This document shows positions 1 through 64,000 of a DNA stretch of 64,000 nucleotides, in pieces (the stretch's first letter is position 1; the number at the start of each line of letters is the position of its first letter). A program made the translations under genes and the position numbers. The notes under the pieces are model-generated. The model worked only from the letters and a program-made list of their open reading frames with translations. It had not been told where the DNA came from and did not search any database. The DNA comes from Kaistella sp. SH40-3. GTDB taxonomy: Bacteria > Bacteroidota > Bacteroidia > Flavobacteriales > Weeksellaceae. Location: NCBI RefSeq assembly GCF_030686865.1, contig NZ_JAQYUS010000004.1, positions 186,001-250,000 of the forward strand. Reading direction: 5' to 3'.

Positions 1-1
1 T

Positions 2-1021
2 GAGAATACTACTTTTCAAAAATATTCGATGGCGAGAAGATGGCCATCTATTTTTACGGCAGAATATGGAATTTTGGACTCTGTGAAAATAGAAGCAAAA
101 TATCAAAATGAAATAAAGACCTTTTATATTCATCGGGAAAAAATCACCAAAGAAGAAAAGAAAAAAACCAAGCAGGAAAATAAAAAACAAACCAAAAGTG
201 AAACCGGAAAAACCAAAGATTATAATATTATTACTAAAAGTTTCAACCGCGATCTGCAATTTCCTACCAAAGATTCTACGGTTGCTTACCTAAAAATCAA
301 AACATTTTCTGGAACCTATTCTCGCAAATTTTATAAACAAAGTTTTGCAACCCTTAAAAAATCGCCTGCAAGGTATCTCATTTTAGATGTTCGGGATAAT
401 CTTGGTGGGTCACTTTCAGAGATCAATAACCTTTATTCCTATTTGGTTTCCGAAGAGTTTAAATTCATTAATGATATTGAACTAACTTCGCGTACATCGA
501 TGTTTTATGCCAATTATTTTAATGATGTTCCAGTTTTAGCCAAACCGATTGCGGCAATTACTTATCCAATATATTTGATTGGAACAGCATTTTCTGTGAA
601 AAAAAAGCAGGATAAGTTTTATTTAAAAAACAATGATATTTTCCCCGTGAAAAAACCGAAGAAGAACCATTTCAACGGAAAAATTTACGTTTTAATTAAT
701 GGCAGTAGTTTTTCTGCTTCATCAATTATTTCCTCAAAATTAAAAGGAGATAAAAGAGCATTTCTTGTGGGTGAAGAAACGGGTGGTGCCAATGATGGAA
801 CGGTTGCTGGTAGATATTCAACCGAGAAATTACCCTATTCGAAACTCAAATTACCGATTGGATTAATGCTGATTCAACCGAATATCAAATTTACAGAAAC
901 AAAAAAAGGAGTTCTCCCAGATCTAGAAATCATTCCTACTCTACAGCAGATTTTACAGAAAAAGGATGTTCAATTAGAGTGGGTTATGGAAGAGATAAAA
1001 AAGCAAAAAGTTGCCCTATAA
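2..1021 (+). CDS. S41 family peptidase, 5'-truncated by the window edge
   Basis: This is the C-terminal part of a C-terminal-processing-type serine protease (family S41), an envelope protease in this phylum. The frame is open from base 2 onward, so the gene starts before the window; the first in-window ATG at 29 is not the true start. The stretch FSASSIISSKLK fits the region of the catalytic serine and the following GEETGG matches the usual S41 glycine-rich segment. A lysine-rich insert lies near in-window residues 45-70. The stop at 1019-1021 directly abuts the stop of the convergent gene, with no terminator between them. Family assignment is secure; substrate unknown. Confidence 0.85.
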   Translation, partial: ENTTFQKYSMARRWPSIFTAEYGILDSVKIEAKYQNEIKTFYIHREKITKEEKKKTKQENKKQTKSETGKTKDYNIITKSFNRDLQFPTKDSTVAYLKIKTFSGTYSRKFYKQSFATLKKSPARYLILDVRDNLGGSLSEINNLYSYLVSEEFKFINDIELTSRTSMFYANYFNDVPVLAKPIAAITYPIYLIGTAFSVKKKQDKFYLKNNDIFPVKKPKKNHFNGKIYVLINGSSFSASSIISSKLKGDKRAFLVGEETGGANDGTVAGRYSTEKLPYSKLKLPIGLMLIQPNIKFTETKKGVLPDLEIIPTLQQILQKKDVQLEWVMEEIKKQKVAL

Positions 1022-1447
1022 TTAAACTTCGCAAAGTTGCTTAACTGTATTGAGCGCTTTGGGAAAACTGTTACTAAAATAAGTAATATACTCTTCTTCC
1101 GTCTTTATTGTTACGATTAACTTTGTTCCAAACTCAATTTCATAGAGGTCATAGTGCTCAATCGCACCTTCTTCAAAAGTTTTCTGCTGAGATACGCCAT
1201 CGAGTACCAAACCGAAATGTACAAAGTGCATCGATTGAAATGGAATTACTTTTTCCACCTTTGCAAAAAGGCCATGTTCTCCCGGCGACAAAAAACGAAT
1301 ATCATTGCCTTCTTTAAGTTCTCCTTCATAGTAAGAGCCCGGGATAAAACTGGCGGTCCAATCTCGGTAACTTTGCTCATTCCAAAGAATATTCCAGACT
1401 TTTTCTTTGGATGCATTAATCTCAATCGAAAATTCTAATTGTTTCAT
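1022..1447 (-). CDS. SRPBCC (START-like/AHSA1-type) domain protein
   Basis: A 141-residue cytosolic protein. The N-terminal pattern MKQLEFSIEINASKEKVW followed by WNEQSYRDWTASF is typical of the helix-grip SRPBCC fold, which forms a hydrophobic ligand pocket and is common in AHSA1-like proteins. There is no signal peptide and the length is normal for a single-domain member. Its stop codon touches the stop of the S41 peptidase on the other strand, so the two transcripts probably overlap. The ligand cannot be inferred from the sequence. Confidence 0.75.
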   Translation of the reverse strand: MKQLEFSIEINASKEKVWNILWNEQSYRDWTASFIPGSYYEGELKEGNDIRFLSPGEHGLFAKVEKVIPFQSMHFVHFGLVLDGVSQQKTFEEGAIEHYDLYEIEFGTKLIVTIKTEEEYITYFSNSFPKALNTVKQLCEV

Positions 1448-1608
1448 TATGCCATTATATTTTATAAAAATAAAAATAATAAATATAAAACTATAAATAT
1501 TCTTTGAAAAATTGTCAAAAATAATATTGATTTCACTGATAAAATTCTAAAATGCAAAAAACCGCATTCATCAAAAATTAAATATTGATAGGCCTACATT
1601 ACTAAAAT

Positions 1609-1641
1609 ACAAAAGACTCTCAAAAATTGAGAGTCTTTTGT
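1609..1641 (-). terminator. Intrinsic terminator of the GreA/GreB-like gene
   Basis: Perfect 15-bp stem (arms 1609-1623 and 1627-1641) with a 3-base loop and A/T-rich outer ends. It lies 17 bases downstream of the minus-strand gene ending at 1659. Confidence 0.85.
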
Positions 1642-1658
1642 ATAATAAGAGTCTAGAA

Positions 1659-2036
1659 CTAGTTAAAACGTTCTACTCCTACGATTTCAAATTGCTTTTC
1701 GCCTCCTTCAAACGGCCAGTTAATTACATCACCAACTTTATTTCCGACTGTGGCTAAGCCGATTGGTGAAAGAATAGAATATTTTCCTTTCTTGATTTTC
1801 TGTCTGTCTGTTTGTACAAACAAATATTTCTCTTCTTCATTGGTAGAAATATTTTTTATTTTTATTTCACAATTAACCGTTACAACATCCTCTGGCAGTT
1901 CTTTTCTAAGAACTTGTTTTGCGGTTTTAAGTTGATCCAGGAGAATTTGTTCTTCTTCCTGTGTTGTTCTTTTTCTGCGTAAATGATCTTTGATTAAATC
2001 GTAAACTCCGGTTGTTAAAACTATATTTTCTGACAT
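1659..2036 (-). CDS. GreA/GreB family transcription elongation factor (short form)
   Basis: A 125-residue protein with a short charged helical N-terminal part (residues about 10-50) and a C-terminal GreA/GreB-type FKBP-like domain (about 50-125), including YSILSPIGLATVGNKVGD and a terminal IVGVERF strand. Full GreA is about 158 residues, so the N-terminal coiled coil is shortened; Rnk-like proteins that bind RNA polymerase share this architecture. It probably acts at the RNA polymerase secondary channel, but whether it stimulates transcript cleavage is uncertain because the acidic coiled-coil tip is not clearly present. Confidence 0.75.
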   Translation of the reverse strand: MSENIVLTTGVYDLIKDHLRRKRTTQEEEQILLDQLKTAKQVLRKELPEDVVTVNCEIKIKNISTNEEEKYLFVQTDRQKIKKGKYSILSPIGLATVGNKVGDVINWPFEGGEKQFEIVGVERFN

Positions 2037-2461
2037 AATGATTTTTTAAAGTTGTTGTGGAATACTTAACTAGGATTCAGAAAGAAATTGCAATCACAAA
2101 GTAGGTGATTGTATTCTGTAAAAGTATTCGAAATTGATATGAGTATTTAGTGATTATAAACTACCCTGTCTCTGAATCTTGACAGGGTGTATTAGATGAA
2201 CTCTTTAGAATCTTTGAGGAATATATCATCATGCAAATAAGAAAAAACCAACCACTTTCCTTCAAAGAATAAATTCCCTGAAAAAAATTTGATAAGTGTA
2301 GTGTTTGCATCCATATCTCACGAATATAGGGAAAAGATAAGACAATTCCAAACTCTTAACCTTTGTTAACTACTTCTAATCAAAAAAACCAAGTTCAAAA
2401 CATTTTTTCCGAAAGGCATTTATCCTGATAAAAAAGAATAATTTTGTTTAAAATTAAAAAT
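2037..2461. other. Gene-free region with an isolated hairpin
   Basis: About 425 bases between two divergent genes. It holds an isolated inverted repeat (ACCCTGTC at 2163-2170 and GACAGGGT at 2181-2188, 10-base loop) and the tpx promoter at its right end. I see no coding region or RNA gene in it. Confidence 0.6.
2439..2446 (+). promoter_or_regulatory. -7 promoter element of tpx
   Basis: TAATTTTG matches the Bacteroidota -7 consensus TAnnTTTG and lies 15 bases before the ATG at 2462. No convincing -33 TTTG is seen at the usual distance. Confidence 0.55.
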
Positions 2462-3034
2462 ATGTTTTCAAAATTAATGTTCAGTACGTTACTATTTTTC
2501 TCCGCATTTCTATTTGCTCAGAATTCTAAAACAAGCAATACCGTTTTAGTGGGTGGAAAGCCAGTTCACACCTATTCGAAATTACCGGCAGTAAATAAGC
2601 AAGCGCCAAAATTTACTTTAACGGGTGTTGACATGAAAGATCAAAATCTTGACTCTTACAAAGGAAAATATTTAATTCTCAACATTTTCCCAAGTGTTGA
2701 TACAGGAGTTTGTTCGGCATCAGTTCGTCATTTCAATGAAGATGCAGCAAACATTCCGAATACCGTAGTTCTTTGTATTTCTAAGGATTTACCTTTCGCA
2801 CAGAAAAGATTTTGTGGTGCTGAAGGAATTAAAAATGTAGTAATGCTTTCAGATTTCCGTTCCGATTTCGGAAAAACTTATGGAGTAGAGATTACAGATT
2901 CTGCCATGAAAGGTCTTTTGAGTAGAGCGGTTGTTGTGATTGATCCTTCTGGAAAAATTATTTATGAAGAACAGGTTGATGATATTTCGCATGAACCGAA
3001 TTATGAGGCAGCAATTAAAGCGGTGAAGATGTAA
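2462..3034 (+). CDS. tpx: Thiol peroxidase, secreted form
   Basis: An atypical 2-Cys peroxiredoxin (Tpx family) that reduces hydroperoxides. The peroxidatic cysteine lies in PSVDTGVCSASVRHFN and the resolving cysteine in KRFCGAEG, spaced as in Tpx. A hydrophobic N-terminus ending near FLFAQN suggests export to the periplasm, unlike cytosolic E. coli Tpx. The ATG at 2462 is preferred to an upstream TTG at 2444 because the TTG overlaps the -7 promoter box. The gene is monocistronic, ending at a strong terminator. Confidence 0.9.
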   Translation: MFSKLMFSTLLFFSAFLFAQNSKTSNTVLVGGKPVHTYSKLPAVNKQAPKFTLTGVDMKDQNLDSYKGKYLILNIFPSVDTGVCSASVRHFNEDAANIPNTVVLCISKDLPFAQKRFCGAEGIKNVVMLSDFRSDFGKTYGVEITDSAMKGLLSRAVVVIDPSGKIIYEEQVDDISHEPNYEAAIKAVKM

Positions 3035-3065
3035 ATTTTCAATTTTCAAAAATTGACAAAACATA

Positions 3066-3095
3066 AAAACCTGCAATAATGCAGGTTTTCTTTTT
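3066..3095 (+). terminator. Intrinsic terminator of tpx
   Basis: 10-bp stem AAAACCTGCA/TGCAGGTTTT (3066-3075 and 3080-3089), 4-base loop, followed by a T-rich run. Confidence 0.85.
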
Positions 3096-3159
3096 ATCTG
3101 CAGAACAGACTTGAATACTTTTAAAATAAGTTTCTAATAATATGTTTAAAATTTAACTA

Positions 3160-5544
3160 CTAAAATTCAAATATAAATCCGAAATAAGGAATGGGTGTTG
3201 AACGGTCGCTTTCTCCAGTTTCAAGTAAATAATACTGTTGATTCTGTGAATCATTTGGATTCGCTATAATTCCATTATTGTTGGCATCACGCTGAAGATT
3301 TACTATTGGCAAATTGCTTGGGCTTTTCGATCCGTAAGCATTTACAACATCCATATAAGCCGTTAACTGCCATTTTTTGAAAACCCATTTTTTTTCTGCT
3401 CTTAAATCTAATTGATGAGAAAGATTACCGCGGGCTGAATTTAATAAAGAAAAATCCTGAAGTGGTCCGTTGGCAATATTCCAGATGTTGACCAAAGCAC
3501 TTCTCTGCAAATCATACGGCGTTTCTGGCAAACCAGATTGCATTCTAAATCTTGCTCCTAAATTCCAGTTTCTGTTCAAATATTTTCCGGCAGTAATTGC
3601 AAGAATATGTCGCGAATCCCAACTTGAAGGCAATAAATTTCCAGCAGCATTGGAGAATTTTGAATAGCCAAAAGTGTAAGCCATAATTCCATAAAAATTA
3701 TTGACGGTTCTTTTTTGAGCCAAAAATTCAATACCATAAGTTTCACCAAAACCTCTTGAATCCAAAGGTTCATTTCCAACAACGCCAAAATTGGCGCCGA
3801 CATTCGCTAACGAAATTTGGTTTCGAAGCGAGAAAGGATAATTTTTATATTTCTTATAGAAACCTTCAACAGTTAGTCGCAGATTGTTTTTCCCATTGTA
3901 TTCTACTCCACCAACGATGTGCGAATTCCGAATATATTTTAAAGAATTTTCATTGGTAAAGTTCCCATTCTCCATAAAGCCAAGCGCCGTATAAGCCGGA
4001 AGTTGATAATAGATTCCAGTATTAAAATTCAAAGCAAATTCTGGATTCAATTTATAACTCAAAGAAATTCGTGGAGAAAATTGTTCTAAAGGATTGCTTG
4101 TTTTTTCATTATAATTACTCGCATCGAAACGAGCACCAGCAGAAACTTGAAGTTGATCATCAAAAAACTTTGAGGCCGTTTGAACATACATTCCATATTG
4201 GAACACGTTAATTTCAGATAAAATATCATCAAAATTCACCGCATTTTGAGTTACATTTTTTACCGTTGAATTATTGTAATATTTTGAAAAATTGATATTG
4301 GCTCCAGCACTGAACTGATAATCTGCCCACGTAAAATTTCGGTCGAATCTTACTTTATTTTCACTTTCCTGCGATTTGTAATTGTAAAGTAAATTATCCG
4401 GAGTTTCAATGTTTCGATAATATTTTAAAGCCTGATTATCGAGCATATTTCTACTTGCAGTCAAAAGCCAGTTTCCATTTTCAGCCAAGTGGCGATATCC
4501 TGCACCAATGGTGTAATTCCATTGGGGAGAAACTGGAAGTTGATCGATTAAAGTTAAATTAGTTAAGGTCTTTTCTGCATCATCATTAAATTTAAAACTG
4601 TCTTTGGCACCTAAACCGAGAAAAAATAATTCATCACCTGATTGGTATTTTTTAGAAACTTTAAAAGTGGCGTCATAATAACTGGGTAAAAAAGGCAAAC
4701 CAATTGCTTTAAATAACAACTGCAAATTCGATTTACGAACACTGAAAAGTCCTGTCCAGGATTGATCTTTGGAAAGCGGACCATCAGCCATCAACTGCAT
4801 ATCATCTAAACCGATAACTGCTTTGTAACCGAGTTTATCTTTTCTTGCCTGCTTTAAATTAAATTCAAATAAAGAAGACAAAGCGCCATTTCTACCAGCT
4901 GGAAAAGCGCCACTATAAAAATATACATCTTTTACAAAATCAATCGTAATAATTCCTCGAGGTCCACCAGAAGCACCTTGGGTTTGAAAGTGATTGATTA
5001 CGGGAACTTCGATTCCATCAATATAAAATTTATTTTCGGCAGAACTTCCACCACGGATAAATAAGTCATTTCTAAAAGTTGCCGTACTTCCAACGCCAGG
5101 AAAACTTAAAATCGCTTTAGAAACATCACGAGTTGAACCAGCATTTTTCTGCACTTCTTCACTGGTGATATTTCTTAATGATAACGGACTTTCTGCGGTC
5201 GTTTTATATTGCTTTTTGGTGAAAATAATTTCATCAATATTTTTCGCAATTCTATTTAAACCAATAGAAAAACTAAGATTTTGATTCGGAACAATATTAA
5301 TATCATTTAAAAATCCTGTTTCATAACCATCTGAATCAATCTCCAAATTATAGTTTCCAGAAGGTAGTGCAGAAATAATAATATTTCCTACACCGGAAAA
5401 CTCCTGTTGATTTTTTACAACCGTGACTTTGGCTGGAAGCGGTTTTTTGGTGAAATCATCAAACACATTAACGTTGATACTACCACTTTGAGCAGAAATA
5501 AAAATAGAAAGTACAAGTAGGAAAAAAGAGACTTTAAATTTCAT
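3160..5544 (-). CDS. TonB-dependent outer membrane receptor with N-terminal CarboxypepD-reg-like domain
   Basis: A 794-residue outer membrane transporter energised by TonB. A signal peptide (about 1-18) precedes a beta-sandwich carboxypeptidase-regulatory-like domain (about 20-95, containing PLPAKVTVV and LPSGNYNLEI). A plug domain follows (about 110-240, with FPGVGSTATFRNDLFIRGG and FYIDGIEVP), then a beta-barrel ending in the aromatic C-terminus FGFIFEF. It lies 72 bases downstream of the fasciclin lipoprotein gene on the same strand, and I see no promoter of its own, so co-transcription through the intervening hairpin is likely. The substrate is unknown; there is no SusD partner, which argues against a glycan-uptake pair. 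Confidence 0.85.
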   Translation of the reverse strand: MKFKVSFFLLVLSIFISAQSGSINVNVFDDFTKKPLPAKVTVVKNQQEFSGVGNIIISALPSGNYNLEIDSDGYETGFLNDINIVPNQNLSFSIGLNRIAKNIDEIIFTKKQYKTTAESPLSLRNITSEEVQKNAGSTRDVSKAILSFPGVGSTATFRNDLFIRGGSSAENKFYIDGIEVPVINHFQTQGASGGPRGIITIDFVKDVYFYSGAFPAGRNGALSSLFEFNLKQARKDKLGYKAVIGLDDMQLMADGPLSKDQSWTGLFSVRKSNLQLLFKAIGLPFLPSYYDATFKVSKKYQSGDELFFLGLGAKDSFKFNDDAEKTLTNLTLIDQLPVSPQWNYTIGAGYRHLAENGNWLLTASRNMLDNQALKYYRNIETPDNLLYNYKSQESENKVRFDRNFTWADYQFSAGANINFSKYYNNSTVKNVTQNAVNFDDILSEINVFQYGMYVQTASKFFDDQLQVSAGARFDASNYNEKTSNPLEQFSPRISLSYKLNPEFALNFNTGIYYQLPAYTALGFMENGNFTNENSLKYIRNSHIVGGVEYNGKNNLRLTVEGFYKKYKNYPFSLRNQISLANVGANFGVVGNEPLDSRGFGETYGIEFLAQKRTVNNFYGIMAYTFGYSKFSNAAGNLLPSSWDSRHILAITAGKYLNRNWNLGARFRMQSGLPETPYDLQRSALVNIWNIANGPLQDFSLLNSARGNLSHQLDLRAEKKWVFKKWQLTAYMDVVNAYGSKSPSNLPIVNLQRDANNNGIIANPNDSQNQQYYLLETGESDRSTPIPYFGFIFEF

Positions 5545-5570
5545 TAAAAAAATTTTGGGCTAAATTACAA

Positions 5571-5596
5571 TAAGCGCCCCAATATTGGGACGCTTA
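5571..5596 (-). terminator. Strand-biased hairpin between the fasciclin and TonB receptor genes
   Basis: A 10-bp stem (5571-5580 and 5587-5596) with a 6-base loop. Read on the minus strand it is fully paired with one G-U wobble; read on the plus strand the same position is a C-A mismatch. It follows the fasciclin gene by 21 bases, but the downstream T tract is weak, so it may act as a partial terminator or an RNA stabiliser. Confidence 0.55.
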
Positions 5597-5616
5597 TCAG
5601 GGTAAAAAAAAAACTA

Positions 5617-6567
5617 CTATGGTAATAAAACTTTGTCTATGGCGTGAACAATACCATTAGAACACTGAACATCTGTCAAGATGATGTTTGCAGTTCTGTT
5701 ATTCGCGTCTTTAATTTTTGCACCACCAATGGTTGTGATTGTAAACATTCCACCTTGGAAAGTTGTTACTGACATGTTATTCGTTAAATCTGTTGAAGCC
5801 ACATTTGCTCCTGCAACAACGTGATATTTCAATACATTTTCTAAAGTTGCCTGTGGAATTGCTGCTAAATTAGGTGCACCAATTTCAGTTAACAATGAAC
5901 TAAATGCAGCATTAGTAGGTGCAAACACCGTAAATGGAGAACTTGCTGTTCGACTTAAAATCCCTACAAAGTTTGGCATATCTGATCTCGTAAGCGCTGC
6001 AACTAAAGAAGTGAAATTAGGATTAGCCAAAGCGTGAGTAACGATTGTTGGTAAACCAATTACAGCATCAACTTTGTGGATTACGCCATTTGTAGCCATA
6101 ATATCGGCTTTGGTAACATTTGAAATTCCGTTAATTTTCACTCCAGAAGCATTGTTGATAAACATGCTCAAATTTCTCGTTGTAGAAGCCCCTCCTTTTG
6201 CTAAAGTAGAAACGTAACCCGTAGTAATTTGGCTTGAAGTTACTTTCGCTGCTAGAACGTGATTTAATAAAATTTCTTTTAAGGCAGCTGCTGGAACATC
6301 ATTTAAACTTGCAAATCCATTTGCAGTCAAGAAAGAAGTAAATGCCGAATTTGAGGGTGCGAAAACGGTAAAAGTTCCCGTTCCATCTAAAGTTGCAGCA
6401 AGACCTGCTTTGTCGATTGCCGCTTTTAAGGATGATAAATCAGAATCTCGCGATGCAATTGCGTAAATGGTTTGACTCATTACAGGTTCATCGTCATTGT
6501 TGCTGCAACTTACTGTTGCGAATCCTACAGCAAATAATACTGAAAGGACTTTAAAAATGTTTTTCAT
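5617..6567 (-). CDS. Fasciclin (FAS1) domain lipoprotein, two repeats
   Basis: A surface or periplasmic lipoprotein. The ATG at 6567 is chosen over an upstream TTG, giving the signal MKNIFKVLSVLFAVGF with lipobox cysteine in TVSCSNNDD; the acidic residues after the cysteine are common in exported flavobacterial lipoproteins. Two FAS1 domains follow (about 30-165 and 170-315), each with the signatures TVFAPSNSAF or TVFAPTNAAF and a terminal VIHKVDAVI or IVHAIDKVL motif. FAS1 domains mediate adhesion or matrix binding. It leads a probable two-gene transcript with the TonB receptor; a long palindrome lies upstream of its promoter. Confidence 0.88.
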   Translation of the reverse strand: MKNIFKVLSVLFAVGFATVSCSNNDDEPVMSQTIYAIASRDSDLSSLKAAIDKAGLAATLDGTGTFTVFAPSNSAFTSFLTANGFASLNDVPAAALKEILLNHVLAAKVTSSQITTGYVSTLAKGGASTTRNLSMFINNASGVKINGISNVTKADIMATNGVIHKVDAVIGLPTIVTHALANPNFTSLVAALTRSDMPNFVGILSRTASSPFTVFAPTNAAFSSLLTEIGAPNLAAIPQATLENVLKYHVVAGANVASTDLTNNMSVTTFQGGMFTITTIGGAKIKDANNRTANIILTDVQCSNGIVHAIDKVLLP

Positions 6568-6588
6568 AATAATATTTTTTTTATTAAT

Positions 6589-6596
6589 CAAATATA
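6589..6596 (-). promoter_or_regulatory. -7 promoter element of the fasciclin gene
   Basis: TATATTTG on the minus strand, 21 bases before the ATG. No matching -33 box is found; a palindrome lies further upstream. Confidence 0.55.
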
Positions 6597-6621
6597 GGAT
6601 GTTTTTTTACTTATTTAAATA

Positions 6622-6645
6622 TATTAGTATTATTTAATACTAATA
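6622..6645. promoter_or_regulatory. Perfect 11-bp palindrome upstream of the fasciclin promoter
   Basis: TATTAGTATTA (6622-6632) and TAATACTAATA (6635-6645), separated by two bases. It lies about 25 bases upstream of the -7 box, where an activator or repressor could act. No regulator gene is adjacent. Confidence 0.45.
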
Positions 6646-6692
6646 AGTTTTATTTATAGAATCTATATTAGCCTAATACCCAATAAACAAAG

Positions 6693-6717
6693 AGACCTCG
6701 CACAATTTGCGAGGTCT
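6693..6717 (-). terminator. Intrinsic terminator of urocanate hydratase
   Basis: Perfect 10-bp GC-rich stem AGACCTCGCA/TGCGAGGTCT with a 5-base loop, 26 bases past the minus-strand stop codon, flanked by T-rich sequence in both directions. Confidence 0.8.
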
Positions 6718-6742
6718 TTTAATTAAAAATAAATTAATTATA

Positions 6743-8728
6743 TTAAAATAAATTTTCGTCTACTATATTTGGTAAGGTTACCTTCAAATTCGGTTCTATA
6801 TCCATGGCACGTTTAATGGCGAAAATAGCACCTTCATTTCTTGCCCAACTTCTGCGGGAAATTCCATTGTTCACATCCCAGAAAAGCATTGATTTTAATC
6901 TTCGGTCTGCATCATCACTTCCATCGAGTAACATTCCGAAACCACCATTAATAACTTCGCCCCATCCAACGCCGCCGCCATTATGAATAGAAACCCAAGT
7001 CGCTCCGCGGAAACTGTCGCCAATCACATTCTGAATCGCCATATCTGCAGTGAATCGAGAACCATCATATATATTAGAAGTTTCGCGATAAGGAGAATCT
7101 GTTCCCGAAACATCGTGGTGATCTCTTCCTAAAACAACTGGCCCAATTTCTCCATTTTTAATGGCTTTGTTAAAGGCTTCTGCGATTTTCATTCTTCCTT
7201 CTGCATCAGCATAGAGAATTCTGGCTTGGGATCCAACAACTAGTTTGTTTTGTTGTGCCTCTTTAATCCAGGTAATATTATCTTGCATTTGCTGCTGAAT
7301 TTCTGTTGGCGAATTTTTCATGATTTCTTCTAAAACTGCACAGGCGATTTCGTCAGTCTTCTGAAGATCTTCAGGTTTTCCACTGGCACAAACCCAACGA
7401 AAAGGTCCGAAACCAAAATCGAAACACATCGGTCCCATAATATCCTGCACATAACTTGGATATTTAAATTCTCTTCCAAGCGTTGGATTTTCTGACATTA
7501 CATCGGCTCCGGCTCTACTCGCTTCTAATAAAAATGCATTTCCGTAATCGAAGAAATAAGTTCCTTTTTCTGTATGTTTGTTGATTGCGGCTGCGTATCT
7601 TCGCAAACTTTCCTGAACTTTTTCTTTAAATAAATCAGGATTTTCGGCCATCATTTTATTGGCTTCTTCAAAAGAAATTCCGACCGGATAATATCCTCCT
7701 GCCCAAGGATTATGAAGAGAAGTCTGATCTGAACCAATATCGATATGCAAATTTTCTTGGTCGAATTTTTCCCATACTTCAACAACATTTCCGAGATATG
7801 CCAAAGAAACTGTTTCTTTATTTTCCTGCGCTTTTTTAACTCTTACCACCAGTTCATCAAGATTTTCATGAATTTCATCAATCCATTTTTGCTCGTGACG
7901 AATCTTGGTAATTTTAGGATTTACTTCTGCACAAACCGTTATACATCCAGCGATATTTCCGGCTTTTGGTTGCGCACCAGACATTCCGCCTAATCCTGAA
8001 GTGATGAATAATCCGCCTTTGGGTTCTTTTTTAATTTTTCTGAAAGCATTCAAAACCGTAATCGTCGTTCCATGAACAATTCCTTGTGGACCAATGTACA
8101 TGTAACTTCCAGCGGTCATTTGTCCATATTGTGAAACTCCCAACGCATTAAATTTTTCCCAATCATCAGGTTTTGAATAATTTGGAATCACCATTCCATT
8201 CGCTACAACAACTCTAGGCGCGTCTTTATGACTCGGAAATAATCCCATCGGATGCCCGGAATACATGGTCAAAGTTTGGTTGTCTGTCATTTCCGACAGA
8301 TATTTCATGGTCAAAAGATATTGTGCCCAGTTCTGGAAAACCGCTCCGTTTCCACCGTAAGTAATTAATTCGTGTGGATGTTGGGCCACAGCATAATCCA
8401 AGTTATTTTGAATCATCAGCATAATTGATTTCGCCTGTTGAGAGTTTCCTGGATAGTCGGAAATGGATCTTGCTTTCATTTCATAATCCGGACGAAAACG
8501 ATACATATAAATTCTCCCGTATTTCTCCAATTCTTCTCTAAATTCAGGCAACAATTCTGCATGAAATTTAGGCTCGAAATAACGAAGTGCGTTTTTTAGT
8601 GCCAGTTTCTTTTCTTCGTTAGTAAGAATTTCTTTCCGCTTTGGAGCGTGGTTAATTTGTGGATTGTATGGTTTAAGAGCAGGAAGTTCATTTGGAATTC
8701 CCTGTTGAATCTGTTCTTGAAAAGTCAT
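6743..8728 (-). CDS. hutU: Urocanate hydratase
   Basis: Converts urocanate to imidazolone propionate in histidine degradation, using tightly bound NAD. The 661-residue protein has the N-terminal GGNGAVFQNWAQYLLTM segment, the dinucleotide-binding stretch TSGLGGMSGAQPKAGNIAGC, and the conserved VLGRDHHDVSGTDSPYRE and HNGGGVGWGEVINGG blocks near the C-terminus. It is about 100 residues longer than Bacillus or Pseudomonas HutU. It stands alone: neighbouring genes are not histidine-degradation genes, so the other hut genes must lie elsewhere. Confidence 0.95.
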   Translation of the reverse strand: MTFQEQIQQGIPNELPALKPYNPQINHAPKRKEILTNEEKKLALKNALRYFEPKFHAELLPEFREELEKYGRIYMYRFRPDYEMKARSISDYPGNSQQAKSIMLMIQNNLDYAVAQHPHELITYGGNGAVFQNWAQYLLTMKYLSEMTDNQTLTMYSGHPMGLFPSHKDAPRVVVANGMVIPNYSKPDDWEKFNALGVSQYGQMTAGSYMYIGPQGIVHGTTITVLNAFRKIKKEPKGGLFITSGLGGMSGAQPKAGNIAGCITVCAEVNPKITKIRHEQKWIDEIHENLDELVVRVKKAQENKETVSLAYLGNVVEVWEKFDQENLHIDIGSDQTSLHNPWAGGYYPVGISFEEANKMMAENPDLFKEKVQESLRRYAAAINKHTEKGTYFFDYGNAFLLEASRAGADVMSENPTLGREFKYPSYVQDIMGPMCFDFGFGPFRWVCASGKPEDLQKTDEIACAVLEEIMKNSPTEIQQQMQDNITWIKEAQQNKLVVGSQARILYADAEGRMKIAEAFNKAIKNGEIGPVVLGRDHHDVSGTDSPYRETSNIYDGSRFTADMAIQNVIGDSFRGATWVSIHNGGGVGWGEVINGGFGMLLDGSDDADRRLKSMLFWDVNNGISRRSWARNEGAIFAIKRAMDIEPNLKVTLPNIVDENLF

Positions 8729-8844
8729 TATATTTCAAAGTTGTGAGTTGATACTATTCGAAGTTTTAAAGATATTCAAATTAGAAAATACAAAGCAAAG
8801 AAAACAGGGAAAAATTCCCCTCCTCTAGATTTCAAACATTAAAA

Positions 8845-8869
8845 AACCTTACTCTAATAAAGTAAGGTT
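8845..8869 (-). terminator. Intrinsic terminator of the acidic-protein gene
   Basis: Perfect 9-bp stem AACCTTACT/AGTAAGGTT with a 7-base loop and A tract on the plus strand (T tract in the minus transcript), just after the stop of the minus-strand gene. Confidence 0.8.
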
Positions 8870-8875
8870 GAATTA

Positions 8876-9169
8876 TTATGATAATAAATCTTCATTTTCT
8901 TCTTCATGATTATCTTCATTATCACTCAGACTGTAGAAATTATTTTCTTCGTCCTCAGAGCCGATTTCTTCCATTTCATCATCAGCACTTGAACCGGGAA
9001 CATCCAAATCATCACCAACTTTTTCGATTTCCTGCTGCTCATTCTCAATCGGATTTCCATCTCCGTCTAATGAAATATGTTCTTCCTGATTAAAAATATC
9101 ATTTTCAGAACTGTAGTTCATTTCTTCTAAATTCTCTTTTTGCTCGTGTGTATTATCTTGTGGTGTCAT
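8876..9169 (-). CDS. Small, very acidic hypothetical protein
   Basis: A 97-residue protein that is more than one third Asp plus Glu and nearly devoid of Lys and Arg, with no predicted membrane segment or signal peptide. The composition suggests an intrinsically disordered protein. I do not recognise a domain. The reading frame is supported by a dedicated terminator immediately downstream. Function unknown. Confidence 0.6.
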   Translation of the reverse strand: MTPQDNTHEQKENLEEMNYSSENDIFNQEEHISLDGDGNPIENEQQEIEKVGDDLDVPGSSADDEMEEIGSEDEENNFYSLSDNEDNHEEENEDLLS

Positions 9170-9274
9170 AATATAAGGTTTTAATGTATTCTAATAGTGT
9201 CAAAAATGATTCCAAGATACCTTAATACGCATTTAATTTAGACATAACCATCTTTCAATTCAGATAGAAAAATC

Positions 9275-9282
9275 TATATTTG
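9275..9282 (+). promoter_or_regulatory. -7 promoter element of the cobalamin riboswitch transcript
   Basis: TATATTTG ends eight bases before the first base of riboswitch stem P1, so transcription would begin almost exactly at the aptamer. Confidence 0.65.
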
Positions 9283-9289
9283 CAGTTAT

Positions 9290-9381
9290 AATTTCAATAA
9301 TAAAGGTGAATCGTGTGCAAATCACGAACTGTCGCGCAACTGTAATCCACTCCAGGAAAGTCAGATCCCTCTATTGAAATT
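9290..9381 (+). ncRNA. Cobalamin (B12) riboswitch, short form
   Basis: The conserved B12-box-like core CGCAACTGTAA lies at 9334-9344 and is followed by the consensus-like AGTCAGATCCC. Closing stem P1 is a perfect 10-bp pair (9290-9299 with 9372-9381). The gene 95 bases downstream is an acyl-CoA thioesterase rather than a B12 transporter or B12-dependent enzyme. The 3' arm of P1 can alternatively pair with 9445-9452 or 9467-9473, just before the start codon, suggesting a switch that controls translation or transcript extension. The aptamer call rests on motif recall, not on a covariance search. Confidence 0.8.
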
Positions 9382-9476
9382 CTAAAATGCTTTCGCGATC
9401 TGAAGCAGAAAATTCAATTGACAATGCTGTTAATTTTTCTGTTCATTTCAATTATTAATGTTTTAATTCAATAACA

Positions 9477-9887
9477 ATGAACTACGAAGAAAAAATCAAA
9501 AATTCAGAAACCCACGTTTTCAAAGTCGTTTTCCCGAATATTACCAATCATCATAATACAATGTTTGGTGGAACCGTGATGGAAATGATGGATGAAGTCG
9601 CTTTTATGACTGCGACGAGGTTTGCCAGAAAATCATTTGTGACCGTAAGTTGTGACCGTATTGATTTCAAAAAACCTATTCCTGCAGATACATTGGTTGA
9701 ATTAATTGGTCGGGTAAAATATGTCGGAAACTCCAGTTTAAAAGTGAGTGTAGAAGTTTATGTTGAACAGATGTACGATGAAATAAGAGAAAAAGCAGTC
9801 GCCGGTGATTTTACTTTGGTTGCGATTGGCGCTGATAAAAAACCAATTAAAATATTTGAAAGAGAAGAAACGATCAAAGAACTATAA
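9477..9887 (+). CDS. Acyl-CoA thioesterase, hotdog fold (YciA/ACOT-like)
   Basis: A 136-residue hotdog-domain protein. NHHNTMFGGTVMEMMDEVAF matches the acyl-CoA hydrolase signature in which an Asn and an Asp/Glu support thioester hydrolysis; VTVSCDRIDFKKPIPADTLV is the second conserved block. It is cytosolic, probably a hexamer as in related enzymes. It is the first gene after the cobalamin riboswitch, an unusual pairing, and is followed by its own terminator, so the switch appears to control this gene only. Confidence 0.85.
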   Translation: MNYEEKIKNSETHVFKVVFPNITNHHNTMFGGTVMEMMDEVAFMTATRFARKSFVTVSCDRIDFKKPIPADTLVELIGRVKYVGNSSLKVSVEVYVEQMYDEIREKAVAGDFTLVAIGADKKPIKIFEREETIKEL

Positions 9888-9892
9888 ATTAG

Positions 9893-9927
9893 AAGCCGTC
9901 TCATAAATTAGTGAAACGGCTTTTTTT
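9893..9927 (+). terminator. Intrinsic terminator of the thioesterase gene
   Basis: 7-bp stem AAGCCGT/ACGGCTT (9893-9899 and 9916-9922), extended inward by TCA/TGA after one mismatch, ending in a run of seven T. Confidence 0.8.
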
Positions 9928-10008
9928 ATGATTTTTTAAAAATTCAAGAATGGTCATGTCTATCAAAACCTCGGAGGCTCAATTTAAGTTTTGAGCCATT
10001 AACTATTT

Positions 10009-10242
10009 TTATAAATCGTCATCAAGCATTCTGTTTTTATTATTTTCCCATTCATCTTCATATGCCTTTTCTTGATTTTTCCACGCTTCCGGTGGAACTG
10101 CATTTTCCGCGTGCTTTTTAGGATGACTATTGCTAATTAATTTTTCTTCAACTGAATGATTCTCCAGATTAATAATCTCTTCTTTCTTATTATCCAAAGA
10201 CAATTCGTCGTTTCCCTTTGGAGTATTAGTTTTATTATTCAT
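10009..10242 (-). CDS. Small hydrophilic hypothetical protein
   Basis: A 77-residue charged protein rich in Asn, Glu and Lys, with no hydrophobic segment. The C-terminal half, with PPEAWKNQEKAYEDEWEN, looks better conserved in style than the low-complexity N-terminus. No recognised domain. It lies alone between the thioesterase terminator and the divergent ftsK promoter. It may be a disordered stress or cell-envelope accessory protein, but nothing in the sequence proves that. Confidence 0.5.
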   Translation of the reverse strand: MNNKTNTPKGNDELSLDNKKEEIINLENHSVEEKLISNSHPKKHAENAVPPEAWKNQEKAYEDEWENNKNRMLDDDL

Positions 10243-10423
10243 GATACTTTAATTAAAAGGTTATTGGAGAAGTTGCTTCAAAAATTATTCCGAAAAACCT
10301 GATTTATTTTTATGAATTAGAAGTTATTCAGACCTAAAAAAATTATCATAATTTCCCATTTCTTATCTTTTAAAAACAAAAATAATTCTTAACAATTCAG
10401 AAAAATTTCTTAATTATTATTAT

Positions 10424-10431
10424 TAAATTTG
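10424..10431 (+). promoter_or_regulatory. -7 promoter element of ftsK
   Basis: TAAATTTG, 14 bases before the ftsK ATG, implying a very short leader. Confidence 0.55.
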
Positions 10432-10445
10432 CCTCGATTGATATT

Positions 10446-12899
10446 ATGGAAAAAAACGTTAAAAAAACCACGCCTAAAACGGCTGAACAAAATAGAACAC
10501 TTTCTAAACCGCGCATATTTTTCGGAATTTTATTTCTAGTATTTTCGCTAGTTGCAACCCTTTCATTCATTTCCTATTTAATGAATTGGAAAGCAGATCA
10601 AAGCCAAGCAGGAACCATGCTCGATAAAACGATTCAATCATCAAATATCTTTGGGAAAATTGGTGATTGGTTGGGGAATATTTTCATTTTTGAAAGTATT
10701 GGAATTGCGGCGTTTCTTGTTGCTTTTCTCTTTTTCGTTTTGGGAATGATGATTCTGAAAAAAAATTATTTCAAACCTTGGAAAACCATCGGGCATTCTT
10801 TATTTTTCATATGCTGGTTGCCGATTTTAATGGGCGCGGTAACCCAAGGCCAAGGTGTTTTGAGTGGTGTTTACGGTTTTCAAATTATGGATTTTTTAAA
10901 TTCTGTTATTGGAACTGCTGGACTTTGGATGGTGATTTTAGTTAGTATTGGTCTTTATTTTATTTTGGAATTTAATCTTCGTCCAAGCAGCATTAAATCA
11001 AAACTGAGCGATTTAAATGATAATACGATTGGTCGTGTTAAAGGCATGATGCCGCGTTCAGAAGAAAATTTCGAAGCAGATGAAGAACTGGAAGAAATTA
11101 TTAATGAAAATGAGCAAAACATTACGGTTACTGAAGTAAATACAGTGCAGCAAAAGCCAAAAGAAGTTGTCATTAATACTGACATTGAACCCATTAAAAC
11201 TCCGAATCAAACTTCATTTAATCAAGACGAACAAAAAACAACAGTAAACTTAAGTCCTATTACTTCTGTTGAGGAGACCCCAATTTTGCCGAAAAATGAT
11301 GATATTGATTTTAAAGTTGAAGTTGCAAAAACCATTGACATTGTTGATGAAAGCGATCGTAAATCTCAGGAATTAGTTGATAAGCACGGATATTACGATC
11401 ATAAATTAGAACTCGGTAAATTTCAAATGCCGCCTATCGATTTATTGCGTGATTACGGTAATGAGGAAATCTCCATTAATAAAGATGAATTAGAAGAAAA
11501 CAAAAATAAAATTGTAGGTTTATTAAAAAACTTTAATGTCGGTATTTCCGAAATTAAAGCGACCATTGGACCAACTGTTACTTTATACGAAATCGTTCCC
11601 GAAGCGGGAATTCGTGTTGCTTCGATTAAGAAATTACAGGATGACATTGCTCTGAATCTTTCTGCTTTAGGAATTAGAATTATCGCTCCAATGCCCGGCA
11701 AAGGAACGATTGGAATTGAAGTTCCAAGAAAAAACCCGTCGATGGTTTCGATGAGAAGCGTTATTGCTTCTCAGAAGTTCCAAAATTCAGATATGGATTT
11801 ACCAGTTGTTTTTGGTAAAACAATTTCCAATGAAATCTTCATGGCCGATTTAGCAAAAATGCCTCACTTATTGATGGCAGGTGCAACCGGTCAAGGAAAA
11901 TCTGTTGGGATTAATGCAATTTTAACTTCACTCCTTTATAAAAAACATCCGAGCGAATTGAAATTCGTGATGGTTGATCCGAAAAAAGTTGAACTTTCAC
12001 TTTATTCAAAAATTGAAAGACACTATTTAGCAAAACTTCCGGATGGTGAAGATGCGATTATTACAGATACGCACAAAGTAATTAATACGTTGAACTCGCT
12101 TTGTATCGAAATGGATCAGCGTTATGACCTTTTGAAAAATGCGTTCTGTAAAAACATTAAAGAATACAACAAGAAATTCTCTGAACGTAAATTAAATCCA
12201 GAAAACGGACACCGTTATTTACCTTACATCGTTTTGGTGGTCGATGAGTTCGCCGATTTAATTATGACGGCAGGAAAAGAAGTTGAACTTCCGATCGCCA
12301 GATTAGCACAGTTAGCCAGAGCAGTAGGTATTCACTTAATCGTTGCAACACAAAGACCTTCAGTAAATGTAATTACGGGTATGATTAAAGCAAACTTCCC
12401 GGCAAGAGCAGCCTTCCGTGTAATTTCAAGTGTAGATTCCCGTACAATTTTAGATTCTCCAGGAGCGGATCAACTAATTGGAAAAGGTGATATGCTTTAC
12501 TTTAATGGAAATGAAATTATGCGTTTGCAATGTGCTTTTGTTGACACTCCAGAAGTAGAAAAAGTGGCGGAATACATTGGTGAACAAAAAGGATATGCAA
12601 GCGCTTACATGCTTCCTGAGTATTCTACCGAAGAAAACACTTCTACAGTTGGTGCTTTTGATCCGAACGAAAAAGATGTTCTTTTCGAAGATGCAGCGAG
12701 AATATTAGTTTCCACGCAACAAGGTTCAACCTCAATGTTACAAAGACAATTGAAATTAGGATATAACCGTGCCGGCAGAATTATGGATCAGTTAGAAGCC
12801 AGTGGCGTTGTAGGCGGCTTCAATGGAGCAAAAGCGAGAGAAGTATTGATCAGTGACTTAAATTCTTTGGAACAGTTTTTGGAAGAATTGCGAAAGTAA
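10446..12899 (+). CDS. ftsK: DNA translocase FtsK
   Basis: An 817-residue septal DNA translocase that pumps chromosomal DNA during division. Four hydrophobic segments lie in the first 180 residues, followed by a Gln/Glu-rich linker (about 190-330). The RecA-like motor has Walker A GATGQGKSV and Walker B LVVDEFADL, and a C-terminal winged-helix gamma domain carries RQLKLGYNRAGRIMDQLE. The linker is much shorter than in E. coli FtsK (1329 residues), as in SpoIIIE. A LolA-like gene follows 61 bases downstream, the same ftsK-lolA order seen in Escherichia coli. Confidence 0.95.
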   Translation: MEKNVKKTTPKTAEQNRTLSKPRIFFGILFLVFSLVATLSFISYLMNWKADQSQAGTMLDKTIQSSNIFGKIGDWLGNIFIFESIGIAAFLVAFLFFVLGMMILKKNYFKPWKTIGHSLFFICWLPILMGAVTQGQGVLSGVYGFQIMDFLNSVIGTAGLWMVILVSIGLYFILEFNLRPSSIKSKLSDLNDNTIGRVKGMMPRSEENFEADEELEEIINENEQNITVTEVNTVQQKPKEVVINTDIEPIKTPNQTSFNQDEQKTTVNLSPITSVEETPILPKNDDIDFKVEVAKTIDIVDESDRKSQELVDKHGYYDHKLELGKFQMPPIDLLRDYGNEEISINKDELEENKNKIVGLLKNFNVGISEIKATIGPTVTLYEIVPEAGIRVASIKKLQDDIALNLSALGIRIIAPMPGKGTIGIEVPRKNPSMVSMRSVIASQKFQNSDMDLPVVFGKTISNEIFMADLAKMPHLLMAGATGQGKSVGINAILTSLLYKKHPSELKFVMVDPKKVELSLYSKIERHYLAKLPDGEDAIITDTHKVINTLNSLCIEMDQRYDLLKNAFCKNIKEYNKKFSERKLNPENGHRYLPYIVLVVDEFADLIMTAGKEVELPIARLAQLARAVGIHLIVATQRPSVNVITGMIKANFPARAAFRVISSVDSRTILDSPGADQLIGKGDMLYFNGNEIMRLQCAFVDTPEVEKVAEYIGEQKGYASAYMLPEYSTEENTSTVGAFDPNEKDVLFEDAARILVSTQQGSTSMLQRQLKLGYNRAGRIMDQLEASGVVGGFNGAKAREVLISDLNSLEQFLEELRK

Positions 12900-12960
12900 T
12901 TTGAATTTAAACATCAGTTTAACTTTAAATTAAATTATTCATCCAAAAAATTAAAAAAGA

Positions 12961-13608
12961 ATGATAGCGATATTGAAAAAAATCTCCTTAGGAATGATGG
13001 TTGTTGCGACTACTGCAAGTTTTTCTGCCCAGAAAATCGATGCGAAGGCAAAGACCATATTAGATGCCGTTGCAACCAATTATAAAAGTAAAGACAACGT
13101 TTATTTTAAATTTGTCTACGGAACTGGAACAGGTAAAAAGGTAACCAAGACCGAACCTGGAATTTTTTATTCTGCGAAAGACCTTTATAAATTAAAAATA
13201 ATGGGTACAGAGCAAATCTTCGACGGAAATAAAATTTACAATATTTCTGCAGAAGACCAGGAAATTACCGTTGCAAAACCAACTGGAAGCGAACAAATGT
13301 TCTCTCCTCTTACTTATATTGAGCAATACAAAAAAGGATATAACGTAAAATATGTCGGAAAGTTGAATGTAAATGGAGTCAATTCTGATTATATAAAATT
13401 AACTCCTGTTAAGAATAATGGCATTAAAGAAGTGAATCTTTTTGTAAATGCAGCGAAAAAACAGATTGTAAAAATTGAACAGTTTTCAAATGACAATGCT
13501 GTTTCTGTGATTGCAATCAATGATTATAAGGAGAATCAGAAGTTGAGCAGCACCATGTTCACCTTCGATAAAGACCAATATAAAAACTATTTTGTTACCG
13601 AACTTTAG
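12961..13608 (+). CDS. LolA-like outer membrane lipoprotein carrier protein
   Basis: A 215-residue exported protein with signal peptide (MIAILKKISLGMMVVATTASFSAQ) and a LolA/LolB-fold domain. The repeated antiparallel strands and hydrophobic pattern fit LolA, which ferries lipoproteins across the periplasm. Position directly after ftsK supports the assignment. It ends at a strong terminator, so it shares a transcript with ftsK at most. Whether it is the sole lipoprotein chaperone is unclear, since a second LolA-like gene lies at 42548. Confidence 0.75.
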   Translation: MIAILKKISLGMMVVATTASFSAQKIDAKAKTILDAVATNYKSKDNVYFKFVYGTGTGKKVTKTEPGIFYSAKDLYKLKIMGTEQIFDGNKIYNISAEDQEITVAKPTGSEQMFSPLTYIEQYKKGYNVKYVGKLNVNGVNSDYIKLTPVKNNGIKEVNLFVNAAKKQIVKIEQFSNDNAVSVIAINDYKENQKLSSTMFTFDKDQYKNYFVTEL

Positions 13609-13630
13609 AACTCAATAATTCACGATAAAT

Positions 13631-13667
13631 AAGTCACAAAGGAAAATTATTCTTTTGTGACTTTTTT
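13631..13667 (+). terminator. Intrinsic terminator of the LolA-like gene
   Basis: Perfect 10-bp stem AAGTCACAAA/TTTGTGACTT (13631-13640 and 13654-13663) followed by T residues. Confidence 0.85.
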
Positions 13668-13669
13668 GG

Positions 13670-13677
13670 TAAATTTG
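13670..13677 (+). promoter_or_regulatory. -7 element abutting the LptF/LptG start codon
   Basis: TAAATTTG ends four bases before the ATG at 13682. A start site at the usual distance would fall on or next to the start codon, implying a leaderless message. Confidence 0.45.
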
Positions 13678-13681
13678 AACC

Positions 13682-15136
13682 ATGATAAAAAAACTCGACG
13701 GTTACGTCATTAAAACTTTTTTCGGCCCGTTTCTTTTCATATTCAGTGTGTTGTTTTTCATTTTTGTGGTGAACATCATTTGGATTAGATTGGCGCAGTT
13801 TACTGGGAAAGGTTTGAGTTATTGGGAGATTTTGAAATTACTCTCTTATCTTTCTGCGATCGTAGTACAATTGGTTTTACCGTTGACGATTTTACTTTCC
13901 GCAATCATGACTTTTGGTGATTTTGGGGAACGCTACGAACTGGCTGCCATGAAAGCCGCCGGGATTTCGCTTACCAGAATCATGCTGCCGTTATTTGTTA
14001 CTACCCTATTCTTCTCGGCTTTCTTGTTTGTTTTTTCCAATAATGTCGTCCCAGATTTTCAGCGGAAGGCGAAGAATATGCTCTACAATATCGCAGCAAC
14101 GAAACCCGCACTTAACTTTACACCCGGACAATTTATTCAGCAATTGCCCGGATATAGTGTGAAATTTGATAAGATTACAGGCGAAAATGGAGAGAATTTA
14201 ACGGGAGTTTTCATTCATAAAATGGCTACTTCCTTTGAAGATCAACAATCTATTGTTGCAGAAAAAGGGAAATTCGTTCCAGCGGCTAATCCGAATTATT
14301 TAAAACTGGTTTTATTTAATGGTCATATTTATGAAGATCAGTTGAATAATGTTGATTACAACGTGCGTTTAAAACAACCTGATCAGGCGATTAAATTTGA
14401 TACTTTGGTTTCTCATTTTAATATCTCAGAAATTATTGATAAAGCCATTGAAGCAGAAAAAATTACCGATGATTACTCTTTTCAAAATGTGATAGAACTC
14501 AATTCAACCATCAAGGATACGAAAAAGAGCAACAATGATATTATGAAGAATGTGACCTACGAATTGGTGAGCCAAACCAACAGTTACGTTACTTATGTCG
14601 ATCAGTCAAAAGCAAAATCGAAGGTTGTTGCACCTGCAAAAATAGATACGGTTAAAATAGAAAAGAAGCAGGATATGCTGTTTTCCGCATATAATAAATT
14701 AGAAAACATCAAACAATCTACGCTTGGGAAAAATGCACAAATTAAAGATATGCATGCTTATTTTGCACGGGTCGTAATGCATCAGCAAAGAATATTTTCT
14801 TATTCTGTGACCTGCATTATTTTCTTTTTAATTGGCTCAAGTTTAGGATCGATTATCAGGAAAGGAGGTTTGGGTTTACCCGTTGTAATTGCAATTGTGG
14901 TTTTCATTCTCTTCTATGTTTTAAATCTTACAGCAGAAAATATTGCGTGGGCGGGAAATATGGATCCTTATTTGGCGGCTTGGTTGCCCAATATTATTCT
15001 ATTCCCGTTCGGTGTTTGGTTAACGTATAAAGCATTAACGGATTCGCAACTCTTCGATATAGAAAAATACAAATCTATGTTTAAACCGCTGATTAATTTG
15101 TTTTCAAAAAACAAAGAACACGAACGATACCGATAA
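13682..15136 (+). CDS. LptF/LptG family lipopolysaccharide export permease
   Basis: Inner membrane subunit of the LPS export ABC transporter (YjgP/YjgQ family). Of 484 residues, three hydrophobic segments lie in the first 125 and three near the C-terminus (about 365-450). A large periplasmic beta-jellyroll-like region sits between them, extended by a low-complexity stretch (about 255-345) lacking in E. coli LptF/G (about 360 residues). The family feature FGDFGERYELAAMKAAGISL, the coupling helix that contacts the ATPase, is clear. A single LptF/G copy cannot be told apart as F or G from sequence alone. Confidence 0.88.
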   Translation: MIKKLDGYVIKTFFGPFLFIFSVLFFIFVVNIIWIRLAQFTGKGLSYWEILKLLSYLSAIVVQLVLPLTILLSAIMTFGDFGERYELAAMKAAGISLTRIMLPLFVTTLFFSAFLFVFSNNVVPDFQRKAKNMLYNIAATKPALNFTPGQFIQQLPGYSVKFDKITGENGENLTGVFIHKMATSFEDQQSIVAEKGKFVPAANPNYLKLVLFNGHIYEDQLNNVDYNVRLKQPDQAIKFDTLVSHFNISEIIDKAIEAEKITDDYSFQNVIELNSTIKDTKKSNNDIMKNVTYELVSQTNSYVTYVDQSKAKSKVVAPAKIDTVKIEKKQDMLFSAYNKLENIKQSTLGKNAQIKDMHAYFARVVMHQQRIFSYSVTCIIFFLIGSSLGSIIRKGGLGLPVVIAIVVFILFYVLNLTAENIAWAGNMDPYLAAWLPNIILFPFGVWLTYKALTDSQLFDIEKYKSMFKPLINLFSKNKEHERYR

Positions 15137-15163
15137 TCAGGTTTTCAATATTATTTAAAAATT

Positions 15164-15188
15164 AAAGGATGGTTTTTTCCATCCTTTT
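15164..15188. terminator. Bidirectional terminator between convergent genes
   Basis: Perfect 9-bp stem AAAGGATGG/CCATCCTTT around a six-T loop, between the LptF/G gene and the convergent delta-prime gene. Confidence 0.8.
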
Positions 15189-15234
15189 GCATTTGATAAA
15201 ACTGCTCAGATCATTGAATAAAAAACTAATCAAT

Positions 15235-16353
15235 CTACGGCTTTTTGTGAAGGTATCGTGAAAGTTTAATTCCCAAATCCGTCCAGATAATTTTCGTATT
15301 TCCGTTTCGTTCTAAATGATAATCAGCATTTGAAATTTCTTCTAAAATCGCTTCTATATTGGCACCATGAATAAATTTAGAAAAACTATCCCATTTAAAA
15401 CTGCCTGATTCTATCTTTTTATAAACCAAACTTTCGTTCCCATAATTTTGAAGCAAAGCCAGACGAAACATTTCTGCGCAATATTCTAAAAAATTCAACT
15501 GCTTTTCTTTGTTCCAAGTTGCAATTCTTCTTCCCCAAAGAACGATATTCTTTAGAAATTCCGGTTTCTTCTTTACTTGGAAAGCCTCCCGAACCCACAT
15601 GATAAACTGCTCTTCAAATTCAGAATCCATATTTTCAGATTGCAGTAATTTCTTTGCAGTATTCCAATTTCCCTGGGCTTGAAAAATAATTTTATTTTGA
15701 TTATCAGAACTGATTTGCTTATTATTCATTAAGAATTGAGACAAATCATCTTCTTTAATTCTGGGTATTTCTACGATTTGTGTTCGGGAAAGAATCGTAG
15801 GAAGCATGAAATCGATATTGGAAGCGGTAAGAATGATGTACGTGTTTTTTGGTGGCTCTTCTAAAAATTTTAGAAACTTGTTGGCAGCATCGGAATTCAT
15901 TTTATCTGCTTGCCAAACGATGAGGATTTTACTGCCGCCTTCAAAACTTTTTAATGCAAATTTTTTGTTGATTTCATCGATTTCTTCAACATAAATGCTG
16001 AGTTGTTTATTTTCTGATTCTAGAATTGCGCTCCAATCTTCGTTATTTGAATAAGGATTCTCCAACATCATCGTGCGGAATTCGTCGAAGAAAAGCGAAC
16101 TTAATGCAGTTCGATTAACTTTAAAAACGGGAAAACTAAAATGCAAATCGAGGTGATTAAGACTATCAACTTTAGCGGAAGAATGTTCATTTTCCTTTCG
16201 TAAAATCTCCTTTGCAAATGCCATCGCCAAAGGAAGTGTTCCGTAACCGTCTTTCCCCACAAATAACTGTGCATGACTTACACGATTGCTTTTAATACTA
16301 TCTTTAAGCAGATTTTTCAGTTCCTCGTGTCCTACAATTTGTTCCCAATTCAT
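15235..16353 (-). CDS. DNA polymerase III delta-prime-like clamp loader subunit
   Basis: A 372-residue AAA+ fold protein. The P-loop position reads GKDGYGTL instead of the canonical GxxGxGK(S/T), so it likely does not bind ATP, as is known for E. coli delta-prime. LKFLEEPPKNTYIILTAS and ILSRTQIVEIP match the clamp-loader family; the usual SRC arginine-finger motif appears as SRT. It would form part of the DnaX complex that loads the sliding clamp. A -7 box (TATCTTTG, 16358-16365) ends four bases before the ATG. Confidence 0.82.
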   Translation of the reverse strand: MNWEQIVGHEELKNLLKDSIKSNRVSHAQLFVGKDGYGTLPLAMAFAKEILRKENEHSSAKVDSLNHLDLHFSFPVFKVNRTALSSLFFDEFRTMMLENPYSNNEDWSAILESENKQLSIYVEEIDEINKKFALKSFEGGSKILIVWQADKMNSDAANKFLKFLEEPPKNTYIILTASNIDFMLPTILSRTQIVEIPRIKEDDLSQFLMNNKQISSDNQNKIIFQAQGNWNTAKKLLQSENMDSEFEEQFIMWVREAFQVKKKPEFLKNIVLWGRRIATWNKEKQLNFLEYCAEMFRLALLQNYGNESLVYKKIESGSFKWDSFSKFIHGANIEAILEEISNADYHLERNGNTKIIWTDLGIKLSRYLHKKP

Positions 16354-16357
16354 GTTT

Positions 16358-16365
16358 CAAAGATA
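16358..16365 (-). promoter_or_regulatory. -7 element abutting the delta-prime start codon
   Basis: TATCTTTG on the minus strand with four bases between its last base and the ATG, again suggesting a leaderless transcript. Confidence 0.45.
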
Positions 16366-16599
16366 AATATTTTTGAGCGATGATGCAGTTGAATTTCTAT
16401 TGAAAAAATAATGATTATTAAATAAACGGCAGAACACTAATTTTATAAATTATTTAATACAGATAAACAGTTTTAAATATAATTTTAATAAAATTTGACG
16501 AAAAATATTCGTTTGATAAGCTTAACAAACTTTAACCAAAGTTACTTTCATAGTTCAGTATTATTTAAGATATTTGCGCATTATTTTTAAAAATAGAGA

Positions 16600-17874
16600 A
16601 TGAAAAGATTTTTTGTATTACCAATGATTGCCGCAGGTTTTTTCCTGAACGCACAAACAATTGGTAATTCTCCATATGCTGCCTTTGGAATCGGTGATGT
16701 TAAGTACGATAATACAACTGATATCAGTTCAATGGGTGGCGTTTCTACTGCATACATCTGGGACTTTAACAACAATTTTAATTTCAATAACCCGGCAGCC
16801 AATAAGAATTTAGAGTTGACAACTGTAAAAGTTGAGGTAAGTAACGAAAACAATTTCTTTAAATCGAATTACGATAATATGAGTGTAACTAAGCATTCCT
16901 CTTATTTATCTAATATTTCGATTGCTTTCCCACTTTCAAACAAGGTTAAATTTGGACTGGGTTACCAACCTTACAGTTCAAAAAAATACAGTGTTTTGAC
17001 AAAAGAGGTTGTGGAAGGTGGTAATACTCAAGCGAGCCTGAACCGCGGAGACGGAAATGTAAATACCGTACAAGCTGGTATATCTTATCAGTTTACACCA
17101 GAATTTGCCTTAGGTCTACGATCTAATTTCTACTTTGGAAACTTGTACGATATTAATGAATTGACTTTTTCTGATGCTGAATTAATCAACGGTTATGAAA
17201 CCAAAAATAAAGTAAAAACTTTCAATTTTACTTTGGGAACTGCTTATCAGAAAAAATTACAAAAAGATAGAAAGTTAACTTTAGGTGCAACTTATACCTT
17301 CGGGAATACCGGTCAAATGGAAACCCGATATATTAACAGCACTTATTTCTACACGGCTGGAGAAACCAAGAATAATGAAAGTATTATCGACGAAAAATAC
17401 AGCGAAGATAAAAACTTGATTCCAATGGAGTTCTCTTTGGGGGCAGGTTACGGTAAAGATGCGAAATGGTTTGTAGGAACGCAGTTGGATTATAAAAAAG
17501 GAGAAACGATTCAATTCTTAGGAAAACCTTTTGTAAATAACGACGCTTATAAAATTTCTGCCGGAGGATGGTATTTGCCAAACTACAATAACTTTAGAAA
17601 TTACTTTTCTCGTGTAACCTACCGATATGGTGCATATTACGAAAAAGGAAACTTATCATTTAACGGAACAAATGTTAATCAATTTGCGATTACGGGTGGA
17701 ATGACGTTGCCTTTTGAAAACAAAAGTGCAAGCAGAATGAGTGGAATCGATGTTGGTATTGAACTAGGAAAAAGAGGAACACTGGATAATAATTTGATTC
17801 GTCAAAACTTTGTTAACTTGAAAATAGGAATTAATTTTGCAGACAAGTGGTTTAACAAACGACTTTATGATTAA
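16600..17874 (+). CDS. Outer membrane beta-barrel protein (FadL/OmpP1-like)
   Basis: A 424-residue exported protein with signal peptide ending at FFLNAQ. Alternating hydrophobic strands, frequent aromatic residues and repeated GLGYQPYSSKKY and AGISYQFTPEFALGLRSNFYFG-type stretches indicate a beta barrel. An N-terminal YAAFGIGD motif followed by NNPA resembles FadL/OmpP1-type transporters of hydrophobic compounds. It is followed after three bases by lptC, so the two are co-transcribed. That link suggests a role in envelope assembly or lipid traffic, but the ligand is unknown. Confidence 0.7.
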   Translation: MKRFFVLPMIAAGFFLNAQTIGNSPYAAFGIGDVKYDNTTDISSMGGVSTAYIWDFNNNFNFNNPAANKNLELTTVKVEVSNENNFFKSNYDNMSVTKHSSYLSNISIAFPLSNKVKFGLGYQPYSSKKYSVLTKEVVEGGNTQASLNRGDGNVNTVQAGISYQFTPEFALGLRSNFYFGNLYDINELTFSDAELINGYETKNKVKTFNFTLGTAYQKKLQKDRKLTLGATYTFGNTGQMETRYINSTYFYTAGETKNNESIIDEKYSEDKNLIPMEFSLGAGYGKDAKWFVGTQLDYKKGETIQFLGKPFVNNDAYKISAGGWYLPNYNNFRNYFSRVTYRYGAYYEKGNLSFNGTNVNQFAITGGMTLPFENKSASRMSGIDVGIELGKRGTLDNNLIRQNFVNLKIGINFADKWFNKRLYD

Positions 17875-17877
17875 AAA

Positions 17878-18468
17878 ATGAATTTCATCAAAGAAATATT
17901 CTATAAAAATATAGCCGGCTTTTTGAGTTGTGCTATATTTTTTGCTTTAGTTTCCTGTGATGAAGATCTTGCTAAAATTAATAAAAACAGAAATACCAAT
18001 TTCCCGTCGCAGATCATTAACAACGCCAATATTTTACAGCGGGATTCGGGCATGATTAAATTGCGTGCTACTGCTCCACTGATCGAGAAATACGAATATA
18101 TCGATTCGCCTTATATCGTTGCCAGAAAAGGAATCAACATTCTTTTTTATGATAAAAAGAAACCCGATGCTCCTGGAAAAATCTCAGCGAAATACGCAAA
18201 GTTCAACGAGAAAAAGAAATTCTACGAAGCCAAAGGAAACGTGAAAATAATCAGCAATGAGAATCAAATGTTTGCGATGCAGTCTGTTTATTGGGATCAG
18301 GTAAACAAAGTTATTTACACAAAAGACACCGTTTATGTTACTGATAAAGATGGTTCTACTCTAGTTGGCGCTAATGGAATGACCGCCAAAGATGACTTCT
18401 CTGAATATACGTTCTACAATAATTCAGGTGATATCAATGCTCAGAAAATTCCGGAAAAATCCAGATAA
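17878..18468 (+). CDS. lptC: LPS export periplasmic protein LptC
   Basis: A 196-residue protein of the LPS transport bridge, which passes LPS from the LptBFG transporter to LptA. The N-terminus has a hydrophobic segment ending in the lipobox-like FALVSCDED, so here it may be a lipoprotein rather than carry the transmembrane anchor of E. coli LptC. The body has the repeated beta-strand pattern of the OstA/LptC jellyroll, with YEAKGNVKII typical of the family. It is three bases downstream of the barrel gene. The ABC permease lies 2.7 kb upstream. Confidence 0.85.
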   Translation: MNFIKEIFYKNIAGFLSCAIFFALVSCDEDLAKINKNRNTNFPSQIINNANILQRDSGMIKLRATAPLIEKYEYIDSPYIVARKGINILFYDKKKPDAPGKISAKYAKFNEKKKFYEAKGNVKIISNENQMFAMQSVYWDQVNKVIYTKDTVYVTDKDGSTLVGANGMTAKDDFSEYTFYNNSGDINAQKIPEKSR

Positions 18469-18540
18469 TTCGATCTATTCTTTCTGACAAACGCTCTTAT
18501 TTTTCAACAATAATTCATACATTTAAGAAACTTTTATCTT

Positions 18541-19590
18541 ATGAATTTCCACGCTTTGGGTTTAATGTCTGGCACCAGTCTCGATGGATTGGATATTTGT
18601 CATGCATTTTTTGAAAAAAATGAAGTCGGAAAATGGAACTTTAAGATTCTACATGCCTCCACTTTTCCCTATTCCGAAACTTGGGAAAACAAACTTCGAA
18701 ATGCTATTCATTTATCTGCGGAAGAACTCTTCGAACTCAATTCTGAATACGGATTTTATTTGGGTCAAAAAGCACAGGAATTCATCGAGAAATATTCTTT
18801 AGAAAACATCACTTTTATCGCTTCTCACGGACACACCGTTTTTCATCAACCACAGAAAAAGTTTACGGTTCAAATTGGAGATGGTCGTGCAATTAAATTG
18901 CTCACTCACATTCCCGTGATTTATGACTTTAGAAGTCAGGATGTTTTAATGGGCGGAAACGGCGCACCTTTAGTTCCCATAGGCGATGAGCTACTTTTTT
19001 CTGAATTTGATGCGTGTTTAAATATCGGTGGATTTTCTAATATTTCCTTTAAAGAAAATGGAAAAAGAATTGCTTTTGATATTTGTCCAGTGAATATTGT
19101 CCTTAATCATTTTGCCAAACAATTAGGAAAAGAATACGACGAAAACGGTGATTTTGCAAGAAATGGAATAATTAATGATACCATTTTATCAGCCTTAAAT
19201 TCAATTGAATATTATCATCAAAATCCGCCAAAATCATTAGGAATGGAATGGGTTTCGAAACATATTTTACCAGAATTTAAAAATGAAAATCCAGCAACGA
19301 TTATAGCCACTTTTACAGAACATGCTGCAATTCAAATCGCCGACATTTTTAATCATTATCAAATAAAAAAAGTTTTATTTACTGGTGGCGGAACTTATAA
19401 TTCTTATCTAGTTGAAAGGATAAAAAGTAAAACTCAAACAGAAATTATTATTCCAGAAAAGGAATTAATTGATTTTAAAGAAGCATTGATTTTTGCCTTT
19501 ATGGGAGTTTTAAGAATGAAGAATGAAAATAATGTTATGTCCTCAGCAACCGGAAGTTCCGACAATCATTGTTCTGGAATTCTCGTTTAA
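18541..19590 (+). CDS. anmK: Anhydro-N-acetylmuramic acid kinase
   Basis: Phosphorylates and opens 1,6-anhydro-MurNAc during recycling of peptidoglycan turnover products. The 349-residue cytosolic sugar kinase carries the ATP-binding signature LGLMSGTSLDGLD at its N-terminus, then ASHGHTVFHQP and the phosphate-binding FTGGGTYN near the C-terminus, all typical of AnmK. It has its own spacing (72 bases) from lptC and is followed 29 bases later by the GNAT-nitrilase gene. Confidence 0.92.
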   Translation: MNFHALGLMSGTSLDGLDICHAFFEKNEVGKWNFKILHASTFPYSETWENKLRNAIHLSAEELFELNSEYGFYLGQKAQEFIEKYSLENITFIASHGHTVFHQPQKKFTVQIGDGRAIKLLTHIPVIYDFRSQDVLMGGNGAPLVPIGDELLFSEFDACLNIGGFSNISFKENGKRIAFDICPVNIVLNHFAKQLGKEYDENGDFARNGIINDTILSALNSIEYYHQNPPKSLGMEWVSKHILPEFKNENPATIIATFTEHAAIQIADIFNHYQIKKVLFTGGGTYNSYLVERIKSKTQTEIIIPEKELIDFKEALIFAFMGVLRMKNENNVMSSATGSSDNHCSGILV

Positions 19591-19619
19591 ATAGTATTAA
19601 TAAAAAAAATAAAATGTAG

Positions 19620-21143
19620 ATGCAAATAGATATTAGACCTTTAAAATTAGATGATTACGACGAACTCAAAGAGACGATGCAAAAAGCATATCCTGCAATG
19701 TCGGAAAGTATTTGGTCAAAAGCAAGCATTAAAAAACTGATCAAAATTTTTCCTGATGGTCAAATCTGTATCACTGTTGATGATAAGATTGCAGCCGTTT
19801 GTCTGTCTCTCATCGTGCAATATGAATTGTATGGCGATGATCATACTTATAAAGAAATCACAGGTAATTACACCTTCAACACCCACTCTGACACCGGAAA
19901 TGTATTGTACGGAATTGAAGTTTTTGTAGATCCTGAATTTAGAGAATTGCGTTTGGCGAGAAGATTATATGATGCTCGAAAAGAATTGTGTGAGAAACTC
20001 AATTTGAAATCGATTATCGTTGGTGGTCGTATTCCGAATTATCATTTGCACAGTCATGAACTTTCACCGAGACAATATATTCAGCAAGTTCGAAAAAAAG
20101 AAATTTACGATCCTGTTTTAAGTTTTCAATTAGCCAATAATTTTCTGCCAGTTCGGGTTTTAAAAAACTATTTACCCGAAGATTTACAATCAGCAGAAAA
20201 CGCGGTTTTGTTGCAATGGAATAATATTTATTACAGCAAAAAACCAAATACGATGCAGGATGCTGTAATTCGTTTAGGCTTGGTGCAATGGCAAATGCGT
20301 CATTTCAAAGACATCGATGCATTCTTTGAACAGGTTGAATTTTTCGTGAATGTAATGGCCGATTATAAATCAGATTTCATTATGTTCCCAGAGTTTTTCA
20401 ATACTCCTCTCCTCGCTCCTTTCAATGATTTAAGTGAAAGAGACAGTATGTTTAAACTGGCTGAACTGACCGAAGAAATTAAGAATAAACTCTCTCAATT
20501 GGCAATCGGTTATAACATCAACATCATCGGCGGAAGTATGCCTTTGGTGGAAAACGAAGAATTGTATAATGTCAGTTATCTCCTTCATCGTGACGGAAAA
20601 ATCGATGAACACAGAAAAATTCACATCACGCCGAATGAGAAAAAATTCTACGGAATGAAAGGTGGCGATCAAATAAAAGTGATTGATACCGATTGCGGAA
20701 AAGTTGGTTTGGTGATTTGTTATGATGTAGAATTCCCAGAATTACCACGTATTTTAGCCGATCAAGGAATGAAGATTTTATTTGTCCCTTATTTGACAGA
20801 TACTCAAAATGCTTATATGCGCGTTCGAAATTGTGCCTCTGCAAGAGCGATTGAAAATGAATGTTATGTAGCCATCGCAGGTTGTGTCGGGAATTTACCT
20901 GGAGTAAATAACATGGATATTCAATACGGACAAGCCGCGGTTTTCACACCATCTGATTTTGCCTTCCCATCAAATGCAATTAAAGGGGAAGCAACACCAA
21001 ATACGGAGATGACTTTAATCGTAGATGTCGATCTCAATTTACTGAAAGAACTTCACCATTACGGCGCCGTACGGACAATGAGCGATCGCCGAAAAGATTT
21101 GTACGATACGATTTCTTATAATACAGAAACAGATAATGAATAA
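19620..21143 (+). CDS. GNAT acetyltransferase fused to a nitrilase-family amidohydrolase
   Basis: A 507-residue two-domain protein. Residues 1-190 form a GNAT-like N-acetyltransferase (with EVFVDPEFRELRLARRLYD around the acetyl-CoA loop). Residues 215-500 form a carbon-nitrogen hydrolase with the Glu-Lys-Cys triad at about E258 (FPEFF), K333 (HRKIHIT) and C367 (VICYDVEFP). The domain order and complete triad indicate an active bifunctional enzyme that might acetylate an amine and hydrolyse an amide. Such fusions are known in bacteria but their substrates are unresolved. It shares a transcript with anmK or has a weak promoter of its own. Confidence 0.88.
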   Translation: MQIDIRPLKLDDYDELKETMQKAYPAMSESIWSKASIKKLIKIFPDGQICITVDDKIAAVCLSLIVQYELYGDDHTYKEITGNYTFNTHSDTGNVLYGIEVFVDPEFRELRLARRLYDARKELCEKLNLKSIIVGGRIPNYHLHSHELSPRQYIQQVRKKEIYDPVLSFQLANNFLPVRVLKNYLPEDLQSAENAVLLQWNNIYYSKKPNTMQDAVIRLGLVQWQMRHFKDIDAFFEQVEFFVNVMADYKSDFIMFPEFFNTPLLAPFNDLSERDSMFKLAELTEEIKNKLSQLAIGYNINIIGGSMPLVENEELYNVSYLLHRDGKIDEHRKIHITPNEKKFYGMKGGDQIKVIDTDCGKVGLVICYDVEFPELPRILADQGMKILFVPYLTDTQNAYMRVRNCASARAIENECYVAIAGCVGNLPGVNNMDIQYGQAAVFTPSDFAFPSNAIKGEATPNTEMTLIVDVDLNLLKELHHYGAVRTMSDRRKDLYDTISYNTETDNE

Positions 21144-21147
21144 AAAA

Positions 21148-21187
21148 AATAAATCCCAAAACCATTTTAGTTTTGGGATTTATTTTT
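21148..21187 (+). terminator. Intrinsic terminator of the GNAT-nitrilase gene
   Basis: Perfect 15-bp stem (21148-21162 and 21170-21184) with a 7-base loop and adjoining T run, immediately after the stop. Confidence 0.9.
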
Positions 21188-21297
21188 TATTCTGAAAGAA
21201 AATTGTATCATTTCAATAGATTATTACTTCACTTTTAAATACATTAAATTGGAAGAATTGGAAAAATTTGACATTTCCAAACTTTCATTAAAATTTT

Positions 21298-21305
21298 TAT
21301 CTTTG
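21298..21305 (+). promoter_or_regulatory. -7 promoter element of the fused E1 gene
   Basis: TATCTTTG ending six bases before the ATG at 21312. It lies inside a possible upstream extension starting with TTG at 21249, which argues that the ATG is the real start. Confidence 0.55.
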
Positions 21306-21311
21306 TTAAAT

Positions 21312-23384
21312 ATGGAAATTATTAATAAAAGAACCGTTTCTCAAGAGATCTTGCTCAAAGCATTTGGTCACATGATGATTGCAAAAGCAACTGCAGATGT
21401 TTATGAAGAAAACCGAAATATTTGTAAATACGTTCACTCTACTTCCCGCGGCCACGAAGCGATTCAACTCGCCACCGCTTATCAGTTGACCAAAGAAGAT
21501 TGGGTCTCACCATATTATCGCGATGAAAGTTTACTGTTGGGAATGGGTTTCGAACCTTATCAGTTAATGCTTCAGTTATTGGCGAAAGCAGATGATCCTT
21601 TTTCCGGTGGACGTTCTTATTACTCGCATCCATCAAGCCGGGAAGAAAGTTTACCGAAAATAATTCACCAAAGTTCCGCAACGGGAATGCAGGCAATTCC
21701 AACCACCGGAGTTGCGCAGGGAATCAAATATATCCAAGAATTTAAATTAAAGGAATTCGAAAATAACCCTGTGGTAGTTTGCAGTTTCGGAGATAACTCA
21801 ATTACAGAAGGCGAAGTTTCAGAAGCATTTCAGTTTGCTGCACTTCATCAATTACCCATCATTTTTTTAGTTCAGGATAATGAGTGGGGAATTTCTGTAA
21901 CTAAAGAAGAAGCCAGAACTTCTGATGCTTACGATTTCGCCGCAGGTTTTGTTGGTCTAAACAGAATGAAAGTTGACGGAACCGATTTCGAAGCCAGTTT
22001 CGAATGCATGAAAAAAGCCGTTGATTTTGTCCGTGCAGAAAGAAAACCAATGCTAGTTTGCGCAAGCACAGTTCTTATTGGTCATCATACTTCCGGAGTT
22101 CGACGAGAATTTTATAGAGACGAAGAAGATTTAGAAAAACACAGAGCCAAAGATCCAGGCGTTCTTTTGAGAAAACGACTACTGGAAGAAGGTGTTGACG
22201 AAGACCTTTTAAAACAAATAGAAAAGAAAGCCAGACTAGAAGTTGAACAGGCATTTCAAAAAGCCATCGATGCTGAAGATCCAAAACCTGAAACGGTAGA
22301 AGATCACGTCTTCGCTCCTTCTCCAATTACGGAAGAAGTTGGACAAAGAGAAGGAGAAAATCCGGAAAAAATAGTGATGGTTGATGCCGCGATTCATGCC
22401 ATTCAGGAAATCATGTGGAAACATCCGGAAGCCTTACTTTATGGACAAGACGTTGGTGAAAGAATTGGTGGTGTCTTCAGAGAAACGGTGACTTTAGGAA
22501 AAAAATTCGGGAATAAAAGAGTTTTCAATACGCCCATTCAGGAAGCCTATATTATTGGTTCAACCGTTGGAATGAGTGCAGTTGGATTAAAACCAATTGT
22601 CGAAGTTCAGTTCGCCGATTATATTTATCCGGGAATCAATCAGTTGATTACCGAGGTTTCTAAATCCAATTATTTAAGCAACGGAAAATTTCCGGTGAGT
22701 AATATTATTCGTGTACCAATCGGTGCTTACGGCGGTGGCGGACCATATCACAGCGGAAGTGTCGAAAGTATTTTAGCCAATATTAAAGGTATAAAAATCG
22801 CTTATCCAAGCAACGCAGCAGATTTTAAAGGATTATTAAAAGCCGCTTTCTATGATCCAAATCCTGTCGTTATGTTGGAGCATAAAGGTTTGTACTGGAG
22901 CAAAGTTCCGGGAACTGAAGATGCAAAAACCATAGAGCCGGCTGAAGATTATATCTTACCTTTTGGTAAAGGAAATATCATTTTAGAAGCCGACAAAACT
23001 GAAACCGAAAAAGGCAGAACTATGCTCATCGTTACTTATGGAATGGGCGTTTACTGGGCAAAAGAAGCCGCTAAAAATTTCACAGGTCGAGTTGAAATTA
23101 TTGATTTGAGAACCTTGATTCCTCTGGATGAAAAATTGGTTTTCGAACGTGCGAAATTGCATGGTAAATGTTTGGTTTTAACCGAAGAACAAATTCAAAA
23201 CTCTTTTGCTGAAGCCTTTGCTCATCGTATTTCCAAAGAATGTTTCCGGTTTTTAGATGCTCCAGTTGAAGCCATGGGTTCACTCAATTTACCCGCCGTT
23301 CCGATTAATTTGGTTTTAGAAAAAGAAATGTTACCGAATGCAGAAAAACTCACCAAAAAGATAAATGAGATTCTTAATCACTAA
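21312..23384 (+). CDS. 2-oxoacid dehydrogenase E1, alpha and beta subunits fused
   Basis: A thiamine diphosphate enzyme of the branched-chain 2-oxoacid (or pyruvate) dehydrogenase complex. From the ATG at 21312 it is 690 residues: an alpha-type domain (about 1-330) with the thiamine-binding GDNSITEGEVSEAF and QDNEWGIS, and a beta-type transketolase domain (about 350-690) with YGQDVGERIGGVF, PIQEAYIIG and PVEAMGS. In most bacteria these are two polypeptides; the fusion is usual in Bacteroidota. E2 and E3 genes are not adjacent, so substrate preference cannot be settled here. Confidence 0.88.
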   Translation: MEIINKRTVSQEILLKAFGHMMIAKATADVYEENRNICKYVHSTSRGHEAIQLATAYQLTKEDWVSPYYRDESLLLGMGFEPYQLMLQLLAKADDPFSGGRSYYSHPSSREESLPKIIHQSSATGMQAIPTTGVAQGIKYIQEFKLKEFENNPVVVCSFGDNSITEGEVSEAFQFAALHQLPIIFLVQDNEWGISVTKEEARTSDAYDFAAGFVGLNRMKVDGTDFEASFECMKKAVDFVRAERKPMLVCASTVLIGHHTSGVRREFYRDEEDLEKHRAKDPGVLLRKRLLEEGVDEDLLKQIEKKARLEVEQAFQKAIDAEDPKPETVEDHVFAPSPITEEVGQREGENPEKIVMVDAAIHAIQEIMWKHPEALLYGQDVGERIGGVFRETVTLGKKFGNKRVFNTPIQEAYIIGSTVGMSAVGLKPIVEVQFADYIYPGINQLITEVSKSNYLSNGKFPVSNIIRVPIGAYGGGGPYHSGSVESILANIKGIKIAYPSNAADFKGLLKAAFYDPNPVVMLEHKGLYWSKVPGTEDAKTIEPAEDYILPFGKGNIILEADKTETEKGRTMLIVTYGMGVYWAKEAAKNFTGRVEIIDLRTLIPLDEKLVFERAKLHGKCLVLTEEQIQNSFAEAFAHRISKECFRFLDAPVEAMGSLNLPAVPINLVLEKEMLPNAEKLTKKINEILNH

Positions 23385-23422
23385 CTGCAGTAAGAAAAGC
23401 ATTATCAACAATTTATTATTTT

Positions 23423-23530
23423 GGGCGCACATTTCCGGCTATCCATTACAATCTTTTTTTTAGATTCTTTCTTTTTGAAAAGTCTTTGAGTGAAAAAAAA
23501 AAAAAGGATTTCCATTTCTATCCGGGGCGC
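23423..23530. repeat. Imperfect palindromic repeat element, copy 1
   Basis: GGGCGCAC and GGGGCGC form the outer ends, with TATCC/TATCCGG blocks, a T-rich centre and an A tract before GGATTTCC. It has the same architecture as elements at 52545-52635 and 54752-54823. It looks like a dispersed non-coding repeat family of Chryseobacterium-type genomes, judged from memory. Confidence 0.5.
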
Positions 23531-23584
23531 AACACATTTATAATAATTAGATTGTGAATCCGAATAGATTTTCAACACAAAGAA

Positions 23585-23618
23585 AACTTTGTCAAAGATC
23601 TAAAACTTTGACAAAGTT
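23585..23618. repeat. 13-bp perfect inverted repeat
   Basis: AACTTTGTCAAAG (23585-23597) and CTTTGACAAAGTT (23606-23618), 8-base spacer. No T run follows, so a terminator function is unlikely. Confidence 0.6.
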
Positions 23619-23735
23619 CATATCACAAAAAACCGTTCGATCTGCAAAATCTTTAAGATGTTGTTTTAACAATATTTAATAATTTCAATTCAATCTTCCA
23701 GGAAATTTTTTGCCGTAAAGTCTGGAAGGTTTTAG

Positions 23736-23743
23736 TATTTTTG
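23736..23743 (+). promoter_or_regulatory. -7 promoter element of ligA
   Basis: TATTTTTG, 18 bases before the ATG. Confidence 0.55.
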
Positions 23744-23746
23744 TAG

Positions 23747-25762
<2,016 letters not shown>

Positions 25763-25980
25763 TTAAATGTTTGTTTGAATTATTATTAAAAATAGGATTA
25801 CAATTATTTCAATAATACATTAAAAATGATTAGCAAACCTTAATACTAATAGTGTAACATTGGTTTTTCTTCAATTTAAATAATTTACAAAAAACATCAA
25901 TAAAATATGTTTTAATTATGAATATACTCTAAAAGAACGACTATTAATAGGTTTTCATAAATATTTTATTGATTTAATTT

Positions 25981-26007
25981 TTGTATTGCTATTTTTTTCT
26001 ACATTTG
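25981..26007 (+). promoter_or_regulatory. Promoter of the M4 metalloprotease gene
   Basis: TTG at 25981-25983 and TACATTTG at 26000-26007, separated by 16 bases; the ATG is 25 bases beyond the -7 box. Confidence 0.6.
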
Positions 26008-26032
26008 GTAAATTATAAAAAAATATTACCAT

Positions 26033-28771
26033 ATGAAAAAACATGTATTTTCTGCAGGATTAATAATGTTCCTAGTTGCGGGTCAGATTTCAGCCCAAGA
26101 TTTTGTGAGCAAAAGAAACATTAACAGCAATGGCAGAGTCGATTTGATCACTTTTAACAGCGGTTTAAGTTTAAAAGGAATAAACACCGAAAGCATTCTG
26201 AAACAAAGTCTACAACTAGATTCTCGGGCAACTTTGCAAAGTATCAAAACTGAACTAGATCCCTTAAGTTCTTTATCCGACGAAAAATTCCAACTCTTTT
26301 ATGATGGAATTAAAGTTCAGTATGTGGTTTACACGCTACATTCCCAAGATGGAAAAATGCAAAGTTTATCAGGAGATATTTTTCCGATTAGTGATGTAAC
26401 AATCAAACCTTCGCTAAATGCTGGAACTGCATTAAATACTGCCATAAAACATACTAATGCTCAAAAATACATGTGGGACGATGCGGAATACGTTAAAGAA
26501 AACTCTTATAAAAAACCACAAGGTGAACTTGTTTTAGTTCCTATAGAGCAGAACGATGGTTCCTTCAAATTGTTATTAGCCTACAAGTTTGATATTTATG
26601 CAACACAGCCTTTAAGCAGAGAATATGTGTATGTTGATGCACTCGATGGTAAAATTTTATTAACCGACGCAATTATCAAACATGCCACTAATTTTTATGG
26701 AGATATTTCTGGCGGTCATCATCACGACTCAACGGAAAATTCTAATAGCCCATTAAGTAAACTAGCTTTAGTTAACGGAAATGCCGCCACAAGATACAGT
26801 GGATCTCAAGTAATTTCTACTACTTTGGTTGGATCAAGCTACACTCTGCGCGATTCATCTCGCGGAAGTGGCGTTTTTACATACAACCTTAAAAAAGGAA
26901 CCGCTCTTAAAACCACTGATTTTACAGATGCAGACAATAACTGGACTGCTGCCGAATTTAACAATACCGCCTTTGACAATGCTGCTTTAGATGCACATTG
27001 GGGCGTTTCCAGTACCTATGATTATTTTAAAAGTACTTTTAATAGAAACAGTTATAATAACGCCGGCGCTGTTTTAAAGAGTTACGTTCATTATAGTTCT
27101 GCCTATGAAAACGCTTACTGGTCAGGATCTGAAATGGTTTATGGAGACGGTGCTTCTACTTTTGCACCATTAACTTCTCTGGATGTTACTGCTCATGAAT
27201 TAGGACACGGGATTTGCGAATATTCTGCCAACTTAGTTTACAGTAGAGAATCTGGAGCGATCAATGAAGGCCTTTCTGATATTTGGGGATCGGTCGTAGA
27301 AAATGCTTTTGCACCTACAAAACAGAATTTCTTAATTGGAGAAGATATCACAAAGGTGTCGCCCTATTATTTAAGATCGATGAGCAATCCGAAGTCGGGC
27401 TTAAGCCCTCAACCAGATACTTATCTTGGAACCAATTGGAAAGCTGCAACCAGCAGTTGTACGCCAACTTCAGCAAATGACCAATGCGGAGTACACTACA
27501 ACAGCGGAGTTTTAAATCATTTCTTCTATATTTTAACCCAGGGAAAAACCGGAACGAATGATAAAGGAAACGCGTATTCAGTTACAGGAATAGGTTTTGC
27601 GAAATCTGCGAAAATTATTTATAGAATGGAGACTTCTTATCTTTCATCCAATTCCACTTATGCTAACGTATTAACTTATGCAATTCAATCAGCAAAAGAT
27701 TTATATGGCGCAGATTCACCTGAAGCAATTGCCACTCAAAACGCTTTATATGCAGTAGGATTAGGAACTGCTTATTCTACTGGAACAGGTGGTGGTGACA
27801 CAACAGCACCTTCCGCTCCAACAAATCTAACTGCAAGTGATACAACTGCTGTAACAACCAATTTAAGCTGGACCGCCTCTACCGATAATGTAGCTGTAAC
27901 AGGTTATGATGTCTACAGTGGCGCTACTTTGTTGGGAAATACCGCGAGCACATCTGCTGCAATTACTGGCTTAACCGCTTCTACAACGTATACTTTCTCT
28001 GTAAAAGCAAAAGATGCGGCTGGAAATACCTCTGCTTCAAGCAATGTTTTATCCGTAAAAACAGGTACGACCACCACTCCACCAGTTGCTTATTGCACAT
28101 CAAAAGGAAATTCTACTTCTGATGAAAAAATCAATAAAGTAGTATTCGGAACTATAAGCAATACTTCTACAGGAACTGCAGGTTACGAGAACTTTACTTC
28201 ACTTTCTACCAATGTAAATAAAGGAAGTGCTTACACGATTACCATTACTCCGAAATGGACTTCCACTTCCTACAATGAAGGTTACGCCGTTTTCATTGAT
28301 TATAATCAAGATGGAGATTTTGCTGATGCAGGAGAAACTGTTTTCACGAAAGCCGCTTCTAAAACAACTCCAGTTTCAGGATCAATTACAATTCCTGCAA
28401 CTGCTCTTAACGGAAATACCAGAATGAGAGTTTCTATGAAATACAATGGAATTCCAACTTCCTGCGAAACGTTCTCTTATGGACAGGTTGAAGATTACAC
28501 CTTAAACATTAAAGCTGCAGGAACAGTAACAACGTTAGTAAACACAAACGCAGATACAATCAATATTTATCCAAATCCAGTGAAAGATATTTTGAATATT
28601 AATGCAAAAGGTGACTATAATTATCAATTAATTTCCATAGATGGAAAAATTGTTAAAGATGGCAATCAATCTGAAAACGCAGTCAACGTTCAAAATTTGC
28701 CAACCGGAATTTATATTATGAAGATTACTCAAGACGGAAAAACTTCCAGTCATAAAGTAATCAAAAAATAA
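26033..28771 (+). CDS. Secreted M4 (thermolysin-like) metalloprotease with T9SS sorting domain
   Basis: A 912-residue extracellular protease. In order: signal peptide (ends near SAQDF), FTP/PepSY-type propeptide (about 40-220), and an M4 catalytic domain with zinc ligands in HELGH (388-392) and E412 (INEGLSDIWG). A fibronectin type III domain follows (about 590-685), then a GEVED domain (about 690-825, ending in YGQVEDYTL) and a type IX secretion C-terminal domain (about 840-912, IYPNPVKDILNI to the lysine-rich end). Family knowledge says the propeptide is removed after folding and the C-terminal signal at the cell surface. It is monocistronic. Confidence 0.95.
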   Translation: MKKHVFSAGLIMFLVAGQISAQDFVSKRNINSNGRVDLITFNSGLSLKGINTESILKQSLQLDSRATLQSIKTELDPLSSLSDEKFQLFYDGIKVQYVVYTLHSQDGKMQSLSGDIFPISDVTIKPSLNAGTALNTAIKHTNAQKYMWDDAEYVKENSYKKPQGELVLVPIEQNDGSFKLLLAYKFDIYATQPLSREYVYVDALDGKILLTDAIIKHATNFYGDISGGHHHDSTENSNSPLSKLALVNGNAATRYSGSQVISTTLVGSSYTLRDSSRGSGVFTYNLKKGTALKTTDFTDADNNWTAAEFNNTAFDNAALDAHWGVSSTYDYFKSTFNRNSYNNAGAVLKSYVHYSSAYENAYWSGSEMVYGDGASTFAPLTSLDVTAHELGHGICEYSANLVYSRESGAINEGLSDIWGSVVENAFAPTKQNFLIGEDITKVSPYYLRSMSNPKSGLSPQPDTYLGTNWKAATSSCTPTSANDQCGVHYNSGVLNHFFYILTQGKTGTNDKGNAYSVTGIGFAKSAKIIYRMETSYLSSNSTYANVLTYAIQSAKDLYGADSPEAIATQNALYAVGLGTAYSTGTGGGDTTAPSAPTNLTASDTTAVTTNLSWTASTDNVAVTGYDVYSGATLLGNTASTSAAITGLTASTTYTFSVKAKDAAGNTSASSNVLSVKTGTTTTPPVAYCTSKGNSTSDEKINKVVFGTISNTSTGTAGYENFTSLSTNVNKGSAYTITITPKWTSTSYNEGYAVFIDYNQDGDFADAGETVFTKAASKTTPVSGSITIPATALNGNTRMRVSMKYNGIPTSCETFSYGQVEDYTLNIKAAGTVTTLVNTNADTINIYPNPVKDILNINAKGDYNYQLISIDGKIVKDGNQSENAVNVQNLPTGIYIMKITQDGKTSSHKVIKK

Positions 28772-28804
28772 ATTTGATTTGCTTCAAATATCGGCTTCGG
28801 TCAA

Positions 28805-28834
28805 AGTCGGGAGAATTACTCTTCCGGCTTTTTT
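28805..28834 (+). terminator. Intrinsic terminator of the M4 protease gene
   Basis: 10-bp stem (28805-28814 and 28820-28829) that is fully paired in RNA if two G-U wobbles are counted, 5-base loop, followed by T residues. Confidence 0.8.
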
Positions 28835-28922
28835 ATTAAAAATAATCTAAATTAAATTCCTTGGAACTTTAAAAAACCTTAATTTTAAATGAATTCAAAT
28901 TAATAATTCTTACAAACCTAAA

Positions 28923-30338
28923 ATGAAAATCAATCTTACCAATACCTCATCAATCGAAACAACTCAAAAGTTTACTTTTTTTACCGAAGAAAACTGGCAA
29001 ACAGAAAAAGCAAACTTCAGCCAAAATTTCGACGGTTTATTTTCGGCAAAGAAAGACGAAACTTTTATCCTCCTAGAAAATGGCACCGTTCATTTTTTAA
29101 TCGGCTTAGGAGCAAATCCCAAAAATTTCAGTATTCAGTCAAGTGCGGAAAAATTCTCTTACGATTGTAGAAAAAAAATAAAATCAGAAAGCACTTTTAT
29201 CAATACCGAAAACTTTAATACTGATCATATTGAAAGTTTAGTAAAAGGTTTGTTTTTAGGAACTTATGAATATCCGTTCAAAAGCGAACATCCTCTATTT
29301 AAACCTGGTTTTCAGTTACAAATTAATTCTTTTTCAGAGGAAGATTTAAAAGAATTACAACTCAAAACTTTCGCGATTTGCGAAGGACAATTTGCCTGCA
29401 TGGAATGGCTCAACAAACCTCAAAATTTCAAAAAAGTTCCGCATATTTCTGGATTTTTAAATGAGATTTCAGAGAAATATAATTTAAAACAAACGGTGTT
29501 CGATCGCAAAAAATCGGAGGAATTAGGATTAGGCGCTTTCCTTTCTGTAAATCAGGGAAGTTCGCAAGAAGCAGCATTCACCATTTTAGAATATCATTCT
29601 GAACACCCAAATGCAAAAACGGTAGGATTGGTGGGAAAATGCGTCCTTTTCGATACGGGTGGAATTTCAATTAAAGGTTCAGAAAACCTTCATTATATGA
29701 AATCAGACATGGGCGGTGCAACTGCGATAATGGGAACTTTAATTGCTGCAGCGACTTTACAACTTACCGTAAATTTAGTGGTGATTTTACCGATTACTGA
29801 TAATGCGGTTTCAAATACTTCTTACATTCCAAGCGATGTTGTTACCGCTTATAATGGGAAAACAATCGAAGTTCTAGACACCGATGCTGAAGGAAGAATG
29901 ACTCTTGCCGACGGACTCTCCTATCTCGCAAAAAATTATAAAACCGATGCTTTAATCGATCTGGCAACTTTAACAGGAAGTGCCGTGAGAATGTTCGGTT
30001 CTACTTGTGCAGCATATTTTTCAAACAACAATGATTTGAAAAAATCTTTAGAACAATCTGCAGATGAAACCAACCAAAGATTATGGAATCTTCCACTTTG
30101 GGATATTTGGAAAGACGACTTCAAATCAGATGTTGCAGATTTCAAAAATATATCATCTAAACCTTTCGGAGATTGTATCGTTGCTGGTAAATTTCTGGAG
30201 CAATTTATTATGGAACATCCGAACTGGGCACATCTTGATATTGCGGGAGTTGCGTTTGGAAATGTGCGGTATATGAAAGAAAAAGGAGCAACTGGTTATG
30301 GTATGCAGTTATTGCTTGACTTTTTACAAAAATATTAA
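28923..30338 (+). CDS. Leucyl aminopeptidase family protein (M17)
   Basis: A 471-residue cytosolic M17 metallo-aminopeptidase that removes N-terminal residues from peptides. The metal and catalytic signatures are intact: VGLVGKCVLFDTGGISIKG, then HYMKSDMGGATAIMGT, and the diagnostic NTDAEGR-type block reading LDTDAEGRMTLADGL. The N-terminal domain is divergent, as usual in M17. Strand and spacing do not tie it to the ligase cluster that starts 144 bases further on, although a peptidase next to a peptide-forming cluster is suggestive. Confidence 0.9.
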   Translation: MKINLTNTSSIETTQKFTFFTEENWQTEKANFSQNFDGLFSAKKDETFILLENGTVHFLIGLGANPKNFSIQSSAEKFSYDCRKKIKSESTFINTENFNTDHIESLVKGLFLGTYEYPFKSEHPLFKPGFQLQINSFSEEDLKELQLKTFAICEGQFACMEWLNKPQNFKKVPHISGFLNEISEKYNLKQTVFDRKKSEELGLGAFLSVNQGSSQEAAFTILEYHSEHPNAKTVGLVGKCVLFDTGGISIKGSENLHYMKSDMGGATAIMGTLIAAATLQLTVNLVVILPITDNAVSNTSYIPSDVVTAYNGKTIEVLDTDAEGRMTLADGLSYLAKNYKTDALIDLATLTGSAVRMFGSTCAAYFSNNNDLKKSLEQSADETNQRLWNLPLWDIWKDDFKSDVADFKNISSKPFGDCIVAGKFLEQFIMEHPNWAHLDIAGVAFGNVRYMKEKGATGYGMQLLLDFLQKY

Positions 30339-30445
30339 CAAATAATTAGCATATTAGAAATTTTCTCTGTATAATTGAAATAGGATTCTCAAATATTGAA
30401 CATTAGTTAATAATTGGTATTAATTACTTAATAAAAAAGTGTTTA

Positions 30446-30453
30446 TATTTTTG
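30446..30453 (+). promoter_or_regulatory. -7 promoter element of the ATP-grasp ligase cluster
   Basis: TATTTTTG, 29 bases before the first ATG of the cluster. No good -33 box at 17-23 bases. Confidence 0.5.
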
Positions 30454-30482
30454 ATAATTCAATAATTATTAAATTTCATTAT

Positions 30483-31694
30483 ATGAAGGAGAAAACAATC
30501 GTTTGTATTTCCTGCTATTATAAAGGCTATGATTTTATGGATGAGATGAAAAAGCTCGGCAATAAAATCATCCTGATTGCATCTGAAAGCACGAAAGAAA
30601 AAAACTGGCCCTGGCATGCAATCGATGAGGTTTACTATATGTCAGAAATTGAACCATCCGTCTGGAATCTGGACCATTTGGTTCAGGGATTTTCTCATTT
30701 AATGAAAAGTACAAAGATTGATGTCGTTATTGCATTAGATGATTATGATGTGGAAAAAGCGGCTCTAATCCGCGAATCTTTTCGGATTCCAGGAATGGGA
30801 CAAACAACGCAACGTTACTTTCGCGATAAACTGGCCATGCGGCAAATGGCCAAAGATTCTGAAATTGATGTTCCCGAATTCTGCTCTATTTTTAATGATG
30901 AAACCATCGACGAATTTGTAGAAATGGTATCGCCACCTTGGGTTTTGAAACCTCGGTCGGAAGCATCTGCAACGGGAATTATTAAAATTAAATCGAAAGA
31001 CGAACTGATAACTGCAATTTCTAATTTAGGAGAAAAGAGACACCATTTCCTTTTAGAAAGTTTTAAACCAGGCGATGTTTTCCACGTTGATAGTTTAGTT
31101 TATAACAGTGAAATCGTTTTCGTTTCGGCATCACAATATCTTTCTCCACCAATGGAAGTTTCCCATGATGGTGGAATTTTTCGGTCTAAAACCTTAGGAA
31201 AAAACGCTCCTGAATTTAAAGCATTACAAATTGTAAATCAAAAAGTTTTAAAAAGTTTCGGTTTAAAAAATGGCGCAACACACACTGAATTCATTCGCGG
31301 AAAAGAAGACGGAAAATGGTATTTCCTGGAGACCTCTTCCCGAGTTGGCGGTGCACATATTCCCGATTTGGTCGAAGCTTCAACTGGGATTAATCTTTGG
31401 CGGGAATGGGCAAGAATCGAAAATGCCTGGCTCAAAAATACGCCTTACCAATTAGCAAAACCAAAAGAACTTTTTGGTGGATTAATCATTTGTTTATCCA
31501 GAGATAAACACCCTGATTTTAAGGAATTCGAACAACCTGAAGTTTATAAATTTTTACAGATGGATTACCATGTAGGATTGGTCTATCAATCGAATGATGG
31601 CGATAGAATTCAAGAACTTTTAGAGGAAGCCGCTTTAAAAATATATGACCATCACATCAGCATCATGCCACCCAAAAGTAAACCTACTTCCTAA
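30483..31694 (+). CDS. ATP-grasp ligase (cluster gene 1)
   Basis: A 403-residue ATP-grasp enzyme that would form a C-N bond through an acyl phosphate, as in amino-acid ligases. An N-terminal Rossmann-like domain (1-110) is followed by the ATP-grasp fold. K156 (WVLKPRSEA) is the ATP-binding lysine, and E269 (HTEFIRG), E283 and R287 (FLETSSRVGG) match the magnesium and phosphate ligands. A C-terminal tail of about 60 residues, ending PPKSKPTS, follows the fold. It opens a six-gene block. Substrates cannot be read from sequence; it resembles carnosine-synthase and dipeptide-ligase-type ATP-grasps more than RimK. Confidence 0.82.
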   Translation: MKEKTIVCISCYYKGYDFMDEMKKLGNKIILIASESTKEKNWPWHAIDEVYYMSEIEPSVWNLDHLVQGFSHLMKSTKIDVVIALDDYDVEKAALIRESFRIPGMGQTTQRYFRDKLAMRQMAKDSEIDVPEFCSIFNDETIDEFVEMVSPPWVLKPRSEASATGIIKIKSKDELITAISNLGEKRHHFLLESFKPGDVFHVDSLVYNSEIVFVSASQYLSPPMEVSHDGGIFRSKTLGKNAPEFKALQIVNQKVLKSFGLKNGATHTEFIRGKEDGKWYFLETSSRVGGAHIPDLVEASTGINLWREWARIENAWLKNTPYQLAKPKELFGGLIICLSRDKHPDFKEFEQPEVYKFLQMDYHVGLVYQSNDGDRIQELLEEAALKIYDHHISIMPPKSKPTS

Positions 31695-31747
31695 CTCAAC
31701 GAAAGACCATTCATGAAAATTTCATCCTCTAAAATCTACAATTAATT

Positions 31748-32461
31748 ATGGCGAGAATTGAGCATACCGATTATTATTCACATATTTTAGGAATAAGTTT
31801 AAAACTAGAAGTTACAGGACATTACGGTCATCCGATTATTATGTTTCCTACTTCGCAAGGACAATATACCCAAAATAACGATTTTAAACTGAACGAAAGT
31901 ATCAGTCATTTTGTCGATTCAGGAAAAGTTAAATTGTATAATATAGAAACCATTGATAATGTTAGTTTTTATGATAAGAATATTTCACCAGCAGAAAGAA
32001 TTAGCAATTATGAACTGTATGTACAATTCCTGATTCAGGAGTTTATCCCTTATATTCAAAGTTTACATTCTGTACATCGTGTGGCGGTTGCCGGAGCAAG
32101 TTTTGGAGGTTATCACGCTTCTAATTTCGCCTTCCGTTTTCCAGATGTGGTATCTCACTTATTCTGTCTTTCCGGTGCTTTTTCAATCAGAAATTTTATG
32201 GATGGATTTAGCAACGATCAGGTTTATTTCAATTGTCCGAGAGAGTTTGTGAAAAATGATGAAGCATTTAAATTCAAACATATGCACATTGTTTTAAGTA
32301 CTTCTGATCAGGATATCTGTTTGGATCAAACGCGGGAAATGGCGGGAATATTAGGTTCAAAAGGAATCAATCACTGGTATGATGAACAAAAATGGATCAA
32401 CCATGACTGGCCACTTTGGCGAATGGTTTTCCCAATCTTTATTAGTCGATTTTTTTCTTAA
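31748..32461 (+). CDS. Esterase, alpha/beta-hydrolase fold (cluster gene 2)
   Basis: A 237-residue cytosolic alpha/beta hydrolase of the putative-esterase (D/YpfH-like) type. The nucleophile elbow GASFGGYHA places serine at 118; a catalytic aspartate fits STSDQDICLDQ and the histidine fits INHDWPLW near the C-terminus. There is no signal peptide. It sits between two ATP-grasp genes, 53 and 57 bases from each, so it probably removes or transfers an acyl group in the same pathway. What ester or thioester it acts on is unknown. Confidence 0.8.
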   Translation: MARIEHTDYYSHILGISLKLEVTGHYGHPIIMFPTSQGQYTQNNDFKLNESISHFVDSGKVKLYNIETIDNVSFYDKNISPAERISNYELYVQFLIQEFIPYIQSLHSVHRVAVAGASFGGYHASNFAFRFPDVVSHLFCLSGAFSIRNFMDGFSNDQVYFNCPREFVKNDEAFKFKHMHIVLSTSDQDICLDQTREMAGILGSKGINHWYDEQKWINHDWPLWRMVFPIFISRFFS

Positions 32462-32518
32462 TTTTAATAATTACAAAATTTATTATAACCAACATTAATT
32501 AAAAAAAATAAAAATATT

Positions 32519-33472
32519 ATGGCAAAGAAAGTAGGAATTTTATTCGGTATGGAAGATACTTTTCCGTGGGCTTTTATCGATAAAGTAAATGAACTGGGTA
32601 AAGGAGAAATCATTGCTGAGCCCGTAATGATTGATAAACTGGAACAAGGTGGTGATTATGGTTACGCCGTGATTATCGACCGTATTTCGCAAGATGTCCC
32701 TTTTTACCGTGCCTATTTAAAAAATGCTGCATTAAGCGGAACTTATGTTATTAACAATCCATTTTGGTGGAGCGCAGATGAAAAGTTTTTTAATAATGCA
32801 TTGATGCTACAATTGGGAATTCCACTTCCTAAAACGGTTTTACTTCCTTCAAACGACCGACCGACCAACACGACAGAAACTTCTTTTAGAAATTTAAAAT
32901 TCCCGCATGACTGGGATTATATTTTCAATTACATCGGTTTCCCGGCTTATATGAAACCACATGATGGTGGAGGTTGGCGAAATGTTTACCGCGTTGAGGA
33001 TGCCGAAGATATGTGGACCAAACTGGGAGAAACAGGACAGTTGGTGATGATGCTTCAGGAAGAAATTTTCTTTGAGGATTACTATCGTGTTTATTGTTTA
33101 GGTAAAAAGTACGTTCATATTATGCCATATGAACCAAGAAATGAACACCATCTAAGATATGCCACGACTCACAAAACAGAAGGAAAAGCACGTGAACAAT
33201 TATTGAAAACGATTCACGACTATACTATTAAAATGAATGAAGCGCTAGGTTATGATTTTAATACCGTAGAATTTGCGGTAAAAGACGGAATTCCGTATGC
33301 CATCGATTTCTGTAATCCTGCACCTGATGCGGATCGAAATTCGGTAGGTGAAGAAAACTTTGCGTGGATTGTAGAACACTCCGCAAAACTTGCTATTGAA
33401 AAAGCAAAAGAATATGTTCCTGGAAAACCAAATATTTCTTGGGGGAAATTTGTGAAAGATTCTATTAAATAA
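32519..33472 (+). CDS. ATP-grasp ligase, RimK-like (cluster gene 3)
   Basis: A 317-residue single ATP-grasp protein. The nucleotide lysine fits K146 in AYMKPHDGGGW, the loop LQEEIFFEDYYRVYCLG covers the adenine and ribose contact region, and E251 (NTVEFAV), D263 and N266 (AIDFCNPAPDAD) fit the metal-binding pattern. It is distinct from cluster gene 1 (no visible alignment outside these motifs), so two separate ligation steps are expected. It is followed by a 13-bp hairpin before the GCS2 gene. Confidence 0.8.
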   Translation: MAKKVGILFGMEDTFPWAFIDKVNELGKGEIIAEPVMIDKLEQGGDYGYAVIIDRISQDVPFYRAYLKNAALSGTYVINNPFWWSADEKFFNNALMLQLGIPLPKTVLLPSNDRPTNTTETSFRNLKFPHDWDYIFNYIGFPAYMKPHDGGGWRNVYRVEDAEDMWTKLGETGQLVMMLQEEIFFEDYYRVYCLGKKYVHIMPYEPRNEHHLRYATTHKTEGKAREQLLKTIHDYTIKMNEALGYDFNTVEFAVKDGIPYAIDFCNPAPDADRNSVGEENFAWIVEHSAKLAIEKAKEYVPGKPNISWGKFVKDSIK

Positions 33473-33488
33473 ACTCTTATTCAAAGGA

Positions 33489-33525
33489 TAAATAGTGCAA
33501 TTGCACATATTGATTGCACTATTTA
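33489..33525 (+). promoter_or_regulatory. 13-bp hairpin inside the ligase cluster
   Basis: Arms TAAATAGTGCAAT (33489-33501) and ATTGCACTATTTA (33513-33525), perfectly paired, 11-base loop. The following T run is short, so it may attenuate rather than fully stop transcription before the GCS2 gene. Confidence 0.5.
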
Positions 33526-33562
33526 AATTTTGAAAATATTATAATTCTAAAAAAAACACAAG

Positions 33563-34669
33563 ATGCATAGGTTCACAATAGGCGTTGAAGAAGAATATCA
33601 AATTATTGATGCAGAAAGCCGCGATTTAGTTTCTCATGTTTCTAAAATAATTGAAGGAGGAAAAGCAACTTTAAAAGAAAATTTAAAGCACGAAATGCAC
33701 GAATCCGTTATTGAAATGGAAACGGGTATTTGCCAGAATATTTCAGGAATCAGAGCAGAATTAACTGATCTGCGAAAAAGATTAATTAAAGTTGCCCATG
33801 AAAATAATCTCCGGGTTTCAGGTGGTGGCACGCATCCTTTCTCTCACTGGAAAAATAATCAGATTACAAAAGATGACCGTTACGATAAAATCGTGAGTGA
33901 TTTGGGAGATGTTGCGCGGTCTAATTTAATTTTTGGACTTCATGTTCATATCGGTATTCCGAATCGGGAAGAAGGAATTCGGATTCAGAATGTCATGCGT
34001 TATTTTCTTCCGCATATTTATGCACTTTCGACCAATTCTCCGTTTTGGGTCGGTAGTAAAACAGGATTCAAATCTTATCGTCACGAAATATTTGCGAAAT
34101 TTCCGAGAACGGGTATTCCGAGTTATTTTAATTCGGTCGCTGAGTTTGATGCGTATATTGATTTAATGATTAAAACGGGAACCATTGATAATGCCAAGAA
34201 AATTTGGTGGGATCTTCGCGTGCATCCCTTCTATCCTACTATTGAATTTCGTATTTGCGATATGCCTTTAAGAACCGATGAAACCGTTTGTCTGGCTGCT
34301 ATTATGCAATGTTTGGTTGCTAAAATTTATAAACTTCATCAGCAAAATATGAGTTTCAGAAGTTATAGAAGATTAATGTTAAATGAAAATAAATGGCGTG
34401 CCTCTAAAGATGGTATTCACTCTCATTTAATAGATTTTGGAAAAGAAACCAGTGTACCTTTTGTAGATTTATTAAAGGAATTATTAGAGTTTATCGACGA
34501 TGTTGTTGATGATTTAGATTGCAGAAAAGAAGTTGAATACGCCTGGGAAATCATGAAAAATGGAACCGGCGCCGATCGACAGTTAAAAATATATGAAGAA
34601 ACTGGTGATCTTAAAGCAGTGGTCGATTACATGATTGCTGAAACCGAATTTGGAATTACTTACGAATAA
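33563..34669 (+). CDS. Carboxylate-amine ligase, GCS2/YbdK type (cluster gene 4)
   Basis: A 368-residue member of the glutamine-synthetase-fold GCS2 family, to which YbdK and EgtA glutamate-cysteine ligases belong. It has the N-terminal FTIGVEEEYQIID, then HEMHESVIEMETGI, SGGGTHPFSHW, the metal ligands in FGLHVHIGI, and the C-terminal WWDLRVHPFYPTIEFRICD, all standard positions for ATP and magnesium binding. It would couple a carboxylate, often glutamate gamma-carboxyl, to an amine. True glutathione-forming partner gshB is not next to it. Confidence 0.88.
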   Translation: MHRFTIGVEEEYQIIDAESRDLVSHVSKIIEGGKATLKENLKHEMHESVIEMETGICQNISGIRAELTDLRKRLIKVAHENNLRVSGGGTHPFSHWKNNQITKDDRYDKIVSDLGDVARSNLIFGLHVHIGIPNREEGIRIQNVMRYFLPHIYALSTNSPFWVGSKTGFKSYRHEIFAKFPRTGIPSYFNSVAEFDAYIDLMIKTGTIDNAKKIWWDLRVHPFYPTIEFRICDMPLRTDETVCLAAIMQCLVAKIYKLHQQNMSFRSYRRLMLNENKWRASKDGIHSHLIDFGKETSVPFVDLLKELLEFIDDVVDDLDCRKEVEYAWEIMKNGTGADRQLKIYEETGDLKAVVDYMIAETEFGITYE

Positions 34670-34681
34670 ATCAAATTATTG

Positions 34682-34689
34682 TAAATTTG
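34682..34689 (+). promoter_or_regulatory. Possible internal -7 element before the amidotransferase gene
   Basis: TAAATTTG, 17 bases before the ATG of cluster gene 5. It would allow partial independent expression. No -33 match. Confidence 0.4.
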
Positions 34690-34706
34690 ACCCGTAATAA
34701 ATTAGA

Positions 34707-35537
34707 ATGAAAAACATAAAAATTGCCTTGCTTGATATGAATAACAACCATGTTAATCAGGGTATGCGCAATATTAAAGAGATTTCACAAACATTTAAGG
34801 AACATTCAGATGAAGATGTTTCCATCACGGTGTTTGATGTAAGATTTAAAGATGAGATGCCTGATTTTCAGGAATTTGATATATTCATTTCTTCTGGCGG
34901 TCCGGGAACTCCTCATAAAGAAGGTTATGCTTGGGAACAAAGATTCGATGATTTTTTAGATGGTCTTTGGGAACATAACAAACATTCTGAGCAGAAAAAA
35001 TTTGCTTTTTTAATTTGTCATTCATTTCAAGTCGCCTCTATTCACTGGAACTTAGGAAATATCTGTAAAAGAAAATCCTACTCTTTTGGAGTAATGCCTA
35101 TACATAAAACTGCAGAAGGCAAAGATGATTTTTTATTAAAGAATCTACCGGAACCTTTCTATGCAGTTGATTCCAGAGCATATCAATTTATTGAACCTAA
35201 TTATGAAAGGCTGAATGAAATGGGAATGAAAGTCGTGGCTTTAGAAAAAGTTCGTCCGCATATTCATTTGGAGCGCGCGGTGATGGCGATTCGCTTTTCA
35301 GACGAAATCTTTGGAACACAATTTCACCCGGAAGCTGATTCAAAAGGAATGCTCGAAAATCTAAAAATTGATAAAAATCGATTAGCGATGATTGAAAATT
35401 ACGGCGTAGAGAAATACCTTGAAACCGTTGATAGAATGGATGATCCAGATAAAATAGTATTAACACAATCTCAGATTTTACCGAGGTTTTTACAATATGC
35501 AACAGAACAAGTCATGAAGAGTTTGATGATGGCGTAA
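34707..35537 (+). CDS. Class I glutamine amidotransferase (cluster gene 5)
   Basis: A 276-residue type 1 GATase-like protein. The oxyanion strand ISSGGPGTPHKEG, nucleophile C104 (LICHSFQ), H207 and E209 (TQFHPEAD) give a complete Cys-His-Glu triad. The usual elbow G-x-C-x-G reads L-I-C-H-S here, without either glycine, so the pocket may be altered. It may supply ammonia to a cluster ligase or hydrolyse a gamma-glutamyl bond as PuuD-type members do. A terminator follows, ending the main cluster transcript. Confidence 0.82.
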   Translation: MKNIKIALLDMNNNHVNQGMRNIKEISQTFKEHSDEDVSITVFDVRFKDEMPDFQEFDIFISSGGPGTPHKEGYAWEQRFDDFLDGLWEHNKHSEQKKFAFLICHSFQVASIHWNLGNICKRKSYSFGVMPIHKTAEGKDDFLLKNLPEPFYAVDSRAYQFIEPNYERLNEMGMKVVALEKVRPHIHLERAVMAIRFSDEIFGTQFHPEADSKGMLENLKIDKNRLAMIENYGVEKYLETVDRMDDPDKIVLTQSQILPRFLQYATEQVMKSLMMA

Positions 35538-35592
35538 TTGATTTCTTATCTTTTTAATGAATCAAAAGAAATTCTCAACAACACTAAAAATG

Positions 35593-35617
35593 CTAACTAT
35601 TCATTAGTTAGTTTTTT
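35593..35617 (+). terminator. Intrinsic terminator after the amidotransferase gene
   Basis: Perfect 7-bp stem CTAACTA/TAGTTAG, 5-base loop, six T. It separates cluster genes 1-5 from the gene at 35720. Confidence 0.8.
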
Positions 35618-35719
35618 ATTGAAAATTCAATCGACTTGCAATAAAACTATTCTAAGATAATTAAGATATATCTCTTTTCAAAAGAAGATTTTTACGATTG
35701 ATTTAAAAAAAAGAATTTC

Positions 35720-36904
35720 ATGATACCAAAATACAGACAACAATTCAACCAGGAATATACGACCGAAAAATACAATGCTTTAAAAGATGAACTTGCAAAA
35801 AGAGCAGGAACAGAAGCGCTTTTCCGGGTTTCAGAAAGTCCTATTTTTTTAACGAAAGACTTTAAAAATAAAATCGATGATGCTTGTAACAGCATTATTT
35901 CTCAGATCAAAAAAATGTCTCCCGAGGAATTAGATCAAGCGGTGCCTGATAATTGTAGGGTTCCGAATGATCATCACAAACCTCATTTTTTAGCCATTGA
36001 TTTTGGGATTTGTAAAAACCAGGAAACAGGAGAAATCGAACCTCAATTAATTGAACTTCAAGCATTCCCCACGCTTTATGCTTTTCAGGAAGAATATGAA
36101 GAAGTAGTTTCTGAGCTCTTTCCTTTTTTAAAGGATTTAAGAACTTCACTTCCGAAACCTGAATATATTCAATATTTAAAAGAAGTAATTGTTGCAGATG
36201 AAAATCCAGAGAATGTAGTCTTGATGGAAATTTTTCCGGAGAAACAAAAAACCAGTATTGATTTTGCTTTAACAGAAAAGTATTTGGGAATTAAAACAGT
36301 TTGTTTAACCAAAGTAAAGAAAAAAGGCAAGAAACTTTTCTATGAAAATGATGGAAGATTAATTCCTATTCACCGAATATACAACCGGGTTATTTTTGAT
36401 GAACTGGATCATATTCCCAATCTGAAAACAGAATTTGATTTTCGCGAAGAAGTTGATGTTACTTGGGTTACGCACCCGAATTGGTTTTTCAAAGTATCCA
36501 AATATATCTTGCCAAAATTAGAACATGCTTATGTTCCAAAAAGTTATTTTCTCTCTGAATTTCCAGCTTCTGAAAAATTAGAAAATTTTGTATTAAAACC
36601 ATTATTTTCATTCGCGGGAAGTGGCGTAAATCTTGATCCTACTCCATCAGATATTGAGGCTATTTCAGACAAAGAAAACTTCATTATGCAAAGAAAGGTT
36701 TTCTACGAACCATTGTTTGAAGACATTAACGGTGAATTTTCTAAATCAGAAATCCGTATGCTTTACCTTTGGAAAGAAAACGAAGAAAATCCTTTGTTAA
36801 TGGATAATTTAGCGAGAATGACTAAGGTCGCAATGGCTAACGTAGACTTTAATAAAAAAGATGCCATCTGGATCGGAAGTTCCCTTGCCTTTTTTGAAAA
36901 ATAA
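35720..36904 (+). CDS. Possible circularly permuted ATP-grasp protein (cluster gene 6)
   Basis: A 394-residue cytosolic protein that I do not recognise as a named family. D94 and E112 (FLAIDFG, PQLIELQAFP) and IHRIYNRVIFDELD (218-231) precede a nucleotide-binding-like lysine, K293, in VLKPLFSFAGSGV. That order, acidic motif first and lysine motif later, matches glutathionylspermidine-synthase-type and other circularly permuted ATP-grasp enzymes. It is transcribed in the cluster direction but after a terminator, so it has its own promoter or relies on read-through; a weak -7-like TACGATTG lies near 35693. The assignment is inference from motif order only. Confidence 0.55.
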   Translation: MIPKYRQQFNQEYTTEKYNALKDELAKRAGTEALFRVSESPIFLTKDFKNKIDDACNSIISQIKKMSPEELDQAVPDNCRVPNDHHKPHFLAIDFGICKNQETGEIEPQLIELQAFPTLYAFQEEYEEVVSELFPFLKDLRTSLPKPEYIQYLKEVIVADENPENVVLMEIFPEKQKTSIDFALTEKYLGIKTVCLTKVKKKGKKLFYENDGRLIPIHRIYNRVIFDELDHIPNLKTEFDFREEVDVTWVTHPNWFFKVSKYILPKLEHAYVPKSYFLSEFPASEKLENFVLKPLFSFAGSGVNLDPTPSDIEAISDKENFIMQRKVFYEPLFEDINGEFSKSEIRMLYLWKENEENPLLMDNLARMTKVAMANVDFNKKDAIWIGSSLAFFEK

Positions 36905-36930
36905 AGGGAACTATACCAGATTGATGTTCA

Positions 36931-38511
36931 TTAATGCAGATCGCCCAAATCGATGTTTGCTTTGCCTTTTCCTTTTCGCTCCTTCACGAATAATACAAAA
37001 GGAATACAAACCAAAAACAGAAGTCCTAAATAAAGGAACACATCCATATAAGAAAGAACTGTTGCTTGTTTCAATACGGATAAATCCAGTAATTTATAAG
37101 CAGATTGTAAGGCGACATCGGGAGTGAATCCTTTGGCTTGAAACATCGCTTTCATCCCTGCAATTCTTTGTTGAACATCGAAATCATTTGCATCCAAGTG
37201 GCTTACTAAAGCCGCTCTGTGAATAGATGTTTGATTAGAGATAAAAGTAGTAATCGCTGCAATTCCAAAAGAACCTCCTAACTGACGCATCATTCCCGTG
37301 AATGAAGCACCCTGACCAATTTCCTGACCTTTTAAAGTACTTAATGCCAGTGATGTAATTGGAATAAATAGCAGACCAAGTCCGGCTCCCCTTACAATCA
37401 ACATCCAGAAGAATGCATCTTTCCCCGTGTCTGGGGTAATAATATTGTAGCCCCAAAAACTATAGACAAAGAAAAGCAGTAAACCGAGCGAAACCAGAAT
37501 TTGCTGTTTTACTCCACGCGTCAGTAACCGCCCTATAATTGGCATCATGACTGCAGTGGTTAATGCTGCGGGAATCATCAGTGCGCCGGATTCCAGCGCA
37601 GTCCATCCCATGACACTTTGGGTATAAAGTGGTACAATAAAGGTAGAACCATATAAACCGAATCCGAGAATAAAGGACATGATGGTACCAATTCTTAAAT
37701 TCCCGTTTTTCAAAACTCTTAATTCCACAATTGGATATCTGAAAGTAAGTTCTCGCCAAAGGAAAAGAATAAATCCGATTATTGCAACTGCAGTTAGGGT
37801 GATAATTACTTTGCTGTCGAACCAGTCATCCTCATGACCTTTCTCTAATATGTATTGTAGGGAGCCAACAAAGGCTGCCAATAGTCCAATTCCCAACCAG
37901 TCGACATCTTTTGCTTTTCTTTTCTCTGCAAATTTCGGACTTCGAACAAATTGTAAAGTCATTAAAGTAGCAGCAAATCCAATAGGAATATTAATATAAA
38001 AAATATACGGCCAAGTGAAATTATCAACAATGTAACCTCCTAAAGGTGGACCTAAAGTTGGACCGATAATTACTCCTAAACCATAAATTGCCTGCGCCAT
38101 ACTTCGTTTTGCAAGCGGATACGATTCTGTAATAATGGTTTGCGAAGTTACGAGTAACGCTCCCCCACCGATTCCCTGCATTAATCTGAAAAATACCAAT
38201 TCCCAAATGCTGGTTGCATTACCACAGAGAAATGAGAAGATGGTAAAAATAATAATTGAAGCGGCGAAATAATTTCGTCTTCCAAATTGCGCAGAAAGCC
38301 AACTGGTCATAGGAACAATAATTACATTACCGATTGCATAGGCCGTAATTACCCAACCCACTTCAGAAAGTGTTGCACCTAGGTTTCCTTTCATATCATT
38401 CAAAGCCACGTTTACTATTGTAGAATCTACAATCTCCAGAAGTGCACACAGAATGGCGGTTATGGTTATGATGACGCGTCGTGCGCCGTATTCAACTAAA
38501 TCATCTTGCAT
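36931..38511 (-). CDS. MFS multidrug transporter, DHA2 (EmrB/QacA) family
   Basis: A 526-residue inner membrane proton-drug antiporter with about 14 hydrophobic segments, the hallmark of DHA2. SEVGWVITAYAIGNVIIVP at the first helices and the cytoplasmic SAQFGRRN loop are family motifs. It is the last gene of a TetR-TolC-HlyD-MFS operon, giving a complete tripartite pump. It lies 26 bases from the convergent cluster gene 6. Substrates cannot be predicted. Confidence 0.9.
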   Translation of the reverse strand: MQDDLVEYGARRVIITITAILCALLEIVDSTIVNVALNDMKGNLGATLSEVGWVITAYAIGNVIIVPMTSWLSAQFGRRNYFAASIIIFTIFSFLCGNATSIWELVFFRLMQGIGGGALLVTSQTIITESYPLAKRSMAQAIYGLGVIIGPTLGPPLGGYIVDNFTWPYIFYINIPIGFAATLMTLQFVRSPKFAEKRKAKDVDWLGIGLLAAFVGSLQYILEKGHEDDWFDSKVIITLTAVAIIGFILFLWRELTFRYPIVELRVLKNGNLRIGTIMSFILGFGLYGSTFIVPLYTQSVMGWTALESGALMIPAALTTAVMMPIIGRLLTRGVKQQILVSLGLLLFFVYSFWGYNIITPDTGKDAFFWMLIVRGAGLGLLFIPITSLALSTLKGQEIGQGASFTGMMRQLGGSFGIAAITTFISNQTSIHRAALVSHLDANDFDVQQRIAGMKAMFQAKGFTPDVALQSAYKLLDLSVLKQATVLSYMDVFLYLGLLFLVCIPFVLFVKERKGKGKANIDLGDLH

Positions 38512-38583
38512 TTTTATTGCTGGATATTTAATATCAAATCGATTGGGACTAAATGTAACATTTGCCCAATTTCTTCTTTACAA

Positions 38584-39696
38584 TTATTTTAAATTTACGG
38601 TCGTTTTCACGTTCATTCCCGCACGAAGTTTTTTAGCAATTTGTGGTTTAAGATTTACAAAATCTATTCTTACCGGAAGTCTCTGCACCACTTTCACAAA
38701 GTTCCCACTCGCATTATCTGGAGGAAGTATAGAGAATGAAGATCCTGTTGCTGGCGAAAATGAAGTCACTTTACCCTCAAATTTTTCTTTAGGAAAAGCA
38801 TCGATTTCAATATCAACGGTTTGTCCTTCTACCATTTTTGAAAGTTGAGTTTCTTTAAAGTTGGCAATCACCCAAACATTATTATCTCTCACCAAACTGA
38901 AAAGTTGCGCTCCAGCTTGTACAAACTGCCCTTTTTGAATAGGAACTTTAGCAACGAAGCCATCTTCTGAAGCAACAATTACAGTATAAGAAAGATTGAG
39001 TTTTGCATTTTCAACATCTACTTCTCTTTGTTTCGCTATTGAATTTGCTACACCAATCTGTTCAGAACTTGCTGCAGTTTGTGAGGTTACGATTCCGGTT
39101 TGCTGAGAAACTTGATTTTTTTGATCAATCAAAACCTGTAACTGTCGGTCAGCAGATTGTTTTGCTGCTAAAACAGTTTCATATTGCTGTTGGGTAATGG
39201 TATGATCTTTTACCAAATTTGCATATCGATTTAAATCCTGAGTCGTTTTCCAGACATTTACTTTTGCTGCTTCAATCTGGGCAGTTGCAGTCGTAATGGC
39301 GGCATTTGTAGAATTAATATTTTGTGAAGCAGCATGCGTTGCAGCAATTGCATTTTGCACATTACTTTTTGCAGTTCCCAAAGCAGCAATCGCTTGCTCA
39401 AGAATCATTTTCTGATCACGATTGTCAATGACAATTAACGTATCTCCTTGTTTTACAAACTGATTATCGCTGACTTTCACTTCAGACACATAACCTGAAA
39501 TTTTAGAAATTACAGGACTCATGTTGGAGGCAATCTGCGCATCATCGGTCACTTCGTGTCCTAAACCATAAGAATAAGTTCTATACCCGATGATTCCACC
39601 GACGATTAAAACAACAGCCAAGATAATCGGAAAAGTAAGTGATTTTTTCTTTTTGATTTCTGGGAAAAGTTCTGGTTGTGTATTGTTATCTTCCAT
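38584..39696 (-). CDS. HlyD/EmrA-family membrane fusion protein
   Basis: A 370-residue periplasmic adaptor anchored by one N-terminal transmembrane helix (about 19-40). It has the lipoyl-like half motifs (GYVSEVKVSDNQFVKQGD and the later DGFVAKVPIQKGQFVQAG) flanking a long alpha-helical hairpin rich in Ala and Gln (about 105-215). The beta-barrel and terminal domains follow. It bridges the MFS pump and TolC. The gap of 72 bases to the MFS gene is compatible with one operon. Confidence 0.9.
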   Translation of the reverse strand: MEDNNTQPELFPEIKKKKSLTFPIILAVVLIVGGIIGYRTYSYGLGHEVTDDAQIASNMSPVISKISGYVSEVKVSDNQFVKQGDTLIVIDNRDQKMILEQAIAALGTAKSNVQNAIAATHAASQNINSTNAAITTATAQIEAAKVNVWKTTQDLNRYANLVKDHTITQQQYETVLAAKQSADRQLQVLIDQKNQVSQQTGIVTSQTAASSEQIGVANSIAKQREVDVENAKLNLSYTVIVASEDGFVAKVPIQKGQFVQAGAQLFSLVRDNNVWVIANFKETQLSKMVEGQTVDIEIDAFPKEKFEGKVTSFSPATGSSFSILPPDNASGNFVKVVQRLPVRIDFVNLKPQIAKKLRAGMNVKTTVNLK

Positions 39697-39739
39697 TTAT
39701 TTAAAAAATATTTAAGTTTAATTCTCAGTATAAATTCTA

Positions 39740-41059
39740 TTAATTCAAAGTCAAAGTTCCAGTGGTCTGTAATAGTTTTCGATAGGCTAAGGCTGCGTCT
39801 GCTTTTGCATTCACCACATTTACGTTGGCTGAAATCTGCGCAGTATCCGCATCTAAAAGTTCGGTGATGGTTGCTAAACCGTTATCGAATTTATTTTTAG
39901 TTACACGGAAATTCTCATTCGCTTGGGCAGCCGCTTTTTCGTAAACGGTAATTTTTCTTTTTGCAAATTCAGAATTCTGATAATCTCTGTTGATTTCTAA
40001 TTTAATTTGATCTGTTAACAGTTCATTGCTTGCAGAAAGTTGTTTTTCTGTGGCGGTAGCACGCATTAATGAAGAGTTCTTTTTCCACAGATTATCAATG
40101 TTATATTGAATTCCCAAGCCAATATTTGCAGCATTTGTAATGGTCAGAATTTTCGGAATTTCTGCTGCGACATATCCACCAGTTAAAGCAATAGTCGGTA
40201 AACTTTCTGCTTTTGCTGCTTTGGTGCCAAGTTCCGCCGCTCTTCTTTGATAATCCAAGGCCTGAACATCTTTTCGCTGAGAAACAGCTTGATTTAAATA
40301 AAAAGAAACTGGCTGATTTTCTGTAAGTTCTGAAATGTAATTGGGATCAATTTCTATTTCAGTCGCATCTGGCAATCCCAATAATATATCCATATTGATA
40401 TTGGCGATATTAAAATTATTGTTCGCTTCTAAAAGTTGAAGTTCAATATTTGAAGTTTGTAGATTCGCTTTTAACTTATCGTTTCTTGCGATTATTCCAT
40501 TGTTCTCTAATTTCTGAAAAGATTCATCTCTTTTTTGAGAAGCCGTTAGATTATCTTCTAAAACTTTAATCTGTTGGCTAGCCTTAAACAAATTATTATA
40601 CGCTTGAGAAATGGTATAAGCAATAGCCAATTTGTCGTTTTCAGTACTTAATTTAGAGGCTTCAATGAGGTATTCTGCAGACTGAATTCCGTACTTAATT
40701 TTACCACCTGTGTAAAGCGGTAACGAAGCGGAAACATTTCCGTAAAATGCAGAATTTGCTTTTGGTGCTGCGCTCCCTCCATTTTCAGAAGGTTTCAAAA
40801 CCTTAAGGTCAACATTTGCATTGCCCAAAGCAAGTGCACTTCCAGAAACCTTCAAACTCGGAAGTCTGTTGTTTTTCGCCTCCAGATAATTAGCCGTTGC
40901 TTCTTCTATTTTTGCCTGGTCGATCTTTAGATTTTTAGAATTCTGAATTCCTAAACGTACTGCTTCATCTAGTGTAAGCAATATTTTTGCCTGCGCTTGC
41001 GCTGTTATTCCTATCGCGGAAAAACCAAGCACTACTATTGAACTATATATTTTCTTCAT
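39740..41059 (-). CDS. TolC-family outer membrane efflux protein
   Basis: A 439-residue exported protein with signal peptide ending near QAQA and two homologous halves of long amphipathic helices, as in the OEP family. LTLDEAVRLGIQNSKNLKI and ATITELLDADTAQISANVNVVNA are characteristic helical repeats. It forms the exit duct of the pump. Its start codon lies inside the end of the upstream tetR gene (17-base overlap), so the genes are translationally linked. Confidence 0.9.
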   Translation of the reverse strand: MKKIYSSIVVLGFSAIGITAQAQAKILLTLDEAVRLGIQNSKNLKIDQAKIEEATANYLEAKNNRLPSLKVSGSALALGNANVDLKVLKPSENGGSAAPKANSAFYGNVSASLPLYTGGKIKYGIQSAEYLIEASKLSTENDKLAIAYTISQAYNNLFKASQQIKVLEDNLTASQKRDESFQKLENNGIIARNDKLKANLQTSNIELQLLEANNNFNIANINMDILLGLPDATEIEIDPNYISELTENQPVSFYLNQAVSQRKDVQALDYQRRAAELGTKAAKAESLPTIALTGGYVAAEIPKILTITNAANIGLGIQYNIDNLWKKNSSLMRATATEKQLSASNELLTDQIKLEINRDYQNSEFAKRKITVYEKAAAQANENFRVTKNKFDNGLATITELLDADTAQISANVNVVNAKADAALAYRKLLQTTGTLTLN

Positions 41060-41660
41060 AACCCAGAAGGTGTTTTAATATGTTTTGAACATGTATTTTA
41101 ATTTCATCGAAATATAGATCTTCATAATTTTCATCTGCCTGAAAAAACTCTTTGTAAATAGGAAGCGTATTGAGCGCCGTGAAAATAGTCCCGGAAACTG
41201 TAGAATGCACAAATTCTATCCTTGGTTTTTTATGAAATATTTTTTTCTCAAATCCTTTCTCAAATAGTTCAGTGTAAATGGCCAGAAATCCTTTTTTAGA
41301 TTTTTTTAAAAACTCCGCGATTACTGGATTTTTACTATTCAATTGTTCCCGTTGTAAAATGCGATAAAAAGTTTTTAAATTTTTTACGCGATCTGCATAA
41401 CGATTAATAATAATCACCAGTTTTTCCCACTCATTTAAATTTTGGTTAGCCAAAACATCTTCGCTAAATTTTAAACTTTCATTCATTCTTACCTCAAATA
41501 TTTTTACAAAAAGTTTTTCTTTTGAGCCGAAATAATAAGATATCATAGACACATTTACTTTTGCTTTTTCCGAAATTTCTCTGGTTGAACTTCCTTCAAA
41601 ACCCTTTTCAGCAAATAGTTTTTCAGCATGTAATAAAATGTGTTCTTCTTTGGTAATCAT
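41043..41660 (-). CDS. TetR/AcrR family repressor of the efflux operon
   Basis: A 205-residue regulator. The N-terminal helix-turn-helix (about 7-50, with GSSTREISEKAKVNVSMISYYF) is typical of TetR, followed by a helical ligand domain. It leads the operon and overlaps the tolC gene by 17 bases. A palindrome over the -33 box of its promoter (41707-41724) is the expected operator, so autorepression released by drug binding is the likely mode of control. Confidence 0.88.
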   Translation of the reverse strand: MITKEEHILLHAEKLFAEKGFEGSSTREISEKAKVNVSMISYYFGSKEKLFVKIFEVRMNESLKFSEDVLANQNLNEWEKLVIIINRYADRVKNLKTFYRILQREQLNSKNPVIAEFLKKSKKGFLAIYTELFEKGFEKKIFHKKPRIEFVHSTVSGTIFTALNTLPIYKEFFQADENYEDLYFDEIKIHVQNILKHLLGYEENI

Positions 41661-41683
41661 AGGTAGAAGATTTTTTTAGGGTG

Positions 41684-41724
41684 CAAATGTAAATAAAAAG
41701 ACAAAACAATCAAACGATTGATTG
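41684..41724 (-). promoter_or_regulatory. tetR-efflux promoter and operator
   Basis: The -33 TTTG (41711-41714) and -7 TACATTTG (41684-41691) are spaced by 19 bases, a full-consensus promoter. An 18-bp near-perfect palindrome, CAATCAAACGATTGATTG (41707-41724, two central mismatches), covers the -33 box and is the likely TetR operator. Confidence 0.75.
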
Positions 41725-41879
41725 ATTTTTTTTATAAAATTTATTATAGAATTTATCGATAATACTTGATTCCGTTTTCTTCAATTAATTAAGTAATAAA
41801 ATCCATTTTAATATTCCAACCTAAACAATTACAATATTTTAAAACAGATAATAAAATCACTTTTTCCAGTTTAAAACAA

Positions 41880-41913
41880 AAAAAGTTTATCGACTTAAAT
41901 CAATAAACTTTTT
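41880..41913 (-). terminator. Intrinsic terminator after glutathione peroxidase
   Basis: Perfect 11-bp stem AAAAAGTTTAT/ATAAACTTTTT with a 12-base loop; in the minus transcript the second arm runs into further T residues. It lies 50 bases past the stop. Confidence 0.85.
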
Positions 41914-41963
41914 ATAGTAAATGGCGATTTTTATAATAGTAAGTACTCTATTTTTAGTCCTAA

Positions 41964-42542
41964 TTATTTTAAATATTTCGTAATAGACTCGCTTGTCGGT
42001 TTGGTTGTACTGATGTAGGAATCGATTAAATGTCCGTTTTCATCAATTAAAAACTTGGTAAAGTTCCACAGAATCGCTGTGTTTTTTACTCCGTTTAAAT
42101 CCTTCTCCGTTAAATATTGAAAAATGGGTGCTTTATCATCTCCTTTCACGGAAACTTTAGCAGCCATTGGAAAAGTTACTCCAAAATTTTTCTCGCAAAA
42201 AGCACCGATTTCGGTATTTGTTCCTGGTTCTTGTCCGCCAAAATTATTGGCAGGAAAACCAACCACCACTAATTTATCTGGATAATCTTTAGACAACTTT
42301 TCTAAATCCGCATACTGGGGCGTAAAACCACATTCGGAAGCAGTGTTTACTACCAAAATTTTCTTGCCTTTAAAATCAGCAAAGTTAATTTCTTTTCCAT
42401 CTAAACTTTCTACCTTATAATCGTAAATTGTTTTATTCATGTTATTTTCAGTCGTTTTAGATTGTGAAATTTCGTTTTTTTGGTTTTTGCAACTGTGTAA
42501 AAACACACCTGAAGCTAATAATAGAACTAATAATTTTTTCAT
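41964..42542 (-). CDS. Glutathione peroxidase-family protein, lipoprotein form
   Basis: A 192-residue thiol peroxidase of the Gpx fold. The catalytic cysteine is in ASECGFTPQ (Cys, not Sec), with the conserved FPANNFGGQEPG glutamine and LWNFTKFLID tryptophan. The N-terminus LLVLLLASGVFLHSCKNQ carries a lipobox, so it is membrane-attached in the periplasm, where thioredoxin-like proteins rather than glutathione probably reduce it. It follows the LolA-like gene with a 5-base gap, so they form one operon. Confidence 0.9.
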   Translation of the reverse strand: MKKLLVLLLASGVFLHSCKNQKNEISQSKTTENNMNKTIYDYKVESLDGKEINFADFKGKKILVVNTASECGFTPQYADLEKLSKDYPDKLVVVGFPANNFGGQEPGTNTEIGAFCEKNFGVTFPMAAKVSVKGDDKAPIFQYLTEKDLNGVKNTAILWNFTKFLIDENGHLIDSYISTTKPTSESITKYLK

Positions 42543-42547
42543 GAATT

Positions 42548-43210
42548 TTAAAATTTAAAAGTATTCGCTGGGAAGACTTTATTGGTTTCGATTTTGTTCA
42601 AAATCATAACATAGTCACTGTCTTTCTTTGGCGACGTAGATTCGATTCTGTAAGGCATCATCAAATTTCCAACCATTCTATAGTCTGAATATCCCAAAGT
42701 TTCATCTTTTTTAATTTCTTTCAAAAGCATGTAAGTTTTGGTGTCAAAATAATAAATTGTTTTATTCACATTTTTTGTCAACTCCACTTTATGGCAGTAG
42801 ATTTCATCTACTTTTTCTTTGCCAAGATATTTCGCTTCAAAACCCTTGTTTTCCCAGTCGATAAAATCGTTATCAAAACTTTCTGCAATATAATTCGGAT
42901 ATTCCTGAATCTTATTCGCGGCGTAATTCATTGCGTACCCTTTTGTACCATCATAACCTTCTACCGCTGTTTCTTTTTTACCAATGGTAATGGCTGTTTT
43001 GGTAAGATTTGGTCTTTGCTGGTAAATCTTAATCGGATATTCATCATTGATTCCTAAAGTAACTTTACCTTGTAATAAAACGGAGTTGAGTAATTTCCAA
43101 TTGGTTAATCCACCCGATAATTCAATGTTTTTGTCGATAATTTCCTTCGCCGTCTGCGCTGAAATTATAGATCCTATTGCTAATAATAAAACTAAAAATA
43201 TTTTTTTCAT
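42548..43210 (-). CDS. Second LolA-like / outer membrane lipoprotein-sorting protein
   Basis: A 220-residue exported protein (signal peptide ending SIISAQ) with a LolA/LolB-type beta-sandwich: SGGLTNWKLLNSVLLQGKV and IYYFDTKTYMLLKEIKK fit the family of COG2834-like proteins. It is only distantly similar to the LolA-like gene near ftsK. It heads the operon with glutathione peroxidase, and its promoter contains a palindrome between the -33 and -7 boxes. The link to a peroxidase suggests a role in envelope stress; this is inference. Confidence 0.65.
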   Translation of the reverse strand: MKKIFLVLLLAIGSIISAQTAKEIIDKNIELSGGLTNWKLLNSVLLQGKVTLGINDEYPIKIYQQRPNLTKTAITIGKKETAVEGYDGTKGYAMNYAANKIQEYPNYIAESFDNDFIDWENKGFEAKYLGKEKVDEIYCHKVELTKNVNKTIYYFDTKTYMLLKEIKKDETLGYSDYRMVGNLMMPYRIESTSPKKDSDYVMILNKIETNKVFPANTFKF

Positions 43211-43257
43211 ATAATAAAATTACGCTCCGAAAGCGTTTTTATAAGATTATCTGTTAC

Positions 43258-43290
43258 CAAAAATACTGTTCTATATGAACAGTTTTCAAA
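43258..43290 (-). promoter_or_regulatory. Promoter with palindromic operator in its spacer
   Basis: The -33 TTTG (43287-43290) and -7 TATTTTTG (43258-43265) are 21 bases apart. The palindrome ACTGTTC-TATAT-GAACAGT (43265-43283) fills this spacer, so a bound protein would block polymerase. No regulator gene is adjacent. Confidence 0.65.
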
Positions 43291-43389
43291 TATATACTTT
43301 TTGAAATGAAAAGCGAATGACTTTAATTATGGTATTGATTATTTAACCAATTTTAAGAATGCTACACCTATTAAATTTTGAGATATCTT

Positions 43390-44130
43390 TTAAGAATTCT
43401 CACTATTTTTTAAAATCAGCCGTGCTTTTTCTAAATCTTCAGGCACATCGATTCCAACGCCTACGAAATCTGTTTCGATCATTTTGATTTTCATGCCGTA
43501 TTCCAGATATCGAATGCATTCAATTTTTTCTGCAATTTCTAAAGGCTGCATTTTTAATTTTGCAAAATTCAGCAAGGCATTTTTTCTAAAAGCATAAACG
43601 CCAATGTGTTTAAAATATTCTGCTTTTACCGAAGTCTCACGCGGATATGGAATTACCGAGCGGCTAAAATACAATGCAAAATCCTGATTATCAGTAATTA
43701 CCTTTACGTTATTGGGGTTTTCTATTTCCTCAATTTCATTTAATTTAATTTTTAAAGATGCCAAGGAAATTTCCTGATTGTGATCAGTATTAAAAACTGA
43801 GATTAATTTAGTCAGAGGTTCGGATTTCAGAAATGGCTCGTCGCCCTGAACATTCACTACAATATCGCAATCGATATTTTCTACTGCCTCTGCAATTCGG
43901 TCACTTCCTGTTTCATGTTCGCCCGTCATTACAGCATTTCCACCGATATTCTGGATTTCATTAAAAATAATTTCAGAATCAGTTGCAACGAAAACATCAT
44001 GGAACAATTTGGTTTCAACCACATTTTGATAAGTTGTAGCAATGACGGTTTTTTCACCCAAAATCTGCATCAGTTTTCCGGGAAACCGACTGGCTTGATA
44101 TCGAGCAGGAATAACGGCGATAATTTTCAT
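43390..44130 (-). CDS. kdsB: CMP-KDO synthetase (3-deoxy-manno-octulosonate cytidylyltransferase)
   Basis: Activates KDO with CTP for the LPS inner core. The 246-residue protein starts with [17 protein letters not shown], the nucleotide-binding signature, followed by NVQGDEPFL and a C-terminal [13 protein letters not shown] motif. It is 16 bases downstream of the aminotransferase gene, so the two are co-transcribed. Confidence 0.95.
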
Positions 44131-44146
44131 TTTCTTTAATAATGAA

Positions 44147-45400
44147 TTAAGACAGTTTGCTTAACGCTGATTCAAGTCTTGGCAACATATTTTTTATTTC
44201 ATCTAAAGAAACTCCACCTGCAGAAGCTCGGAACCAAGGCATTTCGCGAGAATTTCCAAATGCTGAAAATGGAACTAAAGCAATTCCTGCTTCTTCAATT
44301 AAATAGAAAACAAGATCTGAAGAATCGACAATTACCTTTCCGTCTGGTTTTGTTTTGCCTACGTAATTCAGTTCTACGGTTAAATAAAGTGCTCCCATCG
44401 GTTGAATGCTTTCTACGGCGAATCCTTTATTTTTAAGTTCCTGAATTCCGTTATGAAGAACAGTCAAACTGGCAGCGATTTCTCCTTTAAAATGATTGAC
44501 GAATTCATCTACTTTTTCTGGATGATTCAATAAAACCGCAACTGCTTCCTGCTCTGGTTTTGGAGCCCAAGCACCGATATGCCCAAGCAGTGCTTTCATC
44601 TTTTCGATAATTACAGATGGTCCGAAACTCCAGCCAACACGAATTCCCGTAGCAGCAAAACATTTGGAAGCACCGTCGATATAGATGGTATATTCCTTTA
44701 ATTCTGGATACATAGAAACCGGATCAAAATGATCTGCACCAAATGTCAGCATCGCATAAATTTGGTCGTACATCAAATACAGTGGCTTTTCTCCTTCACC
44801 ACGACTTTTATTTTCTTCAATTATTAATTCACAAATTTCAGCGAGTTGCTGCTTTGTAAACATTGTTCCGGTAGGATTTAAAGGCGAACAAAGCGCAAGT
44901 AAAACAGCACCTTTTAAATGAGGCTTTAAATCTGCAGAAGTCGGTAAGAAATTATTTTCCTGAGTCGTCTCAACTTCAACTTTCTGAGCATCAGTTAAAT
45001 ATGCGTAATGATTATTATTCCAGGACGGAACAGGATAAATCACTTTATCATTTTCATCAACAATCGTTTTAAACACTGCATAAATCAAAGGTCGTGAACC
45101 TCCGGCAACTAAAACATCATTTTCAGAATAGTCTAAATTCCAGCGGTTTTTAATATCCTTTGAAATCGCTTTCCGTAAAGATAAAAGTCCGTTTGCCGGC
45201 GGATAATTCGTTAAATTATTTTGATAGGCTTTCTGAATTTCTTCCTTTAATAAATCAGGAATCGGATAAATATTTGAATTCAAATCACCAATCGTAAGAT
45301 TCGCAATTTCAGCACCTTGGGATTTCATGTCATTGACCTGATTTCCGATTTTGATGATTTCTGAGCCTATAAGGTTGGCTGCCAATTTTGATACTTTCAT
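44147..45400 (-). CDS. Pyridoxal-phosphate aminotransferase, class I/II
   Basis: A 417-residue fold-type I aminotransferase. The PLP lysine sits in [17 protein letters not shown], the phosphate-binding [12 protein letters not shown] and the LCSPLNPTG asparagine are conserved, and the arginine near WFRASAGG matches the substrate carboxylate arginine. It resembles aspartate/aromatic aminotransferases of Bacteroidota. Substrate unknown. Operon with kdsB. Confidence 0.85.
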
Positions 45401-45453
45401 ATACTTTTAGTATTGAGTATGGACTTTTATTGTAGAAATTTGGTGATAGATAA

Positions 45454-45495
45454 ATTCAGATTTCAAACGAAAAAATGAAAGTTTGAAATCTGAAT
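45454..45495 (-). terminator. Intrinsic terminator of the phosphohexomutase gene
   Basis: Perfect 15-bp stem (45454-45468 and 45481-45495), 12-base loop, 11 bases past the minus-strand stop. Confidence 0.85.
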
Positions 45496-45506
45496 TTTGC
45501 AGTTAA

Positions 45507-47219
45507 TTAGAGTTTTAAATCCTCTTTAACCTGATTTATTTTCTGACTTAGTAAAGCTGCTTTTTCTTTAAATTCTTCTTTTGAAGCAATTTGATCTTTC
45601 ACAGAAACATAGAATTTAATTTTCGGTTCTGTTCCCGATGGACGAACACAAACTTTGGTTCCATCTTCTGTATAATAAATCAATACGTTCGATTTTGGTA
45701 TTTCATCCATCACCGATTTTTTATGATCCATCATATTTAAAGAAGTCTGCTCCTGGAAATCTTTTACGATCGCCACTTTTGAACCTGCGATTTCTTTCGG
45801 TGGATTTTCACGGAAATCTTTCATCATTTGCTGAATTTCTTCCGCACCAGTTCTACCCTTTCTTACTACATTTACCAAACCTTCATAATACATTCCAAGG
45901 TCTTTGTAAATTTCGATCATATATTCGAACATGGTTGTATTATTGGCTTTACACCAGGCTGCGATTTCACAAGCCAATAAAATTGAACCACAAGAATCTT
46001 TATCTCTAACAAAATCTCCGGTCATAAAACCGAAACTTTCTTCACCACCACAAACGAATTTTTCTTTTCCTTCAAAATCACGGATCATTTTACCAATCCA
46101 TTTAAAACCAGTCAAACCAACCTTGCAGTCAACACCGAATTTTTTAGCGATCTCATAAAAAATATCAGAAGTCACAATCGTAGAACCGATGAATTCTTTT
46201 CCGGTGATTTTTCCGGCTTTTTTCCATTGGTCTAAAATATAATACGTTAAAATCGTATTCGTTTGATTTCCATTTAACAATTGCATTTCTCCTTCCAGAT
46301 TTCTAACAGCAATTCCCAATCGATCGCCGTCTGGATCGGTTCCCAAAACGATATCGCCATTAGTAATTCTCGCTAAATCCATCGCCATTTCGAGTGCTGC
46401 GGGTTCTTCAGGATTTGGAGAATCAACGGTCGGGAAATTTCCGCTTGGAATCATCTGTTCTCTTACCAAATCAACTTTCTTAAAACCTGCTTTTTTCAGC
46501 GCCTGAGGAACAGTTGCATAAGTTGTTCCGTGGATTGAAGTGAATACGATATTCAAATTATCTCTGCCAACATTCTGATAAAGAGAGTTTTCCATACAAG
46601 CATCGATGTAAACATCGTCTTGTTCCGGACCTATCCATTCGATTAAATCATCGTTTCCGTTGAATTTAATCTCATTGAATTTTACTGAATAAACTTCTTT
46701 GATAATATTTTCATCATCTGGTGGAACGATTTGCGCTCCGTCATTCCAATATACTTTGTAACCGTTATATTCAGGCGGATTGTGAGAAGCGGTTAACACT
46801 ATTCCTGCATTACATTTCTTATCTCTCACCGTGAAAGAAAGTTCAGGAGTTGGACGATGCTCTTTGAAAAGTAAAACTTTAATTCCGTTTGCAGTTAAAA
46901 CATCTGCACACATTTTACCGAATTCCTTTGAGTTATGTCGAACATCATAAGCAATCGCAACTTTAATTTCCTGATTAGGAAACGATTGATGAAGGTAATT
47001 GGCTAAACCTTGAGTTGCCTGACCAAGTGTATATTTGTTTAAACGATTGGTTCCAACACCCATAATCCCGCGCATTCCACCCGTTCCGAATTCTAATTCT
47101 TTATAAAAAGAATCTTCTAATTCATCAGAATTGGTATCAATCCATTCTTTAATTGTAGTTTGCGTTTCTTCATCGAAAGTATCTGTTAACCAGAGTTTTG
47201 CTTTTTCTAAAGTTGTCAT
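45507..47219 (-). CDS. Phosphoglucomutase/phosphomannomutase family
   Basis: A 570-residue alpha-D-phosphohexomutase that interconverts hexose 1- and 6-phosphates. The active-site serine is in VLTASHNPPEYNGYKVYW, the metal loop reads GTDPDGDRLGIA, sugar binding is in GGEESFGFMTGDFVRDKD, and the phosphate loop is VRPSGTEPKIKFY. Length and order fit the PGM/PMM-I type. Single gene with its own terminator. Confidence 0.93.
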   Translation of the reverse strand: MTTLEKAKLWLTDTFDEETQTTIKEWIDTNSDELEDSFYKELEFGTGGMRGIMGVGTNRLNKYTLGQATQGLANYLHQSFPNQEIKVAIAYDVRHNSKEFGKMCADVLTANGIKVLLFKEHRPTPELSFTVRDKKCNAGIVLTASHNPPEYNGYKVYWNDGAQIVPPDDENIIKEVYSVKFNEIKFNGNDDLIEWIGPEQDDVYIDACMENSLYQNVGRDNLNIVFTSIHGTTYATVPQALKKAGFKKVDLVREQMIPSGNFPTVDSPNPEEPAALEMAMDLARITNGDIVLGTDPDGDRLGIAVRNLEGEMQLLNGNQTNTILTYYILDQWKKAGKITGKEFIGSTIVTSDIFYEIAKKFGVDCKVGLTGFKWIGKMIRDFEGKEKFVCGGEESFGFMTGDFVRDKDSCGSILLACEIAAWCKANNTTMFEYMIEIYKDLGMYYEGLVNVVRKGRTGAEEIQQMMKDFRENPPKEIAGSKVAIVKDFQEQTSLNMMDHKKSVMDEIPKSNVLIYYTEDGTKVCVRPSGTEPKIKFYVSVKDQIASKEEFKEKAALLSQKINQVKEDLKL

Positions 47220-47279
47220 ATCAATATTTTTTTATTTCTAATTAAAGTTTATCTAAATTCAATTTAAAGCAATTGAAAT

Positions 47280-47981
47280 TTAATCCAGTTCTTTGTGTTG
47301 AACGGTCGCCGTTTCATCTATTTTCAAAGCGCTGATTGGCTCATTGTAGTAATTCAACTTCGCTGTATTTTTAATGTTTCCTTTTAAAGAATCTTTCACA
47401 TTTACCTCTGCATAATTTCCGTTCTTAGAATCTATTTTCAAATGGTCAATCATCCAGTAAGGTGCGATAATACTTGCGGTATCGGAGATTTTTAAAACAG
47501 CATCTTTGGTTTTTCCTAAAAAGTTAGCCCGACTTTTTTGAGTCATTTCAACTTCTGCTCTTCTCGAATTAACCGATCCAATAAATTTAGCGTTATTTTT
47601 TAAATTGAGTCGAAAATTATCGGTCTTAATTTCGCTCGAAATATTCAGTTCCACCGATTCTGACATTGAAACCTGTTCCAGATTATATTTCGAATAAATG
47701 GTGATATTATAAAAATCAACTCCTTCTGTTTCACGTTTTTCATTGATGGTTAATGTTTCATCCTTTACCTTAATTTTCAAATTATCACCAATGTTTTTAT
47801 ACGTTTCAACATTCACATAACTGCTGTCACTTTTAATATAAAACGCCCGAAATTTCCCATGGAGATTAAGGTTCACAAAATCTTCCACTTTGATGTCTTT
47901 ACTGACAATATCACCTTTGGGAGCAATTTTTCCGCAAGAGAATAAACTGAAAATAAGTACGATACAAATTAAATTCTTCAT
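47280..47981 (-). CDS. GIN domain (DUF2807) lipoprotein
   Basis: A 233-residue lipoprotein: IFSLFSCGKIAPKG holds the lipobox cysteine. The rest is a right-handed beta-solenoid-like head GIN domain (short strands with repeated NFRLNLKNNAKFIGSVNS-type turns). The function of the family is poorly known. It ends a probable three-gene operon after the glycosyltransferase (33 bases). Confidence 0.8.
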   Translation of the reverse strand: MKNLICIVLIFSLFSCGKIAPKGDIVSKDIKVEDFVNLNLHGKFRAFYIKSDSSYVNVETYKNIGDNLKIKVKDETLTINEKRETEGVDFYNITIYSKYNLEQVSMSESVELNISSEIKTDNFRLNLKNNAKFIGSVNSRRAEVEMTQKSRANFLGKTKDAVLKISDTASIIAPYWMIDHLKIDSKNGNYAEVNVKDSLKGNIKNTAKLNYYNEPISALKIDETATVQHKELD

Positions 47982-48014
47982 TATTAAATTTTATCAAACC
48001 TGAATTTTATTTAA

Positions 48015-48965
48015 TTAGATCACTTCCTCAATATGGTAATTCTCATGCTGACGATTTGTTCTGATAATCATTTCTCCCAAGAAACCTGCAATGAAAAGAA
48101 GTGTTCCCAAAACCATCATTGTTAATGCGATAAAAAACCAGGCATTATTGGTTAATAGATGTCCGTAAATTCCCTGCGAAACATCGATTAACTTGGAAAT
48201 TCCCAACCATAATGCTGATAGAAAACCGACGATAAACATTACTGTACCGACGGCTCCAAAGAAATGCATCGGTCTTCCTCCAAATCTGCTTACAAACCAA
48301 AGGGTAATTAAATCCAAAAACCCGCGAACAAAGCGCTCTGTTCCGAATTTAGAAGTTCCGTAAGGTCGCGCCTGATGTTGAACCGGTTTTTCTGTAATCT
48401 TTCTAAAACCAGCATTGGCAGCCAAAACTGGAATATATCGGTGCATGTCTCCATACACATCAATCGATTTTACAACTTGTTTTCGGTAGGCTTTTAAACC
48501 ACAATTAAAATCATGCAATTCTACTCCCGATAATTTTCTTGCTGCAGCATTGAATAATTTTGAAGGCATGTTTTTGGTCATCACATTGTCAAAACGTTTC
48601 TTTTTCCAACCCGAAACAATATCGTAACCTTCCGTTTTAATCATAGCATACAATTCCGGAATTTCTTCTGGAAAATCTTGTAAATCGGCATCCATGGTAA
48701 TAATAACCTCTCCTTTTGCTTTGGCAAAGGCCGCATGCAAGGCTTGAGATTTTCCGTAATTACGTGAAAATTTAATTCCATGAATTTGAGGAAATTGAAT
48801 TTTCAGGTTTTCGATGATGCTCCAGGAAAGATCAGTGCTTCCATCATCTACAAACCAAATTTCGTAGGAAAGATCGTGAGAATTACAAACTTTGTCGATT
48901 CTTGAAAATAGTTCTTCAAGAGATTCTTCTTCATTAAGAAGGGGTATGATAATGGATAAATTCAT
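48015..48965 (-). CDS. Glycosyltransferase family 2, membrane-anchored
   Basis: A 316-residue GT2 enzyme of the dolichyl-phosphate-mannose synthase-like type. IIPLLNEEESLEELF, WFVDDGSTDLSW and the metal-binding DADLQDFPEEIP are intact; two transmembrane helices near 232-253 and 268-292 anchor it. It probably moves a sugar to a polyprenyl phosphate at the inner membrane. It lies between the DUF4199 and GIN genes. Confidence 0.87.
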   Translation of the reverse strand: MNLSIIIPLLNEEESLEELFSRIDKVCNSHDLSYEIWFVDDGSTDLSWSIIENLKIQFPQIHGIKFSRNYGKSQALHAAFAKAKGEVIITMDADLQDFPEEIPELYAMIKTEGYDIVSGWKKKRFDNVMTKNMPSKLFNAAARKLSGVELHDFNCGLKAYRKQVVKSIDVYGDMHRYIPVLAANAGFRKITEKPVQHQARPYGTSKFGTERFVRGFLDLITLWFVSRFGGRPMHFFGAVGTVMFIVGFLSALWLGISKLIDVSQGIYGHLLTNNAWFFIALTMMVLGTLLFIAGFLGEMIIRTNRQHENYHIEEVI

Positions 48966-49039
48966 TAATTAATAAAAGATTATTGATACAAAATTAGGGG
49001 TTTATTTTTTTGAAACCGTATTTGTTTTGATGATTAAAA

Positions 49040-49618
49040 TCAAAGTTCTGTTCTACTGCGGAAAAAACTTGCAAAGAAAGTAGATAAAATAACATAGAAA
49101 ACTAGAATTGCAGCAAAATAGTAGGAGAATTGTCGAAAACTAAAAAAGTCTTTATCCTTTGTCATTTCATGCGAAATTCGCAGTTTGTTTTGGGCATATT
49201 CTTTTTCCAGTTCTGCTTTTTGTTCCTCCGTTTTTAAAATTGGTTTCGCAGTATTATACTCTTTTTCCATTTCAGTTTTCTGTCTGTCAAGATATTGAAA
49301 ATTCAATAAATCTTTGGCCGCAGGATCAACGAAGTTTAAAAATAAATACATGGTTACTACGGAAAGAAACCCACCAACAAACATTGGTTTAAAGGCCCGC
49401 CCGAATATTTCTGGAAAACTCATTCTCGCTCCAGTCTTTCGAAGATAATGCACCGAATAATAGGAACCCGCTAAATAAACAACAGGAAGAACAAAAGAAT
49501 TGATAAGCATGGTATTATCAAAATAATTGGTATTCATTCCGAAAAAGTACATAGCGAAGAAAATAACCATGGTTATTATAAATAACACAAAACCAATGGT
49601 GTAGACATTTTTAATCAT
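49040..49618 (-). CDS. DUF4199 membrane protein
   Basis: A 192-residue protein with four predicted transmembrane helices and a charged loop between the third and fourth (about 105-155) containing LEKEYAQNKLRISHEMTKDK. DUF4199 proteins are common beside glycosyltransferases in this phylum; their function is unknown. Its start lies 74 bases from the divergent SRP RNA. Confidence 0.75.
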   Translation of the reverse strand: MIKNVYTIGFVLFIITMVIFFAMYFFGMNTNYFDNTMLINSFVLPVVYLAGSYYSVHYLRKTGARMSFPEIFGRAFKPMFVGGFLSVVTMYLFLNFVDPAAKDLLNFQYLDRQKTEMEKEYNTAKPILKTEEQKAELEKEYAQNKLRISHEMTKDKDFFSFRQFSYYFAAILVFYVILSTFFASFFRSRTEL

Positions 49619-49657
49619 ATTGAAAGTAATATTTTTTAATTTTTTAAAGTTTAGAAT

Positions 49658-49687
49658 TTTGAAATTTCAATTAAAGGCGTATCTTTG
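49658..49687 (+). promoter_or_regulatory. Promoter of the SRP RNA gene
   Basis: TTTG (49658-49661) and TATCTTTG (49680-49687), 18 bases apart, a strong match to both consensus boxes. Transcription would begin at the base of the RNA stem. Confidence 0.75.
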
Positions 49688-49691
49688 CAAC

Positions 49692-49791
49692 GGCAAGTCC
49701 TAAACAACCAGCTCCTGAGAATCCTCCAGGGTGGGAACGCAGCAAAGGTAATCGGTTGTAGCGGTGTGATTTAGGTAGCTTGCCATTTTTT
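49692..49791 (+). ncRNA. ffs: Small SRP RNA (4.5S-type)
   Basis: The conserved domain IV motif is read as CCAGGGTGGGAACGCAGCAA (49728-49747), the form common in Bacteroidota. The ends pair: GGCAAG (49692-49697) with CTTGCC (49779-49784), and CCTAAA with TTTAGG inside. A T run (49786-49791) ends the gene. The RNA binds Ffh and targets membrane proteins. It is the only plus-strand gene between 36.9 and 56.5 kb. Confidence 0.92.
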
Positions 49792-49874
49792 GTGCCTTAT
49801 ATTCTCGTAATTTCATTGTTCTTAAAGTTTTTTCTCAGTCTGATTTGATATTTCTCAATCGACAAGTCATCAAT

Positions 49875-50555
49875 TTAAATTTCAAAATCCTCCCCTAATT
49901 TCGGTAAAGTGAATTCTATATTTCTTTCTGAGAAAAGTTGGTGAGCCTCCTCATGATTAATTTTGATCGGAGGAAAAGTATCGAAATGACAGCCAATTAC
50001 TTTCTTCGTTTTTAATAATTCTGCGGCGGCAAAACTCGCTTTTCTTGCACACATTGTATAATGTGATCCCACAGGAAGTATTGCTAAATCGATATAACCA
50101 AATAGTTTCGCGAACATTTCCATATCTGCCATTACGCCGGTATCGCCCGCAAAATAAATATTCTTACCTGGAAATCTGAAAATGTAGCCAGCAGGTTCCC
50201 CACCATAAGTTCCATCAGGAAAAGAACTCGTGTGACTTGCGGGAACCATTGAAATTTTTAAATCTTCAATCTTCGCAGATCCACCGAAATTAATATCGAT
50301 CGAATTCGGATGACCAAAGTACCCACAAATCTCAGGTTGCCCAATTACAGTCGCTTCTGGATGATGTTGAAGCACTTCTTTAACATCAGCAATATGATCT
50401 CCGTGCGCATGCGTAATCAACACATAATCTATTTTTTGCGCTGAAATATCAAAGCCAGATTTCTCTTTCTGATAATTATAAAAAGGATCTGATAATATAT
50501 TTTTTCCGTTGTAAGTGAACAAAAAACAGTTTTGTCCGAGAAATTTTATTTTCAT
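49875..50555 (-). CDS. Metal-dependent hydrolase, MBL fold (UlaG/UPF0173-like)
   Basis: A 226-residue metallo-beta-lactamase-fold enzyme: LITHAHGDHIADV supplies zinc ligands, then VPASHTSSFPDG, YFAGDTGVMADMEMF and IGCHFDTFPP complete the set. UPF0173 proteins are close to L-ascorbate-6-phosphate lactonase but their substrates are mostly unknown. Its gene is 30 bases after menA, so it shares the menB-menA transcript without an obvious pathway link. Confidence 0.85.
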   Translation of the reverse strand: MKIKFLGQNCFLFTYNGKNILSDPFYNYQKEKSGFDISAQKIDYVLITHAHGDHIADVKEVLQHHPEATVIGQPEICGYFGHPNSIDINFGGSAKIEDLKISMVPASHTSSFPDGTYGGEPAGYIFRFPGKNIYFAGDTGVMADMEMFAKLFGYIDLAILPVGSHYTMCARKASFAAAELLKTKKVIGCHFDTFPPIKINHEEAHQLFSERNIEFTLPKLGEDFEI

Positions 50556-50585
50556 TTTGGAATTTTTAAGTTTTTAAAATTTTAA

Positions 50586-51515
50586 TCAAAAGTAATTTAG
50601 CCCGAACGCAACCAAAATTGCCATAGTCAAAGTCATAATCCCAACTTGTTTCAAGAATGGATCCAACTCTTTCGGTTCTTTTACCTGCATAATTTTTCTT
50701 CGCAAAGCAGTCATGGGAAGCATTAAGATGAAAAAGATAAAAGCATAATATTTTCCTTCCGTATGTAAATCATTCATCATCATAAAAAACAACATAATGA
50801 TTAATGGTAATTGCAACAAAATAATCTCGTAAACCATTGCACCTTTAAAACCTAACCTTAATGCTAAAGTTTTCTTTCCACTTAAGGCATCACTTTCAAT
50901 ATCTCTCATATTATTAAGATTCAGCACTGCTGCACTTAACAAACCTACTGCCGTTGCGGGAAGTAAGATATCCCAATCGAAATGTTTGGTAAAAAGGAAA
51001 TAACTTCCACCCACCGATACCAATCCGAAAAAGATAAATACCATGATATCACCCAAACCTAAGTAGCCATAAGGCTTTTTACCAATAGTATAACCAATCG
51101 CGGCCAAAATACAGGCAACCCCCAGCCCAACAAACGTATAAAATTCGTTCATTAAATTATCTTTAAAGAAAGCCATATACAAAAGTGCAATCGTCGCAAC
51201 CAAAGACAAAATAGAAAAAATTATCACGGCATTTCGCATTTGAGTTGCGGTGATTCTTCCGGAAGCCACGGCTCTTTGCTCCGCTTCATTGACTCGCAGT
51301 TTATCCGTTCCCTTAATTCCGTCGCCATAATCATTGGCGAAATTTGATAGAATTTGATAGAGTAAAGTAACAAGCAAGGCCATCGCGAAAATCTGCCAAT
51401 CCCAAGTTCCTCCTTCTTCAACAATTCTCCATCTTGCGATGAAAGAACCTAAAATTATTCCACTCATAGAAAGCGGTAATGTTCGCAGCCGTGCTGCTTT
51501 AATCCAATCTGTCAT
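50586..51515 (-). CDS. menA: 1,4-dihydroxy-2-naphthoate polyprenyltransferase
   Basis: Adds the isoprenoid tail in menaquinone synthesis. The 309-residue protein has about eight to nine transmembrane helices and the Asp-rich motif NFANDYGDGIKGTD for prenyl-diphosphate binding; a second Asp motif, NNMRDIESD, follows. Adjacent menB supports the call. Confidence 0.92.
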   Translation of the reverse strand: MTDWIKAARLRTLPLSMSGIILGSFIARWRIVEEGGTWDWQIFAMALLVTLLYQILSNFANDYGDGIKGTDKLRVNEAEQRAVASGRITATQMRNAVIIFSILSLVATIALLYMAFFKDNLMNEFYTFVGLGVACILAAIGYTIGKKPYGYLGLGDIMVFIFFGLVSVGGSYFLFTKHFDWDILLPATAVGLLSAAVLNLNNMRDIESDALSGKKTLALRLGFKGAMVYEIILLQLPLIIMLFFMMMNDLHTEGKYYAFIFFILMLPMTALRRKIMQVKEPKELDPFLKQVGIMTLTMAILVAFGLNYF

Positions 51516-51543
51516 ATATTTTTAGATATAAGATACTAGATTT

Positions 51544-51597
51544 TAGATATTAGAGTGAATGAAAATTCTAACATCTAATTTCTAAACTCTAACATCT
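51544..51597. repeat. Short nested inverted repeats between menB and menA
   Basis: AGATATTAGAGT (51545-51556) can pair with ACTCTAACATCT (51586-51597, one wobble) or with TCTAACATCT at 51567-51576. Two mutually exclusive hairpins are possible inside the operon. Confidence 0.4.
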
Positions 51598-51600
51598 GCT

Positions 51601-52437
51601 TTACGATATCCATTTATTATCTCCGAAGTCGGGTTTTCTTTTTTCAAGGAAAGCATTTCTTCCCTCTTTTGCTTCTTCAGTCATGTATGCCAAACGAGTT
51701 GCTTCACCAGCAAAAACCTGCTGACCAACCATTCCATCGTCTGTTAAATTCATCGCGAACTTCAACATCCTGATCGACATTGGTGATTTTCCTAAAATCT
51801 CTTCAGCCCACTCGTATGCAGTGTCTTCCAGTTCAGCATGAGGAATTACGGCATTCACCATTCCCATATCAGCCGCTTCCTGCGCGGAATAATTACGTCC
51901 TAAAAAGAAAATCTCTCTGGCTTTTTTCTGTCCGACCATTTTTGCCAAATAAGCCGAACCGTAACCACCATCGAAACTGGTAACATCGGCGTCGGTTTGT
52001 TTAAAAATAGCGTGCTCTTTACTCGCCAAAGTCAAATCACAAACCACGTGCAATGAATGTCCACCGCCAACTGCCCAACCATTTACGACGGCAATCACCA
52101 CTTTCGGCATGAAACGAATCAATCGCTGAACTTCTAAAATATTCAACCGGTGTCGTCCGTCTTCGCCTACATAACCCTGTTCGCCACGTGCTCTCTGATC
52201 CCCGCCACTGCAAAAAGCGTGACCGCCATCTTTCGGACTTGGACCTTCACCAGTAAGCAAAACAACGCCTACCGAAGAATCTTCGGAAATGTGGTAAAAT
52301 GCATCATATAATTCTGAGGTTGTTTTCGGACGGAAGGCGTTGCGCACTTCCGGTCTGTTAATCGCTATTCTTGCTACTCCACCTTTTTTCTGGTAGGTAA
52401 TATCTTCGTATTCTTTGACGGTTTTCCAGTCTGTCAT
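51601..52437 (-). CDS. menB: 1,4-dihydroxy-2-naphthoyl-CoA synthase
   Basis: Closes the naphthoate ring in menaquinone synthesis. The 278-residue crotonase-fold protein has the CoA-binding SGGDQRARGEQGYVG loop, GWAVGGGHSLHVVCDLTLAS with the oxyanion hole, and the acidic FKQTDADVTSFDGGYG segment with the catalytic aspartate. A near-consensus -7 box (TATCTTTA, 52456-52463 on the minus strand) lies 18 bases before the ATG. First gene of the menB-menA-hydrolase transcript. Confidence 0.95.
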   Translation of the reverse strand: MTDWKTVKEYEDITYQKKGGVARIAINRPEVRNAFRPKTTSELYDAFYHISEDSSVGVVLLTGEGPSPKDGGHAFCSGGDQRARGEQGYVGEDGRHRLNILEVQRLIRFMPKVVIAVVNGWAVGGGHSLHVVCDLTLASKEHAIFKQTDADVTSFDGGYGSAYLAKMVGQKKAREIFFLGRNYSAQEAADMGMVNAVIPHAELEDTAYEWAEEILGKSPMSIRMLKFAMNLTDDGMVGQQVFAGEATRLAYMTEEAKEGRNAFLEKRKPDFGDNKWIS

Positions 52438-52544
52438 TTTGCGTAAAATTTTGCGTAAAGATAAGGAAAATAAAAAGCCTCGTCAAAATGAAAAGACGTT
52501 TAAATTAGGACGGATTCGAAGTTTTCAGGAGCATGAAGACTGGA

Positions 52545-52635
52545 TTTTTTTCAGGAGATTCCACCCGCTTTCCACTGTATCTTTTTCTCGTCGTGCCTCT
52601 TCAAAAAAGGATGCCGTTTTAATCGGGGCTATAAA
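52545..52635. repeat. Imperfect palindromic repeat element, copy 2
   Basis: CCCGCTTTCC...TATCTTTTT and AAAAAAGGATGCC...ATCGGGGCT form partly complementary arms. Same family as the elements at 23423 and 54752. Confidence 0.55.
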
Positions 52636-52738
52636 GAAATGGGGTCTCTATTTTCAATTTTTTTTAGGAAACTAAATGATCTGGTAGAAATTACGAAAGA
52701 GAAATAGTAAATCTATTTTAATGAAAACGATTCAAAAA

Positions 52739-53143
52739 ATAGCGTTCCTCCGGAACGCCCTCAATTATTCTCTATAATTATTCTACAGAGATACGATTCC
52801 TCCAGAATCAACATTTACATTATGAAAAAATAATCTAAAAACAGAAAAATCATTTATACGATGAGCAACTCTAGATTCTGTTTAACCAAAATCTTGCTCC
52901 AGAGGAGCAATAACTCAGTAGAAGATCTGTCAAAATGATTTAAAAGATAGCGTTCCTCCGAACGCCCTAACTATTTTCTATATTTATTCTACAGAGATGT
53001 AATCCTCTGGAATCAGGAATTACATTATCAAAAAATATTTGAAATAGAAAAAATATTTATAGAACCTGCAACTCCACATTCTAATCAACCGAAACCTTGC
53101 TCCAGAGGAGCAATAACTCCGTAGAAGATCAATTTGTTGTAAT
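52739..53143. repeat. Two tandem diverged repeat units of about 205 bp
   Basis: Both units begin ATAGCGTTCCTCCG (52739 and 52947), share CTACAGAGAT in the middle and the hairpin TTGCTCCAGAGGAGCAA (52894-52910 and 53097-53113), then AACTC-GTAGAAGATC. The offset is 208 bases at the start and 203 at the hairpin. Confidence 0.75.
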
Positions 53144-53149
53144 AGTTTC

Positions 53150-53169
53150 GCGTTCCGGAGGAACGCTAT
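53150..53169. repeat. Inverted copy of the repeat's first palindrome
   Basis: GCGTTCCGGAGGAACGCTAT is the reverse complement of the start of the tandem units; a more decayed form lies at 53203-53222. Confidence 0.65.
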
Positions 53170-53262
53170 CTTCATTGTAAATAGATTGTAATTATGGCGC
53201 GGCGGTTCGGAGGAATGCAATCTAAATCTGTGATAAATTATTCATTAAAAAATTGACATTTT

Positions 53263-54174
53263 CTAAACAACATCCTCTTCAAAATGTTTCTGTCCAAAAT
53301 AAGTTTCAATGGTAGAATGCTGTATTTGAAGATGCTCCAATTCGTGCTTAATTATTTCTTTCACTTCTTCAATTTCGGAAACAGTCAATTTTTCTGATAT
53401 TTGTACGTGCGCCGTTAAAGCATTCTCTGTCGTACTCAAGGCCCATATATGAACATGTTGAAAATCTTCTACTCCATTGATTTTTAGTATTTTCTCTTTT
53501 ACCTCTTTAGCATTCACATTTTCAGGAACGCCGTCTAGAGATAATTTCAAACTTTGAGTCAGTAAACTCCAGGTTCCGACTAAAATAACAATCGCAATTA
53601 AAATGCTCATTAAAGAATCTAACCAAAACCAATTGGTATAGATAATAATTACACCGCCAATCACCACTGCCAGCGAAACCAAAGCATCAGCAACCATGTG
53701 GAGATAAGCACCTTTAATATTGAGGTCTTTATCTTTTTCTTTTAAAAACAACCAAGCAGTGAAACCATTGATAAAAATTCCTACAAAGGCGACGATTGAA
53801 ACAACCCCACCTTCTAAAGGTTGCGGATTTATAAATCTCCCGATGGCTTCATAAATAATAAATCCGACCGCAAATATTAATAATATCGCATTTGCCAGCG
53901 AGGCTAGAATTGTGGCTCTCCGATAGCCATAGGTATAGGTAGAAGTTGGTTTTCTTTTTAAAAGTTTAAATGCAATAAGCGACAAAACCAAACTCATTAC
54001 ATCACTCAAATTATGTCCGGCATCAGAAAGCAGAGAAAGTGAGTTGTACATCCAACCGTAACCTGCTTCAATAATGACAAAGCCTAAATTCAATCCTATA
54101 CCAATATAAAAAGCACGATTCAAATTGCTTACATTTATTTGGTGAGAATGATCGTGGGAATGATTGTGGGCCAT
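53263..54174 (-). CDS. Cation diffusion facilitator (CzcD/ZitB-like)
   Basis: A 303-residue inner membrane exporter of zinc and related divalent metals. The His-rich N-terminus (HNHSHDHSHQ), six transmembrane helices with the paired DAGHNLSD and VADALVSLAV metal-site motifs, and a C-terminal cytoplasmic domain with VHIWALST are typical of CDF proteins. It lies 46 bases after the DUF2007 gene, so the two may be co-transcribed. Confidence 0.93.
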   Translation of the reverse strand: MAHNHSHDHSHQINVSNLNRAFYIGIGLNLGFVIIEAGYGWMYNSLSLLSDAGHNLSDVMSLVLSLIAFKLLKRKPTSTYTYGYRRATILASLANAILLIFAVGFIIYEAIGRFINPQPLEGGVVSIVAFVGIFINGFTAWLFLKEKDKDLNIKGAYLHMVADALVSLAVVIGGVIIIYTNWFWLDSLMSILIAIVILVGTWSLLTQSLKLSLDGVPENVNAKEVKEKILKINGVEDFQHVHIWALSTTENALTAHVQISEKLTVSEIEEVKEIIKHELEHLQIQHSTIETYFGQKHFEEDVV

Positions 54175-54220
54175 AGGTATGTTCGATGTTGAAAGTCAGA
54201 AGTCGGCAAGGAATACATTG

Positions 54221-54454
54221 CTAGAGCGTGTCATTTTCGGAAATTTCATCATCTTCCTGAAGTACTTTCTCTGCTTCATCGAAATCCCGTTCACTTACCA
54301 ATAAATAATAATTCTGGGACATGGGAAATACTGTAATGTTGTTAACGTATTCGTTTTTAATATAACTCGGAATTTCTCGGGAAGCGAGTTTTGTTTTGGC
54401 TACTTCAATCTCGTACAAGTAAGAAGATTGAAAAATGGGAACTAATTCTGACAT
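54221..54454 (-). CDS. DUF2007 family small protein
   Basis: A 77-residue protein with the IFQSSYLYEIEVAKTKLASREIPSYI-type alpha/beta ferredoxin-like pattern of DUF2007, a domain sometimes annotated as a putative signal transducer. The acidic C-terminus holds EVLQEDDEISENDTL-like residues. No catalytic residues are evident. It precedes the CDF gene. Confidence 0.75.
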   Translation of the reverse strand: MSELVPIFQSSYLYEIEVAKTKLASREIPSYIKNEYVNNITVFPMSQNYYLLVSERDFDEAEKVLQEDDEISENDTL

Positions 54455-54876
54455 ATTTTATTTTTGGAAAGTTACTCATTATTTAGGAATCTAAAATTGA
54501 TTAAGTCTTATTTACGGAAGTAATTTTATGTTTTTAAATATAATAAAACCTGCATCAACTTAATCGTTCAGACAAATATTCAGTAACAATTATCGTGCAA
54601 TCTAATTACGGTTGTAACTATTTTTCAATAATATTTCCACCTCAATTTATAAAGGAATATCTTCAAAAAGATTATATACGTTTCACAATCTGAACGTACT
54701 CTTTATAAATTATTGATTTTTAACACTTGAAAGAAAAACAAAAAGAAGTTTTAGCCCCGATCAAAGCGATATCCTCTGTGTTTTTTCAGAAAACACAGAG
54801 ATAAAGCGCAGAGCGGGACTGGTTTTGTAGAAAACGGAAATATGGATGCTCCTAAAAAAATATCTTTAATAATTAA
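54455..54876. other. Gene-free region with a repeat element
   Basis: About 420 bases. The right part holds copy 3 of the imperfect palindromic repeat with a strong hairpin; the left part is AT-rich and shows nothing else. Confidence 0.55.
54752..54823. repeat. Imperfect palindromic repeat element, copy 3, with strong hairpin
   Basis: Outer arms AGCCCCGAT and AGCGGGACT flank a perfect 11-bp hairpin (54774-54784 and 54790-54800, 5-base loop). It lies 50 bases past the APC permease stop and might serve as its terminator. Confidence 0.55.
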
Positions 54877-56283
54877 TTAGCTAATTTTTCTTCTGTTAAT
54901 GAACCAATACACGGGAACGCCTAATAAAATAAGAATGAATCCTGGCCATGTATATTGCGGTTTGAAAATGATTAAGAGGACACAAAACGCGGTTCCGATG
55001 AGTAAATAAATAATTGGTGTGATTGGGTACAACCAGGTTTTATAAGGTCTATCAAGGTTTGGCTGTTTAAATCTCATCCAAATTACGCCGAAAACGGTAA
55101 CCATATAAAAAAGCACGATGATAAACGAAATCATATCAAGCAAGTCACCATATTGTCCGGAAAGTGCGAGCACACAAGCCCAAGTTCCTTGCATCCAAAG
55201 GGATTTACCGGGGACATTGTTTATATTATTTTCTGCCGCAGATTTGAAAAACAAGCCATCTTTGGCCATAGTTTGAAAAACTCTTGCACCTGCCAATACC
55301 AATCCATTGATACAACCAAAAGTAGAAACCATGACCAAAATTGCCATGATTATGGTTCCGGTACTTCCAAAAATAACTTCGGAAGCAGCCACAGCCGGCC
55401 GGTTATTATCTGCAAATGCGATTCCATCGCGACCGAGGGCGTGAAGGTAAATGAAATTCACAAAAAGATATAAAATCATGACCACTATTGTTCCCAAAAC
55501 CATCGCTTTGACAACGTTTTTCTGGGGATTTTCGATTTCGCCAGACATAAATGTTACGTTTTCCCACGCTACAGAACTGAAAACAGAACCAACCATCGCC
55601 GCCGCAATTCCGCCTAAAAGTGTGATTCCACCGATAGATTTCCAACCGGAAGGTTCTAAAATATTTCCATTTTCAACACCGAAATTCTGAAAAGCATCCC
55701 ATCCAAAACTCATGTTTTCAGCCCACTGGGAATTTTTTACTAAAATAACTCCGAAAATAATAATTCCTAGAAGCGCAATTATTTTAGAGGACGTAAAAAC
55801 ATCTTGTAGAATTTTTCCGTTTTTGAGGCCGCGGGAATTTATATAAGTAAGGAGCAAAATAATTCCAATTGCGAGAATTTGAATCCAGGTAATTTTAAAG
55901 CCACCACTTTGAAAAATTGGCTGTGAATTAAGTGCAGGAACTAAATAGGCGGTAAATTTTCCGAAAGCCATTGCTACTGCAGCGATCGTTCCGGTTTGAA
56001 TAACGGTAAATAAACCCCACCCATAAAGGAATCCCGACATTTTCCCAAAAATTTCGGTAATGTAAGTATATTGTCCGCCCGCTTTTGGAAACATGGAGGA
56101 AAGTTCGCCATAAGAAATTGCAGCGGCCACCGTCATAATACCAGTAATGATCCAAACAGCAATTAACCAATAGCCTGAACCTAAATTCCGCATCATATCT
56201 GAACTGACGATAAATATTCCACTTCCAATCATAGAGCCCATTACGAGCATGGTGGCATCCCAAAGTTTGAGTTTCTTATTCAT
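54877..56283 (-). CDS. APC-family amino acid permease
   Basis: A 468-residue inner membrane transporter with about 12 transmembrane helices. The N-terminal MLVMGSMIGSGIFIVSSD is the APC helix I substrate motif, and FPKAGGQYTYITEIFG matches the conserved loop of helix III. It probably exchanges or imports amino acids. No pathway gene is adjacent. Single gene. Confidence 0.9.
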   Translation of the reverse strand: MNKKLKLWDATMLVMGSMIGSGIFIVSSDMMRNLGSGYWLIAVWIITGIMTVAAAISYGELSSMFPKAGGQYTYITEIFGKMSGFLYGWGLFTVIQTGTIAAVAMAFGKFTAYLVPALNSQPIFQSGGFKITWIQILAIGIILLLTYINSRGLKNGKILQDVFTSSKIIALLGIIIFGVILVKNSQWAENMSFGWDAFQNFGVENGNILEPSGWKSIGGITLLGGIAAAMVGSVFSSVAWENVTFMSGEIENPQKNVVKAMVLGTIVVMILYLFVNFIYLHALGRDGIAFADNNRPAVAASEVIFGSTGTIIMAILVMVSTFGCINGLVLAGARVFQTMAKDGLFFKSAAENNINNVPGKSLWMQGTWACVLALSGQYGDLLDMISFIIVLFYMVTVFGVIWMRFKQPNLDRPYKTWLYPITPIIYLLIGTAFCVLLIIFKPQYTWPGFILILLGVPVYWFINRRKIS

Positions 56284-56500
56284 AGATTATTTATATTAAA
56301 GAAATATTCTTCTTTAAAAATTTTTTAATTATTATTTAAAAATTCCTTTTTTGAATAAAACGTCTGTCTTATTTCGAATTTGATTTTGAAAGAGGTAAAT
56401 ATATAAATTTTATGTAAAGATTTTAAAATTTTAATTACAAAAATTAAGCAAATAAAGTAAATCATTGATTTTGAATGAAATCTGATTAAAAAATATTTTA

Positions 56501-56508
56501 TACTTTTG
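56501..56508 (+). promoter_or_regulatory. -7 promoter element of the DUF4920 gene
   Basis: TACTTTTG, 14 bases before the ATG; the -33 region is weak. Confidence 0.5.
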
Positions 56509-56522
56509 TAAAAATTAAATCA

Positions 56523-57029
56523 ATGAAAAAATTAGTTCTTTTATTTTCCATAGCGCTTTCAACCCTCGCTTTCTCTCAAGAATCGACCGCAAAGAAAGCC
56601 GGCCCACCTGAAGGAAACGCAACAGTTGGAGAAGTTTATGGAGCAGGAGTTTCTGCAAAAGCAGAGAAGTCTGCAATGACAACGAAGAAATTAGATGCTA
56701 AATTAAAGAAGTCTACTAAACTGGAAAATGTTGCTGTTAAAGGTAAAGTTGTTAAAGTTTGTGATAAAAAAGGATGCTGGTTAACGGTAGAAACCGATAA
56801 CAACGAGAAATTTTTCGTGAAAATGAAAGATTACGCTTTTTTCGTGCCGATGGCTTTAGAAGGTAAAACGGTCGTTCTGGAAGGAAATGTAGAAACGAAA
56901 GTTACTTCAGTAGATGAACAAAAACACTATGCAGAAGATGCTAAAAAGCCCCAAGCAGAAATTGACGCAATCACTACTCCACAAGAAGAAATCAGATTTA
57001 TGGCGAGCGGAATTAAAGTCGTAAACTAA
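56523..57029 (+). CDS. DUF4920 domain secreted protein
   Basis: A 168-residue exported protein with signal peptide ending AFSQ. The domain (about 50-150) has the paired cysteines of VCDKKGCWLTVE and the conserved KDYAFFVPMALEGKTVVLEG. OB-fold-like beta strands are likely; the two cysteines suggest a metal site or disulfide. Function unknown. It ends at a shared bidirectional terminator. Confidence 0.8.
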   Translation: MKKLVLLFSIALSTLAFSQESTAKKAGPPEGNATVGEVYGAGVSAKAEKSAMTTKKLDAKLKKSTKLENVAVKGKVVKVCDKKGCWLTVETDNNEKFFVKMKDYAFFVPMALEGKTVVLEGNVETKVTSVDEQKHYAEDAKKPQAEIDAITTPQEEIRFMASGIKVVN

Positions 57030-57050
57030 ATTTAATTTGAATATCAAAAC

Positions 57051-57078
57051 AAAAGCGAAGTCCAGAGACTTCGCTTTT
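57051..57078. terminator. Bidirectional terminator
   Basis: Perfect 12-bp stem AAAAGCGAAGTC/GACTTCGCTTTT with a 4-base loop, between the DUF4920 gene and the convergent M14 gene. Confidence 0.9.
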
Positions 57079-57081
57079 TTA

Positions 57082-58188
57082 TTATTCTATAATGAAGTCA
57101 ACCTCTTCATCTAATTTTGGAAATTTTCTTTTGGAAACAAATGTTTTTCCAGTACAGTCAATTTCTTTCCAACCTTTCTTCCTACCGATATCACCTACTT
57201 CTACAATGATTGGTGTAAAGATAATTTCATCAGCACCAGGTTTTATTTCTTCTTTGTACTGGACCGCGATGTCTAATATACATTCATAATCGGTATTCAA
57301 TCTTACGTTTCTGTAAATAAGATCGAAATGGGATTCCTTATTTTCTGGAATTTCACGATAAAATCCCCACCCATCAGTGGAGCCATTGAGTTCAGCAATT
57401 GCCAATAAACCTTCATACAATGCAAAGGTGTAATATTTTCTCGTTCCGGCTCTTTTATAATCTTTCAAGAAATGACCGCCTTCATATAAGATGGTAGGAA
57501 TTCCCATTTTGGTAAAGTTATCTCCTGTAGAACTAGGGTAAAACTCATCTGAATATCTAGCGATTTGCTCAGGTATTTCCTTATTTAATTTTTGATAAAT
57601 TTTAAAAATTACAGCCATCGCCTTTTTCCTCGTTTCAGTAATGGTTCTTTCGAAATCCTCGCTCGGTGCCAGAAAAGATAAAGTCGCAGGATGAAGATCA
57701 TTAGTGCTGAAAATAGTTCTTTGTTCGTGAAGGTTTAGTGCATAATCGTAATTCCCATTTTGAGCCAAAGTTTTCAAAATGGGGAATTCTTTACTCGATT
57801 GTTTCAAAAAGTCTCTATTAAGATCAATATCGAGGTGGTTTCTTCTGGTCCATTTTTCCGATCCGTCTGGATTCAGCATAAAAATAAAATCCAATGTAAT
57901 TTTTGAAAATAACTGCTCTTTCAATTCTGGTTGATGTTTAAAGATTTCTAATAAATCGAGCATTGCATGCGTAGAATTCGATTCATTGCCATGCATTTGC
58001 GACCATGCTAGAATTTTAATATCACCCGAACCTACTCTCATTTTATAAATAGGCTTGCCTGAATATGATGAACCAATCTCCTCAATAATATCGCTGTAAT
58101 TCGTCTGTAGGAAAAAAAATAATTTTTCTGGGGAAATATACCGGTTTGGGAAATCAGGGTTTTGTCGGTAGTTTAAACTTGATGGCAT
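57082..58188 (-). CDS. M14 family zinc carboxypeptidase
   Basis: A 368-residue metallocarboxypeptidase. The zinc ligands fit HGNESNSTHAM (HxxE), with NPDGSEKWTRRNHLDIDLNRD and the histidine in LNLHEQRTIFS, and ILYEGGHFLKDY supplies the catalytic glutamate region. There is no obvious signal peptide, so it may act in the cytosol or be exported otherwise. A -7 box (TAAATTTG, 58209-58216 on the minus strand) lies 20 bases before the ATG. Confidence 0.85.
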   Translation of the reverse strand: MPSSLNYRQNPDFPNRYISPEKLFFFLQTNYSDIIEEIGSSYSGKPIYKMRVGSGDIKILAWSQMHGNESNSTHAMLDLLEIFKHQPELKEQLFSKITLDFIFMLNPDGSEKWTRRNHLDIDLNRDFLKQSSKEFPILKTLAQNGNYDYALNLHEQRTIFSTNDLHPATLSFLAPSEDFERTITETRKKAMAVIFKIYQKLNKEIPEQIARYSDEFYPSSTGDNFTKMGIPTILYEGGHFLKDYKRAGTRKYYTFALYEGLLAIAELNGSTDGWGFYREIPENKESHFDLIYRNVRLNTDYECILDIAVQYKEEIKPGADEIIFTPIIVEVGDIGRKKGWKEIDCTGKTFVSKRKFPKLDEEVDFIIE

Positions 58189-58474
58189 TCTTTAAATTTT
58201 ACAATTTCCAAATTTAGATTTTTCTTTTCTAAAAAAGAAATTTACTTTTGTGAATTAATTAAACATTGAAAAATGTCAGAATGTCTGTTGGTAAAATTGT
58301 GGATTACATTATTTTTAATCGATATTAATAATTTACTTAAAATCAATATTTTATTAGATTCACCTAAATCAAAAATTAAAGTTTACTTGAAGTGTAAAAC
58401 AGTGTTGAAAACTCTGTTTGAGAGTAATAAACATAAACACATAATTGGTTTTTAACGCTTTGTATTTTATTTTA

Positions 58475-58488
58475 TTTACAAATGTAAA
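58475..58488. promoter_or_regulatory. Operator-like palindrome TTTAC-N4-GTAAA before terC
   Basis: TTTACAAATGTAAA, with 5-bp perfect arms. The same pattern occurs three times before the XRE regulator gene downstream of terC. Confidence 0.55.
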
Positions 58489-58512
58489 CTAGACGAAATT
58501 CTTTAATTTGAT

Positions 58513-58520
58513 TATATTTG
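58513..58520 (+). promoter_or_regulatory. -7 promoter element of terC
   Basis: TATATTTG, 14 bases before the ATG at 58535. A TTG at 58508 is not a likely start because it would overlap this box. Confidence 0.5.
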
Positions 58521-58534
58521 TGGTTTATATTTTT

Positions 58535-59626
58535 ATGACAAACGAGAGTATTTTTTTATTAGGTTTCATCGCATTTATTCTTCTTATCCTTGCACTGGAT
58601 TTAGGACTATTACATAAGAAATCCGACACAGTTTCTATGAAACAAGCTGGATTGATGAGTTTTTTCGTAGTGGCGCTATCCATGTGTTTTTATTTTGTTT
58701 TAACAAACTACGGTCACCTACTCCATGGCATCGATAGTATTGAAAAATTACAACAGATCATTTCTAAGCATCATCACCCTGTTAAAATAATACCTGGTGA
58801 TTTAGTAAGTAGCATTTATTTATACAACCAAAATTTAGGACTCGAATATCTGACAGGTTACGTAGTAGAATATGCGCTTTCAATAGATAATATCTTCGTA
58901 ATCGTTTTGGTATTTACAGCGTTCGGGGTTGCGCCCCGAAACTATCACCGTGTCCTTTTCTGGGGAATCCTGGGTGCGATTGTGATGCGGTTCATGTTTA
59001 TATTCATAGGTGCAGCACTTATTCAGAAGTTCGAATGGATTATGTACGTTTTCGGTGCTTTCCTAGTATTTACTGGTATAAAAATGTTCTTTGATAAAGA
59101 CCATGATGAAAAGATCGATACACAGAAGCATCCAATTGTGAAGTTTGCGAACAAGCATTTTAAAGTTCATAATCACTTTGTGGGCAATAAATTCTTTGTA
59201 ACCATTAACGGAGTTAAAAAATTAACCCCTTTATTTTTAGTTCTTGTCATCATTGAATTCACGGATTTAATATTTGCTGTTGACAGTATTCCTGCAATAT
59301 TTTCAATAACTAAAGATCCTTACATCGTCTTCTTTTCAAATATATTTGCCATCATCGGATTGCGTTCTATGTTCTTTCTGCTGGCTGGAATTATCGATAA
59401 ATTCAGATTCTTAAAAGTAGGTTTAGCACTCTTATTGACCTTTATCGGTTTGAAGATGCTGTTCCATGAATTTCTTGATCAAATAGGTTTTTCAACGACA
59501 GATTCTTTATTCATTATCGTCGGAATATTAGGTGGAAGCATCTTCCTTTCTCTGGTTTTGCCTGAACACAAAAAGGATAGAAAACTTAAATACAATCCTA
59601 AAAATGATGATCATTATCGTAAATAA
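58535..59626 (+). CDS. TerC family integral membrane protein
   Basis: From the ATG at 58535 it has 363 residues and eight to nine transmembrane helices. The acidic helix residues of TerC are present: EYALSIDNIFVIVLVF and VIIEFTDLIFAVDSIPAIF, proposed to bind metal ions. TerC/Alx proteins take part in tellurite resistance and manganese or calcium efflux linked to membrane protein metalation. An operator-like site upstream is shared with the adjacent regulator gene. Confidence 0.9.
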   Translation: MTNESIFLLGFIAFILLILALDLGLLHKKSDTVSMKQAGLMSFFVVALSMCFYFVLTNYGHLLHGIDSIEKLQQIISKHHHPVKIIPGDLVSSIYLYNQNLGLEYLTGYVVEYALSIDNIFVIVLVFTAFGVAPRNYHRVLFWGILGAIVMRFMFIFIGAALIQKFEWIMYVFGAFLVFTGIKMFFDKDHDEKIDTQKHPIVKFANKHFKVHNHFVGNKFFVTINGVKKLTPLFLVLVIIEFTDLIFAVDSIPAIFSITKDPYIVFFSNIFAIIGLRSMFFLLAGIIDKFRFLKVGLALLLTFIGLKMLFHEFLDQIGFSTTDSLFIIVGILGGSIFLSLVLPEHKKDRKLKYNPKNDDHYRK

Positions 59627-59679
59627 TTTAATATTGTAAATAGGTAATGGTATTTAAAATCAATTGGTTACATTGCTTA

Positions 59680-59758
59680 TTTACATTTGTAATCTCATTA
59701 ATTTTAAGATAGTTTACTTTTGTAATTTATAATTGTAAAATTATATTTACATTTGTAA
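59680..59758. promoter_or_regulatory. Three operator-like sites at 33-bp spacing before the XRE gene
   Basis: TTTACATTTGTAA (59680-59692), TTTACTTTTGTAA (59713-59725) and TTTACATTTGTAA (59746-59758) start exactly 33 bases apart, about three helix turns. Each also contains a TAnnTTTG -7 box. They probably bind the adjacent regulator. Confidence 0.6.
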
Positions 59759-59759
59759 T

Positions 59760-60284
59760 ATGGATTTAAAGGAAAGAATTTCAAAAATTATCGCTTATTC
59801 TGAATTATCACTTTCAGAATTTGCAGATGAAATCGAAGTGCAGCGTTCGAGTATTTCGCATATCACTTCTGGCCGAAATAAACCATCTTTGGATTTTCTG
59901 ATGAAGATAAAAAATCGCTTTCCCGAATTAGAATGGGAATGGCTGATTGAAGGTAAAGGTGAAATGCTTATAAAAATTGAAACTCCTGAAGAAATTAAGA
60001 TAATCCCTGAAAAACCAAAAACAACTTCCCTGCCCGATTTATTCTCATTAATTAATGATGAATCATTTGGCGTAACAGAATCTGAAGATAAAATCAAAAT
60101 TGGTATTCCGCGAGAATCAAATATTCCTGAACACATAGTTGAAACGGATAAAATATCCGATTCTCAGCGATTAGAGATTCCAGAATCAAAATCTATTTTA
60201 GAATCAGTTGATAAACAAGAAGTTAAGGTTAAAAGAATCGTTCTATTTTATGAAAATGGTAAATTTGAAACCTTCGAACCTTAA
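59760..60284 (+). CDS. XRE-family transcriptional regulator
   Basis: A 174-residue protein with an N-terminal helix-turn-helix (about 5-60: LSLSEFADEIEVQRSSISHI then SGRNKPSLDFLMKI). A variable Glu/Ile/Pro-rich middle follows, and a short C-terminal strand IVLFYENGKFETFEP that may be a dimerisation or interaction tail. Three evenly spaced operator-like sites lie directly upstream, suggesting autoregulation. A likely partner gene is terC. The small size and lack of a ligand domain make the inducer unknown. Confidence 0.8.
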   Translation: MDLKERISKIIAYSELSLSEFADEIEVQRSSISHITSGRNKPSLDFLMKIKNRFPELEWEWLIEGKGEMLIKIETPEEIKIIPEKPKTTSLPDLFSLINDESFGVTESEDKIKIGIPRESNIPEHIVETDKISDSQRLEIPESKSILESVDKQEVKVKRIVLFYENGKFETFEP

Positions 60285-60365
60285 ATTCTATTTTTCATTC
60301 GAATTTCTGAATAATCTTGAGTAATTTAATTTGTACATTTACTTCTACTCTAAAAACAGATCGAC

Positions 60366-61712
60366 ATGAAATTGGCTGACCTTGCAAAAGAACTTAAAAT
60401 CCCCACTGAAAGTTTTATAAAATTTATTCAGGATTTTGATTTAGAACTTTCAGAATGTATTACGACCAACTTCGATGTTAAAGATGACTTTGCAAAATTT
60501 GCCAAAGAAAATATCGTCTTTTTAAAAAAATATTCAGAGGATCTAAACAAAACTAAATCGATTCAAGATATTGCAGAAAATATCGATCAGCCAACTGATA
60601 AAGTTGCAGCAATCATTAAAAAAGAAAAACCTAAACTATTTGATAACGGAAAATACAAATCATCAGTTTCCAGTTTTGGAATCGATAATCAGTTGGGCGG
60701 AAATTACAAATTTGTCTACAATTATTTCGGTAAAAGTACGAGGCTAGATGAACGTGATTTTATCGGATATCGTGATTTGTTTTTCTTTATATCCCAAGCA
60801 TTAGAACCCTATTTAAGTGATTTATCTGTGCAGGATTGGGGCATCCATAAACCAGCAGGAATCGTTCTTTATGGACCGCCCGGATGTGGCAAAATCTTTT
60901 GGGCCAATAAAATTGCAGAAATTATTTCGTACGAATTTAAGGAGATTAAAAAACATTTCTTGGGAACCTCTTTTGTCAATAACGAGAAAAAAACTTTTAA
61001 TGATTTTCTCATTCAAATGATGAAATCAGAAAAAGTACTTCTTTTTCTTGAAGACTTTGATCAACTCATGAGCGTACCTACCGAAGATCAATCCATAAAT
61101 AGTTGCGATGACGAGACGAAAGAAATTATTTTACATTATATAGGTCATTTCGAAAAAGAAAAAATTCTGATGGTTGGTGCAGCAAATTCGTTAGTGAACA
61201 TTGATAAAGAAATTCTTGCACCTGGTCGCTTCGATGTTTTTATCCCAATATTCCCACCTAGTTTAAAAGAACGATCCGAAATGCTCTTTTTCCATATGTC
61301 AGAAAATCTTTCAGATGATGCATTATTAATGAAAATATTGGAACATAATAAAGCACACCGACTTCCATTTTGGGTGGAGATTTCTAAAGAAATGCAGGCA
61401 TTTTCAAACACCATGTTGATTGATTTTACGCAAAGTCTTAAAAAAAGAATTAGAAATCTATATTTGAAAGATCATTCTACAACAATAAACATCTCCAAAA
61501 AAATGATTGATGCTTCTTTAAGAGATGTTTCTTCTAAATTAACTGCGACGTATTTAGATCAAATTCAACAATTCCTTTTTGATGTTTCTTTAAATAATTA
61601 TGAAGAATTTACACAAAGAATTGAAACCTTAAAAAGTGAATTAAGACATTATCAAATCATTGATGAACCTAAAAAACCAATCGGTTTTAGCCATAATGAT
61701 GAAGAAAAATAA
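60366..61712 (+). CDS. AAA-family ATPase with IF2-N-like N-terminus
   Basis: A 448-residue protein. Residues 1-50 (MKLADLAKELKIPTESFIKF) resemble the translation factor IF2 N-terminal helical domain. The AAA core has Walker A GPPGCGKI (167-177 region, K176), Walker B LLFLEDFDQL, sensor region MVGAANS and the arginine-finger-type APGRFDVF. Walker A normally ends in Thr or Ser; isoleucine at 177 would remove a magnesium contact, so ATP hydrolysis may be impaired. It is 81 bases after the XRE gene and may be co-transcribed. Function unknown; adaptor or remodelling roles are possible. Confidence 0.8.
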   Translation: MKLADLAKELKIPTESFIKFIQDFDLELSECITTNFDVKDDFAKFAKENIVFLKKYSEDLNKTKSIQDIAENIDQPTDKVAAIIKKEKPKLFDNGKYKSSVSSFGIDNQLGGNYKFVYNYFGKSTRLDERDFIGYRDLFFFISQALEPYLSDLSVQDWGIHKPAGIVLYGPPGCGKIFWANKIAEIISYEFKEIKKHFLGTSFVNNEKKTFNDFLIQMMKSEKVLLFLEDFDQLMSVPTEDQSINSCDDETKEIILHYIGHFEKEKILMVGAANSLVNIDKEILAPGRFDVFIPIFPPSLKERSEMLFFHMSENLSDDALLMKILEHNKAHRLPFWVEISKEMQAFSNTMLIDFTQSLKKRIRNLYLKDHSTTINISKKMIDASLRDVSSKLTATYLDQIQQFLFDVSLNNYEEFTQRIETLKSELRHYQIIDEPKKPIGFSHNDEEK

Positions 61713-61719
61713 AAAAATA

Positions 61720-61745
61720 AACCATTGATTTTCAATGGTTATTTT
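61720..61745. terminator. Bidirectional terminator
   Basis: Perfect 9-bp stem AACCATTGA/TCAATGGTT with a 3-base loop and A/T-rich flanks on both sides, between the AAA gene and the convergent hypothetical gene. Confidence 0.8.
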
Positions 61746-61765
61746 ATATATTTCTAATTAAAAGA

Positions 61766-62239
61766 TTAAGATTCAATCATTTTAGAAACTCCAATTTCGT
61801 AAACTTTTGCATGTTTCAAATATTTAGAACGTTCACGAGAAGTTATCGATTCAAACTCATTATTCTTTAAAACAATAATCGGATCTTCGGCAATTTGTGG
61901 TTCCGCATTTGAGATGTATTTTTCTTCTGGACTTTCATCATCTAATTCTGATTTTCTTTTCTGAAGATGGTCTGCAAAATCTTTGAATTCAGGATCTGCG
62001 GAATGAAGAAAACGATATTCTGAACCTGCTTCTACAAAAAAATGAAGTTTTTTCGCAACTAATCCTACGTCTTGAGTTAATTCTGGATTATCATTTCCGT
62101 CTCTAAAACCAACTTCTACCAAATTTCCGTTGTTTTGGGAAGCATAATTTTCTGCATCTTCAAATGTTCCAAATCCTACAATTACTTCCTGATCACTCAT
62201 TTGATATTTTACTAATTTTTCTGAATTATATGTTTCCAT
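61766..62239 (-). CDS. Conserved-looking hypothetical protein
   Basis: A 157-residue soluble protein, acidic, no signal peptide. The N-terminal half has alternating strands and helices (VIVGFGTFEDAENYASQN then LVEVGFRDGNDNPEL). The C-terminal half is charged and probably helical, with LQKRKSELDDESPEEKY. I recognise no family. It converges on the AAA ATPase gene with a shared terminator. Confidence 0.6.
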   Translation of the reverse strand: METYNSEKLVKYQMSDQEVIVGFGTFEDAENYASQNNGNLVEVGFRDGNDNPELTQDVGLVAKKLHFFVEAGSEYRFLHSADPEFKDFADHLQKRKSELDDESPEEKYISNAEPQIAEDPIIVLKNNEFESITSRERSKYLKHAKVYEIGVSKMIES

Positions 62240-62332
62240 AGTTAATTTTATTTAATTATTTGTTAAATAATATCAATTTTTTAGCCATTAAATACAATAA
62301 TATAAAGTTTAACGAAATTTTAAGAATTTTCC

Positions 62333-62340
62333 TATCTTTG
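62333..62340 (+). promoter_or_regulatory. -7 promoter element of the dipeptidyl peptidase gene
   Basis: TATCTTTG, 19 bases before the ATG at 62360. Confidence 0.55.
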
Positions 62341-62359
62341 AGATCTTATCAAATTTAAT

Positions 62360-64000
62360 ATGAAAAAACTCCTATTCTCAATTTCAATTTTGACTTCGGT
62401 CGCTTTTTTCTCCCAAGAGATCACTTTAGATAAAATCTATTCTGGATATTATCGCGGCAAAGGGATTTCTGGAATTTCATCTCTAAAAAATGGTGAAAAT
62501 TATGTGATCATTGAACAAGATGGAATTGCAAAATACTCTTATAAAACCACAAAAAAAGAAGGAAATATCGTCGACGGAAGATTTGAGTCTTATACTTTTA
62601 ATGATGATGAATCTAAAATACTTTTGTTAAAACAAAGTGAACCCATTTATAGACATTCATTTTTAGGAAAATTCGATGTTAAAGATTTAAAATCAGGAAA
62701 AGTATTAAACATTAATAATGGTAATTTCCTGCAAGAACCTACTTTTTCACCTGATGGGAACAAGGTTGCATTTATTGCAGATAATAACCTCTTTTATCAG
62801 GATCTAAATTCTGGAAAAATAACTCAAATTACAACTGACGGAAAGAAAAATTCAATTCTGAACGGACTTGGAGATTGGGTGTATGAAGAAGAATTTGGCC
62901 ATGCAAAGTTGTACGAATGGACCAAAAATTCTGATGCAATTGTTTTTGTAAAATCCAATGAATCAGCAGTTCCAGAAATGTCGATTCCTATTTATGGAAA
63001 ACAACTCTACCCTTCCGAAATGCGTTTTAAATATCCAAAAGCAGGCGAAAATAATTCGGTAGTTTCGGCTCAGTTATATCGTTTGGATTCTGCAAAGACA
63101 ATGGCTTTAGATTTAAGCAATTTCAAGAATTATTATATTCCTGATGTTTATAAAACTGCAAAAGCAGACGAAATAATTTTGATTACTTCTGAACGATTAC
63201 AGAATGCATCAGACGTTTTAAAAGTGAATACCAAAACAGGAGCGGTTACCAAATTATTTACCGAATCTGACAAAAGATGGATTGACACCGACAATGTAAC
63301 CCTGGAGTTTCTGGCAGATAATTCTTTTATTTGGGGAGCCGAAAGAGACGGGAACAGACATCTGTATTGGTACGATCAAAACGGAAAATTGAAAAAACAA
63401 ATTACGAAAGGAGATTGGGAAGTAACCAATTACTACGGATTTAATCCAAAATCGAAAGAAGTTTTTATTCAAACAACTGAGAAAGGAAGCATTAACAAAG
63501 TAGTTTCTAAAGTGAATATTGAAACTGGGAAACACACGTTAATTTCAAATCCTTCTGGAACGAACAGTGCAAACTTCAGCCAAAACTTTAATTATTTTAT
63601 TGAAACATCTTCCTCAGCAACAAATCCTTACACTTATGTTTTGAAAAATGGAGATGGAAAAACATTAAAAGAACTTGAAAATAATAACGAACAACTAAAA
63701 AAATTACAGGCAGATAATTGGGTGGCTAAGGAGTATTTTACGATTCCAAACGAAGTTGGAGATCAAATGAATGCTTGGGTAATGAAGCCAAAAGACTTTG
63801 ATCCTAATAAAAAATATCCGCTTTTCATGTTCCAATATTCCGGTCCAGGTTCACAACAGGTTACCAATGCTTGGGATATGGGTAACGGTCTATGGTTCAA
63901 CCACTTGGTTCAAAAAGGATATATTGTTGCTTGTGTTGATGGTCGGGGAACAGGTTATAAAGGAACAGAATACAAAAAGACTACTTATTTAAATTTAGGG
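62360..64000 (+). CDS. Dipeptidyl peptidase IV (S9B), 3'-truncated by the window edge
   Basis: The frame from ATG 62360 stays open for 547 codons to the last base. The signal peptide (MKKLLFSISILTSVAFFSQE) precedes a beta-propeller domain with WVYEEEFGHAKLYEWTKNSD, holding the EE motif that binds the peptide N-terminus in DPP IV. The start of the alpha/beta hydrolase domain follows (YPLFMFQYSGPGSQQV, VACVDGRGTGYKG). The catalytic serine, expected in GWSYGG, lies beyond the window. It is an exported protease that removes X-Pro dipeptides. Confidence 0.9.
   Translation, partial: MKKLLFSISILTSVAFFSQEITLDKIYSGYYRGKGISGISSLKNGENYVIIEQDGIAKYSYKTTKKEGNIVDGRFESYTFNDDESKILLLKQSEPIYRHSFLGKFDVKDLKSGKVLNINNGNFLQEPTFSPDGNKVAFIADNNLFYQDLNSGKITQITTDGKKNSILNGLGDWVYEEEFGHAKLYEWTKNSDAIVFVKSNESAVPEMSIPIYGKQLYPSEMRFKYPKAGENNSVVSAQLYRLDSAKTMALDLSNFKNYYIPDVYKTAKADEIILITSERLQNASDVLKVNTKTGAVTKLFTESDKRWIDTDNVTLEFLADNSFIWGAERDGNRHLYWYDQNGKLKKQITKGDWEVTNYYGFNPKSKEVFIQTTEKGSINKVVSKVNIETGKHTLISNPSGTNSANFSQNFNYFIETSSSATNPYTYVLKNGDGKTLKELENNNEQLKKLQADNWVAKEYFTIPNEVGDQMNAWVMKPKDFDPNKKYPLFMFQYSGPGSQQVTNAWDMGNGLWFNHLVQKGYIVACVDGRGTGYKGTEYKKTTYLNLG

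Follow-up and report, generated by a model that had tools for sequence, protein, structure and literature searches.

What might four ligases and several hydrolases, encoded side by side, make in Kaistella sp. SH40-3? The window that we analyzed, a stretch of 64,000 nucleotides from this organism, contains six co-directional open reading frames between positions 30483 and 36904 on the forward strand, spaced 37 to 182 nt apart. An earlier note on this DNA had described them as a six-gene amidoligase cluster for a peptide-like metabolite. An ORF check of the window recovered all six, but the six-gene boundary had to be given up: the gene for an M17 aminopeptidase of the leucyl-aminopeptidase type (28923..30338, + strand; PF00883, 3.5e-99), located 144 nt upstream of the first ligase gene, is a seventh member of the unit in this lineage.

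The locus and its borders

The left border of the unit is a terminator-like hairpin with a T-run (28803..28831, + strand), downstream of an M4 metallopeptidase gene. The hairpin has a 12-pair stem and is a consensus match only, in a region with 9 such sites against 5.5 expected. On the right, the unit ends at a convergent gene for an EmrB-like efflux pump (36931..38511, - strand), named by reading its sequence. Promoter searches returned chance-level counts, both for the Bacteroidota-type pattern (7 found, 6.7 expected) and for sigma-70-type sites (31 found, 32.3 expected).

Pfam identified no carrier domain in any of the seven proteins, and none of them fitted an established pathway over the curated Pfam and NCBIfam cut-offs, both in agreement with the earlier note. 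PADLOC family matches were absent (0 of 7 proteins), and a reading as an anti-phage defence system was rejected. The marker gene of the module, AG2 (see below), had no match in a plasmid collection and no relative in viral contigs, where 51 pattern hits included 0 relatives.

Identity of the ligases

AG1 (30483..31694, + strand) was recognized by Pfam as an ATP-grasp_4 protein (36.7 bits, cut-off 27). Its nearest solved structures were the L-amino acid ligases 4wd3 (1.3e-23 in a profile comparison) and 3vot, with BacD lower in the list. By sequence, AG1 is thus an L-amino-acid-ligase-like ATP-grasp with dipeptide formation as its putative activity. AG2 (32519..33472, + strand) had no Pfam match and stayed below the curated NCBIfam cut-offs for rimK_fam (32.7 bits, cut-off 143.4) and LysX_arch (25.7 bits, cut-off 275.6). 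Its AF2 model (pLDDT 78) was closest to structures that include ArgX/LysX, Ddl and RimK, so that its predicted likeness to LysX and RimK is based on fold. GCS (33563..34669, + strand) clearly exceeded the cut-offs of PF04107 (211 bits against 21; 2.4e-62), TIGR02050 (302 against 176) and NF010039 (534 against 371), and its structure matches were YbdK (1tt4 and 1r8g), identifying it as a YbdK-type GCS2 carboxylate-amine ligase. The ligase identities proposed earlier were therefore upheld, by Pfam and NCBIfam for AG1 and GCS and by fold for AG2.

The last gene of the unit, GSP (35720..36904, + strand), did not reach the cut-off of any Pfam or NCBIfam family (PF03738, 13.4 bits against 29.3). Its AF2 model (pLDDT 90) has the whole-chain fold of YgiC, GspS (glutathionylspermidine synthetase) and eukaryotic-type glutathione synthetase, which bears out the earlier suggestion of a circularly permuted ATP-grasp and makes GSP a predicted acid-amine ligase. 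Sequence identity to YgiC/YjfC, GspS, eukaryotic-type glutathione synthetase and fungal Cp1B is 8-14%. No ligase of the set is a Ddl or a purine enzyme by cut-off, identities that the earlier note had named as grounds for refutation.

GSP is probably replaced in some lineages by F9, a distinct permuted-ATP-grasp-like protein. Three divergent AG2 paralogues excluded, GSP is found in 58 and F9 in 11 of the AG2 genomes described below, which together account for 69/69. GSP carries an invariant E-x-Q and F9 an E-x-N, presumably the metal-site motif in both. A profile comparison of F9 with GSP gave no support for kinship (probability 4); the solved structure 3n6x was reached from both proteins, by different methods. 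A twelfth, distant F9 match was noted in genome G137, alongside GSP.

Hydrolases and peptidases

EST (31748..32461, + strand) is an alpha/beta-hydrolase esterase that exceeds the Pfam cut-off for PF00756. Its Ser118, Asp189 and His219 are invariant among 23 sequences, and we take them to be the catalytic residues. GAT (34707..35537, + strand) has the class I glutamine amidotransferase fold (PF00117, 36.2 bits, cut-off 22.8). Here, Cys104, His207 and Glu209 are invariant in 21 sequences and presumably form the class I Cys/His/Glu triad.

The M17 gene lies immediately 5' of AG1 in 23/80 named loci (the best 80 of 588 relatives, all 80 from Bacteroidota) and adjoins AG1 on the same strand in 12/43 AG1 loci of other genomes. 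A second exopeptidase family, M29, occurs between GCS and GSP in loci L070 and L077; the Pfam assignment comes from the L077 protein alone, and the two proteins detected by the M29 model are those from which it was derived. Sister genera have a PF00756 esterase gene upstream of M17 (L032, L033, L113 and L126). A tblastn search found none in the window, and the Kaistella loci L111 and L112 are also without it there. The count of 13/43 for EST3 is partly circular, since the EST3 model was derived from AG1 neighbours.

Gene order and co-inheritance

The order of the genes recurs across many families, far beyond chance. Among the 80 named loci (best hits only), the adjacent pairs were AG2-GCS in 75, GCS-GAT in 69, GAT-GSP in 69 and EST-AG2 in 64. 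In 71 loci of a phylum-wide sample, we counted AG2-GCS 35 times, EST-AG2 26, GAT-GSP 21, GCS-GAT 17, GCS-GSP 11 and F9-GAT 10, with median gaps between -1 and 84 nt for these six pairs. These counts retain stretches that end at contig ends and exclude EST2 matches below 150 bits; in 4/71 loci AG2 was missing from the set of non-overlapping ORFs and was recovered by further search. A HutH-like protein, F10 (named by reading), neighbours AG2 in seven loci. As most of these loci have many other neighbours in common, F10 was dropped as a part of the module.

AG2 was found in 72/198 Bacteroidota genomes, the one phylum from which all compared loci and genomes come. Chryseobacterium, Elizabethkingia, Dyadobacter and Algoriphagus species are among the named carriers. 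The homologues co-occur well outside the genus, contrary to a refuting condition set in the earlier note. Carriers of AG1 (43/43), GSP (58/60), GCS (58/62) and GAT (49/50) nearly always have AG2 as well; for EST the count is 70/81. The exceptions are G144 and G154 for GSP, G154 for GAT, G004, G144, G154 and G167 for GCS, and 11 genomes for EST. Fisher tests of co-occurrence take no account of relatedness; in a test stratified by family only, the excess persisted (P 2.9e-8 to 4e-12). Genome lists and family labels for these tests were transcribed manually from listings.

A single family (f15) illustrates the pattern. AG1, GSP, GAT and GCS are all present in its 7/7 AG2 genomes and in 0/8 of its non-AG2 genomes, and AG1 and GAT lie on contigs other than that of AG2, or more than 1 Mb away in the one-contig genome G124. 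AG1, GSP, GAT and GCS are thus co-inherited with AG2, even in genomes in which AG1 and GAT lie apart from it. For statements on 69 AG2 genomes only, G007, G087 and G160 were excluded as AG2 paralogues (33, 37 and 42% identity). Within this set GCS is absent from 11 genomes, GAT from 20 and AG1 from 26. In the phylum sample, AG2, EST and either GSP or F9 form a near-universal core, in place of the six genes of the earlier note, and GCS, GAT and AG1 are accessory.

A proposed pathway

From the observed gene identities, folds, conserved catalytic residues, gene order and joint gain and loss, we infer substrates, an order of steps and a product. The best explanation, which we hold to be probable on balance, is a cytosolic pathway, independent of ribosome and NRPS, for the synthesis and recycling of a small peptide or peptide-amide. 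The product would have about 2-4 units and most likely contain a gamma-glutamyl linkage or a comparable side-chain acyl bond. The carboxylate that GCS would activate as an acyl phosphate and then couple to an amine is probably the gamma-carboxylate of glutamate. GSP, whose fold is that of enzymes extending gamma-glutamylcysteine or glutathione at the C-terminus, would add the next amino acid or amine, with F9 taking its role in other lineages. AG2 may attach a further residue or a cap. AG1 may make or extend a partner dipeptide, to be trimmed and recycled by the M17 (or M29) exopeptidase. GAT could cleave the gamma-glutamyl bond in turnover or supply ammonia for a terminal amide, and EST and its relatives could remove an ester from precursor or product.

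The fold likeness of the ligases does not settle their substrates. Moreover, the gamma-glutamyl step cannot be universal, because GCS, GAT and AG1 are missing from part of the AG2 genomes. A more specific version is offered only tentatively: a gamma-glutamyl peptide or peptide-amide, small and as yet undescribed, that many Bacteroidota would use alongside bacillithiol in the role of cofactor, carrier or protectant, made by a GCS2 enzyme and a glutathione-synthetase-fold ligase (the latter replaced in some lineages by a second permuted-ATP-grasp-like enzyme), and provided with its own recycling enzymes.

Alternative explanations

A special case of the proposed pathway would be the synthesis of gamma-glutamyl-cysteinyl-X, a thiol resembling glutathione, next to bacillithiol. 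One operon does combine a GCS2 family protein with a ligase of the eukaryotic-type glutathione synthetase fold. In addition, M17 enzymes are known Cys-Gly peptidases, class I GATase-fold proteins are known gamma-glutamyl peptidases, and PF00756 includes S-formylglutathione hydrolase. Yet BshC, of bacillithiol synthesis, is present in 196/198 genomes, leaving no thiol gap to fill, GCS is missing from part of the carrier set, and the invariant motif differs between GSP and F9. The cited passage of a gene survey, which did not place gshA-B in Bacteroidetes (PMC6282198), also counts against an extra thiol, which we regard as improbable. The two genomes without BshC are an AG2 carrier (G109) and a non-carrier (G156), so the module does not track BshC. 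The small thiol suggested in the earlier note is thus unlikely as a replacement for the usual thiol, because BshC is near-universal, and is retained as an additional thiol at the low probability just given. Alternatively, the ligases might gamma-glutamylate or aminoacylate a toxic or nutrient amine, with GAT, esterases and exopeptidases later removing the group, a logic likened to that of the Puu putrescine pathway with its ligase PuuA and its class I GATase-fold hydrolase PuuD. Such amine handling, which we judge rather unlikely, would be consistent with the class I residues retained in GAT, with the fold match of GSP to the peptide-polyamine ligases YgiC/YjfC and GspS, with an Amidohydro_3 protein that, in 8 loci from two families, is encoded immediately 5' of GSP, and with a sodium:solute symporter just 5' of GSP in L244 and in a single open frame with GSP in L243. 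The polyamine synthesis gene NspC occurs in 8/198 genomes, 7/8 of them AG2 carriers (p 0.0039) and 4/8 GSP carriers (p 0.25), both values uncorrected for relatedness; it is too rare to decide the matter, and 65/72 AG2 genomes are without it. Against amine handling, the amidohydrolase and symporter are restricted to certain lineages, the conserved set has no recurrent oxidase, dehydrogenase or transaminase, and fewer than four different ligases would be needed.

Modification of a macromolecule, with AG2 adding residues to a protein, carrier peptide or lipid in the manner of RimK, LysX/LysW or graspetide ligases, would fit the closest structures of AG2, which include ArgX with LysW, RimK, MdnC and PsnB. 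The GCS2 and YgiC-type partner enzymes, however, use small molecules. Furthermore, among 25 loci (L111-L135) drawn from the family of the window and its close relatives, small frames of at least 15 codons inside the cluster gaps were common to at most 2 other loci, and those within 600 nt 3' of GSP to at most 3. No small ORF was shared by more than 4/25 loci inside or just after the cluster, in line with the earlier note, and the gap-restricted test led us to reject a ribosomal precursor or graspetide encoded beside the ligases. In a looser count, the 15 top-ranked short frames were all from the esterase gene that precedes M17. We consider this explanation unlikely. A role accessory to cyanophycin (multi-Arg-poly-Asp) metabolism was prompted by Chryseobacterium-group neighbours: the synthetase lies 3' of GSP in 12/80 named loci, cyanophycinase and isoaspartyl peptidase are present in 9 and adjoin the core in L042, and GAT alone is weakly associated with the synthetase (10/23 genomes, p 0.042, uncorrected). 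The phylum-wide counts give no support, as AG2 is at chance level (10/23 synthetase genomes against 62/175 others, p 0.49), the tests for GSP (p 0.34), AG1 (p 0.79) and EST (p 0.27) are also null, and in the genome of the window the synthetase gene is some 58 kb away from AG1; the link is very improbable. Finally, cluster borders that vary among lineages might suggest adjacent genes of unrelated function, a negligible prospect already contradicted, unless the genome sample is flawed, by the within-family co-occurrence of unlinked genes.

Relation to known systems

Iyer et al. 2009 reportedly predicted amidoligase operons in which ATP-grasp and COOH-NH2 ligases are co-located with hydrolases and peptidases, as in this cluster. 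A later paper notes that linked ligases often act one after another (PMC4431377). Beside those predictions stand the distribution, the unlinked co-inheritance and the complementarity of GSP and F9 observed here. GSP differs from YgiC/YjfC, GspS, eukaryotic-type glutathione synthetase and Cp1B in being part of a multi-ligase cluster. GCS is placed with YbdK and gamma-glutamylcysteine ligase (GCS2) by cut-off, but its neighbours differ from glutathione-synthesis genes; we know of no settled role of YbdK-type enzymes in vivo. Bacilysin is made by successive stand-alone ligases without carrier proteins. According to a passage in PMC12568646, stand-alone ligases also act in succession without carrier proteins in dapdiamide and E-64-type pathways. 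The proposed pathway would likewise use stand-alone ligases in succession, and the nearest kin of AG1 are L-amino acid ligases. Unlike these three systems, the gene set shows no sign of a tailoring oxidase or a warhead, occurs in many families within a single phylum, and is accompanied by exopeptidases and esterases. In the open-licence literature, no title or abstract among the matches listed dealt with this cluster, and no pathway or product for the gene set came to light among them.

Roughly one in three of the Bacteroidota genomes sampled carries the marker gene AG2. Four co-inherited ligases with peptidases and esterases imply a metabolite kept by selection, and co-inheritance, even of scattered genes, points to a small, peptide-like molecule that is produced and recycled in these cells. 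With the carrier genomes, a near-universal gene set and a probable replacement enzyme defined, comparative metabolomics could identify the product.

Gene unit in the window

Seven co-directional genes span 28923-36904 of the window, which is part of contig 4 in a genome of 3.25 Mb. According to the Pfam/NCBIfam scan, the first encodes an M17 aminopeptidase (28923-30338), the second AG1, an L-amino-acid-ligase-like ATP-grasp protein (30483-31694, ATP-grasp_4), and the third the PF00756 esterase EST (31748-32461). The fourth protein, the LysX/RimK-like ATP-grasp ligase AG2 (32519-33472), had no Pfam match. It is followed by the GCS2/YbdK-type ligase GCS (33563-34669), by GAT with its class I GATase fold (34707-35537), and by GSP, a ligase of the YgiC/GspS/glutathione-synthetase fold (35720-36904) with no Pfam match above the cut-off. 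The last six genes had been described in an earlier note as an amidoligase cluster making a peptide-like metabolite, and all of its gene coordinates were correct. The unit is flanked on the left by a terminator-like hairpin (28803-28831), 3' of an M4-type metallopeptidase gene, and on the right by a convergent gene with its 3' end at 36931.

The surroundings were named by reading the sequence. The gene at 26033-28771 encodes a large metallopeptidase of the M4 type that ends in a C-terminal tail of the sorting type. On the minus strand, an efflux operon of EmrB/EmrA/TolC-like genes and a TetR-type regulator occupies 36931-41660. In sister genera (L113, L126), the place of the M4 gene before M17 is taken by an N-terminally extended PF00756 esterase. 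No such esterase was found in the window by tblastn. The Kaistella loci L111 and L112 also lack it before M17, L111 having a weak match at EST only.

Gene order and joint inheritance

AG2 neighbourhoods were examined in 71 genomes of a Bacteroidota sample and in 80 named loci, the best 80 of 588 relatives, among which those nearest to AG2 belong to Kaistella and Chryseobacterium. AG2 and GCS were adjacent in 75 of these best 80 loci, GCS and GAT in 69, GAT and GSP in 69, and EST and AG2 in 64; in the phylum sample, the same pairs were adjacent in 35, 17, 21 and 26 of 71 genomes. The median gaps were 5-46 nt in both sets, with overlaps in some pairs. A further PF00756-type esterase, EST2, was divergent from EST in 31 of the best 80 loci. 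An alternative arrangement, found in 11 phylum-sample loci from five families, joins AG2 to GAT and to the permuted-ATP-grasp-like protein F9, AG2 having no adjoining GCS or GSP. EST2 follows GAT in 8 of these 11 loci, and AG1 comes next in 3.

Among all 198 genomes of the sample, AG2 was present in 72, EST in 81, GCS in 62, GSP in 60, GAT in 50, AG1 in 43 and F9 in 12. AG2 accompanied AG1 in 43/43 carriers, GAT in 49/50, GSP in 58/60, GCS in 58/62 and EST in 70/81. Because relatedness inflates raw counts, the test was repeated inside families, and the overlaps with AG2 still exceeded expectation (P 2.9e-8 to 4e-12). In one family (f15), all 7 AG2 genomes carried AG1, GSP, GAT, GCS and EST; in the 8 genomes without AG2, the first four were found in none and EST in two. 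Neither AG1 nor GAT shares a contig with AG2 in this family, except in G124, a genome of one contig, where more than 1 megabase separates them from AG2. Physical hitch-hiking fails to account for joint inheritance in f15.

Three divergent AG2 paralogues (G007, G087 and G160, 33-42% identity) were set aside, leaving 69 AG2 genomes. GSP was present in 58 and F9 in the other 11; one GSP genome (G137) also has a distant F9 homologue. F9 matched permuted ATP-grasp families below the cut-off. Its profile matched 3n6x, a putative glutathionylspermidine synthase (E 2.9e-9), and Foldseek ranked the same structure first for GSP. A direct profile comparison of F9 with GSP did not support a relationship. 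From this distribution, and from the structural relative common to both, we infer that F9 probably replaces GSP.

Associated genes

In 12 of 43 AG1 loci from other genomes, AG1 has a co-directional M17 gene as its neighbour. In 16 of the 43, a PF00756-type esterase gene of the same orientation lies within 2.5 kb of AG1 (3 EST2 and 13 EST3, the latter count being partly circular since the EST3 model was derived from AG1 neighbours; Pfam was run on three EST3 proteins). An M29-type aminopeptidase separates GCS from GSP in two loci, and an Amidohydro_3 protein (g8) is immediately upstream of GSP in eight loci of two families (L232-L239). A sodium:solute symporter and GSP form one open frame of 867 aa in L243 (8037-10637); in L244, from a related genome, the symporter is a separate gene just upstream of GSP (10587-11969). 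These peptidases, esterases, amidohydrolase and symporter, each lineage-specific, suggest import, trimming and recycling of small molecules.

Other neighbours were again named by eye. A protein resembling Amidohydro_3 lies between GCS and GAT in L048 (6740-8566), and a HutH-like aromatic amino acid lyase 3' of AG2 in L063, L071, L075, L079, L081, L084 and L094, most of which share other neighbours too. The GCS-GAT gap of L131 holds two short frames resembling a toxin-antitoxin pair, each common to one other locus.

Relation to known pathways

The earlier note had seen neither a ribosomal peptide nor a known end-product gene here. No conserved precursor peptide was found within or just after the cluster, and none of its proteins reached the cut-off of a Ddl or purine enzyme or of another finished pathway. 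The cluster proteins gave no defence-system match, and no AG2 relatives were found in plasmids or viral contigs.

A role in cyanophycin metabolism is suggested by 12 Chryseobacterium-group loci of the best 80 of 588, in which cyanophycin synthetase follows GSP (e.g. L032, 13858-18532, and L033), joined in 9 of the 12 by cyanophycinase and isoaspartyl peptidase. This link was not supported: AG2 occurs in 10 of 23 cyanophycin-synthetase genomes (p 0.49), with no phylum-wide co-occurrence; for GAT alone, the uncorrected p was 0.042. BshC was found in 196 of 198 genomes, falling below threshold only in G109 and G156, and the module is therefore not the filler of a missing-thiol niche. The near-universality of BshC is consistent with the bacillithiol derivatives reported from Bacteroidetes (PMC6282198). 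NspC, of one polyamine route, was found in 8 of 198 genomes; AG2 accompanies it in 7 and GSP in 4, a distribution that speaks neither for nor against a polyamine substrate. YgiC/YjfC is reported to be a peptide-spermidine ligase.

Proposed route

The families, folds, conserved residues, gene order and joint inheritance are established; from them, we infer possible substrates, order of action and product. These ligase families share a chemistry of carboxylate phosphorylation followed by amine attack. GCS would act first and GSP, or F9 instead, second, with AG2 providing a further extension or cap. AG1 may be a dipeptide maker and M17 its recycler, GAT a gamma-glutamyl hydrolase or ammonia donor, and the esterases deprotecting enzymes. 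The weakest point of this route is GCS: it is missing from 11 of 69 AG2 genomes, and the gamma-glutamyl step may thus be optional.

Both stand-alone ligase pathways and amidoligase operons were already known as a kind. Amidoligase operons were reportedly predicted in general terms by Iyer et al. in 2009. That prediction is cited in PMC4431377. Cp1B of E-64 synthesis is a recently described fold relative (PMC12568646). No paper on this gene set was found among the matches listed in the open-licence literature. The module is of fairly high interest, being widespread, tightly co-inherited and open to direct testing.
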